From assembly GCA_028583605.1 (NCBI GenBank), contig CM053328.1:36199722-36263721 (forward strand): a stretch of 64,000 nucleotides of DNA. Direction: 5' to 3'. Below, piece after piece: positions 1 through 64,000 of the stretch. Position 1 is the first letter of the stretch. Every line of letters starts with the position of its first letter. The stretch is from Dastarcus helophoroides. Taxonomy: Eukaryota > Arthropoda > Insecta > Coleoptera > Bothrideridae. A program made the translations under genes and the position numbers. The notes beneath the pieces are model-generated. The model worked only from the letters and a program-made list of their open reading frames with translations, did no database searches and was not told the DNA's origin.

Positions 1-2403
1 GTATTAATTTTTCTGAAAAACTGAATACTTTTTTAAAAATTTCCGTATTTTCGTAGATATTTAGACTTTTCGATGTTCTATTTGTCTTGTAAGTTTTTTG
101 AAAATTAATTATTACATTTTTTTTACCATTTGAAAGTTCTTACTTTTTCTAAAAATGTATTTTTTTTTAAAACTCAGCTTTTGACTATTTAAATTTTCAA
201 TTTATTTTGTTTATAATTTTTTTTGTAAAATTATAAATTTTTATTAAACATTTCGACTTAGTAATTTCGACTGGTTTTTATTTAAATGTCAACCGTTTTT
301 CAAAATTTCGACTTTTTTTGCAGTTTCGATTATTTTTTGATTTTTTTTATTAAAAATTTCGCTACTTCCTAAATCGAAATTCTAAAAGAATTTCGATTTT
401 TTTGAACATTTTGAAGATTTTTGAAATGATAGACATTTTTTTAAATTTTAATTTTTTTGATCTAAAATTTCAACTTTTAAAAAAATGTCCCACTTTGATT
501 CAAAATTTTAACTACCAAAAATTTTCCAAAATTTTAACTTCTCAATATTTCGACTGTCGAAAACCTTAATCTATCTGATAATTTTTACTTGTTTTCAATA
601 TTCCGGCTTCGAAAATTTTGATTTTTATTGAAAAGTTGAGTGCAAATTTCCGAACTATTTAAAATTTAAACTTTTTTAAAATTTCGAATATTTCGTAAAT
701 TTGATAAAAATTCTTAAATCTTTTGCAAATTTTGATATTTTTTATCGAAATTTTAGTTTTAAATTCGAACTTTAGAATTTCAAGAATAAATTTAACATTT
801 CTAGAAAAATTGGACATTCCGATTCAGAATTTTCTTTGGTCCTACAGTAGTAGTAATTTTTTAGAGAAATATCAAATTGTAAAATAGGTTGAAATTTGCA
901 AGGTTCATTTTTTCTTGAAATTTCAATATTTTTTCCAAATTTTTCTTATTTTTATGCAGATTTGAAGTTTATTTTCCCTAAACTTATATTTAACAATTTT
1001 TAGTATCTTATCAAAATTACAAAATAAAATAAACTTTAAAATATTAAAATTTCGTTAAAAAATTTTTAAATTCTCAAAACAAATTAGAGAAAAATTAAAA
1101 TGTCTACAAGAACAAATATTTTAAAGGTAAAATCTCCAGGAAAAGTCGAAATTTCAAAAAAAATCTTTGTATAAAATGTTTAGAAAAAAACACAAATTGC
1201 ATAGGAAAAATAAGGAAAATGTCTTCTTTAGAGAAAAAATTGAAATTTGAAAAAAATTTGAAATATCTTTACAAAAAAGTCGAAATCTTTTGTTTTCTCA
1301 ATATGTTGAAATTTTTATAGAACTTTCAGGGTTTTTTCCAAACATTTTTTGTCAAAACACAAAATAAAATGAACTTTAAATTGTCAAAGTGTCGTGGAAA
1401 AACTTTTAAAATTTTAAATTTTTGAAGCAAATTAGAGGAACACAAAGAAAAATCTGGAGAAGTTGGAATTTCTAGAAGAAATTTTAAGAACATCACTTTC
1501 AGGAAAAATGATAATTTCGAGCCAATTTCTTTTTATAAAATATTTAAGAAAAATGAAAACTGCAGAAAAAATCAAAATTTCCTAAAAAAAATCGAAATAT
1601 CTGAAAAAACTTAAAATTTTTAAACAAAATGAGATTTGGGGTAAAAAGACGAAGATACCGTATTAACTTATTTTTTAGAGAAATAGCAAAATGCGAGCTG
1701 AGTTGGTTGGATTTAGATTTTTTTCTTGAAATTGGAATTCATTTCTCAAAATGTTGACATTTTGAAAGAAATTTGAGTTAAGATTTTAATTCCTGCTCGA
1801 AATATTGATTTCTTTTTCAAAACTTTTACAAAAACTAGTTTTTGAAAATGTGATTTTGATCAATATTAAAAATAAAATAGGTTTTTAAATGTCGTAACCT
1901 TGTGAAAGAAACCTAAATTTCCTAAAAAAAGAAATCAGAGAAAATTAAAATTTTCTACAAAAAATTGTGTAATGAAGAGTGTTCAGAAAATGTTGATACT
2001 TCGAATTGTTCTCAAAATTCTCCCTTTTTTTAAATTTCCAAAAAATTTCAAGTTTTTATTAATATCGACTTTTTTCTTGAAATCAATTAGTTGAAAGCTT
2101 TTCTCAAAATTTCGAGTTATTCTTAAAATTTTAAGTTTTAAATTTTGTCGAATGTTCGAAAAAAGGGAGAGTTTTGAGAACAAGCAGAAGTATCAAGAAA
2201 AAACTCGAAATTTTCAAATACAAGTGAATATTGAAAAAATAATTCAAAATTCACGCACGTTTTTAGAAATTTTGATTTGTTTTTGATATTTCGAATTTTT
2301 CTCATAATTTGCTGTTGTCTCAAAATTCCGAGTTTTTCTGAAAATTTCGATCATTTTCCCAAAATTTTGATCTTTTTTTGAAATTTCCAACTTTTGTCGA
2401 AAT
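1..2403. repeat. AT-rich degenerate TTTCGA/AAATTT array
   Basis: Low-complexity DNA made of endlessly varied words such as AAATTTCGACTTTTT and their complements. Reading frames are short, Phe/Lys/Ile-rich and have no family resemblance. The same texture fills the inside of the hAT elements further along, so this is probably the interior of such an element or a related satellite. No gene was seen. Confidence 0.8.
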
Positions 2404-2871
2404 ATGATCCTTTATGATAAATGACCAATTAAATGTTCTGTAATTAAACAGTTAAACGTGCTTAAAATTGAAAATATGTACAACCGCAACCATAGACTAG
2501 TTTCGGCCTTCCTTGGCCTCGTCAGCATGGTACGGTGGTTGTATACACTTCCAATTTAAAGCCGTTAGTCAGTCGTATAAGTATCCAAGAGAGCAAACCT
2601 CCATTGGGTGACTTGTAACTGACTTTTAACTGTTTATTACGCAAACATTTTCGCCACATGCTAGGTGAAAGTAAAGTCACGCCGAGGACGTTTGTGTCTA
2701 TGGATGTTGCGATGCAACCCGTGATACAAGCTTTGCCTCATCTACGTGAACTTTGCAATTGCAGTCTAATTTTCATTAGATTCTAATGAAATTAGATTTC
2801 AATTGCATCGTAATAAACTTGTATATATTCGTATATACAAGGCTTATTATCTCAGCATGATCCTTTATGTT
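2404..2871 (-). mobile_element. Small hammerhead-bearing retroelement-like insertion
   Basis: A 442-bp unique-looking block (2417-2858) sits inside AT-rich array and is flanked by the 13-bp direct repeat ATGATCCTTTATG at 2404-2416 and 2859-2871, which reads as a target-site duplication of retroposon length. It has no coding capacity. On the minus strand it carries a hammerhead ribozyme core (2479-2543). A rearranged second copy, lacking the ribozyme, lies at about 62766-63070. Self-cleaving ribozymes of this kind are known in Penelope-like elements, retrozymes and some SINE-like repeats. Which class this belongs to cannot be told from the sequence alone. Confidence 0.75.
2479..2543 (-). ncRNA. 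Type I hammerhead ribozyme with minimal helix III
   Basis: Read on the minus strand. The core box CUGACGA (2525-2519) is followed by helix II GGCC-AAGGAA-GGCC (2518-2505), the second core box GAAAC (2504-2500), then UA and the cleavage triplet GUC (2497-2495). Predicted cleavage is between 2495 and 2494. Helix I is closed by six pairs next to the core (GUACCA against UAUGGU, read outward from the core, first pair G-U), a 5/3-nt internal loop, and seven perfect pairs (UACAACC with GGUUGUA). All invariant core positions (CUGANGA, GAAA, UH) are present. Helix III has only two pairs with a 2-nt loop, too tight for a stable monomer. Known retroelement hammerheads of this shape cleave as tandem dimers. 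Not folded by software. Confidence 0.85.
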
Positions 2872-4990
2872 TTTAATAATCTAAGCTTAGTCCCTAAAAT
2901 TTCAAAATTTCGATTTCGTAAATGCCTATTCCAATTTTAAAAGAAATATGAACATTTTAAGAAAAGTTCTTTAAAAACTCAAACACATTAACTGAATTTG
3001 TTAAATTGTCGATTTTAAATTCACAGTTATTTATTATTTATTTAGTATTTGTTATTTTAAATTTTCAGTCACAAAAAAGTTCTCATCTTTATCAAAATCC
3101 TTATTACAAATTTTCAGTTCTTTTAAGACTACTTTTTTTAGACAAATTACCTTTTTTTGAATTTTTAATTTTTTATTTTGTATTTTAACTTGGAACCTCT
3201 GCAAAAAAGTCGAAATTTTCAAAAAAATGATAAACATTCTTAGAAATAGACCAATTTTGGAGTCAAAAATAAAAATTTCCAAAAAAAAACCGAAACAGAA
3301 TTCTTCAAATTTCGACTCGAATTTCCGTTTTACAAATTTTCCTAAAGTCGTCAGTTTTTAAGTAAAAATTCTGAATACGTGTTTCGTGCTTTACTTGAAA
3401 ATGCATATTTCTTTAATTTCAGATTTTCCTCAAATAGGAATTTTTTCCTAAAATTTTGTACTAAACCAAACTTCCAAATTTTATTTTTATAAATTTCAGG
3501 TTTTTCTCGAAAGTTGAGATTTGAAGTTTAATTTCAATCTTCAAATCTTCGGTTCTGAAAACTTTTTACAAAATTCGAATGTTTCAAAAGTATCAAATAT
3601 TTTTCGAAATTTCGGGTATTAAAAATGTTCATTATTTTCTCGAAATTCCTCTGTTTTTAAAAATTTGGTTTCTTCAAAATTTCGAATTCTTTTGAAAATT
3701 TTGAATTCATCAAAGATTTTCAAAACTAGATATTCCCTCAACACTTCGCTTTTTTAATTCCATTTTTTTTTAAATTGGCATTTTAACCAAATATAGTCTG
3801 ACTTTTTAAAAAGTTCGAGTTTTTTGAAATTTCGGGCTTTTTCTCTAAAAATGTTGAATTTCTTTTAAAACGTATTTTGTTATAAAAATTTTAAAATTTT
3901 GACCTTTAATTTCTTTAAATTTTAATTTTATTATTTTTTTAAATATTGCAACATTTTTAAAATTCCAAAACTTATTGAACATTTCGCTTTTTGATGGAAC
4001 GGATTGGTCCTTGGTTATCTTCAAAAATTGAAACACAGAACTTGTCCCCTTCGCTTTTTGATAAACAATTTCGAATTTGTTTTTGAAAATTTCGGAATTT
4101 TTTAAATATTTGCAAAATTCTAATTTAGATTTTTCAAATCGCACAATTTTTTCTGAAAATTGCGAATATTTTTTTTTAAATCGTGATTTTCGGAGTTAAA
4201 TTTTTTAATCATACTAAAACAACTTTACAAACATTTTAGTTATTTTCAAAATTTCATTTTTTATTAAAAAACATTTAATTTTTCTTGAAAATTTCGGCAA
4301 TATTTGAAATTTTCCGATTTTTTTAAAAATTTACTTTTTCAAAATTTTATCCTTTTGAAATTTTGACTATTTTTCAAATTTAATTTTTCTTGACAATTTC
4401 AGCAAAATTTGAAATCTTCTGATTTTCTTAAAAATTTAGACTTTTTCAAAATTTTGTCCTAAAATTTTGACTATTTTTCAAAATTTCGACCTTTCTTAAA
4501 ATTCTTTACATTTTTTAAATATTTTTTAAAATTGCAACTCTGTAAAATATCTAATTTTTACAGAATTTCCACATTTTTGGAAATGTTATTGAACATTTTT
4601 ACATTTTAGGAATTTCGACTATTAAAATGTTAATTCAAAATTCGTCAGTTAAAATTTCTTTCGATTTCTAGAAAAGAACTTTTTATAAAAAGGTGAAATT
4701 TTAACCGACGATTTTTGAATTAACATTTTATTAGTCGAAATTCATAAAATGTAAAAATTTTGAATTCTTCTGACAAAACTTTAATAATTCGATATTTTCT
4801 GAAAACCTGGCCTTTTTTAAAAATTCCGATTTTTATGCAGTTCGCCATTTTTAAAAAAAAATTGTCCGACTTTTTTTAAAAAGAATTTTATCAAAATTTC
4901 GACTTTTTGAGAAATCTCAATTTTTTTAAAAACATTTTTCAAAATTTACTCTTTTCATAAAATTTTCGAAGTTCCTCAAAATTTTAATTT
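2872..4990. repeat. AT-rich TTTCGA array continued
   Basis: The same degenerate array as 1-2403, with no gene. It contains a fragment of the dispersed 130-bp repeat family at about 3993-4046 (minus orientation; the words GGTCCTTGGTTATCTTC and CTTGTCCCC are recognisable) and a long hairpin at 4601-4752. Confidence 0.75.
4601..4752. repeat. Snap-back inverted repeat, 58-bp arms
   Basis: The left arm 4601-4658 and right arm 4695-4752 are reverse complements with about four mismatches over 58 bp, separated by 36 bp. It lies inside the low-complexity array, and such a long near-perfect match is far above the background similarity of the array. This points to a local inverted duplication. It has no coding content. 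Confidence 0.8.
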
Positions 4991-5890
4991 TGTTTCCAAA
5001 ATTTTGGTTTTTTTTTAATATTTTGACCTCTTGAAAATTCTTTTATTTTTCTAAATTCTAGTTTTCCTGAGATTTGAACCTTTTCTTCCATCCCGGAGTT
5101 TAACCGTGAAAATTCGAGCATCTTTTATACATATTTCAGATTAAAGTGGAAATTTTCAAAATTTGGAATTTAACTTTTTAATCTTGAAGTTATTTTTCAA
5201 TGTTGGGCTGTAATCTCCAAATGTCTCCTTTTTCTTTGAACATTTTAATCTTCAAATCTAATCTTCAGTTCAAAAAACGTAAATTTTGCATTTAAGTTAA
5301 ACTTTGGAGGAAAAACCAAGTAGAGAAAATATAGGTTTAAACTCGAAAGAAAAATAATTGTCACTTGAAAACAAAAATTTAAAAAATTAGGCGTAGAAAG
5401 GCCATAAATTAAAACAAAAAGATGTTTTAGAAACTCCAATTTTGAAGCCAAAATTTCGGGTCTTTTTCCCGAAATTTTAAGATTGATGTCGAAATTTTCA
5501 CTTTTTTTTCGAAATTTTAAGTAAAAATGTCAAACCTGCAGTAGAAATTTCGATGTTAAAGTCGAAATTTAATCTCAGAGTTTCTAGAGAAAAGTTGAAA
5601 TTTCAAAAAAGAAGTTGTATTTGTGAGAAAAAAGTTTAAATTAAAGGCAAAATATCAATTTTTTTCTCGGAATGTTGGGAAAAAAGTCGAAATTTTAGCG
5701 TTAAATTCGAAATTTCTACAAAAAATCTTTTTAAATTGATGTTCTTTCTGCGCCTTTGAAATTTTGATTTCTTAAACCAGTAATTAAATATTTGAAAAAC
5801 ATCGGAAAAACATCGATGTATCGCTACCTACTACCGATGTTTAGGACATCGATGTTTCATTAAAAAAATATTGATGTTCAAATATCGATG
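4991..5890. mobile_element. Truncated copy of the 6659-10653 hAT family
   Basis: This stretch repeats about 6696-7612 nearly base for base, including the ATCGATG-rich subterminal part at 5795-5890. It lacks the left terminal inverted repeat and breaks off before the right one, ending in GCTTACAGGG instead of the GTTGCATCCCTA end. It is a fragment of the same non-coding hAT-like family. Confidence 0.75.
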
Positions 5891-6650
5891 CTTACAGGGT
5901 GAGTTTTTTTTTTCGATATTTAGCATAGGAATCTCGATTTCTTTTATCTCCTCTAGTTTTGTTATTAACGATTTGACAGAAAAAGTACAACAACGAAAAT
6001 TGTAAGAAATTAAATTACTAATTAATTGATCTAATCCAATTTTGCGTGTAACCTGCCATTTTCTAGAATTTTTCATGTTCAATCCACTCGCAAAACATAA
6101 ACCTCATAAAATTGAATGTTTGTTAAGCTTTCAATAAATATAAAAATTCGAAGTAAATTTTGGATTTTAAGGAAAAAGAAATTTTGAAAAATTATTTTAA
6201 ATAGCGAGATTTAATGGATTTTAAGACCTTTCTTTTCGAGTTTCTGTGGTTACATCGAGCAAACCTTAAAGAAAACAGAAACGAAAAAAAGTCGAAAATA
6301 AACCATTTTTTCTTTAATAAAATGTAAACTATTTGACTAATCATCTCCAAAATCAATAGGGTACCAATTTGAAAAATTCCGAATCGATAGAAATAAGAAT
6401 TGTAAACATCGGTTAAGAATTGCAACTTGGAACATGATAAATATTTTGCGACTGACGGTCGTTTTTCAATGTCGAATTTTGGAGTTAACTGCAATATAAA
6501 ATTGTAGCACGTCACCTCATCACTTAGTGAAAGCTGTCTTCTATCCAAAGAGCTATATTACAACTGATATGGTCCAATATTAGCCGAGATATAATCATTT
6601 TTATGGCAAAAAGTCCTGTTTTTTTTTGGCATTTCCCTATAATAAAGCAA
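5891..6650. other. Non-repetitive intergenic stretch
   Basis: Less array-like than its surroundings. Short frames exist on the minus strand but none shows a family resemblance, splice structure or codon bias that would support a gene. It holds the ATCACGAC target site (6651-6658) just to its right. Confidence 0.4.
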
Positions 6651-6658
6651 ATCACGAC

Positions 6659-9600
6659 TAGGGATGCAAACGATAGTTCGATGTTTTGAAAATATATTGT
6701 TTCCAAAATTTTGGTTTTTTTTTAATATTTTGACTTTTGAAAATTCTTTTATTTTTATAAATTCTAGTTTTCCTGAGATTTGAACCTTTTCTTCAAACCC
6801 GGAGTTTAACCGTGAAAATTCGAGCATCTTTTATAAATATTTCAGATTAAAGTGAAAATTTTCAAAATTTGGAATTTAACTTTTTAATGTTGAAGTTATT
6901 TTTCAATGTTGGGCTGTAATCTCGAAATGTCTCCTTTTTCTTTGAACATTTTAATCTTCAAATCTAATCTTCAGTTCAAAAAACGTAAATTTTGCATTTA
7001 AGTCAAACTTTGGAGGAAAAACCAAGTAGAGAAAATATAGTTTTAAACTCGAAAGAAAAATAATTGTCACTTGAAAACAAAAATTTAAAAAATTAGGCGT
7101 AGAAAGGCCATCAATTAGAACAAAAAGATGTTTTAGAAACTCCAATTTTGAAGCCAAAATTTCGGGTCTTTTTCCCGAAATTTTAAGATTGATGTCGAAA
7201 TTTTCACTTTTTTCTCGAAATTTTAAGAAAAAATGTCAAACCTGCAGTAGAAATTTCGATATTTAAGTGGAAATTTTAAATTTAATATCAGAGTTTCTAG
7301 AGAAAAGTTGAAATTTCAAAAAAGAAGTTGAATTTGTGAGAAAAAAAGTCTAAATTAAAGTCAAAATATCAATTTTTTCTCGGAATGTCGGGAAAAAAGT
7401 CGAAATTTTAGCATTAAATTCGAAATTTCTAAAAAAAATCTTTTTAAATTGATGTTCTTTCTGCGCCTTTGAAATTTTGATTTCTTAAACCAGTAATTAA
7501 ATATTTAAAAAACATCGGAAAAACATCGATGTATCGTTATCTACTATCGATGTTTGGGATATCGATGATTCATTAAAAAAATATCGATGTTCAAATATCG
7601 ATGCTTTTTTGAACGATGTTGCATCCAGTGGCGGCTAGTAGCTAAAACTAGAGGGGGTGCTGCGATGCCGTTTGTGTTAAAATTGGGTAAAAGCAAATGA
7701 GTTCAGAAAATTAATAACATAAATCACCTCTGTTGCTTCTCAATGAACCTCCGATAGAAATCTCAACTTTAGGAAAATAAAAAAATGCAAAATTTCGAGT
7801 AAAAATTGGAATTTTGTGATTAAATAATGAATTTTATATGCTTTTTAGAAACTTTCCTGACGTTGAAATATATATTTTTTTAAAATAGATTTTTTTTTTA
7901 AATATAAACTTTTTGAGAAAAATGTCGAATTAAAACTCAAAATTAAAGAAACTGTAACAAAAATTTCTATTTTAAAAATTGTTCTAAGTTTTGAAACAAA
8001 TTTCGAAAAAAATTTGCAGTTTCAATTACAAATAAATTCCCAAAATGTGAACTTTAATCAGAAAGGATCGACTTCAAGCTGAGATATTTGATCTTTGAAG
8101 TTTCTCTGGGAACTTCAACATTACTAGAAAAAATTTGAATCTAAAAATTAAATTGTCAATTAATTTTTTGTAAGATTTTTTAATTTCGAAATTTCAACTT
8201 TAAATTTTTAACAATTAATTTATTTATTATTATTTATTTTTTATTTATTAATTTATTCAAAAATTTTTTCTAGAAATGTTGTTTGCTTTTTCTCCAAATT
8301 TTGAGTTTAATCTTCAAATTTCAATCTATTTTTTATCAAAATTAACGGACTTGACAATTCCAAGAATAAATTTAACAAATAAAAATAACAGTTCTAGAAA
8401 AATTGGGAATTCCGATTTCGAATTTTCTTCGGTTCTATAATAGTGGTTAGTTTTTTTTTAGCGAAATATCAAATGGCAAAAAAGTTTAAATTTAGAAGGT
8501 TCATTTTTTTTGAAATTCAAAATTAAAAATAGCTTATTTTAAATTACTCTGTTTTTTCCCAAAATGTTGACATTTTTGGAGAAATTTCAAAGTTTTTTTC
8601 TAAACATTTTTTGTCAAAATTTCTATATAAAGAATACATGAAAGCAATCACTAAACATGTACTTAATCGATTTTAAAAATGTTAACCCCCAAGTGGGGTG
8701 AAAAAGGATATTTAACTAAACATTCAAATTTAAAATTTTCTTTTACAAGCCTAAAGTTGGGTTTTGAAAATCAATTTTGCTCAAACAAGGCAATATTTAA
8801 AAAGTCGACATTGTCAAAAAACTTTAAAAAAAAAGAATTTTTAGAACCAGATGCATTTTGAATATTAAAAAATGTCAGCATTTTCTTTTATAAGCTACAA
8901 ATTATGTTTTCTAAAACAACTTTGGCTCAACAAGACAAAATGTTGAAATGAAAGTTTAAAAAAAATTGAAAATTTCGATAGCTAACATTTTGAAAAACTG
9001 TAAAATGTCTTAAAAAAGTCAAAATTTTTAAAAACGGTCCTAATTTTTAAATCTAGACGAAATTTAAAAAAGGTCCAGATTTTCAAAAAAATCGAAATTT
9101 TCAAAAAATTTTCCCAAATAAATGTCGAAATTTAAAAAAAAGTCGAAATTTTGAAAATAAGTCGTAAGTTTCAAAATAAAAGTCAAAACTTTGAGAAAAA
9201 AATCGAAAATTCAAAAAATAACTGGAATTTCTTAATACAAATGAAAATCATGAAAAATCAAAATTTTCCAAATTTTGGGAAATCGAAATTTTCCAAATTT
9301 TGAAAAAAAGACACTACATTAGAAATTAACAAGAAAAAAATATTAAAATTTGAGAAAAAATCAAATTTGAATAAAAAAATCGAATTTGAATAAAAAATCG
9401 AATTTTCAAAAAGGGCAAAATTTTGAAAGATTCAACATTTAAAAAGTTTCAATTTTCACAAAAAGTAAATATTTTAATAAAGCGGTATATTTTCAAAACA
9501 GTAAATTTCAAAATTTTCAAAAAGATTTAAAATTGAAAGAACAAATCAGGTTTTCTAAAAATTGTCAAATTTCAAAAAATAAATTGTAAAATGCGGAAAT

Positions 9601-10653
9601 TTTTTAAGCTGAGATTTTGCAATTAAATCAAAAATGTCAGAAGAACTAAAATTCTCACAAGAAATTAAAATTTCTAGGAACATACGAACGAAATTCTTAA
9701 CAAAAGTGGAAATTTTCAAATGAAGTCAAAATTCTGAAAAATGTCAAAATTTTAAAAGATTCGAATTTTCGTAGAAAGAAAATCGAAATTTATAAAAAAG
9801 ATTGAAATAACTGTAAAAAAGTCAAAATTTTAGGAAAATAATCCATTGGTTATTACTTTTTTTATATAAAAATATCAAAATGCGGAAGTAATCGAAAATT
9901 TTCCTAACACTTTTTCGTTTCTTTCCAAAATTTTGACATTTTTATAGAAATGCCAGAATTTTTTTTATAAAAGTTGTTAATCAAATTTATAAAATAAACC
10001 TTAAAATGTCAAAATGCCGTGAGAAAACCTCACATATTTAAAGCAAATTAAAGGAAATTTCCACAAAAATTTTAAGAACAAAATTTGCTGGAAAAGTAGA
10101 AATTTCGAGAAAATTTATTTATATAATATATTTAGGAAAATAGGAACTTTCAAAAAAACTTTCCCAACAGAACAAATTAAAATATTAGAAAAAACTAAAC
10201 TAAACTAAAAGTTTTTCTACAATAGAGTGGGAATTGCGAAATCAAGTAAAAACTCGAATATTTGGTATTATTTTTTCAGAGGAATATGAAAATGCGAGAA
10301 GAGTTGCATTTAGATTGTGACCGCCGAAGAAAAAACCAATAAAACTGCATACAAATTTAGATTGTTTCTTGAAATTTTCATTATTTTATCAAAATTTTGA
10401 CACTTTTAGAGAAATGTAACCTTTTTTTTTCAAAATTTCAATTCTTTTTCGAAATGCTGCTTTCTTTTTTAAAAGTTTTGCATAAAAGAAAGATAAAGTT
10501 TCTATAAAAGAAATCAGATAAAATTTAAAATTTCTATAAAAAGGTGTTTAAGGAAAAATTTTTAAAAAAGACCAGCATTTTGAGAAAGCGACGAATTGGG
10601 GGTGCTGTAGTTCCTCAGTACATATACGCGAGCCGCGACTAGTTGCATCCCTA
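6659..10653. mobile_element. Non-autonomous hAT-like element (outer)
   Basis: The ends are TAGGGATGCAA (6659-6669) and TTGCATCCCTA (10643-10653), perfect 11-bp inverted repeats. They are flanked by the identical 8-bp duplication ATCACGAC at 6651-6658 and 10654-10661, the hallmark of hAT transposition. The subterminal region is rich in ATCGATG words. Without the nested insertion the element is about 971 bp and has no transposase. It must have moved using an enzyme encoded elsewhere. Confidence 0.9.
7626..10641. mobile_element. Non-autonomous hAT element nested in the outer hAT
   Basis: The left end is CAGTGGCGGCTAGTAG (7626 on); the right end, CGAGCCGCGACTA, finishes at 10641. The 8-bp duplication GTTGCATC occurs at 7618-7625 and 10642-10649. 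The 3,016-bp interior is TTTCGA/AAATTT array with a GGGGTGCTG word near each end (about 7654 and 10610), in direct orientation. No transposase is present. It shares end structure and filling with the 58272-62541 element. It sits within a few bases of the outer element's right end. Confidence 0.9.
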
Positions 10654-10691
10654 ATCACGACCAACTGTCGTTTACGACAGTTGGTCGTGAT
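10654..10691. repeat. 38-bp perfect palindrome at the hAT insertion site
   Basis: ATCACGACCAACTGTCGT, then TT, then the exact reverse complement. The outer hAT element inserted at its left edge, so the 8-bp target ATCACGAC is the palindrome's own outer part. Confidence 0.85.
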
Positions 10692-12359
10692 GACAGCAAT
10701 TTTAATTGCATTTCGCGGCGGCTCAACGAACGGTAAAATAATAGCTTCACGTCCGGTTGCAGAAAAAATTGTCTAATTTCTCTCAAAAGTGACTTTTTTC
10801 TTAAAACTTGACATCTCGATCTTGGCCTCTATATTTCAAATTTAAACTCAAAATTTCGACTTTCAAAATACGAATTTCTATTTTTTTTAAAATGTTATCT
10901 TTTTTTTTTTTTTGTAATGCAAAGTGAAAGATTTTAAGCTGAAGTTGAAATTTCGAGATTAAATTCAGCGGATTAAAAACCTTTTAAAATTTCACCATTT
11001 TTTTTCGAATAAACTTGATGTTTCGATCAAAACAGAGAGACTAAAAAAAAATCCGACAGAATTTGTTTATCGTATTTTCCTGGTAAATCATTTTCATTTA
11101 TAGTATACAGTTCCTTATCTCTAAATTTCGATTTCAAAGTCGAATTTATTTTGTTTATTCTGTTACAATAAACGTATTTTCGGAAATTGAAATTCAAATC
11201 TTGTTCCCCGAGTATCTCTCTGAAGATGACAGCTTGGCTGTCGACACGCGTTAGAGCAACCTTTGTTGTGTTTTTTAATCTTTCTTGGACCAGTCCGTTC
11301 CACTCAAAAAAAAAAGAGTATTTTTGAAAGTTCGAACTTCTTGAGGTCGCACCTAAAATTTAAAAACAGTAATTTCTTTTGAATCGAGTTGAAATTGACT
11401 TTTTCAGAAATTTCCACCTTTTTCGAGACTAAATTAAATTTTACAATACTACACTACGTTTTCCTTGAAATGGAGTTTATTTTTAATTTTGAGAGTTTTT
11501 TATACAGCTATGCTCTCAAATTTCCTCCTTTGTTTATGGATATTTTAACTTTTCAATATTTTGCTCTTTTTCGTGATCATAATCAGGATAGTTTAAAGAT
11601 TATTGTCGAAATTTTGAGACTAAAGCTGAAATATCCAGATTGTGTAATTTTTCTTGGACGTAAAACAATTACAAAACTTTTTTAGAAATTGCTACTTCTT
11701 TTTGGGGTTTCTTTTCCACTTTAAACCCAAGATTAGCAGCGGTTTCGTTTTTATTTAGAATAATGAGAAAGTGGTTAAATAAAACTATTTACAATTAGAC
11801 TACATTTTTATTACATATTTAAGCCTATATTATACAAAAGTGCATACTACAACTATTAAAATTATTTAATAGTTTAGTGTAAGAGAAAATAAAACATACA
11901 ACTCATAACAAAATAAATCTGGTTTATTTTACAGAGTTGGAAGGAAGTTTGAATAAAGTTCTATAGATTCAGAGAAGCAACCAAAATTAAAACGAGAAAA
12001 ACCACTCTGACAAGTGCCACAAAATAAAATTATATATTATTTTAAACCCAATTTTAAACACAAGCTTAGCATTGGATCGTCAAATTCCACTAGTTTAACA
12101 ACGAGAATTTCTACTGACGTTATGTTACACAAAATTATTGCAAAGATAACTGCATTTTCAGAATTTATTCTTCATTTTTGTTATAATTTGGGCATACTAA
12201 AGCGAGATCTATATTACAAAATATGACATCAAAATTCAATACTTATATACAAATTATAAACACACTAAATGGTGCATCTTCTAAGGTGTTACCCCCCATT
12301 CTTTACATTTTATCACATTTGAAAGTCCACTGTTGTAGTGAATTATATTTCCACAATAA
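10692..12359. other. Intergenic, with one dispersed-repeat copy
   Basis: AT-rich, with no supported gene. A short copy of the dispersed CTGAAGATGAYAGC family lies at about 11213-11306 (plus). A 98-codon open frame at 11389-11685 is Phe/Ile/Leu-rich with no recognisable domain and is probably chance. The stretch 11700-12300 has no repeat or gene that could be identified. Confidence 0.5.
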
Positions 12360-12787
12360 ATGTTTAAGTTTACAAATAATTTCAAAATTTTAGATCGAGA
12401 AATCTGCCGTAAATGGATATCGAAGCTAATAGGAATGAAATCATGCGATCCAATAGTAAAGAAAAACAGAAATCACTTCTTTAAGTATTTGTTGCAATTC
12501 ATGTTCATGGGGGCGACGCCGAAGATTGAAGGCCACTTGGGATTCCCACAGATAGATACTAAAGTATATTTCTTAACTAAAAAAAAAACAAAACAATTAA
12601 CAATTAATTTCAGGCACAACCAAAAACAGCCGGCGATCATAACAAACAATTAGATTTTATGTGCCGATGGTCAGGGGATAGGAAAACTTATGTGGCGGCA
12701 AAACCAATACCGGGACAAGGCGCCTTAGTTTACATGGCGGTTTCTGAGGATCCTTCATTGGGATGGGACAATGTTGGCGTTTCTTAA
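12360..12787 (+). CDS. Small two-exon gene, unknown function
   Basis: Exon 12360-12563, intron 12564-12613 (GTATAT...TTTCAG), exon 12614-12787 ending TAA. The splice is phase 0 and yields about 125 residues. The second exon has balanced codons and a plausible compact domain (LDFMCRWSGDRKTYV, then AKPIPGQGALVYMAV), quite unlike random AT-rich frames. The first exon contains CRKWISKLIG and KKNRNHFFKYLL, which recalls DUF4485-type N-termini; that is from memory and unverified. A TTTTAG at 12388-12393 could be an acceptor, so residues before REICRKW may be intronic, with the true start in an unseen upstream exon. An AATAAA lies at 12848-12853. It is convergent with RRS1. Confidence 0.6.
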
Positions 12788-12897
12788 AAATGTATTTGTT
12801 TGTTGAAATTAGAAATAAGTTGAATAAATTTAATACAATTTACTTTCAATAAAAAAGGAGCTTCGAACTGTACCCACCTAATAATAAAGTAATATGT

Positions 12898-14601
12898 TTA
12901 ACGTCTTTTTCTTCCACCACTACTTTTCCCCTTTTTATGACCTTTTACAGCCTTGGGTTTCTTCGCTACTCTATTGCCCTTGAAATTCTTCTTGCTACTT
13001 TGAGCCTTTGGCCTATCGGTTTTCTTTTCTTCGGCTCTCCTACAAAGCTTACATTATAAAACCACTCGAGCAAAATATAATGATTTCTGCTTATAATGAA
13101 CCTCCGAAATTGACCTCTTATGAGCGACATTTGGATTAAACGAGAAATAGTAACAGCACTCCAATCCGTTCATTATAGATTGGTTTCTATTCATATTTTA
13201 TTGGCTTTTTCTTCGCCAGTTACTCCTTTCTCAATTCTAAATTTAAATAACCTTCTGTTAATGATTGGCAATCTGTTATAGATTGCTCCAAGCAGCGATT
13301 GCATTGGATCTTGATTTGTCAATCGCTGTTTGTGATTTAACATTGAAAAACAGTTAAAACCTATCTTAAAATTTAAACAACGATTGACAAACTAAGATCC
13401 AATGCAATCGCTGCTTGGGGCAATCTATAACAGATTGCCAATCCTTAACAGAAAGTTACGGAAACTAAAGTGAAAGGCGTAAATGGCGAAAAAAGTCAAT
13501 AAAACATGAATAGAAATGTTAATACCTCACAAAGAAAATACAGAGAATACAGATTGGTTTGTTGTAAAAAACAGTTCGCAATAAGCGCAGATGGCCAAAT
13601 ACTTACTGCAATTGTTCCGTGTTTATCTGGCGAGAGACCGCCTTCTCCACGTCAATCTTAGGCCTCTTATTCAAAACACTCTCAACAATCGACAAATTTT
13701 CCTTCTTTTCTTGATCCCCCGATACTGGAGGCATCTTCCGCTTTCGACTGGCCCCCGGGGTGATATCCGCAACACCTTTCGCTTCTTTCTCATGCGGAAG
13801 CTTATTTTGGAATTTCCCTAGACTAGCAGTCGATGATCTAGCCACTGTAACGGCCGCTTGCAGCTAAAAATCCAATATTACGTCACGCCACCGAATTATA
13901 AACAATACTTACATCTTTGGCGCTCGAAACATCCGGATTCATGAGCCCAACGCGCGGTATTTTAACGTTTTTCGCCTTCGCTATATTCCTGAGTCGTTGT
14001 AACTCATTCTTGGCGACTCGTTCGCTCTTCAGTTGCGCCTGCTTGGCGAATTGGTCTTCCATCGGGTTGGCGTTTTGAGGTACTTCCATCACCCAATTCT
14101 TCTCTTTTTCCGCGGCCGTTCGCTTGAAGCCGTAGAGTGGTACCCATTTTTGCAGTTGTTCGTCCCACGAGAGTTTACTCTTCTTTTTCTTTTGGATGCC
14201 TTTCTCTTGTGCGAACTTTTGCCACTTTGTTAACGGTTTGGGTTTTGGTACTGGCTTAAATCGCGGTAGAACTGTTTTTTGCGGGGGTAATTTGACTACA
14301 ATCGCTTCTTCTATTCGTTCGGTGGGTAGCTCCCATAGTTTATTAAATAGTAATTGAGTGTTATCCCGGGTTAAATTCAGTAGGTAGTCATTTGAATTTT
14401 GCCTGAATTAACAGCGTTAGTGGTTTGGATGAATTTAATTAGTGATACTTACCTCAAGGCTTGATTATCTAAATCGTTTGGATCTGTGGCTAAAAGAGTT
14501 CCTAGGTCATATTCTAAATCCAAATGTTTATTTACGGTTATAGATTTATATTTTTCACTTTCTCTAGATGTTTTTTCTAAAATATTATTCACTAACTCCA
14601 T
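12898..14601 (-). CDS. RRS1: RRS1 ribosome biogenesis regulatory protein, four exons
   Basis: Exons on the minus strand: 14601-14453, 14402-13913, 13863-13607 and 13039-12898. All junctions are GT/AG and the frame is intact to TAA, giving 345 residues (human RRS1 is about 365). Diagnostic stretches include ITVNKHLDLEYDLGTLLA near residue 24, LTRDNTQLLFNKLWELPTER near 60, KPLTKWQKFAQEKGI near 107, NPMEDQFAKQ then KSERVAKNELQRLRNIAK near 165-190, and a Lys/Arg-rich tail ending SSGGRKRR. RRS1 works with RPF2 to load the 5S RNP (5S rRNA, uL5, uL18) into nucleolar pre-60S particles, and the basic tail suits nucleolar RNA binding. The ATG at 14601 aligns with the family N-terminus. Intron 3 holds a foldback MITE. 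This is the one unmistakable housekeeping gene in the window. Confidence 0.96.
13253..13453. mobile_element. Foldback MITE in RRS1 intron 3
   Basis: A 201-bp element whose halves are inverted repeats of about 80 bp, starting TTCTGTTAATGATTGGCAAT on the left and ending ATTGCCAATCCTTAACAGAA on the right, with few mismatches. It lies wholly inside the intron 13040-13606 and would fold into a long hairpin in the RRS1 pre-mRNA. No clear target duplication could be assigned. Confidence 0.8.
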
Positions 14602-14867
14602 TATGTTGACTATTTTTTTACCTCATTGGGATCTTATAACCTAAAATTTCTGGTTATACACACGTGTGGTAATTTGACAGATAAATTCCCCAAAAGTCAT
14701 AGAGTTAATTATTATAATGTAGGCAACTTCTAAAATTGGCTTAGTATAAATTGTTGCCTATACACTAAAGCAGTATAATTGTTTCTTTTAAATAATTAAC
14801 TAACTTTTTAACGATAGTGAATACAATTTTATAAAATTTTTTATTTTTTAATAGTGTATTAGGGAGT

Positions 14868-14877
14868 CCTATAAAAA
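14868..14877 (+). promoter_or_regulatory. Candidate TATA box
   Basis: CTATAAAAAGG, about 165 bp upstream of a possible signal-peptide exon at 15039 and about 270 bp behind the divergent RRS1 start. This is motif only and could serve the plus-strand candidate. Confidence 0.35.
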
Positions 14878-15038
14878 GGAGATCCATCGGTAACGTAATT
14901 TGTCGAATGAAAATGGGACTGATTTCCACCCACTGACATTAGCGGCCTCTGTTGTGTATTACCAGTAAGTATTGTGCGAAAACTGTAAAATGAGAGCTTA
15001 AATTGTGATGGCAGTGGATGGTGGTAGTCGTAGGTACA

Positions 15039-15180
15039 ATGTATCCAATCGGTCAGATCATTGCGCTGTTAATCTTTTCTTGGGCTTTTCCTAGGTAAGC
15101 GTGTCTAAAACATTATTTATTCATCTTAAAGTCAAGGAGGAGCGTTCACCGTTGAAGTTGAAATTACTTCAAGCCATTAG
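15039..15180 (+). CDS. Possible small secreted-peptide gene (weak)
   Basis: ATG at 15039 opens MYPIGQIIALLIFSWAFP, a textbook signal-peptide core, and runs straight into a donor, AG|GTAAGC, at 15094/15095. A possible acceptor TTAAAG at 15131 would continue SQGGAFTVEVEITSSH to a TAG at 15178-15180, giving a very short secreted peptide. That intron would be only 37 nt, shorter than most insect introns, so a different downstream exon may be the real partner. Upstream ATGs exist at 14906 and 15008. The signal-like exon is believable; the rest is tentative. Confidence 0.28.
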
Positions 15181-16829
15181 GTGTACGTTTTAACTACTCC
15201 GTTCGCATTGTTTGACCTACGATAAAATAGAATTCTGTGGTGCTTGGTTTGCGAATTAATAGATGGCGTTGCGAACAGTTGAAGGTTTTCAATCCCATTT
15301 TAAAAGTACGGGGTAACGCAACCATATAAGTATTACATATATGAACGCAACCTTACTTTCTAGATAACCATATGTTGTATGTAATTCATAAACAATTCTT
15401 AGCCTTTGATATAATTCTGGTATTTTGGCAACTTCTAAGACTAATTGAGTATAATTTGTTGCCTATGCACGTAAATAGTATAAGGTGTTGCCTATTAATA
15501 ATAAATAGAATTTAACTTTTCAATGGTTTAGAAGGTAATTTTAAGGAAATATGAACAAGCTCTAATTTTTTAACAGTTTAGATGATTTTTTTGTACAATA
15601 TATGTGTTTATTAGTTAGGGATAATTCAGAATACAAGTTCAGCTTTTGATTAACTTCATATACTTATTAAGTATATATGTTTCAATAGCGGCAACTTTCA
15701 ATACTAAGTTTTAGTACAAAATGTGGCCTATACACCCAAGCAGTATAACTTGTTGCCTATAAATATCGAAAAAAATTCCACCTTTTCAATGGTTTAAAAT
15801 ATAATTTTATGCAAATACTAAACGAATTCCAGTTTTTTAATTGTTCAAGTAATGTATAATAAAATTTTACCTTTTAAATATTCCTATTGGTAATTAATTA
15901 GAATATTAATATGTATATTTCACTATTTTAATCGACCACAACTTGCCCAGAAAAAAGATAAAATTAAACTTTTTCGTCGTTTTCAGAGTTAATTTTCAAA
16001 CACTAAACATTGATTTAATTTAATTAAATATTACTGCTCGCAACAACATTTCTGCAAGCTTTTATATTAAATTTAGTCACCTAGCGTAATCCCATAATTG
16101 CACAGATAAAAAATTTAATCTTAAATAAATATATTATAATGAATCTCTGTCACTGTGGCAGTGACAGGTCTAATTTAGAGCTGTTAGGCTTCCCGATTTT
16201 ATATTATGTGTCCCACATCCCACTTAATCTGTAGGTGAGACCAGAAAATTGAGAATTCAATTACTGATGAAAGTATTACATCTAATACCTCATTCGACGC
16301 TTCAACTCCTAAACAAATTTAAAATCTTTCAAATAATTCTCGTTTCGGCAAATCCAAACACTCCAAACACAGAATCCAAGGGATATAAAAAAAAATTCAA
16401 TTTTTACGATATTCTTTAAAAGACGATTATTGGAAGAAAAATCGCCACTAGAGAAAAACTAAAAAAAGCAAATTAAAGCTCCAAGTTTCTAGTTTTCAAA
16501 TCTTGAGTTCATTTTTTTAAGGTGAGCAGTTTTTGAGTTATTATAAGGAATGCTTCAGTCTAAAATTTTTCCAACTTTTTTCTTAGCTTCAAAGGCGTCC
16601 ACGAACTTCAAATATTTTTTTCAAGGGATCCCATTATAAAAAGCTTCCAGGCAAATAAATTATCTCTAATTTGACTGATCCCTCATCCTTGTACCTATGA
16701 TTTTTCACTGAGTTGTCGTTGTTCAAAACAAAAAAGTCAGTTTAAATTTTGGTAATCAATAACTATGGAGCCAATGATTGGACAGAAAATGCAAGTAGGG
16801 TTTTGCTAACTCCAAAGCATTCTCTACAA
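15181..16829. other. Intergenic, no gene seen
   Basis: AT-rich sequence with the GGCAAC repeat copies listed separately. No frame with splice support or a recognisable domain. Confidence 0.5.
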
Positions 16830-17224
16830 CAGCGTTACCCAAAGTTTGTTCCACGGAGCCCCGGTGCTCCGCAAAGCCTCCGGTAAGGTTCCACCGGCAA
16901 GTCATAATAAAATAAATACAGTTGAAACCGGATATAACGACATTGAAAGGACCAGAAACTACGGACCCTGTAACCGGTAGTTGTTATAAGCAATATAACT
17001 AACTGGCAGTACAGTTAGCTTTTAGAATAATCACAGGGACCTTGTCATTTAGTCGTAAGCGTCGTTGTAAACGATATTCCTATATCCGGTTTTGACTGTA
17101 CATGTATTAAAGAGGAATATATTACTAACAAACAATACACATATAATTAGTTTTGCTTTTAGTGTAGGGTTTAGGGTTTGGTTAAAAATTTAGTTTTTTA
17201 AAAGGGTTCCGTCACCAACCACTG
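16830..17224. mobile_element. hAT-type MITE, 395 bp
   Basis: The left end is CAGCGTTACCC (16830 on) and the right end is ACCAACCACTG (to 17224). Flanking 8-mers CTCTACAA (16822-16829) and CTCTATAA (17225-17232) match at 7 of 8 bases. GTTCC words face inward at both ends. It is interrupted by the TA-flanked MITE at 16919-17098. Confidence 0.7.
16919..17098. mobile_element. pogo/Tigger-like MITE, 180 bp, nested
   Basis: The ends CAGTTGAAACCGGATATA and TATATCCGGTTTTGACTG form inverted repeats, flanked by TA on both sides (16917-16918, 17099-17100). This is the target duplication of Tc1/mariner/pogo elements, and the ends resemble Tigger-type termini. It lies inside the hAT MITE. Confidence 0.8.
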
Positions 17225-17294
17225 CTCTATAAAATAAAGAGTAAATTCTGAATAACTTTATTTACATATCTTAAGCGATAGATACATTAAAACT

Positions 17295-18968
17295 TTACTG
17301 ATACATGTCGTCTGTGTATTCAAATTCTAGCTTTTTGGGTTTCTCGCACTGATAATCGTTTTCAATGTAGTGAAAACCGTTAGGACACAGATGCTGGAAC
17401 GGATACAATTTAGGGTAATTTGGATCATAAACGCTGCATTCGTAAAATATGGTAGGATTGGCTTCTAAAGCTTTGATTTCCGATTCATCTTTACAAAGAG
17501 GAATCGGTAGTCCTGTGGCATTGGCAGCCGGAAAATCGCAATACGTCGTTTTGGGATTGTATAACGAATTCACCATCAGGACATTTGCTCACCACAGCTT
17601 GTAGTTGTCCGTTAGGTCCACTAGGCACGCAATAGACGAAAGCTTCCCAAACAACTGGATGGGGAAATACACCTGGAAAATTTAGATTTTAAATCCTGAT
17701 AACCAAACCCAGATATTTAGAGAACTAGGTCACTAGGGAATTAGATCGCAAGGGCGGATCCAAATTTTTTCTGAGGAATACGCCTAAAACCGAGATGAAA
17801 TGCACACACGGGAAAGAATAGTAGAAGCACCGCAGGATCCTTAGGTGTTTCTGTGACTGATGCAGATCTTTTGTCTTGGATCCATTCTTGCTAAATCGTT
17901 TGATGTACACTGAACTCCAGAGTAAGTTAAGTTGAAAGCAAAAGAATTTATGTGCCGAATACTAGATAATTTCAGTCCTAAAGGTGAAGGATTCCAGTGC
18001 TAAAGGCGAGAGAATTCCAGTGCTGAAGACAAGACTATTTTATTGCTGTAGGCAAGGTTAATCCGGTGCTGAAGGCAAGGTTAATCCGGTGCTGAAGGCA
18101 AGAGGATTTCGTTACTGAAGGCAAGGTTACTCCATTGCTGAAGGCAAGAGTATTCCATTGCTGAAAGCAAGAGTATTCCATTGTTGAAGTTATATTACAG
18201 TGCCAAAGACAAGATAATTCTATTGCAAAACGGAATTCAACTCAACAGCAGAATGAGGAACTGGATCACGACGCTATGTTACAAATTACCTTGGTCGGAG
18301 CAAGGGAATGGCAAATCTCTATAATCTGGGTCGCAGGCGACGTTTTCTTCTTTAGTACAAGCTGGTCCATTGGGGGTGTCCATGCAAGTCTGGTCAGCGG
18401 CGCAGAACAGCGATTTAGTTTTGCGGAATCCCTTGTCCCCTATTTTGATGCAAGTGGCATGACTGGTGCAGCTGTCGCAAAAAGGTCCAGGTTTGCGGCA
18501 TTCCTTGATATCATCGCCGAGGAACTGCGAGGCGTTTGTCGCCAAAAGTAGAACGGAAAATGTCTGAAATATTCGTAAAGATTTAGAATAATTCCTTTGT
18601 GTCTTCAAATATTATGGAGTAATTAGGGGTAATTATAGAACGACGACCATGACCAGAAGAGACCTGGGTCTACGATTGATAGGTTCAGTGGGAAAAACGA
18701 GCGATGGAAGGTTGAAAGAAGTCAGGATTTTGGTTTTGGAATCGGATCAACTAAAAAAATAAGCTTTTAAAAGTTGGGGGCTTACTATGTTTCCCTTGAT
18801 ATGTAAAATGAAGCTTGTAAAATATTCTAATCAACAAAATGTTGTAGGGTCTCCTTTGAACATAGTTCGCCAGTTTTTTTCAATATGGCAGGTATCTAAT
18901 ACTATCCTTACGCCATGATATAAACGATAAGTTTTAAAAAAAAATCTTACCCAAAGTAGTTTAATCAT
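17295..18968 (-). CDS. Secreted Cys-rich peritrophin-like protein, with +1 shift
   Basis: Exon 1 is 18968-18951 (MIKLLW, donor GTAAGA), exon 2 is 18563-18290, exon 3 is 17672-17295. Exons 1 and 2 join in phase 0 as a signal peptide (MIKLLW + TFSVLLLATNAS). Exon 2 then carries a Cys module (KECRKPGPFCDSCTSHATC) and ends PFPCSDQ. Exon 3 continues GVFPHPVVWEAFVYC, then CPDG, then YNPKTTYC and a last module with FYECSVYDPNY and HLCPNGFHY, similar to chitin-binding type-2 (CBM14) domains. The product is expected to be secreted and bind chitin matrix. The frame is not continuous: total length is one base over a multiple of three, and a +1 shift is needed between CPDGEFV and YNPK (near 17559). Intron 2 contains a 23-bp minisatellite. 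Confidence 0.7.
17974..18228. repeat. 23-bp minisatellite, about 11 units
   Basis: Units such as GGTGCTGAAGGCAAGGTTAA + TCC repeat with a period of 23 bp and modest divergence. They decay towards 18228 and lie entirely inside intron 2 of the minus-strand peritrophin-like gene. GC content is higher than the surroundings. Confidence 0.9.
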
Positions 18969-19025
18969 AATTCCTATTTTGCTAAAAAACTAAACAAACT
19001 AAGAGATTTTTCTAGATTGTTAATA

Positions 19026-19036
19026 CTTATATAAAA
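19026..19036 (-). promoter_or_regulatory. TATA box of the minus-strand peritrophin-like gene
   Basis: On the minus strand TTTTATATAAG, ending about 58 bp before the ATG at 18968. Position and sequence suit a core promoter and support the tiny first exon. The remaining sequence up to 19652 shows no gene. Confidence 0.5.
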
Positions 19037-20512
19037 AAATCAGGATTCCAAGATTTATTTTTCTAAGATAAAAGTGCTGATAAACGTATGAAAATTAGAT
19101 AAAGTAGGCCGACAATTAGAATGCTGTCGCAATTAAAAGGTTTTTCCTATAAAATCCATTTGTTCGATAAAAGCAGTATTGACAATATTGATACAATGAG
19201 ATGAAAAAATGTATGATATTACTTGTATATAATCGTCTTATCAAACTATTAAAATAATTGTTATTGAAGATAGATTGCGACGTGAGATTGTTTGTAATGG
19301 GTTCAAGAACGTTTTACTTCAATATTTTAGTGAGTCCATGTTTAACAATTTAAAGTACTTCACATACCCGAATTATGTGCATTTGAGTGATCTCTTGTGT
19401 CTGTCTGAATTAGATTTGAATTAAAACAATTTTACTCCAATCTAATCAACCAATTTATTGAATACAAACGGATATTAAATTTGTAAACTAAGAATTCCAT
19501 GTAAAACAAAAAGAAACTAAGGTTTGTTGTACTTTGCATGAACCTCTTTGTCCATTTAAAGGATCATACTTTGCTTGTGGTTTTTTGAAGATTCCTTACT
19601 AAACCAAAGACGTGGCAAGAAAAGGCAAGCATCATTTTATACTTCTTTACATCAGTGTTTCTTAACGTTTTAAGCGAGCCTAGTCTCTGAGTGAACCACA
19701 CTCTTTTGAATTAGAAAATAAGTCTCCGCACTGCGTTGAAAAATGTGTTTCGATTTTTTAGTTTAGAAAAATATATTTTCGAGAAATTTATTGGCTATGC
19801 CACTACTAATTTAAAAAAAGAATCCGTTTTAACCAGCTTTCTTCCAAAAGTGTACTCCTTTGATGATTTCATTTTATAACAATTTATGGTTTTATTTTTA
19901 ATGTTTGACTGGCTTCAGGGGCGGCCTTAGGGGGTGGTGAGCAGGGCAACCGCCCGAGGCCTCGCTCTTGCAGGGGCCTCGCACACTGGTGCAATAGTAT
20001 ATAAATTCTATTAATTTGAACTTCGCGCTTTACGCCGCGCATTATAAAACTCGACTCGCTGCTCTCTTGCGTGATAGCCTTTGACTATACATATTATTTA
20101 TATTATCTAAGGTGATAGTTATCGCGCTGATATCTGTCTCATTCACTCCAATGAATGCTTCTTTCCTTCTGTTCCACATTGTTGAAATTTTTTGTACCAG
20201 TGCCACAAGTGCTGCCAACTGCAAGGGCTAAACAAAATCTGATGGTCCTCCATTTTCTTCATGTTTACAATTCAGGGAATTACCGTGTTTCATTTCACCT
20301 ATTTAACTGTCGTCGGCTTATGTTTTTATATTGGAGCAGCCGTTTGCATTGGATAATATTTATCTTTAAATAAATGATAATATTAGATTTTAGGTGAATA
20401 ACGTAACATAATTAATTTCTATACTAAAGAGTGAATCAGTAAAAAACTGCTTGCAATTTTATTAACTATTTTTATGTCTGAAAAAGACACAAGATCGGTT
20501 TTCCGCTAGGGC

Positions 20513-21404
20513 CAGTGGCGGCTGGTCTTAAAGAGCGCAAGAGCGCGCGCTCCTCGTGAAATGAGCGATCTATTCTTTTCTGTTTAATGTAAAAGACTTG
20601 GATTTATCACATTTTTAAACACAAAATAATGACCTACTACACATAATAATACTTGTGAATGACTTGGAATCAAATATACCAACGTTTGATTCCGTTATGC
20701 ATATTAAATATTATAAGGAAATTTAAATAAGTTGGTGCGCGCAGAATTATGCACTTAGCGTGGCTGCCGTGCGATGCCTATCAACGGTCTTCACGGGATA
20801 CGGAGAAATAAACTACAGAACACCACGTTAAAGCTAGCCCGGGGTACACCGCTCCGCGCATGTGCGATATTGCCAAATGGTGAGTACGAGTCAGAGTTTG
20901 GAGTGTATAGTTACCTTTATGATGCTAAATGCGTAGGTCCCGGTTGAACTGATTGCGATTTCTAATTGTGCCGCTTCCAGGCCTAACTGCCAATAGTACC
21001 GCTATTCACAAAGAGATAGCAATACCCATTCTAGGGTCTAATTATTCATTTATAGATTTGGATTTAAACAATTTTGTTGAGAAAGTAATGAAGACTTTTT
21101 TTCTTTAAAAGATCGTAGAGCGGATTTTGTTTAAAAAATTTTTTTTTTTGTGTTTTTGTAGAGTTTAATTAGAACCTTGCAATAAAATATATTTTATTTT
21201 CAAATGCAGTTTTCATGAAATGGAAATTATAAGATGGTAATTAAATTTAATTCGTAAAAATACTATTAAATATCACACCTTTTGTGTCACTTTTGTTTCT
21301 CTTAAATTTAATATCTTGCTATGACACTGAAGTCACCTAAACTTTTAACTACTAATATTTTTGCATCTGCGCACTCCCTGTCAAAAAGTCACCAGCCGCC
21401 ACTG
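20513..21404. mobile_element. hAT MITE, innermost, 892 bp
   Basis: Perfect 14-bp inverted ends CAGTGGCGGCTGGT (20513-20526) and ACCAGCCGCCACTG (21391-21404) with the exact 8-bp duplication GCTAGGGC (20505-20512, 21405-21412). No coding frame. It belongs to the same CAGTGGCGGCT end family as 7626-10641 and 58272-62541, but its interior is different and not array-like. Confidence 0.95.
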
Positions 21405-21569
21405 GCTAGGGCACAACGTTTTTAAAACATCGATACTGTATTCAATTAATGTATTAAAAAAGATATATCGATATGTTTTGATGCATCGGTCAATTTATTC
21501 GATATTTGATGTATCATATAAATCCAATCCGGTACAGCATTACTTCTCAACCAGCGAGGTACGCCGCTC

Positions 21570-24500
21570 ATAATTTCCCTTTTTTCAAAATTTAAACTTT
21601 TTAAAACAAATTTTTAGTTATTTTAAGTTATCGACTTTTTTTAAAATGTTGACTTTTTCAAAATTTGTCATTTAATAAAAAACTTTTGCTTCTGTTTAAA
21701 ACTTCGTTTTTTTTTAAATTAAACTTCCAAAACTGCAACTATTTATAAAACTTTCAGTTTTTAAACTTTTTTCATTGTTAAACTTATTAAAAAGTTGAAA
21801 TATTTTTACGATTTTATTTCATAATTAGGACTTCTTTTTCCAGAATGCGCACTGTTTTTAAGATTTCTGACTTTTTCTCAAGTCTCGATGATTTTCAAAT
21901 TTTTTACTTAATGTGTCGACCTCGTATTTTGAAAGGTTCGATCTTTTCGAAAATTTCGACTTTTTGAACATTTTGAAATAACAAATAAGAATTTTTTCGA
22001 AAATTTCGATTTTTTTTTGAAAATCCCAACATTATTGATGATTTCGATATATTTTCAAATTTTCGATTATTTTTTTCAGTTCCCGACTTTTTTCAAAGTT
22101 TAGAATTTTCTCTCTGAAGATGATAGCTTGGCTGTCGAAACGCGTTGGGGCAACCTTTGTTGTGTTTTTTAATCTTTCTTGGTTTCAGGGGACAAGATTT
22201 GTATTTCAATTTTTCAAGATAACCAGGGACCAGTCCGTTCCATCAAAAATAGAATTTTCTTGATAATCCAGATTATTCAATATTCCATTTTTTGATTAAA
22301 TTTTAAAAAAATATCCACTTTTTTGGCAAATTTCGATTTTCTGAAACTTCTTTTTGACTTTTTTTGAAACTTTCTACTTTTTTTTTGAACACCTCCATTT
22401 TTTTTAATTTTCAGTATTTATATTATAATTTCGAAATTTTGACTTGTTTTTAAATTTCGGACTTTTAAAAATTTCGACCTTGTTTTAAAATTTATCTATT
22501 TCTCCAAATTTTGACTTTTTAAAAAGTAAATTTTTTTAAAGTGTTTTTTGAAACATTTATTTAATTTCGAATATTTTTGAAAATTCCCCCATTTCAACCA
22601 TTTCTTTTTGAAAATTTTGATTTTTTTCGAAAATCGCTTTTTTGAGTTTTTAACCAATATTTAAGGTGTTGATTTTTTAAATTTATATAATTTTTTTTTC
22701 AGAATTTCGACTGATTTTTTTGAACATTTACGATTTTATAATATTTCGACGTTATTCAAAATTTGGTTTAAAATTTCTACTTTTTAGGAAAAGTTGGCTT
22801 TTTTAAAAACTGCGACATTTTTTACAAATTCATCCATTTTTCAAAATAATAAAAAATTTTCTGTTTTTTCGTTTTTTAAAAATTTAGGTTTTTTTAAATT
22901 GCGTGGTGTTTCCAAGACTGCCTCACTTTTCGAATTTTTTATTTTATTTTTTAAATGTAACTTTTTTGACAGTTTTGATTGTTTCATATTTCGATTTTTT
23001 AATTTTTAAATATGTCGAAATTTTAAAGAAAGTGGAAATTCTTTACACAGTCAAAATTTCCAAAAAAGTCAAAATTTGAAATGTTGAAGCTTTCATTTAA
23101 AGTTAAACTTCCAAAAAAGTTTAGGATTTCAAAAAAAAAATAACATTTTAAAAAATGGTCAAATTTTCGAAAAGTTTAAATTTTAAAAAACAGTCTAAAA
23201 TTTAAAATATATTCAAAATTATAAAGAAGTGTCGAAATTAAAAAAAAAATAATTTTCAAAGAAACCTCCTAAAAACCTAAATTTTTGAAAAGCCCAAATT
23301 CCGAAAACAACTCAAAATTATCAAAATTTTCGAAATTTTTGTTAGTTAAAAGTTTGGGAAAAAAGTTGAAAAGTCACAAATCTTAAGAAAGACGAAGTTT
23401 TCAGGAGAAAAGTCAAAATGTTGAAAAAATTTGACCCTCTGAAAAAAGTTCAAATTTTCGAAATTATTTAAAAACTTTAAAATGCAACAAACTTGTGCAA
23501 AATAATCAAAAATGTTAACAGAAGTCGATTAAAAGAAAAATGATATTTTCAGATAAAGGGGAAGTTTTAAAGAAAATGGACTTTCAAAAAGTTATTATTT
23601 TAAAAAATGAAGAAATTTCAAAAATTTTCGAAATATTCATTGAAAATTAGGATTTAAAAAAACAAACTATTAAAAAATAATGTCAATATTTTGAAGGATT
23701 TTAATAAAATGAACAAATTTTCAAAAAAACTTTTAGAAACGTTGAAAATTTGAAAAATAATCCGAATTTCAACAATGATCACAATTTAAAAAAAAAATGT
23801 AAAAATTTAAAAAAATGAAGCATGTTTAGTTAAATTTTCAAAAAAGCAGAAATTTTCGAATAGCCTAAATATTAAAGAAAAATGAAAATTTTCAATAAAT
23901 TCTAAACTTTCAAATAAACTGGAAAAGAAAAGTAAAAATGTTGGGAAGCAGAAAATTTTTGTTAGTTAAAATTAAAAAACAAATTTTGTATAATTTTTTT
24001 AGAGTCAAAATTTTTGATTGAATATTTTCAGAAGGATTGAAATTTTGATAAAAATGATGAACTTTTTAAAAAACTCAAAATCTAAAAAAAAGCTGCAGAA
24101 AGTCGCCCCTTTGAAATAAGTTGAACTTTATAAAAAAACTGAGAATTTTAAAAAGCAGCGAAAGTATCAAAAAATCGAAATTTTGTAAAATATCAGAAAG
24201 GTTGATATTTTAAGAAAATGTCGCGATTTAAACAACTCGGAATATTCAAATAAAGTCAAAATCTTAAAAAAATATTTAATAAAAATCCAAAGTTTTTAAA
24301 AAAGGTAGAGCTTTTTGCAAAAGTCGAAATTTAAAAAGAGATTAAATTTTAAAAAAGTAAAAATTTTTGTAGGGGAATTTTGATTAAAACGTCGAAAAAA
24401 TTAAAAAAATCAAGGTTTTCAAAAGTTGTCTAAATTTTGGAAAATAGAAATTACATTTTCAAAAGCCAAAATTTAAAAAAACAAAAAAGAGATTTAAAAA

Positions 24501-25130
24501 ATAAGTCGAAATTCTGAAAGTCGAAAGTATTAAAAGATCTAAATTTTGACGAGAAGTCAAAATTTTCTGAATAAAGTCTAAATTTTGAAATAAAATCGAA
24601 ATTTTGAAAAAATACAATATTTCAAAGAATTGGACATTTTAAAAAATTTTCGGTCTCAAGCTTTCCCAAAAATTTGGAATTTTGAAAAGCGAAAGATTAA
24701 AAAGAGTTGAAATTATCAGAAAAATCGAAATTTTCAGAGTCGAAACTTTCAAAAAATTTTGAAAAAAGTCGTAATTTTGGATAGTTGAAAATTGTGAAAA
24801 AATTTTAAAGCGAAATATTTGAAAAAGTCGAAATTTTGATAATAAATTCAAAACTTGGAAATAAAATCGGATGTACACAAATTCATTAAAAAATACTGGA
24901 CATTTCGATTTTTTCAGCAAAGTTGAAATTTTAAAAACTGGAAATTAAAAACATTGAAATGTTTAAAAAGTCAAATTTGTTATAACGGTGAAAATTGAAA
25001 ATAGTATGACATTTTCGTAAAAAGTCGAAACTTTGCAAAGAGTCGAAATTGTAAAAGTCAAAACTTTAAAAAAAGTCGAAATTTTAGAGAAAAAGACGCA
25101 TAAATTTCAAAAAAAGCGATATTTAATAAA
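21570..25130. repeat. TTTCGA/AAATTT array inside the hAT stack
   Basis: About 3.5 kb of the degenerate low-complexity texture. The strand bias switches near 23.0 kb: T-rich TTTCGACTTTTT on the left, A-rich AAAAGTCGAAATTT on the right, so the two halves are roughly inverted relative to each other. It includes a dispersed-repeat copy at 22113-22248. No gene. Confidence 0.7.
22113..22248 (+). repeat. Dispersed 130-bp repeat (CTGAAGATGATAGC family)
   Basis: One of the fullest copies: CTCTGAAGATGATAGCTTGG, then CTGTCGAAACGCGTT, a GTTGTGTTTTTTAATCTTTC block, CAGGGGACAAGATTTGTATT and finally GACCAGTCCGTTCCA. It is GC-richer than the array around it. At least a dozen copies or fragments occur in the window on both strands. 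Confidence 0.85.
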
Positions 25131-26282
25131 TCGATTTATTTAAGCCAATTAAATAAATTAGTGGCCGTAAAATGGTGAATGCAATCGAGGGATATATCAA
25201 TTAGTTCCTAAATAAATTTTAATCGGCGAAAAAGTAAAATTTTTTGAACTTACTTCACCAGTCGATGATACATCAAAAAAAATATCGGTGAAGTAAGTTC
25301 AAAACGGTATCAACGGTATATTGATACCTTCGACGGTATATTGATACCGTCGATACATCGGAACGAAAGTATTGATGCAAAAATATCGAACATCGAAACG
25401 AAAATATTAATGTTTTTGATACATCGATATATCGTGTGATATCCCTACTTTTAGCTCTTGCTATTATTTCAATTGAAAATCACGTAGCTCATTCGTTAAA
25501 TTATTATAATTTTAATTAATGATTTTAGTCTTAGAAAAAGCCGTAAACATCATTTCTGAATCCCTGATTCTTTTAAGACATTAATGCACCAGAATTTATC
25601 ATAATTAAAAATTTTTTATCTTTGTGTATATTAATTTTTCTTAATTTATAATAAACAATTTTCAAACTCTAAATTTATTTATTTATAACTTTGCATTTCT
25701 CGTCAAGCATCATCATTAAAACCAATTGCACAAAGACAAGGGCCTCGCAAAGATCTACCCGCTCGGAGCCTCGCCATTCTAAGCCTCTGACTGGCTTTAG
25801 CATAAAAGTAATAATAATCTGTTTATTTTTGTTACGACGAATTTTTTTAATGTGCCATTGTTTTGTTTATTATTTTGAATACTTCAAAAAGATTAAAAGT
25901 TTCGTTATTTTCAAAACAGATTTTATATAAACTTCAATAAATCTATTTAGAATAATTTTCATAAGGCTTCTTCCGCACCCCCAAAATACCTTCCTACACC
26001 CTCAGGGGAGCGATCACTCTCGGTTAAGAACCACTGCTTTACATGAAACTAAACCAAATTAAATAGATGTCCAGGGAATGCTGTAATTTATAATTAGTTT
26101 CTTTCTTGCTTTCAGAAGAAAATAATTCTCAACTATTAGCAAATTCGGAAAAAAAAGAACTTGGAATCAAAATCCCAAAAAAAAAAGAAATTTATTAAAA
26201 ACGCTTCCCGAAATTTCAAGAAAAAAAATTGACATTGTTTAATCTGACAATGTTCACAAACTAAAACTGTCTTTTATAAATA

Positions 26283-29200
26283 GGGTAGATGTACCGTTTG
26301 TGGCCACTTTAAGCTTTTTTGTATGTTTAATTGAGATTTAAATATATTTAAATTAAATATTTAATAAGAAAAAATAAATTAATCAAATCTTTAATTTATC
26401 AGGAATTGAAATATCAAAAGCCCAAATGTTTAAAATTTAATTTGTCATGCAAAATTAATTAAAATTAATAATTACACCAATTTCACCAGTAGTGGCCATA
26501 GAAGCACTATTTTTGGCCATTTGCTGTTCCAGTTTTGGTCATAGTGCCTGAAATTTTTTGCTGGAAGGGAATTATTAATAATATTATCTTAATTAACAAT
26601 CAATGCATCACTTTATTTATTAAATAGCTAGACAAGACACAAAAATTAGTAATACACATAAAATCATCAATTTTTTTTAGCATTTTTGCGCGGTTTAACT
26701 GATTTTTTTGGGGCTAATTTTTTCTTAACTTTTTCTTCCAATTTTTCTTCTTTAATTTTTTTTCTTCTTTCCTTATTTTCTTCCCTTTCGATTTTTTTAA
26801 GCTCTTTTTTTTTCTTCTCTTTCGATTTTTTTAAGCTTCTTTCTTTCTTCTTCTGCGCTTTTCTCATTCTCTTTAGCTTCCATTAGTTCGATCCACTTGT
26901 CAGCTGTGATTACGGAAGGTAAATGTTCTACCTTACGTTTTCGTGTCGTAGTCTTCTTTTTAGGCCACATACAAATTCCATCAATAACTTCGTCCAAAGA
27001 CTTTCGACGCATTGAAATACTGTTCAAATGAGAAACATTAGTTGTACTAACGTCCTCAACTACAGGCTCTATAATACCTTCCATAACAACAGGTTCTTGA
27101 ATAACTTCATCACTAGGAGGGATTACAATATTCGGGTTTTTATGATTATCTACGAGGATAGGAAATTCAATCGCAAGAGGTACTTCACAGTCGGTAATTT
27201 GGTTAAGAGTATCAGAAGGATAGGAATCCAACAGTTCATCGACTAAAAAAGTGCAAAAAAAATATCAAATTAAAATATAATTTAAAAATTTATAAATTAT
27301 CCAAAGAATAGATCACTGAAATAAATTCAACATTGGGAGATTATTTTTTAACTGTTTTTTCAATTTTATTCACCTTCATGAAGATTAGACGCATCAAACT
27401 CAGGAAAAGGAAATTCGAAAACATTATCATTATGAGAAGCCAAAGGAGAAGGATTTTCAGGAACTAGAGGATGACAAAGTGGGGATTGCAATTCATTTTC
27501 CGGTTTGTCATCTTCAACAGCCTGGGCCCAAAAATTGTACAATGACTCGTGTTTATCACCAGTTTCCCAATCAATACCTGTAGCTTTGGCATTTTTGAAT
27601 CGTTGTAATAGCTCAGGATTTATTTTACTCTCGATGTATTCTTGATGAGATAAGGCTTGCTGCATGATTCTTTGCGAATTTATTTCATTAGAAATATTTT
27701 GATTGTTTTCTCGATCTTTCATTTCGACACACTTGCTATAGTCAACTGAATTCGCATTAAACGGACATAAACCGCAAGCTTTAAATCCATTCTTTATGAC
27801 AGTCGTAAAATCTTCTTCAGTAATAAGTTTAGATAAAAAAGCTGGAACGTTATGTTTCTGAACATCAACACCATCATTTTGTATACGCCAGTTTCTTATC
27901 AAATTTTTCCATCTTTGCTTCAAAGGCAAAAAAAAAAAGAAACGTCCAATGGTTGTAAAATATGCGTGGAGTGAGGTGGAAAACAGCACAGGATAATCTG
28001 TTTATCCTTACAAAATTTACTCAGATGAATGGACATATGAGAAACATGGCCATCCAAGAAAACTATCACAGGAAGTTGAATTTTGCGTTCAAACAGGAAT
28101 GGATAGAAAACATTCGTGAAATATTCGTAGAAAGATTCACTAGTCATCCACCCATTCTCGGATTTTCCTATCCCCCAACCTTTGGGTGCCGAGTCAACGC
28201 AAATCTTAGGTAGTCGCTCATACTTGAAAATTGTCAGTGATGGTGCAAATTCTCCGGCAGCGTTTACATTAAAAAGTGTAGTAACATTTTCTTTTTCGTT
28301 TCCAGCAACATCATACACAGCTTTTCCCCTTTCTGCTAAAACAAGACCACCTTTTGGTGATAAATGAACTGCCGTCTCGTCCATGTCGAATACTCGTCGA
28401 GGATCATCAAGGATTTTAATATTTTCTCCCAGTTCTTCAGCTATATGAGAGAACCATGACCGTATACCAGATTCAGTGACGATGGCTCGAGCCTTACAGA
28501 GGTGTTCAGCCCTTTTTTGACCCACACGTGGATGCCTCTTAAGAAATCCTTCAAACCACTTTCTTCCCGGGATATTATTTTTAAAAGGATTTTTTAAACC
28601 TTCTGCGTCGACTAATTGTTTCACTGAATGAATTAAGAAATCTCTATTTATAGGAAAACCCATTCTGCTGGTTCCTAATAGCCATTCTTCTAATTTTTCT
28701 TCAATATGATGGCCAAGTATAGACTCAGGTCCTACTCGACCTGTAGTTTCTGGTACTTTGCCTCGAAGTTTACTACGTAATGTAGTTCTTGGGACTTTAT
28801 ATTGATTACACGCCGTTGCAATAGCACAACCATTCTTCACTAATTCCAAAGCTTTTTGTAAGTCAGTTTCTGAGTAATTAAAAAATGTCCTTTTAGATTT
28901 TTCCTTTTGAATACCAGTTTTTGTTGATTTTGGAATTTTTTCAACGGGCTTCTGATTTTTCCTTGATGGCATTTTAACCTGCAACAGATAAAAAATAATC
29001 TTTCAACACTACGTTTCTTTTCCAGTCTCTATTTCGAAATATTATCTTAATTGTTTGAATATTAATTATTAAATAACATACAGTTGGGCAGCAAAATACA
29101 TTAAATGAGTAAAAATTATGGCCAAAACTGGATAGTGTATGCACCATTTGTGGCCATGGTATGGCCACAAATAGCAATCACATGTTTTTATTGTTCCACT

Positions 29201-29600
29201 TATGGCCATGGGATATTTTGTTAGTATTTGAGGTTATTATAAGTAAATTAATTTTTTTTAACATACTATTACGTTATCTAGCTACTATAGAGCTTAAAAT
29301 TTTAAAGAATATTAAGATTTGCAATAATTATGATTAATTTACTTACCAGGCCTTTCTCGAGATTCTTATAAGAATTAGTTATAATTTGGTGAGATACACC
29401 ACGCGTCCAGATATTTTTTTAATAATCACTCAAACTATACTTTCAATCAGTATAGGGAAAAGTTTACAGCGTAGCCAACACACACAAAAACCCTATAAAT
29501 ACACTATAAAATGCTATCATAAAATAATATATATAATATATCCCTATACATCTCAGACTGGCCACAAACGGAACAGTGGCCACAAACGGTACATCTACCC
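26283..29600 (-). mobile_element. pogo/Tigger-like DNA transposon, 3.3 kb
   Basis: Perfect inverted ends of about 26 bp beginning GGGTAGATGTACCGTTTGTG (26283 on; mirrored to 29600), flanked by TA on both sides (26281-26282, 29601-29602). Subterminal TGGCCATA-type words repeat inside both ends, probably transposase binding sites. It carries one spliced transposase gene on the minus strand. The ends are identical, so the insertion is probably fairly young. Confidence 0.95.
26667..28972 (-). pseudogene. pogo-superfamily DDE transposase, two frameshifts
   Basis: Starts at 28972 (MPSRKNQKP). Residues about 30-75 form a psq-type helix-turn-helix (CNQYKVPRTTLRSKLRGKVP), followed by a CENP-B-like DNA-binding part (GRKWFEGFLKRHP) and a DDE catalytic core with FDMDETAV, VFLDGHVSHMS and ILQPLDV. 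The reading frame breaks in a run of A on the plus strand near 27930, just after QPLDVSFF, and resumes at PLKQRWKNLIRNW. An intron at 27373-27243 (GTGAAT...TTTTAG) joins NLHE to VDELLDSYPS. A second shift in a poly-A run near 26806 leads into a Lys-rich tail ending RKNAKKN. Both breaks are single-base homopolymer changes, so sequencing error is possible and the enzyme could be intact in the animal. Confidence 0.9.
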
Positions 29601-30974
29601 TATTAAACCCATTTTTTGACATTTTCACTTAAAGTCAACAATTTAAAAATTAATGTCAAAATATTTAGAAAAAAGCGTTGATGTTAAAGATAAAATTTTG
29701 AGAAGATGTATATTTTATTTTAAAACTATCACGTCTTTGTCTGCGTGAAAGAAGAAAAGGGATTTTTGGGTATCCTTTTTGAAAATTTCGACTTTTTTTC
29801 TAAACAATTCGATTTTTATTGGAAATTAAATTACAGTATCTGTCTGAAGATGATAGGTTGGCTATTGAAACGCGTTAGAGCAACCTCTGCTGTGTTTTTT
29901 TAATCTTTTTTTGGATTCAGAGGACAAGATTTGTATTTCAATCTTTGGAGTTAACCAAAGACCAGTCCGTTCCACCAAAATTTCGAATTATTTTGAAAAA
30001 TGCACATTTCAAAACACCATTTCAAAATTGCTCCGTTCGACTTCAACAATTTCAATTTTTTTTCAACAATTTGACGTAGTTTTAAAAATTTCCATTTTTT
30101 TCGAATTTTTGACTATTTTTTTATGCAGTAAAATGTTCAAATTGTTCTAATCTCGAGAAAAACCCAAAATTTTGGAAAAGTAGATTTCAAAAATGAGAAA
30201 AGTCGATTTTAAGGTCGTAATTTCTAGGAAAACAATAAGATGAAAATACTTAAAAGTCGATCAAAGTTTTGAGTTAATTTTTGGATAAAAAAGCTAAAAA
30301 ATAAACTTCTTCAAATTAATCAGAATTCCAAAATTAAAATGTTAAGTTAAAGCAAAAGTCGAAATACAAACCTTGTCCCCTGAAATCAAGAAAGATTAAA
30401 AAACACAACAAAGGTTGCTCTAACGCGTTTCGACAGCCAAGCTATCATCTTCAGAGTAACTCTCTGGCTGTCGAAACGCGTTAGAGCAAACTCTGTTGTG
30501 TTTTTTTAATCTTTTTTTGGATTCAGAGGACTAGATTTGTATTTCAATTTTCGGAGTTAACCAAAGACCAGTTCGTTCCACCAAAATTACGAATTATTTT
30601 GAAAAATGCACCCACTTTATTCAAAATTGCTCCGTTCGACTTCAACAGTTTCAACTTTTTCTCAACATTTTGACGTAGTTTTAAAAATTTCCATTTTTTT
30701 CGAATTTTTGACTATTTTTAAAAATTCCAACCTCTTTAAAATGTTGCTTCTTTGGTATATATTTTGATTTTTTGGAAACTCTTTTTGATATTTCTGTCTT
30801 ATTAATAATTATTTTTTGGATATTTCCTTTTCAATAATTCAATTTTTTTTTTAATAATTAGACTTATCTCAAAGGTTTAAGTTTTGTGGAAAATTTTTGA
30901 CCCTATTCACCCTTTTACCTTTATTTTTGAGCATTTTGACTTTATTCAAAATTATCATCCTATTAATGAAAATG
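29601..30974. repeat. AT-rich array with three dispersed-repeat copies
   Basis: Degenerate array without a gene. Copies of the dispersed repeat lie at 29838-29980 (plus) and as a head-to-head pair at 30369-30457 (minus) and 30458-30582 (plus), joined at their CTCTCTGAAGA ends. Confidence 0.75.
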
Positions 30975-30978
30975 TTGA

Positions 30979-32955
30979 TCTTTTTTGAAATGTAAAATTT
31001 AAATATTTTTTGCAAATTTTGATACTTTTAAATTCGAATTTTGTTAAATATTATATTTTTTTGAAACTTTGAATTTCTAAAAGTTTTGACTTTTGAATAC
31101 GTGATTTCCTTGAAATGTTTGTTTTTTCAAATTCGACTTTCGGCTTTTCCTCAAAATTTTGACCTAAAAATGACGATTCTTTTTAAATCTGGCTTTTCCA
31201 TTTTTATTGAAAATGTTGATTTTTTTGAACGTTTTAGCTTCATATTTTAAAAATTTCGAATTTTCTATTCATTTTAATACTCATTGTTTCCAAATTTTAA
31301 CTTATTTTGTGAATCACAACACTTTTATAATTTCGTCTCTTTTTAAGATTTATTTTCGAAATTTTTTGAAAATTTTAACACATAAGTTTAATATTTTTTT
31401 AAAATTTCGATCTCTCTTTCAAGATGTTGATATCTTTAATAAATTCGATTATGTTTATTAATTTTATTTAACATTTCTACGACCCAGTTTGGAAATATTT
31501 AAATTTTTATTAATGAAAGTTGACAATATTCTAAAACAGTTTATGAAATATGACTAAAAATTTAAATATTTCCAGTAAAAGTGTTAAATAAAACACAATG
31601 TTTTCGACCAATAAGAGTCCACCATGAAGAATAAATTAGACCTTTTTTGAAATGTAAAATTCAAACTTTTTTTGCAAATTTGATTACTTTCAAATTCGAA
31701 TTTTGTTAAATATTTTATTTTTTTGAAAATTTGCATTTCTAAAACTTTTGACTTTTGAATACGCGACTTTCTCATGTTTGTTTTTTCCAATTCGACTTTT
31801 GGCTTTTCCTCAAAATTTTGACCTAAAAATGACGATTCTTTTTAAATCTGACTTTTCCATTTTCATTGAAAATGTTGATTTTTTTGAACGTTTTAGCTTT
31901 ATATTTTAAAAAGTTCGAATTTTCTATTTATTTTAATACTCATTGTTTCCAAATTTTGACTTATTTTGTGAATCACAACTCTTTTATAATTTCGTCTCTT
32001 TTTAAGATTTATTTTCGAAATTTTTTGAAAATTTTGACATATAAGTTTAATATTTTTTTAAAATTTCGATCTCTCTTTCAAGATGTTGATATCTTTAATA
32101 AATTCGATTATGTTTATTAATTTTATTTAACATTTCTACGACCCAGTTTGGAAATATTTAAATTTTTATTAATGAAAGTTGACAATATTCTAAAACAGTT
32201 TAAGAAATATGACTAAAAATTTAAATATTTCCAGTAAAAGTGTTAAATAAAACACAATGTTTTCGACCAATAAGAGTCCACCATGAAGAATAAATTAGAC
32301 CTTTTTTGAAATGTAACATTCAAACATTTTTTGCAAATTTTATTATTTTCAAATTCGAATTTTGTTAAATATTTTATTTTTTTGAAAATTTGAATTTCTA
32401 AAAGTTTTGACTTTTGAATACGTGACTTTCTCATGTTTGTCTTTTCAAATTCGACTTTCGGCTTTTCCTCAAAATTTTGACCTAAAAATGACGGTTCTTT
32501 TTAAATCTGGCTTCTCCATTTTTATTGAAAATGTTCATTTTTTTGAACGTTTTAGCTTTATATTTTAAAAATTTCGAATTTTCTATTTATTTTAATACTC
32601 ATTGTTTCCAAATTTTAACTTATTTTGTGAATCACAACTCTTTTATAATTTCGTCTCTTTTTAAGATTTATTTTCGAAAGTTTTTAAAAATTTTGACACA
32701 TAAGTTTAATATTTTTTTAAAATTTCGATCTCTGTTTCAAGATGTTGATATTTTTAATAAATTCGATTATGTTTATTAATTTTATTTAACATTTCTACGA
32801 CCCAGTTTGAAAATATTTAAATTTTTGTTAATGAAAGTTGACAATATTCTAAAACAGTTTTTGAAATATGACTAAAAATTTAAATATTTTCAGTAAAAGT
32901 GTTAAATAAAACACAATGTTTTCGACCAATAAGAGTCCACCATGAAGAATAAATT
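30979..32955 (+). repeat. Tandem repeat, three copies of a 659-bp unit
   Basis: Units end at about 31637, 32296 and 32955 with the shared boundary words CGACCAATAAGAGTCCACCA. Landmarks recur exactly 659 bp apart (31207, 31866, 32525) with only scattered substitutions. Open frames of 84 codons in each unit are Phe/Ile-rich and look like passengers of the repeat, not genes. Confidence 0.95.
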
Positions 32956-33430
32956 CGATTATGTTGAAATATTACTTTTTCGAAAACCTCTACCTGTTCT
33001 CAAAATATCTAGTTTTTTAGAAATTTTCACCTTTCAAAAGTTTCCACTTTTTCGCAATTGGACTTTATTTTTAAATTTTTAAATTTTTTTAAGAAAGTGG
33101 ATTTTTTGAAAATTTCGACTTTTGAACCTTTTTTGAGAATATTTACCTTTTTTTGTAAATTTCGACTTTTTATTATCAAATTTCGACTCTTTCTTCGAGT
33201 TATGATTTTTTTCTAAATATAACCTTTTTTTTAAATGCTACCTTTTTAAAATGGCTACTTTTTTTTAAAATGGCTACTTTTTTGTTTAAATGGCTACCTT
33301 TTTTTAAAATTTCGACTTCTTCGTGAAAACTTTTTTTCAAAATTTTTCCTTAATGTTGGACTTCTTCCCGACACTTCGAATTTTTGTAACTACAATTCTT
33401 TGAAAAGTTCGTCTGGTTTAATTTAAATTA
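32956..33430. repeat. AT-rich array
   Basis: T-rich degenerate array including a short run of GGCTACTTTTTT-like words near 33240-33300. No gene. Confidence 0.6.
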
Positions 33431-34170
33431 TTTTGAAAAATCGAACGTTCTAAATTGCAAATTTTAAAAATTTTGAAACGAATTTGAAACTCAACCAAAC
33501 TCCGACTTAAAAACTGGAATTTTAAAAGGGGTATTTTCAAGTTTAGACTGAAAAGTTTCAAAAAAGTCGAAATTTAGGAGAATTTTCGAGTTTAAAATCG
33601 ATATGGTGATTTTTAAAATAAAGTAAAATTTTGACTTTCAAATTTAAACTGAAACATTTCAAAGCAAAGTCAAAATTTGGAAGAATTTTCGAGTTTAAAA
33701 TCGAAATAGAATTTGAAAAAAAAAACAACGTACAAAATAAAAAGTTGGCTTTCATTTAAAAATTTGAATATCTATTAAAGTATTTCTCGAAATTTTGAGT
33801 TCAAAGAATCGAACTTTCTAAATTGCACATTTTAAAAATTTTGAAACGAATTTGAAACTCAACCAAACTCCGATTTTAAAACTGGAATTTTAAAAGAGGT
33901 ATTTTCAAGTTTAGACTGAAAAGTTTCAAAAAAGTCGAAATTTAGGAGAATATTCGAATTTAAAATCGATATGGTGATTTTTAAAATAAAGTAAAATTTT
34001 GACTTCCAAATTTAAACTGAAACATTTCAAAGCAAAGTCAAAATTTGGAAGAATTTTCGAGTTTAAAATCGAAATAGAATTTGAAAAAAAGAACGTACAA
34101 AATAAAAAGTTGGCTTTCATTTAGAAATTTGAATATCTATAAAAGTATTTCTCGAAATTTTGAGTTCAAA
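33431..34170. repeat. Tandem duplication, two copies of about 367 bp
   Basis: Two near-identical units (about 33435-33802 and 33803-34170), each containing AAACTCAACCAAACTCCGA and AAAGTTGGCTTTCATTTA. Small indels separate them. Mirror frames in both copies are passengers. Confidence 0.85.
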
Positions 34171-34550
34171 GGCAAAATCTCGAAGCGATGTCGAAATTCC
34201 AAAAATGTGCTTTTAATGTGGCACTTCCAATGCTTAAATCGAAATGTTAAGACATTTTTTTTTTTAGACTTTTGCAGTTGCGTCTCGAAATTTCGACATC
34301 ATTTCCAAATTTTGGCTTCGAACTCAAAACTTAGTGACTCAGTTTCAAAAGCCTAAAAAAAAGTTTCTCAACATTTCGACTAAAACATTGGAAGAGCCAA
34401 ATTAAAACCAAAATTTCAAGTGTAAAACTGTATTTAGAAGTTTGTAGTGAAAAAAAAACTCACGAACATACATTAATCATCTGCATAAATTTGGATAAAG
34501 TGTGGAGACACATTCATCAAGGATGTCAGATCTCAACATGTATAGGCAAC

Positions 34551-34653
34551 TAATATGTACAGAGCAATAGGTTTGAATATTTATTAGATTGGAAGTTTAG
34601 AAACCAAACTTCGAATCTAATAAATGTTCAAACCTATTGGTCTGTGCATATTA
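34551..34653. repeat. 103-bp near-perfect hairpin
   Basis: Arms of about 47 bp, TAATATGTACAGAGCAATAG on the left and CTATTGGTCTGTGCATATTA on the right, are reverse complements with about four mismatches across the whole arm and a loop of under 10 nt. It stands in unique-looking sequence, not array. The geometry would suit a microRNA-like or siRNA hairpin precursor, but a tiny foldback transposon is equally possible. Confidence 0.8.
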
Positions 34654-36112
34654 GAATCCTTGTCTTCTGAGAACTTTCCTAGAGAGCAACCGCTTCGTTA
34701 GGTGGTAGTGTTTCAACTGTTTGTAGTTCAGCTACCTATGATTCACTATACACGCTGCCTGGAGGGCTGCATGAATTTGTAGTCTAGGTTGCATTCTACT
34801 TACATACGTGTATAGGCAACTTTAAATACAATCACGTGTATTATTCATTGCATACATTTTACGTGGTTACCCTAGGTTCCCCATTTTTACCATCTTAGAG
34901 ACTGCATTTTGAAAAATCGTTTTTTGGTGCACACCTGCGTATTACGGGTAACGCCTAGGTGAAATTTCATGCTTTTAGACCCACCTATTTAAGCGGTGCG
35001 TTATTTGTCGATCAGTGTTTGGAGATTTATTGAATTTTAACTGGAAATTCCAAGAAATAATCGAAATTTCGAGGCAAGCTAAAAAAAGTCTGGTTTAGGA
35101 TCAAAATTGATGAAAACATGAACAATTGGTTCTATAAATTTGAAATTATGAGAAAATAGGCCAAAAATAACTTGGAAGACGTTCAAAACGTTCAAACTTG
35201 TCTTGAAAAAGTTAATATTTCGAATCTTAGGATGCGTTTAGATCAGACACTTTATTCCGTACATTTTTCTGACATAAGTGTCAACTATCCTGAGTAAAGC
35301 TATCCGAGATTTATCTACACGGTTGGGAGAAGCAACCTTTGTTGTGTTTTTTAATCTTTCATGGTTTCAGGGGACAAGATTTGTATTTCAACTTCCACTT
35401 TTCTTTAATCATACAAAACTATTTAGAAATTTCACAAATTTCCATTTTTGGTTTGAAACTTTGATTATAAAGAAAAATTTTACCAAGCTAACAACTTTTA
35501 GTTTACTGCTGAAATGTCAATTTCGTCCCAATAGACTTTAACATCAAAATTCTGAGATAAAGGGGTCGAATTTGGTCTCAAAATTGTGAACTGTTTTTTG
35601 AATTGTTAACCTTTTTTATTCTCGATATGGAAGAAAAAGGCAGATAATCCTGATTTATGTTTGACCCAATAAAGAGAACAAAATTTCCAAGAAATGTCTT
35701 ATTTTTCTAAATTTTAAAAAAGGCAGGGAATCTTGATTTTTTTGAACCGCAAGAAGTGCTTTCATTGTTATTTGTTTTTTATGACAATTATGCAATTTCA
35801 AAAACATTATTTTTAAATTTAAATCTACTAGAAATGGAGGGAAAAACAAAACCTGAACAAAGTCATAAAAAAAATTGGACTTACCAGAAATTTTTGTCTG
35901 TGGGCAAAAATACCTTTCATTATTATTTACTTTTATTGTATCTATTAATTGTACAAAACCAACGACTTTTCATCACTTATTCACTTATTAGTCATAACTA
36001 GTTATGGTTTACCTCAAAATTAAGTGTAGCTACTATTTTTATCTAATGGTTTTTAAGATAATTTCAGTTAAATTGCATTAACCCAAATACAATCATTACT
36101 TACGGCAATTAA
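34654..36112. other. Region upstream of peritrophin-like gene P1
   Basis: No gene seen. It holds a dispersed-repeat copy at 35322-35396. From about 35330 onwards it is a diverged duplicate of 49080-49890, which lies in front of the second P-type gene. Confidence 0.5.
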
Positions 36113-38295
36113 ATGTTGTTATTTTGTTTCCTCAAATATGTAATTATATTTAGATTCTAGTACACACAGTAGTTCATAAAAAAAACACTAAACTGGGTGT
36201 CGTACTTCCGTAATTGGTACTAAGGCCAAAGAAGGCTGGACGCCCTCATATTCGTCAATAGCTTGTAAGCATTTTGTGTTGTAAGATTCGTTTCAATTAG
36301 TTTTTTATTCCAATTATAATACGGTAGTGAAGAACCTTTCCAGCTGAGAGGTGAGTTTTTGCCTTGACGGGTGCACCTTCCCTCTTTCTTCTCCACTCCA
36401 TGCTTGTTAGATTTAGGGATGTAATGGTGAGATCGTTCACCTCCTAGAGCTTTTTTCAGTGGCCCAGACATATGATAATCTCATGGTGATAAGTCGGGAC
36501 TATAAGGAAGGTGTTCTAATGTTGCCCAATGCATTTCCTCTAAGTTTTGATGTGTTAGATTGGCTGAGTGGGGGCGGGCATTGTCGTGAAGCAAAATCAC
36601 ATTTCTGACCGAAAATTCGCGCCTCTTCCGCCGATATGCACGTTTTCCTTCATCCAATAGGTGGCAGTAGTAGACGGCATTAACCGTACGACATTCATGC
36701 AGAAAATCGACGTGCACAATTCCTTTTAAATCCCAAAATACTGTCGCAAGAACCTTTCCAGCTGAGAGGCAAGTTTTTGCCTTGACGAATGCATCTTTCT
36801 CCTTTCTTATTCACTCCATGCTTGCTGGTTTAGATTCAGAGGTGTAATTGTGGACCCAAGTCTCATCACACGTAACGATACGTTGCAAAAAACCATCACC
36901 TTCACGTTGAAAACGTCCAAGACGGCGCTGATAAATTTCCAAAAGTTGTTGTTTCTGTTCTTCTGTTATTCTGTTATTCTTCTGTTAAAACACGAGTTAC
37001 CCAACTGGTAGAAGTTTTTCGAAATCCCAGCTCATCTGTAATGATGGATTGAGCACTCCCAAAGCTTACCCTTATCTGAGCTGCAATTTCATCAACAGTT
37101 GAACGGCGATTACCTTCCAAGAGGCGTTGAACAGCCTGGAACATGCTGGTGCGAGGACGACAAGCATGGGGTTCATTTCCAACTTGACTTCGTATTTCCA
37201 AATTTTTTTTGTGCCATTCAATACTCTTGAATTTTCTTCAAACAAGTATCCCCAAAGTCTGCTTCTAATCTACGAAGAATTTCGGCAGGCTTTACACCTT
37301 TAACGGCAAGAAATTTAATTATAATGCTCTGCGCAACGTGCGCATGACCCTCTTGTTCACTCGTTGTATTTACAACTGACGAACGGAGAGAACGGTATTC
37401 GCTTGAGCGCAGGAAGTAACGACATCATTGCATTATTTTGGAATCTTTTCCCAGTTTCTGGCTAGATTCATTAATTCCAAAACGTCAACTTCGAATTACT
37501 ATATATTTTCCTCCGGGTTGTGTTTTCTGTATAAAGCAGTATTTGATTTTTTTGTCTATTTTTCGCAGGTGGGCTTATTTTTCCTTTACACGACATTCTC
37601 TGATGGAAGTAAAGTGCAGGAATGCTACAAGGTGGGTGACTATTGCGCCACCTGCACTACCGTAGTAAAATGCATCTACGATGGTCAAAAATACATCAAC
37701 GTTAGCCAGTACCAGTGTCCAACTGATTCGACTTGTAAAAATGGGACTTGCGTCAACCAAACCATACCAAATCCAGAATGTGATGGTACTTTGGATATAC
37801 CAATACCATGTTTACACATAGGTACTTGTTTGACACCTTTGATTTAAAAGTTGTATGATTTTGTCTTATTAGGTCAATTTCCTCACGCTTACCTTTGGAA
37901 TAAATACGTATTTTGTGTGCATATACCAGCCGTAAATTCCTCCCAGGACAATCTGACTGCCATTGTGGCTGATTGTGACAGCGGGATACGCATACGATCC
38001 CGAAACTGGTTACTGTTCTACCAATATGTCTGATATTGAAGATGGATCGTATCCAGTACCTCCTTGTGCTAATGCGAATATTATAGAAGCTTTAGAGGGT
38101 GATCCCACCATCTTTTTTATTTGTACCGAGAAGGAAACCCCGAAGAATCGCAGGGTTTTATATCCGGTGTTCAACATGTGTGCACATGGAGGGATTTTTG
38201 ATGCGGATGCTAGAGCGTGCGCTGATAGGAATAACTATAAGAATTCTACTACAAGCGAAGGTACTACGACGGAATTGACTACGGCAACCGCATAA
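36113..38295 (+). CDS. Secreted peritrophin-like protein P1, with +1 shift
   Basis: Exon 1 is 36113-36139 (MLLFCFLKY, donor TAT|GTAATT), exon 2 is 37569-37821, exon 3 is 37873-38295. Exons 1+2 form the signal peptide (MLLFCFLKY + VGLFFLYTTFS), then a Cys module (ECYKVGDYCATCTTVVKC) ending IPIPCLHI. Exon 3 reads GQFPHAYLWNKYVFC, then VADCDSG, then YAYDPETGYC, a last CBM14-like module (FFICTEKE, FNMCAHGGIFDADARAC) and a Thr-rich tail. As in the 17-19 kb paralogue, the sum of exons is one base too long and a +1 shift falls between CDSG and YAYDP (near 37987). Intron 1 is 1.43 kb against 122 bp in the duplicate, because a broken mariner lies in it. Likely secreted, chitin- or matrix-binding. Confidence 0.7.
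36190..37420 (-). pseudogene. Rearranged mariner transposase fossil in P1 intron 1
   Basis: Minus-strand fragments match the 38708-40001 mariner: EIAAQIRVSFGSAQSIITDE (37201-36974), then LLHDNARPHSANLTHQ and YSPDLSP (36717-36481), with stops and shifts. The segment 36335-36460 duplicates part of 36745-36870, so the copy is internally rearranged. Neither terminal repeat was found: homology to the intact copy stops near 37418. The equivalent intron of the duplicated gene (49915-50036) lacks it, so it inserted after that duplication. Confidence 0.85.
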
Positions 38296-38707
38296 TTAAC
38301 TGAAATTTATACCTTGTTTGTAATGATACAGATGTTATATCTCCTGCTTTTAATATTAAATTTTTAAAAAAATCATTTTATATTTATTTCAGCATGAACA
38401 AAAATAACCTTGTCTGATTCCTACGAGAATAACTTTAAACATATGAAAGTATTAGTATAAGTAGAGGATTTAGCCCCGGGATCCTGATTTTCAGGATTAA
38501 AACAAGCAGTAGCACTGCTACATGATTATTATTGTTATGCTTTTTTAATATGATTAGCTTAATGATATATTTTTTTTATTTATACGACGCAAATTTGGCT
38601 GAATCGGATGTTTAACCACGAATACGTCTAAACGTTGCTAAATCTTTAACAATGCGATTGAGAAACACTTAACAACGATGCCCCTTTGTTAACTATCTAA
38701 TTAGCTA

Positions 38708-40001
38708 CGAGGGTAAATCAAATATGATCCGGAATTTTTATCATCTCGCCGTGAGGGCGTCGGGAGTGTGCGCATACACTTAGACATGTTAGGTGGAGAT
38801 ATCACGTTACTTCCTGCGCTCAAGCGAATACCGTTCTCGCCGTTCGTTAGCTGTAAATACAATGAGTGAGCAAGAGATTCATCCGCACGTTGTACAGCGC
38901 ATTATTATTAAATTTCTTGCCGTTGAAGGCCTAAAGTCCGCCAAAATTCTTCGGAGATTAAAAGCACAGTTTAGGGATGATTTTTTGAAGAAAATTCATG
39001 TGTATGAATGGCACAAACAATTTTTGGAAGGACGAACTTAAGTTAAAATTCCATGCTCGTCGTCCTAGGACCAGTGTGACTGCCGACAAGATTAACGCTG
39101 TTCAACGCCTCTTGAAAAGTAATCGCCGTTTAACTGTTGAAAAAATGGCAGCTCAGATAGGGATAAGATTTAGGAGTGCTCAATCCATTATTACAGATGA
39201 GGTGGGGTTTGAAAAAACTTCTACCAGGTGGGTACCTCGTCTTTTAACTGAAGAACAGAGACTACAACTTCTGGGGATTTGTTAGCGCCGTCTTGGACGT
39301 TTTCAACGTAAAAGTGATGGTATTTTCCAAGGTATTGTTACGTGTGATAAGATTTGGGTCCACAATTACACCTCTGAATCGAAACCAGCAAGCATGGAGT
39401 AAATAGGAAAGGAGAAAGATGCACCCGTCAGGCAAAAACTTGCCTGTTAGCTGGAAGGTTCTTGCGACAGTGTTTTGGGATTTAAAAGGAGTTGTGCACG
39501 TCGATTTTCTGCATGAACGTCGTACGGTTAATGCTGCCTACTACTGCCACCTATTGGATGAAGCAAAACGTGTACATATCGGCGGAAGAGGCGCGAATTT
39601 TCGGTCAGAAATGTGAATTTTGCTTCAAGACAATGCCCGCCCCCACTCAGCCAATCTGACACATCAAAAATTAGAGGAAATGCTTTGGGCACCATTAGAA
39701 CACTTTCCTTGTAGACCCGACTTATCACCATGCGATTATCATATGTTTGGGCCACTGAAAGAAGCTCTATGAAGTGAACGATTCCATGATGACGCTGCTG
39801 TTGAGAGATTTGTGCGCAATTGGTTGCAAATACGCCTCCCTTCTTTTTATGATGATGTCATTAAAAACTCTCAATTCGTTAGAAAAAATGCATAATAAAA
39901 TCAGAAGGTTATGTAGCAAAATAGTTAATAACTTTCATATATGTATCTTGTACCAATAAATTTTTAAAAACAAATTCCGGTTAATATTTGATTTACCCTC
40001 A
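38708..40001 (+). mobile_element. mariner element, 1.29 kb
   Basis: Inverted ends CGAGGGTAAATCAAATAT and ATATTTGATTTACCCTCA, flanked by TA (38706-38707, 40002-40003). Length is typical of mariner. It contains a decayed transposase. Confidence 0.93.
38862..39935 (+). pseudogene. mariner DD34D transposase pseudogene
   Basis: Starts ATG 38862 (MSEQEIHPHVVQRIIIKFLA), a helix-turn-helix N-terminus with YEWHKQFLEGR, then a frameshift near 39035, ARRPRTS and a second HTH with SAQSIITDE. Catalytic stretches follow: VTCDKIWVHNY (first Asp kept), LLQDNARPHSA (second Asp) and PDLSPCDYHMFGPLKEA (third Asp, 34 residues on). Several in-frame stops (after LLGIC, SKPASME and KEAL) make it inactive. Confidence 0.92.
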
Positions 40002-40265
40002 TAATCACGAAGTTAACTACTTTTATAGAATCGGGCTTAAGTCTAGTTAGTCTACCTCTTAAGTCTTCGTTGTTACCGTAAAACACGTTGATTTTTTTCT
40101 AAATTTTAATTTCGTTGTTCTCTCAATTTTAATTTGTTGGTTTATTTGCAATCCTCCACACCGAACTAATCCCCGGATCCCGGGATTAGCCAAGTTTAAA
40201 TTCGAAATTACGGGATTAGAAATATGGACCGGGATCGAATTCCCTAACTCTAATGTATAATTCAA

Positions 40266-40292
40266 TACTTGTTGTTGTTGTTGTTGTTGTTG
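40266..40292 (+). repeat. (TTG)n microsatellite
   Basis: About nine TTG/GTT units in a row in intergenic DNA just before a head-to-head pair of dispersed repeats. Confidence 0.9.
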
Positions 40293-40306
40293 ATAAATTG
40301 AAATAC

Positions 40307-40522
40307 AATGATCGTCCCCTAAAACCAAGAAAGATTTAAAAACGTAACGAAGTTTGCTTTAATGCGTTTCGACGGCCAAGCTATCAGGTTCAGAGAGATG
40401 ATAGCTTGGCTGTCGAAACGCGTTGGGGCAACCTTTGTTGTGTTTTTTAATCTTTCTTGGTTTCAGGGGACAAGATTTGTATTTCAATTTTTGAAGATAA
40501 CCAAGGACCAGTCCGTTCCACC
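40307..40522. repeat. Dispersed repeat, head-to-head inverted pair
   Basis: A minus copy (about 40307-40396) abuts a plus copy (40397-40522) at their CTGAAGA/CTGAACC ends. Same family as 22113-22248. The plus copy ends with the GACCAGTCCGTTCCA block. Confidence 0.85.
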
Positions 40523-40726
40523 AAATAAAAGTTGCTGTTGATGTTCGAAATTTCCCACAAATCAATATGATTTTTCATGAGATTACAAGATAAGTCTAAA
40601 TAATCACTAGGTATGTATTGCAAAGCATAATGCATTTTGTTAATAGTAGATTTTTGATATTCTTATCTAAAAAGCAAAAAGCGCTAAAGCGGCGAAATAC
40701 AAAGCCAATTTTTAAAATGCGAAATT

Positions 40727-40752
40727 GTGAAATTGTTTCATAAATAAGTATA
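40727..40752 (+). promoter_or_regulatory. Promoter of peritrophin-like gene B1
   Basis: GTGAAATTGTTTCATAAATA, the same block found before B2 (43800-43822, with CTATAAAT), before B4 (52878-52901) and as an orphan at 47183-47205. It ends about 50-55 bp before the ATG and includes a TATA-like box. Confidence 0.6.
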
Positions 40753-40802
40753 TGAGTTGAGGGTGTTGGAATGTAGATGTATTATAGTGTTTGAATCAGG
40801 AC

Positions 40803-43442
40803 ATGAAAAGGTCGATCAAGATGTTGTTCTTTGCTTTGGTAAGTTTGCACGTTTATTTCAGTCTTCTAGCAACGACACATTCCTAAAATCCAAAAGAAAT
40901 TACAAATTGGGAATTTCTAAAGTAAGAGATTTTTTATAGTAGAAAGATGTCGTCATTGATCGAAATTGATACTCTGTTGCGGTTTTATTAAAAGTATGAA
41001 AATTTTGTTGTTGTCACGTTTAGTTTTTACTTGGATTCGTATTCCGGAAGCAATGCTTTCTTCTTCCAGTAGGAAACCAATAATAAAATACCCCAAATTC
41101 AAATTAGATCTACTGAGGAAGTGGTAGTAATAGTTTTCTGTGACATACGTTCTTTAGATTGGATCATATCAGGAAAATTGTCAAGAACCCTTCGTCCATT
41201 CAGTGGGACAACCGAAATAAAACTTGAACACTACCAAAGACTAATCCCTTCAGGAAAATGTGTAAATCATTTTGATCCTATCAGTAAAATCGTTCCTGTT
41301 TTTGTTTCGACCTGTTCCTGTTTTGGTTTCGACCTGTTCCTCTTCTTTTTTCGATCTGTTCTGTTTTTGTTTCGATCTGTTTCTGTTTTTGTTTCAATCT
41401 CCTCTTGTTTCTAGTTTCAATGTTATATGAAAGTGATGTTTACAGGCGACATATGTTAGTCTTGGTATCTGCGTAGCTGAATTTTTACCAAATATGCTGA
41501 TGGAATGTCAAAAATCTGGATCATATTGCGACGATTGCTACCATGCTGTGGTTTGCATATATGAAAATGGGCATTACGTGAACGTCAGCGTAATTGAGTG
41601 TGACAACGCCACGATTTGTCAAGATGGAAAATGCATTACACCCGATAAAGATGATATTAATCCCGCTTGCGACTGCAGTTTTAAAGTGGAATTTCCATGT
41701 AAAAACCAAGGTATGTATCCATATCCAAACATTTCTTGTCCCAAAAACCTAAAAGAATTACGATTAATGCATATTACATCGAAAAAAAAAAACAAAAACA
41801 CTTGTTCAGGGGATCAATAGAGCGTCAAGTTTGTAATTGAATAGATACTCGAATATTTATCTTTTTTTATAATTACAAATATTTGATAGTTTTGGCTTTA
41901 CTTAAAAATAATACAAAAGCCAAAAATTTGAAACAAAAGTATCAAAATTCATATAAATAATAAATTTTAAAACTTCGACTTCAAGCTCTTAATTTTGACT
42001 TTAAATTAGCATTCGGCTCGAAATTTCGCTATAAAAATCAAAATATCGAGAAAAAATTAACGTGCAATGTACAATTACAATATTTTTAGTAAAATTAATA
42101 AAAAAATCCTAATTTTGATTTTTAATAAAAAATTGAAATTTTATATAAACTTTCAGACATAAAATAAAAATTACAAATTTGGAGCAGAAGATTAAAATTT
42201 CAAAAATGAATTCGAAATTAAAATAAAAATCGATTCTCAAAACCCTTTCATATCGAAACTTTGATGAAATCAAATATATTACTTTTTCTTTCATATTTCA
42301 TTTGATTTTAACGATTTATACAAAAAGTTGCGAAGGGTCTTATTAACGGATTACGTTCGTTTTGCGAGAGAATTTCAAATGTCGTTGATGTTGAAAACAA
42401 TCAATAGAGGACTAAGAACATTTCTTAATAAAAAAAGCAAGTAAATGGTATGTTGATATAAAAGTAGATTTAGCTTTGATCCAAGATTAAACTTGATAAA
42501 AATGCAAAATGCGTTTTTCCGGTCTTTATTTATTAGGTTCAAATAATTCAAAACTATCCGATCAAAGGACAAAAATTCAGATATGTCGCAAAATTTTAAC
42601 CAATATTCAATTGTGTCACTAACAGAAAACGGTTAGGAAGCACTACTCGCTCATCGGAAAGTTGGTTTAAAATAGATTGCAAATTTGTAATAGACATATA
42701 TTTAATGTCGATTACATTTTCAATTACAGACAAGAAAACGAGTTAATAAAAACGTGTTAAAAATATGACAGCTTGGTTGATTTTTTCCTAGAGAGACAAT
42801 TTAATTCATAATTTTTGTATAAGACTTAAACTAGCATAATAATTCTACCGACTCAAAAACCGACCCTCAGTTTTGTGGTTCAACTACCGAATAATGTTTG
42901 GCAATCTAAATAAAAGTCCCCAAGAAAAATCGCACAAATTTTGATTAAACTTTTAATGGTATTAAAAGAACCTAAGCTTTAACATGAAATCTCAAGAAAG
43001 AGATGACCATTTATGTTACTGGCAGTTAGCCGGGCGCCTTAGAAACTCGAACTCCCACCACAGTAGGACATGAGAATAAAATATTACATTTTTCAGGACT
43101 ATTCCCACACCTCTACATCTAGACCAAATTCGTTTTTTGCGCCCTAACAGACAATGACACTTATACTGCCGTTCCTCAAGACTGTGAAGATGAAAACATG
43201 GCATACAATCCAAAAACCAAGGACTGCTCCATCCCTATTGATAAAATTCCATCAGGTTATCCTCTTCCACTGTGCAAGAATGTTGGCGATATGACGGCCT
43301 TATCGAGCGATTCGAATATTTATTATATTTGCAACATGGAACCCTGCAACCAGGAAGATGAAGAAGAAAAGGTTATTTATCCCGAACAGCTCAAGTGCCT
43401 TCTAGAAAGACATTCAATACGAAACTAGCAGAGTGCTCTTGA
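40803..43442 (+). pseudogene. Peritrophin-like gene B1, broken in its last exon
   Basis: Exon 1 is 40803-40838 (MKRSIKMLFFAL, donor GTAAGT), exon 2 is 41446-41710, exon 3 is 43097-43442. The signal peptide MKRSIKMLFFAL + ATYVSLGICVA is followed by Cys module ECQKSGSYCDDCYHAVVC and a CDCSFKVEFPCKNQ end. Exon 3 would read GLFPHLYI, but the codon that is Trp in the duplicate B3 is TAG here (43116-43118). A 1-bp deletion near 43400 also shifts the final Cys module, ending at TAG 43426-43428. Promoter, exon 1 and exon 2 look sound, so a truncated secreted protein could still be made. Confidence 0.75.
41290..41405 (+). repeat. 22-bp pyrimidine-rich tandem repeat
   Basis: About five units like GTTCCTGTTTTTGTTTCGAC + CT, period 21-22 bp, just upstream of the B1 exon 2 acceptor. 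A shortened version is at 50408-50488 in the duplicate, right at the fusion junction. Confidence 0.8.
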
Positions 43443-43814
43443 TCTTAATCATTATTTTTAACAGTAGTTTTACATAAGAGTTTTTATTTTAGTTAGTGCT
43501 TAGGAGTAAAAAAATATTGCATTCAAGCACTAGTTGTAATTTAAATCGTTAAATTTGAAGTTCTGAATGGATCTATAATTTTTTTTTTGGTACAAAATGT
43601 AAAAAATTTCAAAGTGCATTAAACTACGACACTAGATAATTCAAGACTTAAGTATTCAAGAGGGTCCATATGATTCTTCATCAAATTAAGAGGTAAAAGT
43701 TTTAACAATCGCCAAGTATATATTACAAAATAAAATGCATTTAGTTAACAGCAAGTTTTTAATATTCTATTGTTCTTCTGTCATTCACCATACAAAAGCG
43801 TGAAATTGTTTCAT

Positions 43815-43838
43815 CTATAAATTTGTATATATATATAC
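43815..43838 (+). promoter_or_regulatory. TATA region of gene B2
   Basis: CTATAAATTTGTATATATATA, about 70 bp before the ATG at 43887, preceded by the shared GTGAAATTGTTTCAT block. Confidence 0.6.
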
Positions 43839-43886
43839 GAGATTAGCACGTTCAAAAGTAAAACGTATTTGCACCAGACATAAAAA

Positions 43887-46259
43887 ATGTGGTTCAAAAT
43901 ATTGTCCTTTGTCGTGGTAAGTTCATGGTTTCTACTTACAACTTTAGCAATTAAATATTCTCATAATCCAAAACAATTGATCAAAAACTTATATGGTAAA
44001 ATTATTTTTAAAAAGTTAAAATAAATCGTCATTTACTGAAATTGATTCTACTTCGCTGTTTATTTGTGGCTGCATCGAAAACAGAAACATTTTAGATGTC
44101 TTCCTTTCCTGCCAGTTCAGTATTTAACTGAATACTTATTTTGGAATCAACAAAAGCAGCCGAAGGCGTGGGGAATGAGAGTGATCTCTGAGGATCTCAT
44201 GTCCTGGAATGTTGGATTTTTTATAGTGCGGTAGCCGAAATAAAGCTTGAATCCTACTGAAAACGAATCTCTTCAGGCAAACGTGTATATCATTCTGATC
44301 CTATCAGAATTGTTCCTGTCTGCTTCAGGCTCCTCTTGTTTCTTGTTTCAATGTTATATTGAAGTGATGTATGTCCAGGCGATATGTCAGTCTTGGCATC
44401 TGCGAAGGTGAAAAATGCGATAATCCCGATGATATTTACCCCAATTAGCAACTGCCAAGTTAGATTTAAATGTAAATATCAAGGTATGTACTCATATCGA
44501 AACAGTTCTAGTCTAGATGCCTAAAAGAACTATGACAAATTTCTATTCCATTGAAAAAGAAAAAAAACTGAAACACTTGCTCAGGTGATCACTTGAGCCT
44601 TAAGTTTGTAATTGAATAGAAACTTGAATGTTTAATTTTATTCTTTAAACTTCGAAATCGTTAAAAAATTACAAATTTTTGACAGTTTTGGCTTTACCTA
44701 AAAATACAAAAGCTAAAAGTTCGAAACGAAAATATTAAAATTCATATAAAAAAATAAATTTCAAACCTTCGACTTCAAGCTCTTAATTTTAATTTTAAAT
44801 TAACATACATTCGACTCGAAGTTCGCTATAAAGGTCAAAATATGGAAAAAAAATTGACATATGATGAACAACAACAAAATTTTTAGTAAAATTAAATTAA
44901 AAAATCATAATTTTGTTTTTTAATAAAAGGGTAAAATTTTATATAGGGTTTCACAAAAAAAATTAAAATTACAAATTTGAAACAAAAGATTAAAACTTAA
45001 AAAATGAACTCGAAATTTAGATAAAAATCGTTTCTCAAAACCTTTTAATATCGAAAACTTGATGAAATCGATTACCCTACTTTTTCTTTGAATTTTCATT
45101 TGCTTTTTACGATTTATACAAAAAGTTGATATTTCGCGAAAGTTTTTGTTAACAGATTAGGTTTGTTCTGCAAGAGAATTTCAAATGTTGTCATTATGGA
45201 AAAAAATCATAAGAAAACTAAGAACACATTTTAATAAAAAATGTAAGAAAATGGCAAGTTGATATAAAAATACATTTAGTTCTGAACCAAGATAAAAATT
45301 GATAATAATGCAAAATAATGCAAAATGCGTTTTTCCGGTCTCTATTTATTAGGTTCGAACGATTCAAAACTATCTGATCAAAAAACAAAAATTCTGATGT
45401 GTCGCAAAATTTTAACTAATGTTCAGTTGTGTCACTAACAGAAAACGGTTATGAATCACTACTCGCTCATCCGAAAGTTAGTTTAAAATAGATTGCAAAT
45501 TTGTAACAGACATATGTCAAACGTCGATTACATTTTCAATTACAGACGAGAAAACGAGTTAATAAAAACGTGTTAAATATATGGGAGTTTGGTTGATTTT
45601 TTTCTACAGGAACAATTTAATTCATAATTTTTCTGTAACGCTTAAATTAGTATAATAATTCTACTGACTTAAAAAAAGGCCCTTGGTTTTGTGGTTCAAC
45701 TACCGAATAATATTTAGCAACCTATATAAAAATCCCTAAGAAAAATCTCACAAATTTTGATTAAATTCTTAATGGTATTAAAAAAACCTAACCTTTACCA
45801 TGAAATATCGAGTCATTGGCAGTTCGTCGGAGTAACTAGACACTCGGACCCCCACCACAGTAGGATATGAGAATAAAATATTTCATTTTCCAGGGATATT
45901 CCCACACCCCTACATTTTGACCAAATTCATTTTTTGCTCCCTAATAAATGATGGCACTTTTGATGCCATCCCTCAAGACTGCGAAGATAAAAAGATGGCA
46001 TACAATCCAGGAACCAAAGACTGCTCCAAACCTCTGGATAAAATTCCATTAGGTTATCATCACGTATCGTGCAAGAATTCGGACGAAGTAGTGGCCTTAT
46101 CGAGAGATCCGAATATTTTTTATCTTTGTAAAATGACACTGCAACCTGGAAGATGAAGATGAAGAAGAAGGAATTAAAGTTCTTTATCCCGAATCGCATA
46201 GGTGTTTTCCTGGAACAAAATACACTGTGAAACGTATTGGGTGCAAGAGATCTCAATAG
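43887..46259 (+). pseudogene. Peritrophin-like gene B2, multiply frameshifted
   Basis: Exon 1 is 43887-43916 (MWFKILSFVV, donor GTAAGT intact), exon 2 is 44379-44483, exon 3 is 45894-46259. Compared with B4, exon 2 has lost two bases near its start (GCGATATG for GCGATATATG) and gained one later, so a TGA follows within 11 codons. Exon 3 (GIFPHPYILTKFIFC, QDCEDKKMAYNPGTKDC) has a 1-bp insertion at about 46138-46145 that cuts off the last Cys module. Exon 2 is short (105 bp), lacking the first Cys module of B1/B3, as in B4. Confidence 0.75.
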
Positions 46260-46479
46260 CTGTATTTACTAGTAGTTTTAAATAAGATTTTTTATTTCAG
46301 TTAATGCCTAGGAACAACAAAAACATTGCATTCAAGTACTATTTTTAATTTAAACCCTTAAATTTAAAGTTCTGAACGAATCTATAATTTTTTTTTTTTT
46401 TGTACAAAATGTCAAAAATTTCGAAGTGCATCTAACTCCGATACTAGACAATCCAAGACTTTAGTATTCAACAGTGTCC

Positions 46480-46850
46480 ATAAATCATATTATTGCGCGT
46501 TATCGGTTCGAAAATTAAAAACTTCGTGAATTGTAATCACTTTATTTCCAAACTAATTTCGTAACTCTACAATTATAATTCACTTAACTGCCCAATTGAC
46601 TAATTAACCAACTAACTAACTCACTGTTTAATTGACTGAGTGAGAGAAAGATGACGGCCTATTTATAGGTTTCGTTCCGATTTCTAGAACGGACCTACAG
46701 ATAAGACTTATCGCTTACGAAAATGTCTAAGAGCGCTTATCTGTTGTATAATTCATTATTGAGACCGCTTCCTATTATCAATTTTTTTTTTGAAAATTTC
46801 TTACTAAATCAAGTTTTATAACTCATTTTGTTACGATACGATCTACGCCA
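46480..46850. other. Duplicated non-coding tail of the B unit
   Basis: About 46490-46790 is repeated at about 55565-55860 in the same orientation (shared words GATGACGGCCTATTTATAGG and AGATAAGACTTATCGCTTAC). It marks the right edge of the 9.08-kb-spaced duplication. No gene. Confidence 0.8.
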
Positions 46851-46859
46851 CTGGAGATG

Positions 46860-47105
46860 TTAGTGAACTTTCATAATAAGGCGATATTAGCCCTTTACGA
46901 GATATTTTATGTCACTAAATATTTTTTAAATATTACTGTTCATTTGAGAAATGTAAAATAAAATCGTTTAAAAAATGAAGAGTTTAACACTGTGTATCTC
47001 AAAAACGGTACGTTAGAGGCATTGTTATATATAACAAAGTCACACTATTTTTTGATAATCTATAGTTCCTTAACGTTTCCGCTATGAATAGCGGACCATT
47101 CTGCA
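46860..47105 (-). repeat. Transposon-end copy, inverted relative to 55950
   Basis: About 250 bp matching 55950-56200 in reverse, with GGTACGTTAGAGGCATTGTT and AAATATCGTAAAGGGC-type words. It is probably an end of a Tc1/mariner-like or similar element. Confidence 0.75.
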
Positions 47106-47560
47106 TATTACAAAATATAATGCATCAAGATAACACCAAATTTTTAATATTCTATTGTTCTTCTGTCATTCACAATACAAAGGCGTGAAATTGTTTCATC
47201 TATAAATTTGTATATGTACATGTTACGGCTAAAATGAATACTTGGATAGTTTTAAAACTAACCAGCTAGTTTGCAAACTTTGTACTGGGAAAGCTGCTAT
47301 TTTGAAAAAAAACAGTCATTTCCAACAAACTAGCGGATGCCAAAATGAGAGTTCAGAAACTGCCTGGTTAGTTACCTAACTATTTGCTTTAGTTTATTTA
47401 TGTTACGGCTAAAATTGGTTGATTTTGAAACTAACGAATTTGCTTTCAAATTAGCTAACGAAGCTGTTATTTTGAAGGAATCGGCCGTTTCGTAAAATAA
47501 CATATAATCAGTTGATAGTTCAGAAATTAGCTGGTTGTTGGAAATAGAATCTGCATTTGT
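47106..47560. repeat. Orphan B promoter and 180-bp tandem duplication
   Basis: 47108-47218 copies the B-gene promoter region (TTCATCTATAAATTTGTATA) but stops before any coding exon. It is followed by two diverged units starting TGTTACGGCTAAAAT at 47220 and 47400 (period 180 bp). From 47561 to about 48430 there is AT-rich DNA without a supported gene. Confidence 0.65.
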
Positions 47561-48436
47561 TTGAATGATGGTCCTTATTTAAGTTATATGGCAATATAGA
47601 TTAACAATGTTTGTGGAGAACAAATTTATTCACGTTTTTATACATAACATACAACTCTTTAAAAAACGGTTGCTAACACAACTAAACTATTATTTGTTTC
47701 ATTTAACAAGGTGGAGGTATTTTGATTGTCTCGCTCCAACAGCATTGACATTCAAATCGATATTTCGAGTTTTTTCTCGACATTTCCAATTAAAATTTAA
47801 ATATTCATTGAAATGGAAACATTTATTCTAATGAGGTTTAAGTTCGAAGCGCTTAAGCTTAAAAATTCGAGTGTTTGTGTAAATTTTGCATTTAAAGCTG
47901 AAATTTTTAATAAAAATGTGGTTATTTGGAAAAATAGCCTCATTTATTAAAATAATTAAATTTCAAGCGGAAACTTTAGATAAAACGTCGTTATTTGGAA
48001 AACAGTTTCATTTATTTTAAAAAAGTCTGAGAATTTCGAGTTTAGCTTAAAATTTCGGAAATAAAATCAACTGAGATTCAAAATTATTTGATTTTGAAAA
48101 ATTATACTAATTTAAATTGATTTAATTTAGATTTAAATTTAGAAAAATAAAATTTTAATTCCGACATTTTTTCCACTTTAATCTGCAGATTTCAATTTTG
48201 AACTCCAATTTTTTTGAGAAATTAAAATATTTAAGTATAAATTTGTAGCCAGATGCTTCTAAGCATTTCACAGTTTCTTCTGAAAATTTCAAACAACTTC
48301 CAAATTTTTGTAGAAATTCCAAAGTATTTGTGACGTAATATCTACCTCTTAAATTTATCTTGAACATCTCAAATTTAATGATTTAATTTCAGCTTTAAAT
48401 TAATAATTTCATTAATAATTTTTCTTTCACTTATTT

Positions 48437-49142
48437 TCTGTTGAAATACAAATCTTGTCCCCTGAAACAAAGATTATAAAAAGAAGAGTAAAAAACACAA
48501 CAAACGTCGCTCCAACGCGTTTCGATAGCCAAGCTATCATCTTTAGAGAGATAAAGCAACCTTTGTTGTGTTTTTTAATCACTCTTAATCTCAGGGGGCA
48601 AGATTTGTATTTCAATTTTTAGTGATAACCAAGGACCAGTTCGTTAAATCAAAACTATTTTTCTGTAATTTCGAATTGAATCCCAAATTTCAAATTTTAT
48701 AGTTGCAATTTCAAGAACTAACATTCACGATATGCAAAAAGAATATTTTCGCGTTTTTCAAGAAATTTTGGTGGAACAGACTGGTCTTTGGTTATCTTCA
48801 AAAATTGAAACTGAAAGAACTTTAGAGGTTGCTCTAAGATGTTTCGATAGCCAAGCTGTCATCTTCAGAGAGAAATTTTGATTTTCAAAATCAAAGTTTT
48901 TAAACGAAATAAAAAAAAAGTAAACATTCTTACAGAGGCGAAATTCGAAACAAAAAACTGAAAGGGGGAAGCTGTTTTCAAAAGGTTAAAACAAAGCAGA
49001 CATTTCACTAAATTTGTTTATTCTTTTTAAAAAAAATCCACTCTCTAAAGATGATAGCTTGGCTATCGAAACGCGTTAGAGCAACCTTTGTTGTGTTTGT
49101 TAATCTTTCTTGGTTTCAGGGGACAAAATTTGTATTTCAACT
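48437..49142. repeat. Four dispersed-repeat copies in mixed orientation
   Basis: Copies at about 48437-48550 (minus), 48551-48645 (plus; head-to-head with the previous one), 48770-48872 (minus) and 49046-49142 (plus). All share CAAGCTATCATCTTYAGAGA or its complement and the GGGGACAAGATTTGTATTTC block. Confidence 0.8.
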
Positions 49143-49887
49143 TCCATTTTTTTTAAACAGACAAAATTATTTAGAAATTTCAGGAATTTCTACTTTTGAC
49201 TTAATTTCGATTATAAAGAAAAATTTTAAATAACAAGCTAACAATCTTTAGTTTCATGCTGAAATGTCAATTTTGTCCCAATAGACTTTAAACTCAAAAT
49301 TTCTTTTATCCCAAATTTTAAGCCACAAGGGTAGAATTTGGTCTCAAAATTGTGAACTGTTTTTTGGAAATGTTATCCTTCTTTTATCCTCGATATTGAA
49401 AAAAAAAGCAGCAAATCCTGCTTTAGGTTAGACCCCCAAAAAAAACGAAATTTACAAAAAATGTCTGATTTGTTAAAATTTTAAAAAGGTAGAATATTCT
49501 GATTTTTTGAACCGGAAAGAGTGCTTTCATTACTATTTGTTTTTTATAATATTTTTGTAATTTCAAAAATATTAATTTTAGATCTAAATATAGTTGAAAT
49601 GGAGGAAAAAACCAAAACCAGAATAAAATCATAAAAAAAATTGGCTTACCAATAATTTTTCTCTGAGAACAAAAATACCTTTCATTATTATTTACGTTTA
49701 TTGTATTTATTAATTATTTATTGTAACAATACTAACGACTTTTTATCACTTTTTCACTCATGAGACATAAGTAGTCATTGTTTTACCTCAAAATTAAGTG
49801 TAGCTACTATTTTCATCTAATGGTTTCTAAGATAATTTCAGTTAAATTGGTTTTAACCCAAATAAAATCGTTACTTGCGGCAATTTA

Positions 49888-52531
49888 ATGTTGTTATATT
49901 GGTTTCTCAAATATGTAATTATATTTATATTCTATTACACACAGTAGTTTATTAAAAAAAATATCTAATTTCTAACTCCTTCGGGTTGGATTTTTTATAT
50001 AAAGCGGTAGTTGATTTTTTTATCTGTTTTTCGCAGGTGGATTTATTTTTCTTTTACACAACATTCTCTGATGGAAATAAAGTGGAGGAATGCTACAAGG
50101 CGGGTCAGTTTTGCGACAACTGCAATACCGTAGTATATTGCGTTTACATGAATGGCAAATTCGTGAACGTTAGCCAGGAGCAGTGTCAACCTGATGAGAC
50201 TTGCAAAAAAGGGTTTTGCGTCAACCAAACCATACCAAATCCAGAATGTGATGGTACTTTGGATATACCAATACCATGTTTATTTATAGGTATTTGTTTG
50301 AAACCTTTGATTTAAAAGTTGTATGATTTTGTCCTATTAGGTCGATTTCCTCACGCTTACCTTTGGAATAAATACGTATTTTGTGTGCCTGTACCAAAGA
50401 AAGATCCCCGACCTATTCCTCTTCTTTTTTCGACCTGTTCTGTTTTTGTTTCGATCTGTTTCTGTTTTTGTTTCAATCTCCTCTTGTTCAATGTTATATG
50501 AAAGTGATGTTTACAGGCGATATATGTTAGTCTTGGCATCTGCGAAGCTAAATTTTTACCAAATATGCTGATGGAATGTCAAAAATCTGGATCATATTGC
50601 GACGATTGCTACCATGCTGTGGTTTGCATATATGAAAATGGGCATTACGTGAACGTCAGCGTAATTGAGTGTGACAACGCCACAATTTGTCAAGATGGAA
50701 AATGCATTACACCCGATAAAGATGATATTAATCCCGCTTGCGACTGCAGTTCCAAAGTGAAATTTCCATGTAAAAACCAAGGTATGTATCCATATCCAAA
50801 CATTTCTTGTCCAGAAACCTAAAAGAATTACGATTAATGCATATTACATCGAAAAAAAAAAAAAACTGAAACAGTTGTTCAGGGGATCAACAGAGCCTCA
50901 AGTTTGTAATTGAATAGATACTTGAATATTTAACTTTATTCTTGAACCTTCGAGATTGATAAAAATTACAAATTTTTGACAGTTTTGGCTTTACTTAAAA
51001 ACACAAAAACCAAAAATTCGAAACAAAAGTATCAAAATTCATATAAAAAATAAATTTTAAAACTTCGACTTCAAGCTCTTAATTTTGACTTTAAATTAGC
51101 ATTCGGCTCGAAATTTCGCTATAAAGGTTATAATATCCAAAAAAAATTGACATGTAATGGACGATTACAACATTTTTAGTAAAATTAATAAAAAAATCTT
51201 AAGTCTGATTTTTAATAAAGAAATTAGAATTTCATATATACTTTCAGAAAAAATTAAAATTACAAATTCAGAGCAGAAGATTAAAATTTCAAAAATGAAT
51301 TCGAAATTAAAATAAAAATCGGTTCCCAAAACCCTTTAATATCGAAAATTTGATGAAATCAAATATCTTACTTTTTCTTTCATTTTTCATTTGATTTTAA
51401 CGATTTATACAAAAAGTTGCGAAGGGTTTTATTAACGGATTAAGTACGTTTTGCAAGAGAATTTCAAATGTCGTTAATGTTGAAAACAATCAAAAGAGGA
51501 CTAAGAACATTTCTTAATAAAAAAGGCAAGTAAATGGTGTGTTGATATAAAAGTTGATTTAGCTTTGATCCAAGATAAAACTTGATAAAAATGCAAAATG
51601 CGTTTTCCGGTCTTTATTTATTAGGTTCGAATAATTCAAAACTATCCGATCAAAGGACAAAAATTTTGATGTGTCGCAAAATTTTAACTAATGTTCAATT
51701 GTGTCACTAACAGAAAACGGTTAGGAAGCACTACTCGCTCATCGGAAAGTTGGTTTAAAATAGATTGCAAATTTGTAATAGACATATATCAAATGTCGAT
51801 TACATTTTTAATTACAGACAAGAAAACGAGTTAATACAAACGTGTTAAAAATAGGACAGCTTAGTTGATTTTTTTCTAGAGAGACAATTCAATTCATAAT
51901 TTTTATATAAGACTTAAACTAGCATAATAATTCTACTGACCCAAAAACAGACCCTCAGTTTTATGGTTCAACTACCGAATAATTTTTGGTCAACTAAATA
52001 AAAGTCCTCAAGAAAAATCGCACAAATTCTGATTAAACTCTTAATGGTATTAAAAGAACCTAAGCTTTAACATGAAATCTCGAGAAAGGGTTTACCATTT
52101 ATGTTACTGCCAGTTAGCCGGGCGCCTTAGAAACTCGAACCCATACCACAGTAGGAGATGAGAATAAAATATTACATTTTTCAGGACTATTCCCACACCC
52201 CTACATCTGGACCAAATTCGTTTTTTGCGCCCTAACAGACAATGACACTTATACTGCCGTTCCTCAAGACTGTGAAGATGAAAAGATGGCATACAATCCA
52301 AAAACCAAGGACTGCTCCATCCCTATTGATAAAATTCCATCAGGTTATCCCCTTCCACTGTGCAAGAATGTTGGCGATATGGCGGCCTTATCGAGCGATT
52401 CGAATATTTATTATATTTGCAACATGGAACCCTGCAACCAGGAAGATGAAAAAGAAAAAGTTATTTATCCCGAACAACACAAGTGTCCTCCTAGAAAGAC
52501 ATTTAATGCGAAACTAGCAGAGTGCTCTTGA
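49888..52531 (+). CDS. Fused peritrophin-like locus P3/B3 with alternative middle exons
   Basis: Exon 1 is 49888-49914 (MLLYWFLKY, phase 0 donor TAT|GTAATT). Two candidate middle exons follow: P-type 50037-50289 (VDLFFFYTTFS, ECYKAGQFCDNC, IPCLFI) and B-type 50517-50781 (AIYVSLGICEA, ECQKSGSYCDDC, FPCKNQ). The final exon is 52185-52531 (GLFPHPYIWTKFVFC, QDCEDEKMAYNPKTKDC, FNAKLAECS, TGA). Both middle exons have a phase 0 acceptor and phase 1 donor, so exon 1 + either one + last exon is in frame (208 or 212 residues); using both would break the frame. All exons are open. A remnant of the P-type last exon (50341-50398) is cut off at the fusion point. A CBM14-like secreted product is expected. 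Confidence 0.65.
50341..50398 (+). pseudogene. Truncated P-type last exon at the duplication junction
   Basis: GRFPHAYLWNKYVFC, directly comparable with P1 exon 3 at 37873, stops after VPVPKKD where sequence switches to the B1-type pyrimidine repeat (compare 41335). It preserves the recombination breakpoint. Confidence 0.8.
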
Positions 52532-52893
52532 TCTTTACCAGTAGTTTTACATAAGAGTTTTTATTTTAGTTAGTGCTTAGGAATAAAAAAATATTGCATT
52601 CAAGGATTAATTGTTATTCAAATCGTTAAATTTGAAGTTCTGAATGTATCCATAATTTTTTTTTTTTGGTACAAAATGTCAAAAATTTCAAAGTGCATCA
52701 AACTATGACACTGGATAATGCAAGACTTAAGTATTCAAGCGGGTCCATATGATTTTTCACCAAATTAATAGGTAAATGTTTTAACAATCGCCAAGTATAT
52801 ATTACAAAATAAAATCCATTTAGGTAACACCATGTTTTTAATATTCTATTGTTCTTCTGTCATTCACCATACAAAAGCGTGAAATTGTTTCAT

Positions 52894-52901
52894 CTATAAA
52901 T
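52894..52901 (+). promoter_or_regulatory. TATA box of gene B4
   Basis: TCTATAAA within the shared GTGAAATTGTTTCATCTATA block, about 65 bp before ATG 52966. Confidence 0.6.
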
Positions 52902-52965
52902 TTGTATATGTATATACGAAATTAGCACGTTCAAAAGTAAAACGTATTTGCACCAGATATAAAAA

Positions 52966-55335
52966 ATGTGGTTTAAAGTATTGTCCATTTTCGTGGGAAG
53001 TTCATGGTTTTTACTTACAACTTTAGCAATAAAATATTCTTATAATCCAAAACAATTGATCAAAAACTTATATGGTAAAATTATTTTTAAAAAGTTAAAA
53101 TAAATCGTCATTCACTGAAATTGATTCTACTTCGCTGTTTATTTGTGGCTGCATCGAAAACAGAAAAATTTTAGATGTCTTCCTTTCCTGCCAGTTCAGT
53201 TTTTAACTGAATACTTATTTCGGAATCAACAAAAGCAGCTGAAGGCGTGGGGAATGTGAGTGATCTCTGAGGACTTCATGTCTTGGAATGTTGGATTTTT
53301 TACACTGCGGTAGCCGAAATAAAGCTTGAATCCTACTAAAGACGAATCTCTTCAGGCAAACGTGTATATCATTCTAATCCTATCAGTAGAATTATTCTTG
53401 TCTGTTTCAGTCTCCTCTTGTTTCTTGTTTCAATATTATATTGAAGTGATGTATTTCCAGGCGATATATGTCAGTCTTGGCATCTGCAAAGGTGAAAAAT
53501 GCGATAATCCCGATGATATTTACCCCGCTTGCAACTGCAGAGTTAAATTTAAATGTAATAATCAAGGTATGTACTCATATTGAAACAGTTCTAGTCTAGG
53601 TGCCTAAAAGAACTATGATAAATTTCTATTACATCGAAAAAAAAAACAAACTGAAACACTTGCTCAGGTGATCAATTGAGTCTCAAGTTTGTAATTGAAT
53701 AGAAAATTGAATGTTCAATTTTATTCTTTAAACTTCGAAATCGTTAAAAAATTACAAATTTTGGATAGTTTTGGCTTTACCTAAAAATACAAAAGCCAAA
53801 AGTTCGAAACGAAAATGTCAAAATTCATATAAAAAATAAATTTCAAACCTTCGACTTCAAGCTCTTAATTTTGATTTTAAATTAACATTCGACTCCAAAT
53901 TTCGCTATAAAGGTCAAAATATGGAGAAAAAATTGACATGTGCTGGACAATTACAACATTTTTATTAAAATTAAATTAAAAAACTTTAATTCTGTTTTTT
54001 AATGAAAGAGTAAAATTTTATACTTTCACAAAAAAAATACAAATTTGGAACAAAAGATTAAAATTTCAAAAATGAATTCGAAATTTAGGTAAAAATCAAT
54101 TCTCGTAACCCTTTAATATCGAAAATTTGATGAAATCGAATATCCTACTTTTTATTTGAATTTTCATTTGATTTTTACGATTTATACAAAAAGTTGATAT
54201 TTGGCGAAGGTTTTGTTAACAAATTAAGTTTGTTATGCAAGAGAATTTCAAATGTTGTCGTTGTTGAAAAAAAATCATAATAAAACTAAGAACATATTTT
54301 AATAAAAAATGTAAGAAAATGATGAGTTGATATAAAATTACATTTAGTTCTGAACCAAAATAAAAATTGATAAAAAGGCAAAATAATGCAAAATGCGTTT
54401 TTTCGGTCTTTATTTATTAGATTCCAATGATTCAAAACTATCTGATCAAAAGGCAAAAATTCTGATGTGTCGCAAAATTTTAACTAATGTTCAAGTTTGT
54501 CACTAAGAGGAAAAGGTTGGGAACCACTACTCGCTCGTTTAAAATAGTTTGCAAATTTTTAACAGACATGTTAAACATCGATTACATTTTCAATTGCAGA
54601 CAAGGAAACGAATTGTTAAAATGTGTTAAAAATATGGGAGCTTGAATAATTTTTTTCTAGAGCGACAATTTAATTCATAATTTTTGTATAACACCTAAAC
54701 TAGCAAAATAATTCCACCGACCTAAAAAAAGACCCTCACTTTTGTAGTTCAACTGCCGAATAATTTTTGGCAACCTAAATAAAAGTTCCCAAGAAAAATC
54801 GCACAAATTCTAATTAAAATCTTAATGTTATTAAAAAAAACCTAAGCATTGACATGAAATTCCAAAACAAAATTACCATTTTTAATTCACTAGCAATTCG
54901 TCGGGCTTCGTAGAAATTCGGGTTCCGACTATAGTAGAACATAAGAATAAAATATTTCATTTTTCAGGGCTGTTCCCACACCCCTACATCTCGACCAAAT
55001 TCGTTTTTTGCTCCCTAAAAGACGACGGCACCCATACTACCCACCTTCAAGACTGCAAACACAATAGAACGGCATACAATCCAGGAACCAAGGACTGCTC
55101 CGACTTTATTGATAACAGTCCATCAGGTTATAATCACGCATTGTGCAAGAATGTGGACGATGTAGCGGTCTTATCGGAAGATCCGAATATTTTTTATGTT
55201 TGCAAAATGAGATCCTGCCTACGAGAAGATGAAGATGAAGATGATGACGATGCAGGAAAAAAAGTTCTTTATCCTGAAATCCAGAAGTGTCCTCTTGGAA
55301 CAAAATTCAATATCAAACTTTTAGAGTGCAGTTAA
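52966..55335 (+). CDS. Peritrophin-like gene B4, open frame, altered first donor
   Basis: Exon 1 is 52966-52995 (MWFKVLSIFV), exon 2 is 53461-53566 (AIYVSLGICKGEKC, CNCRVKFKCNNQ), exon 3 is 54968-55335 (GLFPHPYISTKFVFC, YNPGTKDC, FYVCKMRSC, FNIKLLECS, TAA). All junction phases agree and the frame is open, giving about 167 residues with an acidic Asp/Glu run near the end. The exon 1 donor is GG-AAG where B2 has GT-AAG. A GT three bases upstream (TTC|GTGGGA, 52993) would keep the frame and drop one Val. It lacks the first Cys module present in B1 and B3. Likely secreted chitin- or matrix-binding protein. Confidence 0.7.
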
Positions 55336-55949
55336 TATTAATGACTATTCTAACTAGTAGTTTTAATTAAGGTTTTTTATTTCAGTTACTGCTTAGGAAC
55401 AAAAAAAACATTGCATTCAGCCACTAATTATTATTTAAATCCTTAAATTCGAAGTTTTGAATGAACCAATCATTCTTTTTTTGGTACAAAAATATCAAAA
55501 ATTTCGAAGTGCATCTAATTTTGACACTAGACAATCCAAAACTTTAGTATTTAAGTGTGTCCATAAATCGCATTGTTGCGTGTTATCGGTTCTAAAGATA
55601 AAAGCTTCGTGAATTGTAATCATTTTATTTCCAAACTGATTTGCTATCTCTACAATTATAGTTCACTTAACTGTCCAACTGATTAATTAACCAACTAACT
55701 AACTTACTGGTTAATTGACTGACTAAGAGAAAGATGACGGCCTATTTATAGGTTCCGTTCCGGTTTCTAGAACGGACGTACAGATAAGACTTATCGCTTA
55801 CGAAAATGTCTAGAGCACTTATCTGCTGTATAGTTCATTATCGCGAGCGCTTCCTATTATCAAATTTCAAATTTTATAACTATATTTTGTTTCAATATGA
55901 TTTTTCGTTAAATTAAAAGGAAAAAGTTTTAATAAACGCTAAATATACA

Positions 55950-56215
55950 GGGTGGTCCACTATTTATAGCGGGAACTTTAAAGAAAAATAAAATATCAAA
56001 AAATAATGTGACTTTGTTATATAAACAATGCCTCTTAAACGTACCGTTTTTGAGATACACGGTGTTAAATTCTCATTTTTTAAACGATTTTATTTTATAT
56101 CTCTCAAATGAACTGTAATATTTAAAAAAATATCTGGTGACAGGAAATATCTCGTAAAGGGCTAATATTACCTTATTATAAAAGTTCACAGGCGTAGATC
56201 TGGGTATGGTGACCC
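55950..56215 (+). repeat. Transposon end beginning TACAGGGTGGTCCACTATTT
   Basis: The CAGGGTGGTCC start is typical of Tc1/mariner-like termini. The next 250 bp match 46860-47105 in reverse. A transposase fossil about 400 bp downstream may belong to the same element. Confidence 0.65.
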
Positions 56216-56609
56216 TTTTTTCTATCTAAACTTCTACGCGACTGGTTCTAAATACTGATTCAATAATTTTTTGTATTTTATAATAATTGTCGCTCAAAAG
56301 TGTATTGTGCTATTTTTTCGTTAGATAAACTATTTTCGAGTTAATAGCATGTAAAAATATTAATGTTCCTTTTTAATAACAATGTTGTTATTAACGTTAG
56401 CATTAACAATTTCTTTTAATGTTACTGTTTGCATTTTACTATTAATTCCTGAGTTAAAATGAGGAAAAAAATATCACAAGAGATAACGAGAAATTTAATT
56501 TCCCCATCTACTCATTTCCATACAACTGTGGGGTAGAGTATTATGGCGCCCTATTTCAACATGCAGCTTTCATGTCTTAGGTTAAGGGGTAAATCGTCGA
56601 TATAGTCAT

Positions 56610-56945
56610 ATAGGTTATTAATGGGAAAGTCAAGAAATAGTTCCGAGTTTAACCTTCGAGGTAAACTCGACCACAAACATTATTGTCAATAATTCCCAGT
56701 TAAACATTCACGTTAAATTCATTTTGAAATGATCGTGGCTGAATTTTTCGTGTGCTCAAAAATGGATGTTATGGTCACTTGTTACTTCTCGTCTGTTAAA
56801 TGAAGATTCAAGTGTCCACAGAATTTTGTGCAAAAATTCGGGATTTTCTTCCATCGAATTTAAAAGCCACTGACAAAACCTTAATCGCTTTTTAGCATCC
56901 CCAAGATGTAAATCTTGACCGGGCTGTAGTAGACCAGGGTAGAAG
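56610..56945 (-). pseudogene. Tc1/mariner-like transposase fragment
   Basis: On the minus strand: LHLGDAKKRLRFCQWLLNSM, ENPEFLHKILWTLESSFNRR, then NIHF, a stop, AHEKF and, after a frame change, NEFNVNV and LGIIDNNVCG. It resembles the catalytic-domain start of insect Tc1/mariner-like transposases, where the usual LWTDESSF has become LWTLESSF, so the first catalytic Asp is lost. Stops and a shift show it is dead. The stretch 56950-57820 shows no gene. Confidence 0.75.
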
Positions 56946-57821
56946 CCTTCAAAAACGATAAAAAGTGAAAAAAAAAATATAATAGGATGAAACCTATTAG
57001 AAAAGAAAGATAATGCAACAAAAATGAAAGGAAAAATAAATTACGGGCGATCCGAGGTCGGGAAGGGGTAGGGGGTGAGATTTTAAGGGTAAGAAACGGT
57101 TTATCTCGATTTCTGGCAAAACTACAAATCCTATGGAAAAAAGTTAAATGGCAAAGTTGTAGGTAATAAGAAGATCTACAACTTTTGTATCAACACTTTT
57201 TTAACATAACCTCAAAATTCACGTGAAAAATTCAATTTATGGTTTATAGTTTTTTATTTTTATCTTTTACAAAAAAAATTATTTTTCACGAAATCTGATG
57301 AAAACTTACCTTTTTATATCTCAAAGACACTGCAATTTTTTTGATTTAAAATATTTATTTTTTCACCTTATTTTGACTCAGTATCGAAAAAGCACCCTAA
57401 TTTTCAATCGAAAAATCTCACGTTAAAATTTTAGCTTTTTCAAAAAACTCGGTGAGCTTTTTGTTCGTTGAAATGTCTACCTTCTGATGGTGTAAAAAAA
57501 ATATACATTACTATGGTAAATCTTCTAATAAAATTCAAAAAAAAACGAAAAATACTCCAATTCGAAATTTTTTTTTTATCTTTATGTACAATTTTGAGCT
57601 ATTTGTTAAAATTTATACTTTAATTACTCAAAAAACGTAAGATTTCATTTAACATTGATAAACAAAAAAATTACAAATCCAAAAAACATAAAGATTGCAA
57701 AAAACATAGTTGTTTTAAATATTAAAGATTGGATTTTAAGGGGATTTAATCTAAAAAATATGACTGTAGCTATTGTTTTCACTAAAAAAAATTTATTTCT
57801 TAAATTCTCATTACATTTATG

Positions 57822-58271
57822 TCATAGAAAATTAATATTTGTATTTATCAAAACATTGTCTTCAATTTTAATCAGTTTTTGTCTCTTTGATGGTATTTCT
57901 TCATCGTTAGATTCAGCACACCTTTCCGATTCTACTAGATCTTCGAAGTCTTCAAGACCATCATCGTCTTCGTCTCCAACATCATTTCGAGTTTGCACTG
58001 GTTCTTCATCCACAATTTCATCTAGATCATTAACTTCCTCGTAGGTTTCTTCTACCACATTGGCGCATTTTTCAGAACCATGACAATTTGAACATAAATT
58101 TGTGCATTTTAAACCACGTTTTCGGCAGCCACATTTTAAACTATTGCATCCAGTGTCACAGTTGCAGCAAATAGTTTTCAGCAATATGTCTGGAATTAAT
58201 TCTTTTCCTGTAAATTTGGGCATAGTGTCCCGCAGATGTGGCTTCCAGCCCCAATCTGTTGCTGTCAGTTA
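57822..58271 (-). pseudogene. Cys-rich CXC-type C-terminal gene fragment, split by a hAT
   Basis: Reading from 58271: LTATDWGWKPH, then LLKTICCNCDTGC, LKCGCRKRGLKC, CSNCHGSEKCANV and an acidic tail ending NTNINFL. The Cys pattern is like the CXC/tesmin-type tail of repeated, uncharacterised insect proteins. The upstream part resumes beyond the hAT insertion at 62542-62625 (LPPPEGAAEQHCYRAYYQLQ, TWLGN), in the same frame but with a TAA at the join. The fragment is probably part of a repeated element or a dead gene. Identity of the full protein is not known to me. Confidence 0.65.
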
Positions 58272-59297
58272 CAGTGGCGGCTCGTAGTCCAAAACTAATG
58301 GGGGTGCTGCGACAATGTTTAGAGTTTTATGTTTGATCCAAAATTTCGATTTCGATGATTGACTAAAAATTTCGCCATTTTCAAAATGTAATTTTTCGAA
58401 AATATTAGATTTCTTAGAAAACTTGACAATGAAAATTGTTGATCAATGTCGCGTTTTTTGAAAAACTGGATTTTTTCCAAATTTCGATTGTATTCCAAAA
58501 TGTATATTCTTTTCTTGTAATTTCACCCCTATTTTATTTTTAAGTATTGACTTTTCCGAAAATCTGTGTATACTCTCTTTTAAAATTATCTCCATTTTCG
58601 AAAATATTTAATCTTTTCGGTGTTTTGTTTTTTTATATTTTTTTTTTTTTGAAAATTAAGTACATTTTTCCAGAATTTTCACACTTTAAAAATTTTTACT
58701 TTTTCTAAAAATTTGAACCTTTGACTTTTCTTGAAATGAACTTTTGACTTTTTAAATTTTCCATCTTTTTCAAAATGTCACCATTTTTTTTGAAAAATTA
58801 TATTTTTATTAAAAATTTCAATTCTTAATAATTTCGACTGTTTTTTTTAATGTCGACCATTTTTCAAAATTTCAACTATTTTTCAAAGTTTCGATATTTT
58901 AAAATGGAGACATTTTACAGGATGTCGACTTTTTTACATTTTCGACTATTTCTGTTTTTTTTTTAAATTTGGCTACTTTTTAATTTTCCAGATTCTTTCA
59001 AAATTTCAATTTTTTTTTTTGAAATCTTGACGCTTTGCGAAACGTTTAACATTTTTTCAGAATTTTAATTTTGTTGAGCTAAAATTTCAATCTTTTTTAA
59101 AAAAATCTTCAACCTTGGTTTAAAATTTTAACTACGAAAAATTTAATCCTTTTTCAGATTTTTAACTTCTCAATATTTCAACTTTTGAAAACCTTGATCT
59201 ATCTGATAATGTTTGACTTGTTTGCAATATTCCGGCTTCGAAAATTTTGGTTTTTTTTTGATAATTTGAGTGAAAATTTCCCAATTTTTCAAAATTT

Positions 59298-59441
59298 AAA
59301 CTTTTTTTAAAATTTCGAGTTATTTAAAAACTCGATAATAATTCTCAGATCTTTTGAATGTGTCTAAACAGTAGACACATTCAAAAGATCTGAGAATTAT
59401 TATCGAGTTTTTAAAATTACTCGAAATTTTAAAAAAAGTTT
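59298..59441. repeat. Snap-back inverted repeat, about 68-bp arms, 7-nt loop
   Basis: Left arm 59298-59365 ends CTTTTGAATGTGTCT, loop AAACAGT, and the right arm returns AGACACATTCAAAAG onward. The arms differ by about one indel and one substitution, so the inverted duplication is recent. It resembles palindromes made by template-switch or hairpin repair. Confidence 0.9.
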
Positions 59442-61130
59442 TTTCAAAATTTTGACTTTCTTTGGAAATTTGAACGTTTCTGAAAATGTTTGCATTATCC
59501 TTAATTTTTTATATATTTTGCACATTTCTCAAAATTTAGAAAGATCAAAGTGTCAAAAAATTTCGACTTTTTTTTGAAAATTTTAACCTTTTCTTAAATC
59601 TACAGTTTTCTAAAATTTTCGACTTTTTCTTAATTCCCACTTTGTAGAAAATTTCGGTTTTTCCAAATGTTCGAATTTTTCAAAATTTTAGGCATTTTTC
59701 AAAATTAAAAATTTTTGAAACACTTAAATATTTCGACTATTTTTTGAATTTTAACTTTTTTCAAAATTTTGACATTCTTTGCAAACTGTCGATCCTTGAT
59801 TCAAAAATTTTGATTTTTCTTTTAAATGAGACATTTCTTAAAAACTTATTTTGAATTTTTTGACCAATTCGTAAAATTTCGAATTTTTTTAAAAATTTCG
59901 ACTCCATTTCAAATCGTCGACTTTTTTTTCAAAATTTTTGAAAACTTTATGAAAACTTGACTTTTTTTTAAAGGTTCGAACTTTTTTCAAAATATTATTT
60001 ACAATTTTTTTTCGAACATTTCCAATTAAATCTTCAACTTTTAAAAAAATGAGTTTCTATTTCAAATTTGAACTACTCAAAATTTCTATTTTTTCCAAAA
60101 TTTTTTCTTGTCAAAATGTCATCCTGTTTGATAATTACGAATTTTTTGATTATTTTGAGTTTTCTCCAATATTCAAAAATTCAGCTTCTTTGAAAATTTA
60201 ATTAAAAATTCTGCAATTCATTTTAAATGTCGATATTTTCCAAAAATTTTGCCTTTTTCCATTCACAAAGTTATTGAAAATAGCGACTATTTTAAAAATT
60301 AACATTTTTTTTATATGTTAAATTTTTTAAATCCTTATTTCCCTTTGGAAATTTGACTTTCCATGAATATTTCGAAATTATTAAAAATTTCACTTTCGGC
60401 TTTTCTGATAACTTTGGCTTTATTTTTTGGAACTGATATTTTTTTAATTTAAACTTTTAAGTATTATTATTATATGTACTATTTATTTATTACTATATTA
60501 AAATAAATATTACTCCTAGTAACAATAATTTCAATTTTTAAAATTGTGCGCAGCTTTAAAACAAATTTTGAAAAAAAAATTATTTAAAGCTCAAAATATT
60601 GAATTCAAGCATTAAATTGTTGATTAATTTTTTTGCAACTTTTTGATTGGATTGTTTTTATTTTCCAAGTTTTGAGACCTTCCTTGAAATGTTGACTCTT
60701 TTTCTCAAAAATTTCAATTATTCACACTTTAAAACTCGAAATTTTAAGAATATTTTTGACAATTAATTTATTTTTAAAATTTGTTTTTTTTCTGTGATTC
60801 CTAAATTGTTCTTTATTTTAAAAATTTTGTATACAAATAGGAAATTTCAACTTTTCCTAGAAATATTGTCTGCTTTTTCTTCAAAATTTGCTCTTAAGGA
60901 AATTCGAAGTTGAGAATTTTAAGAGTAAATTTAACATTTTTAGGAAAATGGGAATTTTCGATTCAGAATTTTCTTTGCTCCTACCTACAGTAGTAGTAAT
61001 TTTTTTTAGAGAATATGAAATTGCAAATAATGTTGAAATTTACAAGGTTCATTTTTTCTTCAAGTTTTAACATTTTTCTCGAAGTTTTCTTATTTCTAAG
61101 CAAATTTGAAGTTTATTTTTTCTAAATTTA

Positions 61131-61520
61131 TCTATATACATAAAACAATGTCGTGTTAGTTCACTAATTATAAGTGCAGAACGGCTGAACGGATTTTTAT
61201 GTTCTTTGCCTTGTTGGATTTGCCTCGAATAGCAGAATAAAGACTAAAATATTGAAAAAATTCACATATTTTATAAGGAATCCCTGAACAGCGCCATCTC
61301 TAATTCTTAACAGGAACATGATAGAAATGTACCGCAACCTACACTAACCCTAAATATGTATCTGTTTTGATTAGGGCCCGTTTTAGCGGTTTTTCGCGTA
61401 GGATTCACCTAGAAACGTGCAAGCGTATTAAATATTTTAATGTTAAATTTAATTCAGCTAATGAATTAACACAATATTTATTACTTCTGAGGTGGTACGA
61501 AGTTGGCCAGGGCCAGCTAA
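61131..61520 (+). mobile_element. Non-autonomous Helitron, 390 bp
   Basis: It starts TCTATATACATAAAAC after an A and ends TTGGCCAGGGCCAGCTAA. Short TC..CTRR ends without target duplication, the GTTAGTT and GAACGGCTGAACGGATTTTT blocks, and the ACGAAGTT near the 3' end are the familiar signature of insect Helitrons. It lies inside the 58272 hAT. Confidence 0.8.
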
Positions 61521-62541
61521 ATTTTCAGTTTCTTGTTAAAATTACAAAATAAAAGGAATATTAACAATTCATGAAAAACTTAACATTTCTAAAACAAATT
61601 AGAAAAGTCAAAATTTTTACAAGAAAAAATATTTTAAAGACAAAATCTTCAGCAAAAGTCGAAATTCTAAAAAAAAAATCCTTTGTATAAAATGTTTAGA
61701 GAAAAACCTAAATTTCATCAATCAAAACTTTTTAGGAAAAATCGAAATTTGAGAAAAAATTTAAAATATTTTTAGAGAAAGGTTGAAATTGAAATTTTAC
61801 GAAAATAATCCAAAACTCGGTTGTTATTTAATTTTAGAAAAATATCGAAATGCGAAGAGTTAAAAATTAATTTTTTTCTTAAAATGTCTTAGTTTTTTCT
61901 AAAACGTAGACATTTTTATAGAAATTTTTGGGTCTTTTGCTAAAGATTTTTATCAAAATTATAAAATAAAATGAACTATGAAATGTCAAAGTCTAGTGAA
62001 AACACTTGACAGTTTTAAAGCAAATTAAAGGAATAAAAAAATCTGGAGAGATTGAAATTTCCAGAAGAAATTTTAAGGACAAAATTTTCAAAAAAATAGG
62101 AATGTATAAAAAAATCCTTGGGAAAAATGGAAACTTCGCAGAAAAAATTAAAATTTTCTTAAATAAATCGAAATATCTAGAAGAAACTCAAAATTTTTAT
62201 ACGAAACAGTTGAAATTGAGATTTCAGGTAAAACCTCGAATATTTGCTATTAATTTTTTTTTAGAAAAATATTAAAATACAGGAAAAGTTAGATTTAGAT
62301 TTTATTTTGAAATTTTAATTGTTTTCTCAAAATGTTTACAAAAATTAGAAAAAAAACTAAAATAGATTTTAAAATCCCTTAACTTTGTAGAAGAAACTTG
62401 ACATTTCTATAAAAAGAAATCAGAAATCTCCACAAAAAATTGTTTAAGGAAAAGAGAGTCTTCGGAAAATTTTGAGAAAAAACTTGTAAGCGAAATTAGG
62501 GGTGCTGCAGTTCCACAGTGCCTATACGCGAGCCGCCACTG

Positions 62542-62625
62542 GTCAGTTAGTTACCCAGCCAAGTTTGAAGCTGATAATATGCCCTATAACAATGTTGTTC
62601 TGCTGCACCTTCTGGGGGTGGGAGA
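62542..62625 (-). pseudogene. Upstream half of the split CXC-type fragment
   Basis: The minus strand encodes LPPPEGAAEQHCYRAYYQLQ, TWLGN and then TAA at the edge of the target duplication. It directly precedes the part at 58271 once the hAT is removed. Confidence 0.65.
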
Positions 62626-62765
62626 TTTGCCAATATAAAAGACGATTTAATTTTTGCTAATTGATATTTTTGAAATCTTAATTAATTTAGTGTAATATTA
62701 TCATTTTTACATTTATAAATAGGTTTCATTAATTGTTATCAATTTTTTTTTATATCTTCTTTGCT

Positions 62766-63070
62766 GAGATAATAAGCCTTTTATATACGAATATATACAA
62801 GTTTATTACGATGCCATTAAAATCAAATTTCATTAGAATATAATGAAAACTAGACTGCAATTGCAAAGTTCACGTAGATGAGGCAAAGCTTGTATCACGG
62901 GTTGCATCACAACATCCATAGATACAAACGTCCTCTGCGTGACTTTACTTTCATCTAGTTTTGACAAATGACCAATTAAATGTTCTGTAATTAAACAGTT
63001 AAACGTGCTTAAAATTGAAAATATGTACAATTGAAATTGGATTTCAATTGCATCCTAATAAACTTGTATA
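62766..63070. mobile_element. Rearranged second copy of the hammerhead-type element
   Basis: 62766-62962 matches 2660-2862 in reverse (shared GATGAGGCAAAGCTTGTATC). 62965-63023 matches 2417-2483 directly (AATGACCAATTAAATGTTCT). The last 40 bp again match the 2800 region directly. The ribozyme-bearing middle (2486-2655) is missing. The head-to-head arrangement makes the locus self-complementary. Confidence 0.75.
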
Positions 63071-63540
63071 CACTATGGGCCAGTACACGATTTCGGTCTG
63101 CTATAACGTGTAAAGAACAAGGAACATATCAAAATTCTGTAAGGAAAGAGAAGAATGGTATGATTTACACTGTTTCAATATGTTGCTCGATAGACGCGCT
63201 TATCAAATCATGACCACGCATTCAGCTGCAAACTGCACACCTGTCTTGTAGACATTGAATCAGAACCTTATCGGAGCTCGATAAAAGAGTGTCGTTTTAA
63301 ATGGAAAATACATCTTTAAGTATTAATTGATTCTACAATTATTTTCACACCCTAAAAAGTATGAAAATAATTGCAGATACCTACTTTACGATTTTGTTTT
63401 CTTTAATCAACCGGGTCTGACGAAAAATAAAACAAAAATTCTAAAAGATAAATGAACTCTGTGTAAAAATAATCAGCCGGTGTGATGACAATCTAAACTG
63501 AAAACTTAAAAAATGATTCAACAAAAAAATGGAAGAAAAA
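63071..63540. other. Intergenic, no gene seen
   Basis: No supported coding region. A short inverted pair, CAATTATTTTCA and TGAAAATAATTG, lies near 63335-63372. Confidence 0.4.
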
Positions 63541-63544
63541 ATGC

Positions 63545-63935
63545 CTATGTAATAAGTGGTTCAAAAATTTTCCCTCCTTGTGTTTCGCAAGAACCTAATT
63601 TGTCGTAAAATTCAGTTCTTAGGCGTGCCAACATCTCAGGGGAAATATTATCTAGGACTCCTACAATTCGATTCCGTAAATGGTCTAAATTACATGGTCT
63701 TTCTTGTACGTGGGTTAAGAAATGTCCATCGACATCAACTTTTTCTCTCATAGATTAACAAAACTCAAGACGTTTGTATCGATCTTCAGGAAATATCTCT
63801 TGGGTTTCAGATACTTTATAACACTTGTACCCATTTCTTTTTAAAATATTTCGCACTGTTCGCGATGGCACATTAACTTTTTCTGCGATCTGCTTACTAG
63901 AACAAGGTTCATTTGTTTCGACAAATGCAATACAG
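63545..63935 (-). pseudogene. Internally deleted Tc1/mariner-like transposase
   Basis: N-terminal part on the minus strand: CSSKQIAEKVNVPSRTVRNI, LKRNGYKCYKVSETQEIFPE and RLEFC, then a stop. Then comes MREKVDVDGHFLTH, followed at once by the C-terminal tail ERPCNLDHLRNRIVGVLDNI, EMLARLRTEFYDKL and GGKIFEPLI to a stop at 63545. The HTH region and the tail are recognisable, but the whole catalytic core between GHFLTH and ERPCNL is gone, so it is a deletion derivative. It runs towards the window edge at 64000. Confidence 0.8.
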
Positions 63936-64000
63936 CTACCTCCTTAGCCATTCTTTCGTCGGATAATGGCCCTGTCACCTTCAGGTTGACGCGCTTCCAA

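What the first reader, a model, noticed from the sequence alone, without database searches (positions are those of the whole stretch)
2404..2871. Hammerhead ribozyme in a small insect retroelement with a 13-bp target duplication
All invariant hammerhead positions are present on the minus strand (CUGACGA, GGCC/GGCC helix II, GAAAC, GUC), with a two-part helix I and an internal loop able to contact loop II. Helix III has two pairs and a 2-nt loop, the form expected to act as a dimer in tandem transcripts. The host element is non-coding, about 440 bp, and flanked by 13-bp direct repeats, so it looks like a retroposed self-processing RNA.
Basis: partly seen in the sequence, partly recalled or inferred. 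Interest (0 to 1): 0.92.

Follow-up and report, generated by a model that had tools for sequence, protein, structure and literature searches.

The report
Hammerhead retrozyme inserted as inverted arms
A small non-coding jumping element carries an RNA motif that should cut itself; this genome holds about two thousand matches to that motif, and the shape of the sampled insertions suggests that a ring of RNA was copied inward from both cut DNA strands, which hints at the enzyme that moves such elements in animals.

Summary
The hammerhead is real: all invariant positions lie at window 2525-2495 (minus strand), in a 440-bp non-coding insert flanked by an exact 13-bp repeat. Its core (up to 2 mismatches) occurs 2,032 times in the host genome, the reversed pattern 0 times. 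The true unit is 466 nt, often in tandem: a metazoan-type retrozyme. The window copy is a short two-armed insertion: two oppositely oriented pieces, each with the RNA's 3' side at the flank, meet in the middle inside one target duplication. In the listed hits 29 of 29 strand switches have this order. In 41 of 45 two-armed insertions one outer end lies near unit position 249 and the other near 445. In the least diverged arrays, units of both arms are nearly identical, as if one circular RNA had been copied repeatedly. Head-to-head arms, short duplications and a start about 80 nt beyond the ribozyme cut resemble published Penelope-like insertions; Penelope-type proteins are common here. Ribozyme activity, the RNA circle and the helper enzyme are inferred, not shown. 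That the host is an insect was not tested.

The parts
2404..2416 (.). left copy of the 13-bp target duplication ATGATCCTTTATG
   Evidence: exact repeat; placed at the insertion edge
2417..2669 (-). site-1 arm (Q): unit positions about 244 down to 1; last ~9 bases (2661-2669) are shared with the other arm
   Evidence: L042 3134-3391 = window 2412-2669, of which 2412-2416 belongs to the target repeat
2495..2525 (-). hammerhead core; predicted cut between 2495 and 2494
2477..2545 (-). hammerhead with two-part helix I
2661..2856 (+). site-2 arm (P'), ending at unit position about 445; contains two AT-rich hairpins
2857..2869 (.). right copy of the 13-bp target duplication
62749..62763 (.). left copy of a 15-bp target duplication of the second copy; the right copy lies beyond the window
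   Evidence: L041
62763..63030 (-). second copy, site-2 arm (unit about 446 down to 178); its part of Q stops short of the ribozyme core
   Evidence: L041 780-1052
63032..63070 (+). second copy, start of the site-1 arm (unit 376-414), split at 63070 by another element; the rest, with a ribozyme, lies beyond the window
   Evidence: L041 1054-1092 and 5309-5604

Best explanation
A non-autonomous hammerhead retroelement of the metazoan retrozyme kind with a 466-nt unit. SHOWN by sequence in this genome: about 2,000 ribozyme-core matches; tandem copies of the unit; sampled insertions made of one arm, or of two arms with the 3' side of the RNA at each flank; target duplications around many of them; two preferred outer-end positions, about 80-83 and 277-280 nt downstream of the predicted ribozyme cut; near-identity of the units of both arms in the least diverged arrays. 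INFERRED: tandem transcripts are cut by the hammerheads, singly or as dimers; the monomer is closed into a circle; a reverse transcriptase primed by both nicked target strands copies the circle, one strand from each start site and sometimes for more than one round; the two cDNAs join in the middle, often at self-complementary stems. The enzyme is most likely that of a Penelope-like element. The window copy is a short product of this kind, one arm of about 245-250 nt and one of about 196 nt.
For: Copies and control. Unit and tandem; 44 of 52 same-strand neighbour pairs under 1 kb lie exactly 466 apart. Order of arms: 29 of 29 switches - to +, 0 + to -, in 145 clusters from 300 listed of 3794 hits. 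Ends: 41 of 45 two-armed insertions pair one end at u238-258 with one at u434-456; 17 of 18 one-armed ones end at site 1. Target repeats of 8 bp or more: 41 of 60 against 181 of 3532 shifted placements; 36 of 45 two-armed, 5 of 15 one-armed. Template: in the 8 of 22 arrays that differ least from the others, units differ by 0-1.51% within an insertion and about 3% between; arms agree as well as units of one arm. Penelope-type proteins. Matching Penelope literature: PMC3846280 passages, PMC11167929 main text.
Against: No RNA, no cleavage and no helper shown. Rfam score is below threshold. Four of 45 two-armed insertions break the end rule (L023, L033, L048, L062). One-armed insertions show target repeats in only 5 of 15. 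In the other 14 of 22 arrays units within an insertion differ by 1.4-6.2%, in some (L040, L073, L078) as much as or more than between insertions, which age would explain but does not prove. A homogeneous genomic tandem array could also give uniform units. No sequence shared with a Penelope-like element was found; the link rests on shape. The absence of inner ends at the ribozyme cut (0 of 106, 2.5 expected) is not significant.
Confidence: 0.7

Rival explanations
1. A linear tandem transcript, not a circle, is the template: read-through RNA of genomic arrays is copied from both target strands.
For: Genomic arrays of two to three units exist and could be transcribed; in vitro the Anolis Penelope enzyme uses uncleaved RNA, and ribozyme mutants insert as well (PMC11167929).
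Against: Units in an insertion are more alike than units of different insertions in the least diverged arrays; arms pass several predicted cut sites (L092-L094). Neither excludes a homogeneous array as source.
Confidence: 0.25
2. The helper is a LINE with twin priming, not a Penelope-like element.
For: Twin priming also gives inverted 5' parts (recalled for L1); many insertions are one-armed and truncated. LINEs of this genome were not surveyed.
Against: Two preferred start sites, one per arm, and multi-unit arms on both sides are closer to the Penelope descriptions. No poly-A or simple-repeat tail was seen at site 1 in the flanks printed.
Confidence: 0.2
3. The 440-bp piece is a SINE-like monomer; arrays and inversions are later DNA rearrangements.
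For: Many P-Q copies of similar length exist.
Against: Single target duplications enclose whole arrays; order and outer ends are regular; most P-Q copies break within Q at differing points.
Confidence: 0.04
4. A DNA foldback element or satellite that merely contains hammerhead-like palindromes.
For: Strong self-pairing (z -10.3 linear; -10.4 for the circular unit), AT hairpins, tandem arrays.
Against: Ends are not terminal inverted repeats; one-armed copies are truncated at differing points; the ribozyme core is kept in 49 of 55 copies.
Confidence: 0.04

Closest known systems
Metazoan non-LTR retrozymes (Cervera and de la Pena 2020, PMC7229834; abstract, introduction, part of results, discussion read)
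   Same: Non-coding, AT-rich, tandem repeats with a type I hammerhead, target duplications longer than 4 bp, highly self-paired RNA; Penelope-like elements coexist in the genome.
   Different: Unit 466 nt against the reported 150-450 bp repeats and ~170-400 nt RNAs; minimal rather than canonical helix III; two-armed insertions with two preferred ends, not described in the parts I read ('inverted' occurs 0 times in its text).
Penelope-like elements (PMC3846280, passages; PMC11167929, main text)
   Same: Head-to-head inverted copies, palindromes at the junction, 8-10 bp target duplications, an extension on one end only, hammerhead upstream of an internal start of reverse transcription, both strands extended.
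   Different: No reading frame here; the two ends are ~197 nt apart rather than a 31-bp tail; no shared sequence shown.
Minimal type I hammerheads that cleave as dimers (Lunse et al. 2017, seen only as a cited reference)
   Same: Very short helix III, tandem copies.
   Different: Dimer action not tested here.
pDo500 satellite hammerheads of cave crickets (PMC2837043, listing only)
   Same: Hammerhead in a repeated insect sequence.
   Different: Described as satellite DNA; no sequence comparison was made.

Membership tests
Hammerhead ribozyme, type I | Invariant core CUGANGA ... GAAA ... UH between three helices, helix I open | tested here: met
   49 of 55 copies intact; 92.3% of pair cells paired against 24-32% when slid
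Hammerhead ribozyme, type I | Score above the curated Rfam threshold | tested here: not met
   HH9 22.7 of 52 bits; nothing at gathering; RF00163 in the own genome found only L061, 32.6 of 34 bits
Hammerhead ribozyme, type I | Self-cleavage | not testable with these tools
   bench test
Metazoan non-LTR retrozyme | Hammerhead in short non-coding tandem repeats | tested here: met
   466-nt tandem units
Metazoan non-LTR retrozyme | Repeat size 150-450 bp, GC below 50% | tested here: inconclusive
   466 nt is just above the range; the unit printed is plainly AT-rich but its GC was not computed
Metazoan non-LTR retrozyme | Target duplications longer than 4 bp | tested here: met
   8 bp or more in 41 of 60, median 12 of those
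Metazoan non-LTR retrozyme | Expressed as circular RNA | not testable with these tools
   no RNA data
Penelope-like element | RT and GIY-YIG reading frame | tested here: not met
   no frame of 60 aa or more was looked for in the insert beyond the 100-aa list, which shows none in 2417-2856; so not itself a Penelope-like element
Works like a Penelope-like insertion | Head-to-head arms and short target duplication | tested here: met
   29 of 29 switches; 36 of 45 two-armed with repeats of 8 bp or more
Works like a Penelope-like insertion | Internal start downstream of the hammerhead | tested here: met
   u246-249 is 80-83 nt beyond the cut; 85-92 nt in Anolis by my subtraction

The most novel reading that the evidence does not exclude
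A circular hammerhead RNA is reverse-transcribed, at times for several rounds, from both nicked target strands at once by a Penelope-type enzyme that starts at two different fixed sites of the circle, one per strand. The genome then holds thousands of readable records of bilateral rolling-circle target-primed reverse transcription, and the helper of an animal retrozyme is identified.
Probability: 0.42. Interest if true: 0.78.

Novelty: new variant of a known kind. Interest (0 to 1): 0.63.

Why it matters
A 2020 review says that animal retrozyme repeats show no conserved motif from which the helper retrotransposon could be deduced (PMC7761336, section 9); its authors elsewhere name Penelope-like elements as a strong candidate (PMC7229834 discussion). 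Here the shape of the insertions, rather than a motif, points the same way, and the arms record where copying began, how far it went and how the two cDNAs were joined. That makes two open questions directly testable: which enzyme moves animal retrozymes, and whether the RNA circle is the template.

Tried and rejected
Two pattern searches in the window found nothing because my patterns did not fit the real spacing. Viral contigs held no exact match to the core pattern or to the P end. The idea that P-Q copies are a separate lineage was dropped when their inner junctions proved to differ. A count of direct P|Q junctions did not complete, nor an own-genome HH9 search. RF00163 in the own genome gave one hit, which lies in another repeat (L061); the search scored 73 of 91202 candidates, so it says little about this family. 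Other hammerhead-like strings in the window (CTGAAGATGATAGCTTGGCTGTCGAAACGCG, four places by regex) put U against C at the first helix II pair by my reading and were not pursued. Nine literature searches listed, by title and abstract start, no report of two-armed retrozyme insertions; their lists were capped at 15-20 rows and most subscription papers are not held, so absence from print is not claimed.

Full report
WHAT IS THERE. The hammerhead is on the minus strand at 2525-2495, with a two-part helix I spanning 2545-2477. Rfam sees it only weakly (HH9, 22.7 of 52 bits; E 0.0045 on 701 bp, 0.41 on the window), so the deciding check was copies. The own genome (538.9 Mb in 50 contigs; window = C4:36199722-36263721) holds 1011 + 1021 core matches with up to 2 mismatches and none for the pattern read backwards. 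Of 55 ribozyme copies in the loci L021-L060, which were fetched by similarity to the whole insert, 49 keep the core. Core cells vary less than the rest (7 of 624 against 86 of 2903, N7 left out, 52 rows). Pairing holds in 92.3% of cells against 24-32% in slid controls; shuffling of partners changes this little (91.7%), and double changes are few (5 cells in 2 pairs), so covariation is at best weak. One pair I included, columns 2-70, is unpaired in 26 of 30 rows. Ten of 33 distinct rows have A-U for G-U at pair 1.1-2.1, and three have U-A for C-G in outer helix I.

THE UNIT. With m for positions on the minus strand of 2417-2856, copies split into P (m1-196), Q (m197 to the end, with GTCAAAA beyond m438) and a 21-nt linker L, of which the window copy could hold only the last ~9 bases. 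The repeating unit is Q-P'-L, 466 nt, with P turned round relative to the window copy. Of 52 listed same-strand neighbour pairs under 1 kb, 44 lie exactly 466 apart (14 of 19, 15 of 17, 15 of 16 for the three patterns). Junction Q-P' occurs 959 times and P'-L-Q 803 times with up to 2 mismatches, reversed controls 0. The circular unit folds far better than 60 shuffles (-162.4 against -99.3 kcal/mol, z -10.4).

THE INSERTIONS. I aligned 73 loci to one genomic unit; 65 are independent: 45 two-armed, 18 one-armed, 2 fused by the aligner (L029, L055). With + for ribozyme-sense, each of the 45 reads - then +. In the listed coordinates (300 of 3794 hits, 145 clusters) there are 29 switches - to + and none + to -. 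So both arms have the 3' side of the RNA next to the flank, as target-primed reverse transcription from both strands would give. Outer ends recur: 41 of 45 pair one end at u238-258 (commonest 249) with one at u434-456 (commonest 443); exceptions L023, L033, L048, L062. Of 18 one-armed insertions 17 end at site 1; two of these (L087, L090) have their other end near site 2. The sample is mixed: L021-L060 favour P-Q forms because the query was one; L092-L094 were chosen as long arrays; among the 24 loci behind the first 30 listed exact core hits, 7 are two-armed and 17 one-armed. Target repeats of 8 bp or more flank 41 of 60 insertions against 181 of 3532 shifted placements (5.1%): 36 of 45 two-armed and 5 of 15 one-armed. 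They enclose whole arrays (L092 ATGTATTACATA, L094 TATGTATTCTTTG).

HOW IT PROBABLY WORKS. Arms reach about three units (L092 1176 and 1295 nt, L093 1351, L094 about 1455). In the 8 of 22 arrays that differ least from the others (2.9-3.3%: L021, L022, L025, L079, L088, L092, L093, L094), units within an insertion differ by 0-1.51%, and the two arms agree with each other about as well as units of one arm (for example L092 0.19% across and 0.14% within arms, L094 0.34% and 0.76%). In the other 14, older by that measure, the within figure is 1.4-6.2% and in some no lower than the between figure. A circular template copied more than once fits; a transcript of a homogeneous tandem array remains possible. 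Of 106 inner ends none lies within 5 of the ribozyme cut, 2.5 expected: no excess of run-off there, but not a significant depletion. Inner junctions often join positions that face each other in the stems (u25 with u202 in several loci; u250 with u458 in the window copy), which suggests joining by annealing (my reading).

WHOSE ENZYME. Penelope insertions in a rotifer are described as mostly head-to-head, with 8-10 bp duplications in some copies, palindromes at the inverted junction and a 31-bp tail optionally on one inverted repeat; those authors prefer self-priming on an antisense template to explain it (PMC3846280, passages), a different mechanism from the one I propose. In the Anolis element the ribozyme cut is 26 nt and the start of reverse transcription 111-118 nt into the ORF, 85-92 nt apart by my subtraction; both target strands are extended, and ribozyme mutants insert as well (PMC11167929, main text). 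Here the predicted cut is after u166 and site 1 is u246-249, 80-83 nt apart. The genome gave 150 GIY-YIG matches (150 of 1070 candidates scored); one, in L095, sits in an open frame of 490 aa with RVT_1 (E 6.2e-13) and GIY-YIG (E 2e-5). LINEs were not surveyed.

THE WINDOW COPIES. The copy at 2417-2856 is a short two-armed product: a site-1 arm (to about 2669) and a site-2 arm (from about 2661), meeting at a shared TTCA..TAG stretch. It has one ribozyme. A second two-armed copy begins at 62763 and is split after 63070 at TA by about 4.2 kb of other DNA; its far end, with a ribozyme and the matching 15-bp repeat, lies beyond the window (L041).

KNOWN OR NEW. Animal retrozymes are known, with insects mentioned (PMC7229834). 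This family matches that kind apart from a slightly longer unit. Its insertion pattern did not appear in the listings of nine searches, which is weak evidence of absence. I rate it a new variant of a known kind, above an ordinary member because the pattern bears on the open question of the helper enzyme.

Noticed in passing
L061 (G000:C12:4331007-4331049), locus about 1500-1600: A different hammerhead, GAUCU-AACU-AGAUC helix II, at 32.6 bits to RF00163 (cut-off 34), facing a near-copy on the other strand: perhaps a second ribozyme family with head-to-head arms.
   Followed up: partly
window 63071-64000 and on (L041 1093-5308): About 4.2 kb between two TA steps inside the second copy, with similar inverted ends (CACTATGGGCCAGTACAC / reverse of GTGTACTGGCCGATACTG), looks like a mariner-type insertion; L036 breaks off at the same AT palindrome beside similar letters.
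   Followed up: no
window 22114, 29844, near 30454, near 48868 and other places: A dispersed repeat with the string CTGAAGATGATAGCTTGGCTGTCGAAACGCG, about 100 bp, in many places and both orientations, often near-palindromic; not a proper hammerhead by my reading.
   Followed up: partly
window 30402-30502, both strands: Matches to the mir-2041 Rfam family below threshold (37.9 and 35.9 of 70 bits), at an inverted pair of the repeat above; probably only the palindrome.
   Followed up: no
window 27920-29002 (-): A transposase frame with DDE_1, HTH_Tnp_Tc5 and HTH_psq domains, 360 aa.
   Followed up: partly
window 36481-36810 (-): A partial Transposase_1 (mariner-type) frame.
   Followed up: partly
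window 13883-14407 (-): RRS1, a ribosome biogenesis gene, E 3.6e-53.
   Followed up: partly
window about 37400-55300 (+): Several related cysteine-rich frames, perhaps tandem chitin-binding genes by look; the two tested (41437-41820, 49956-50315) hit no Pfam family at E 0.001.
   Followed up: partly
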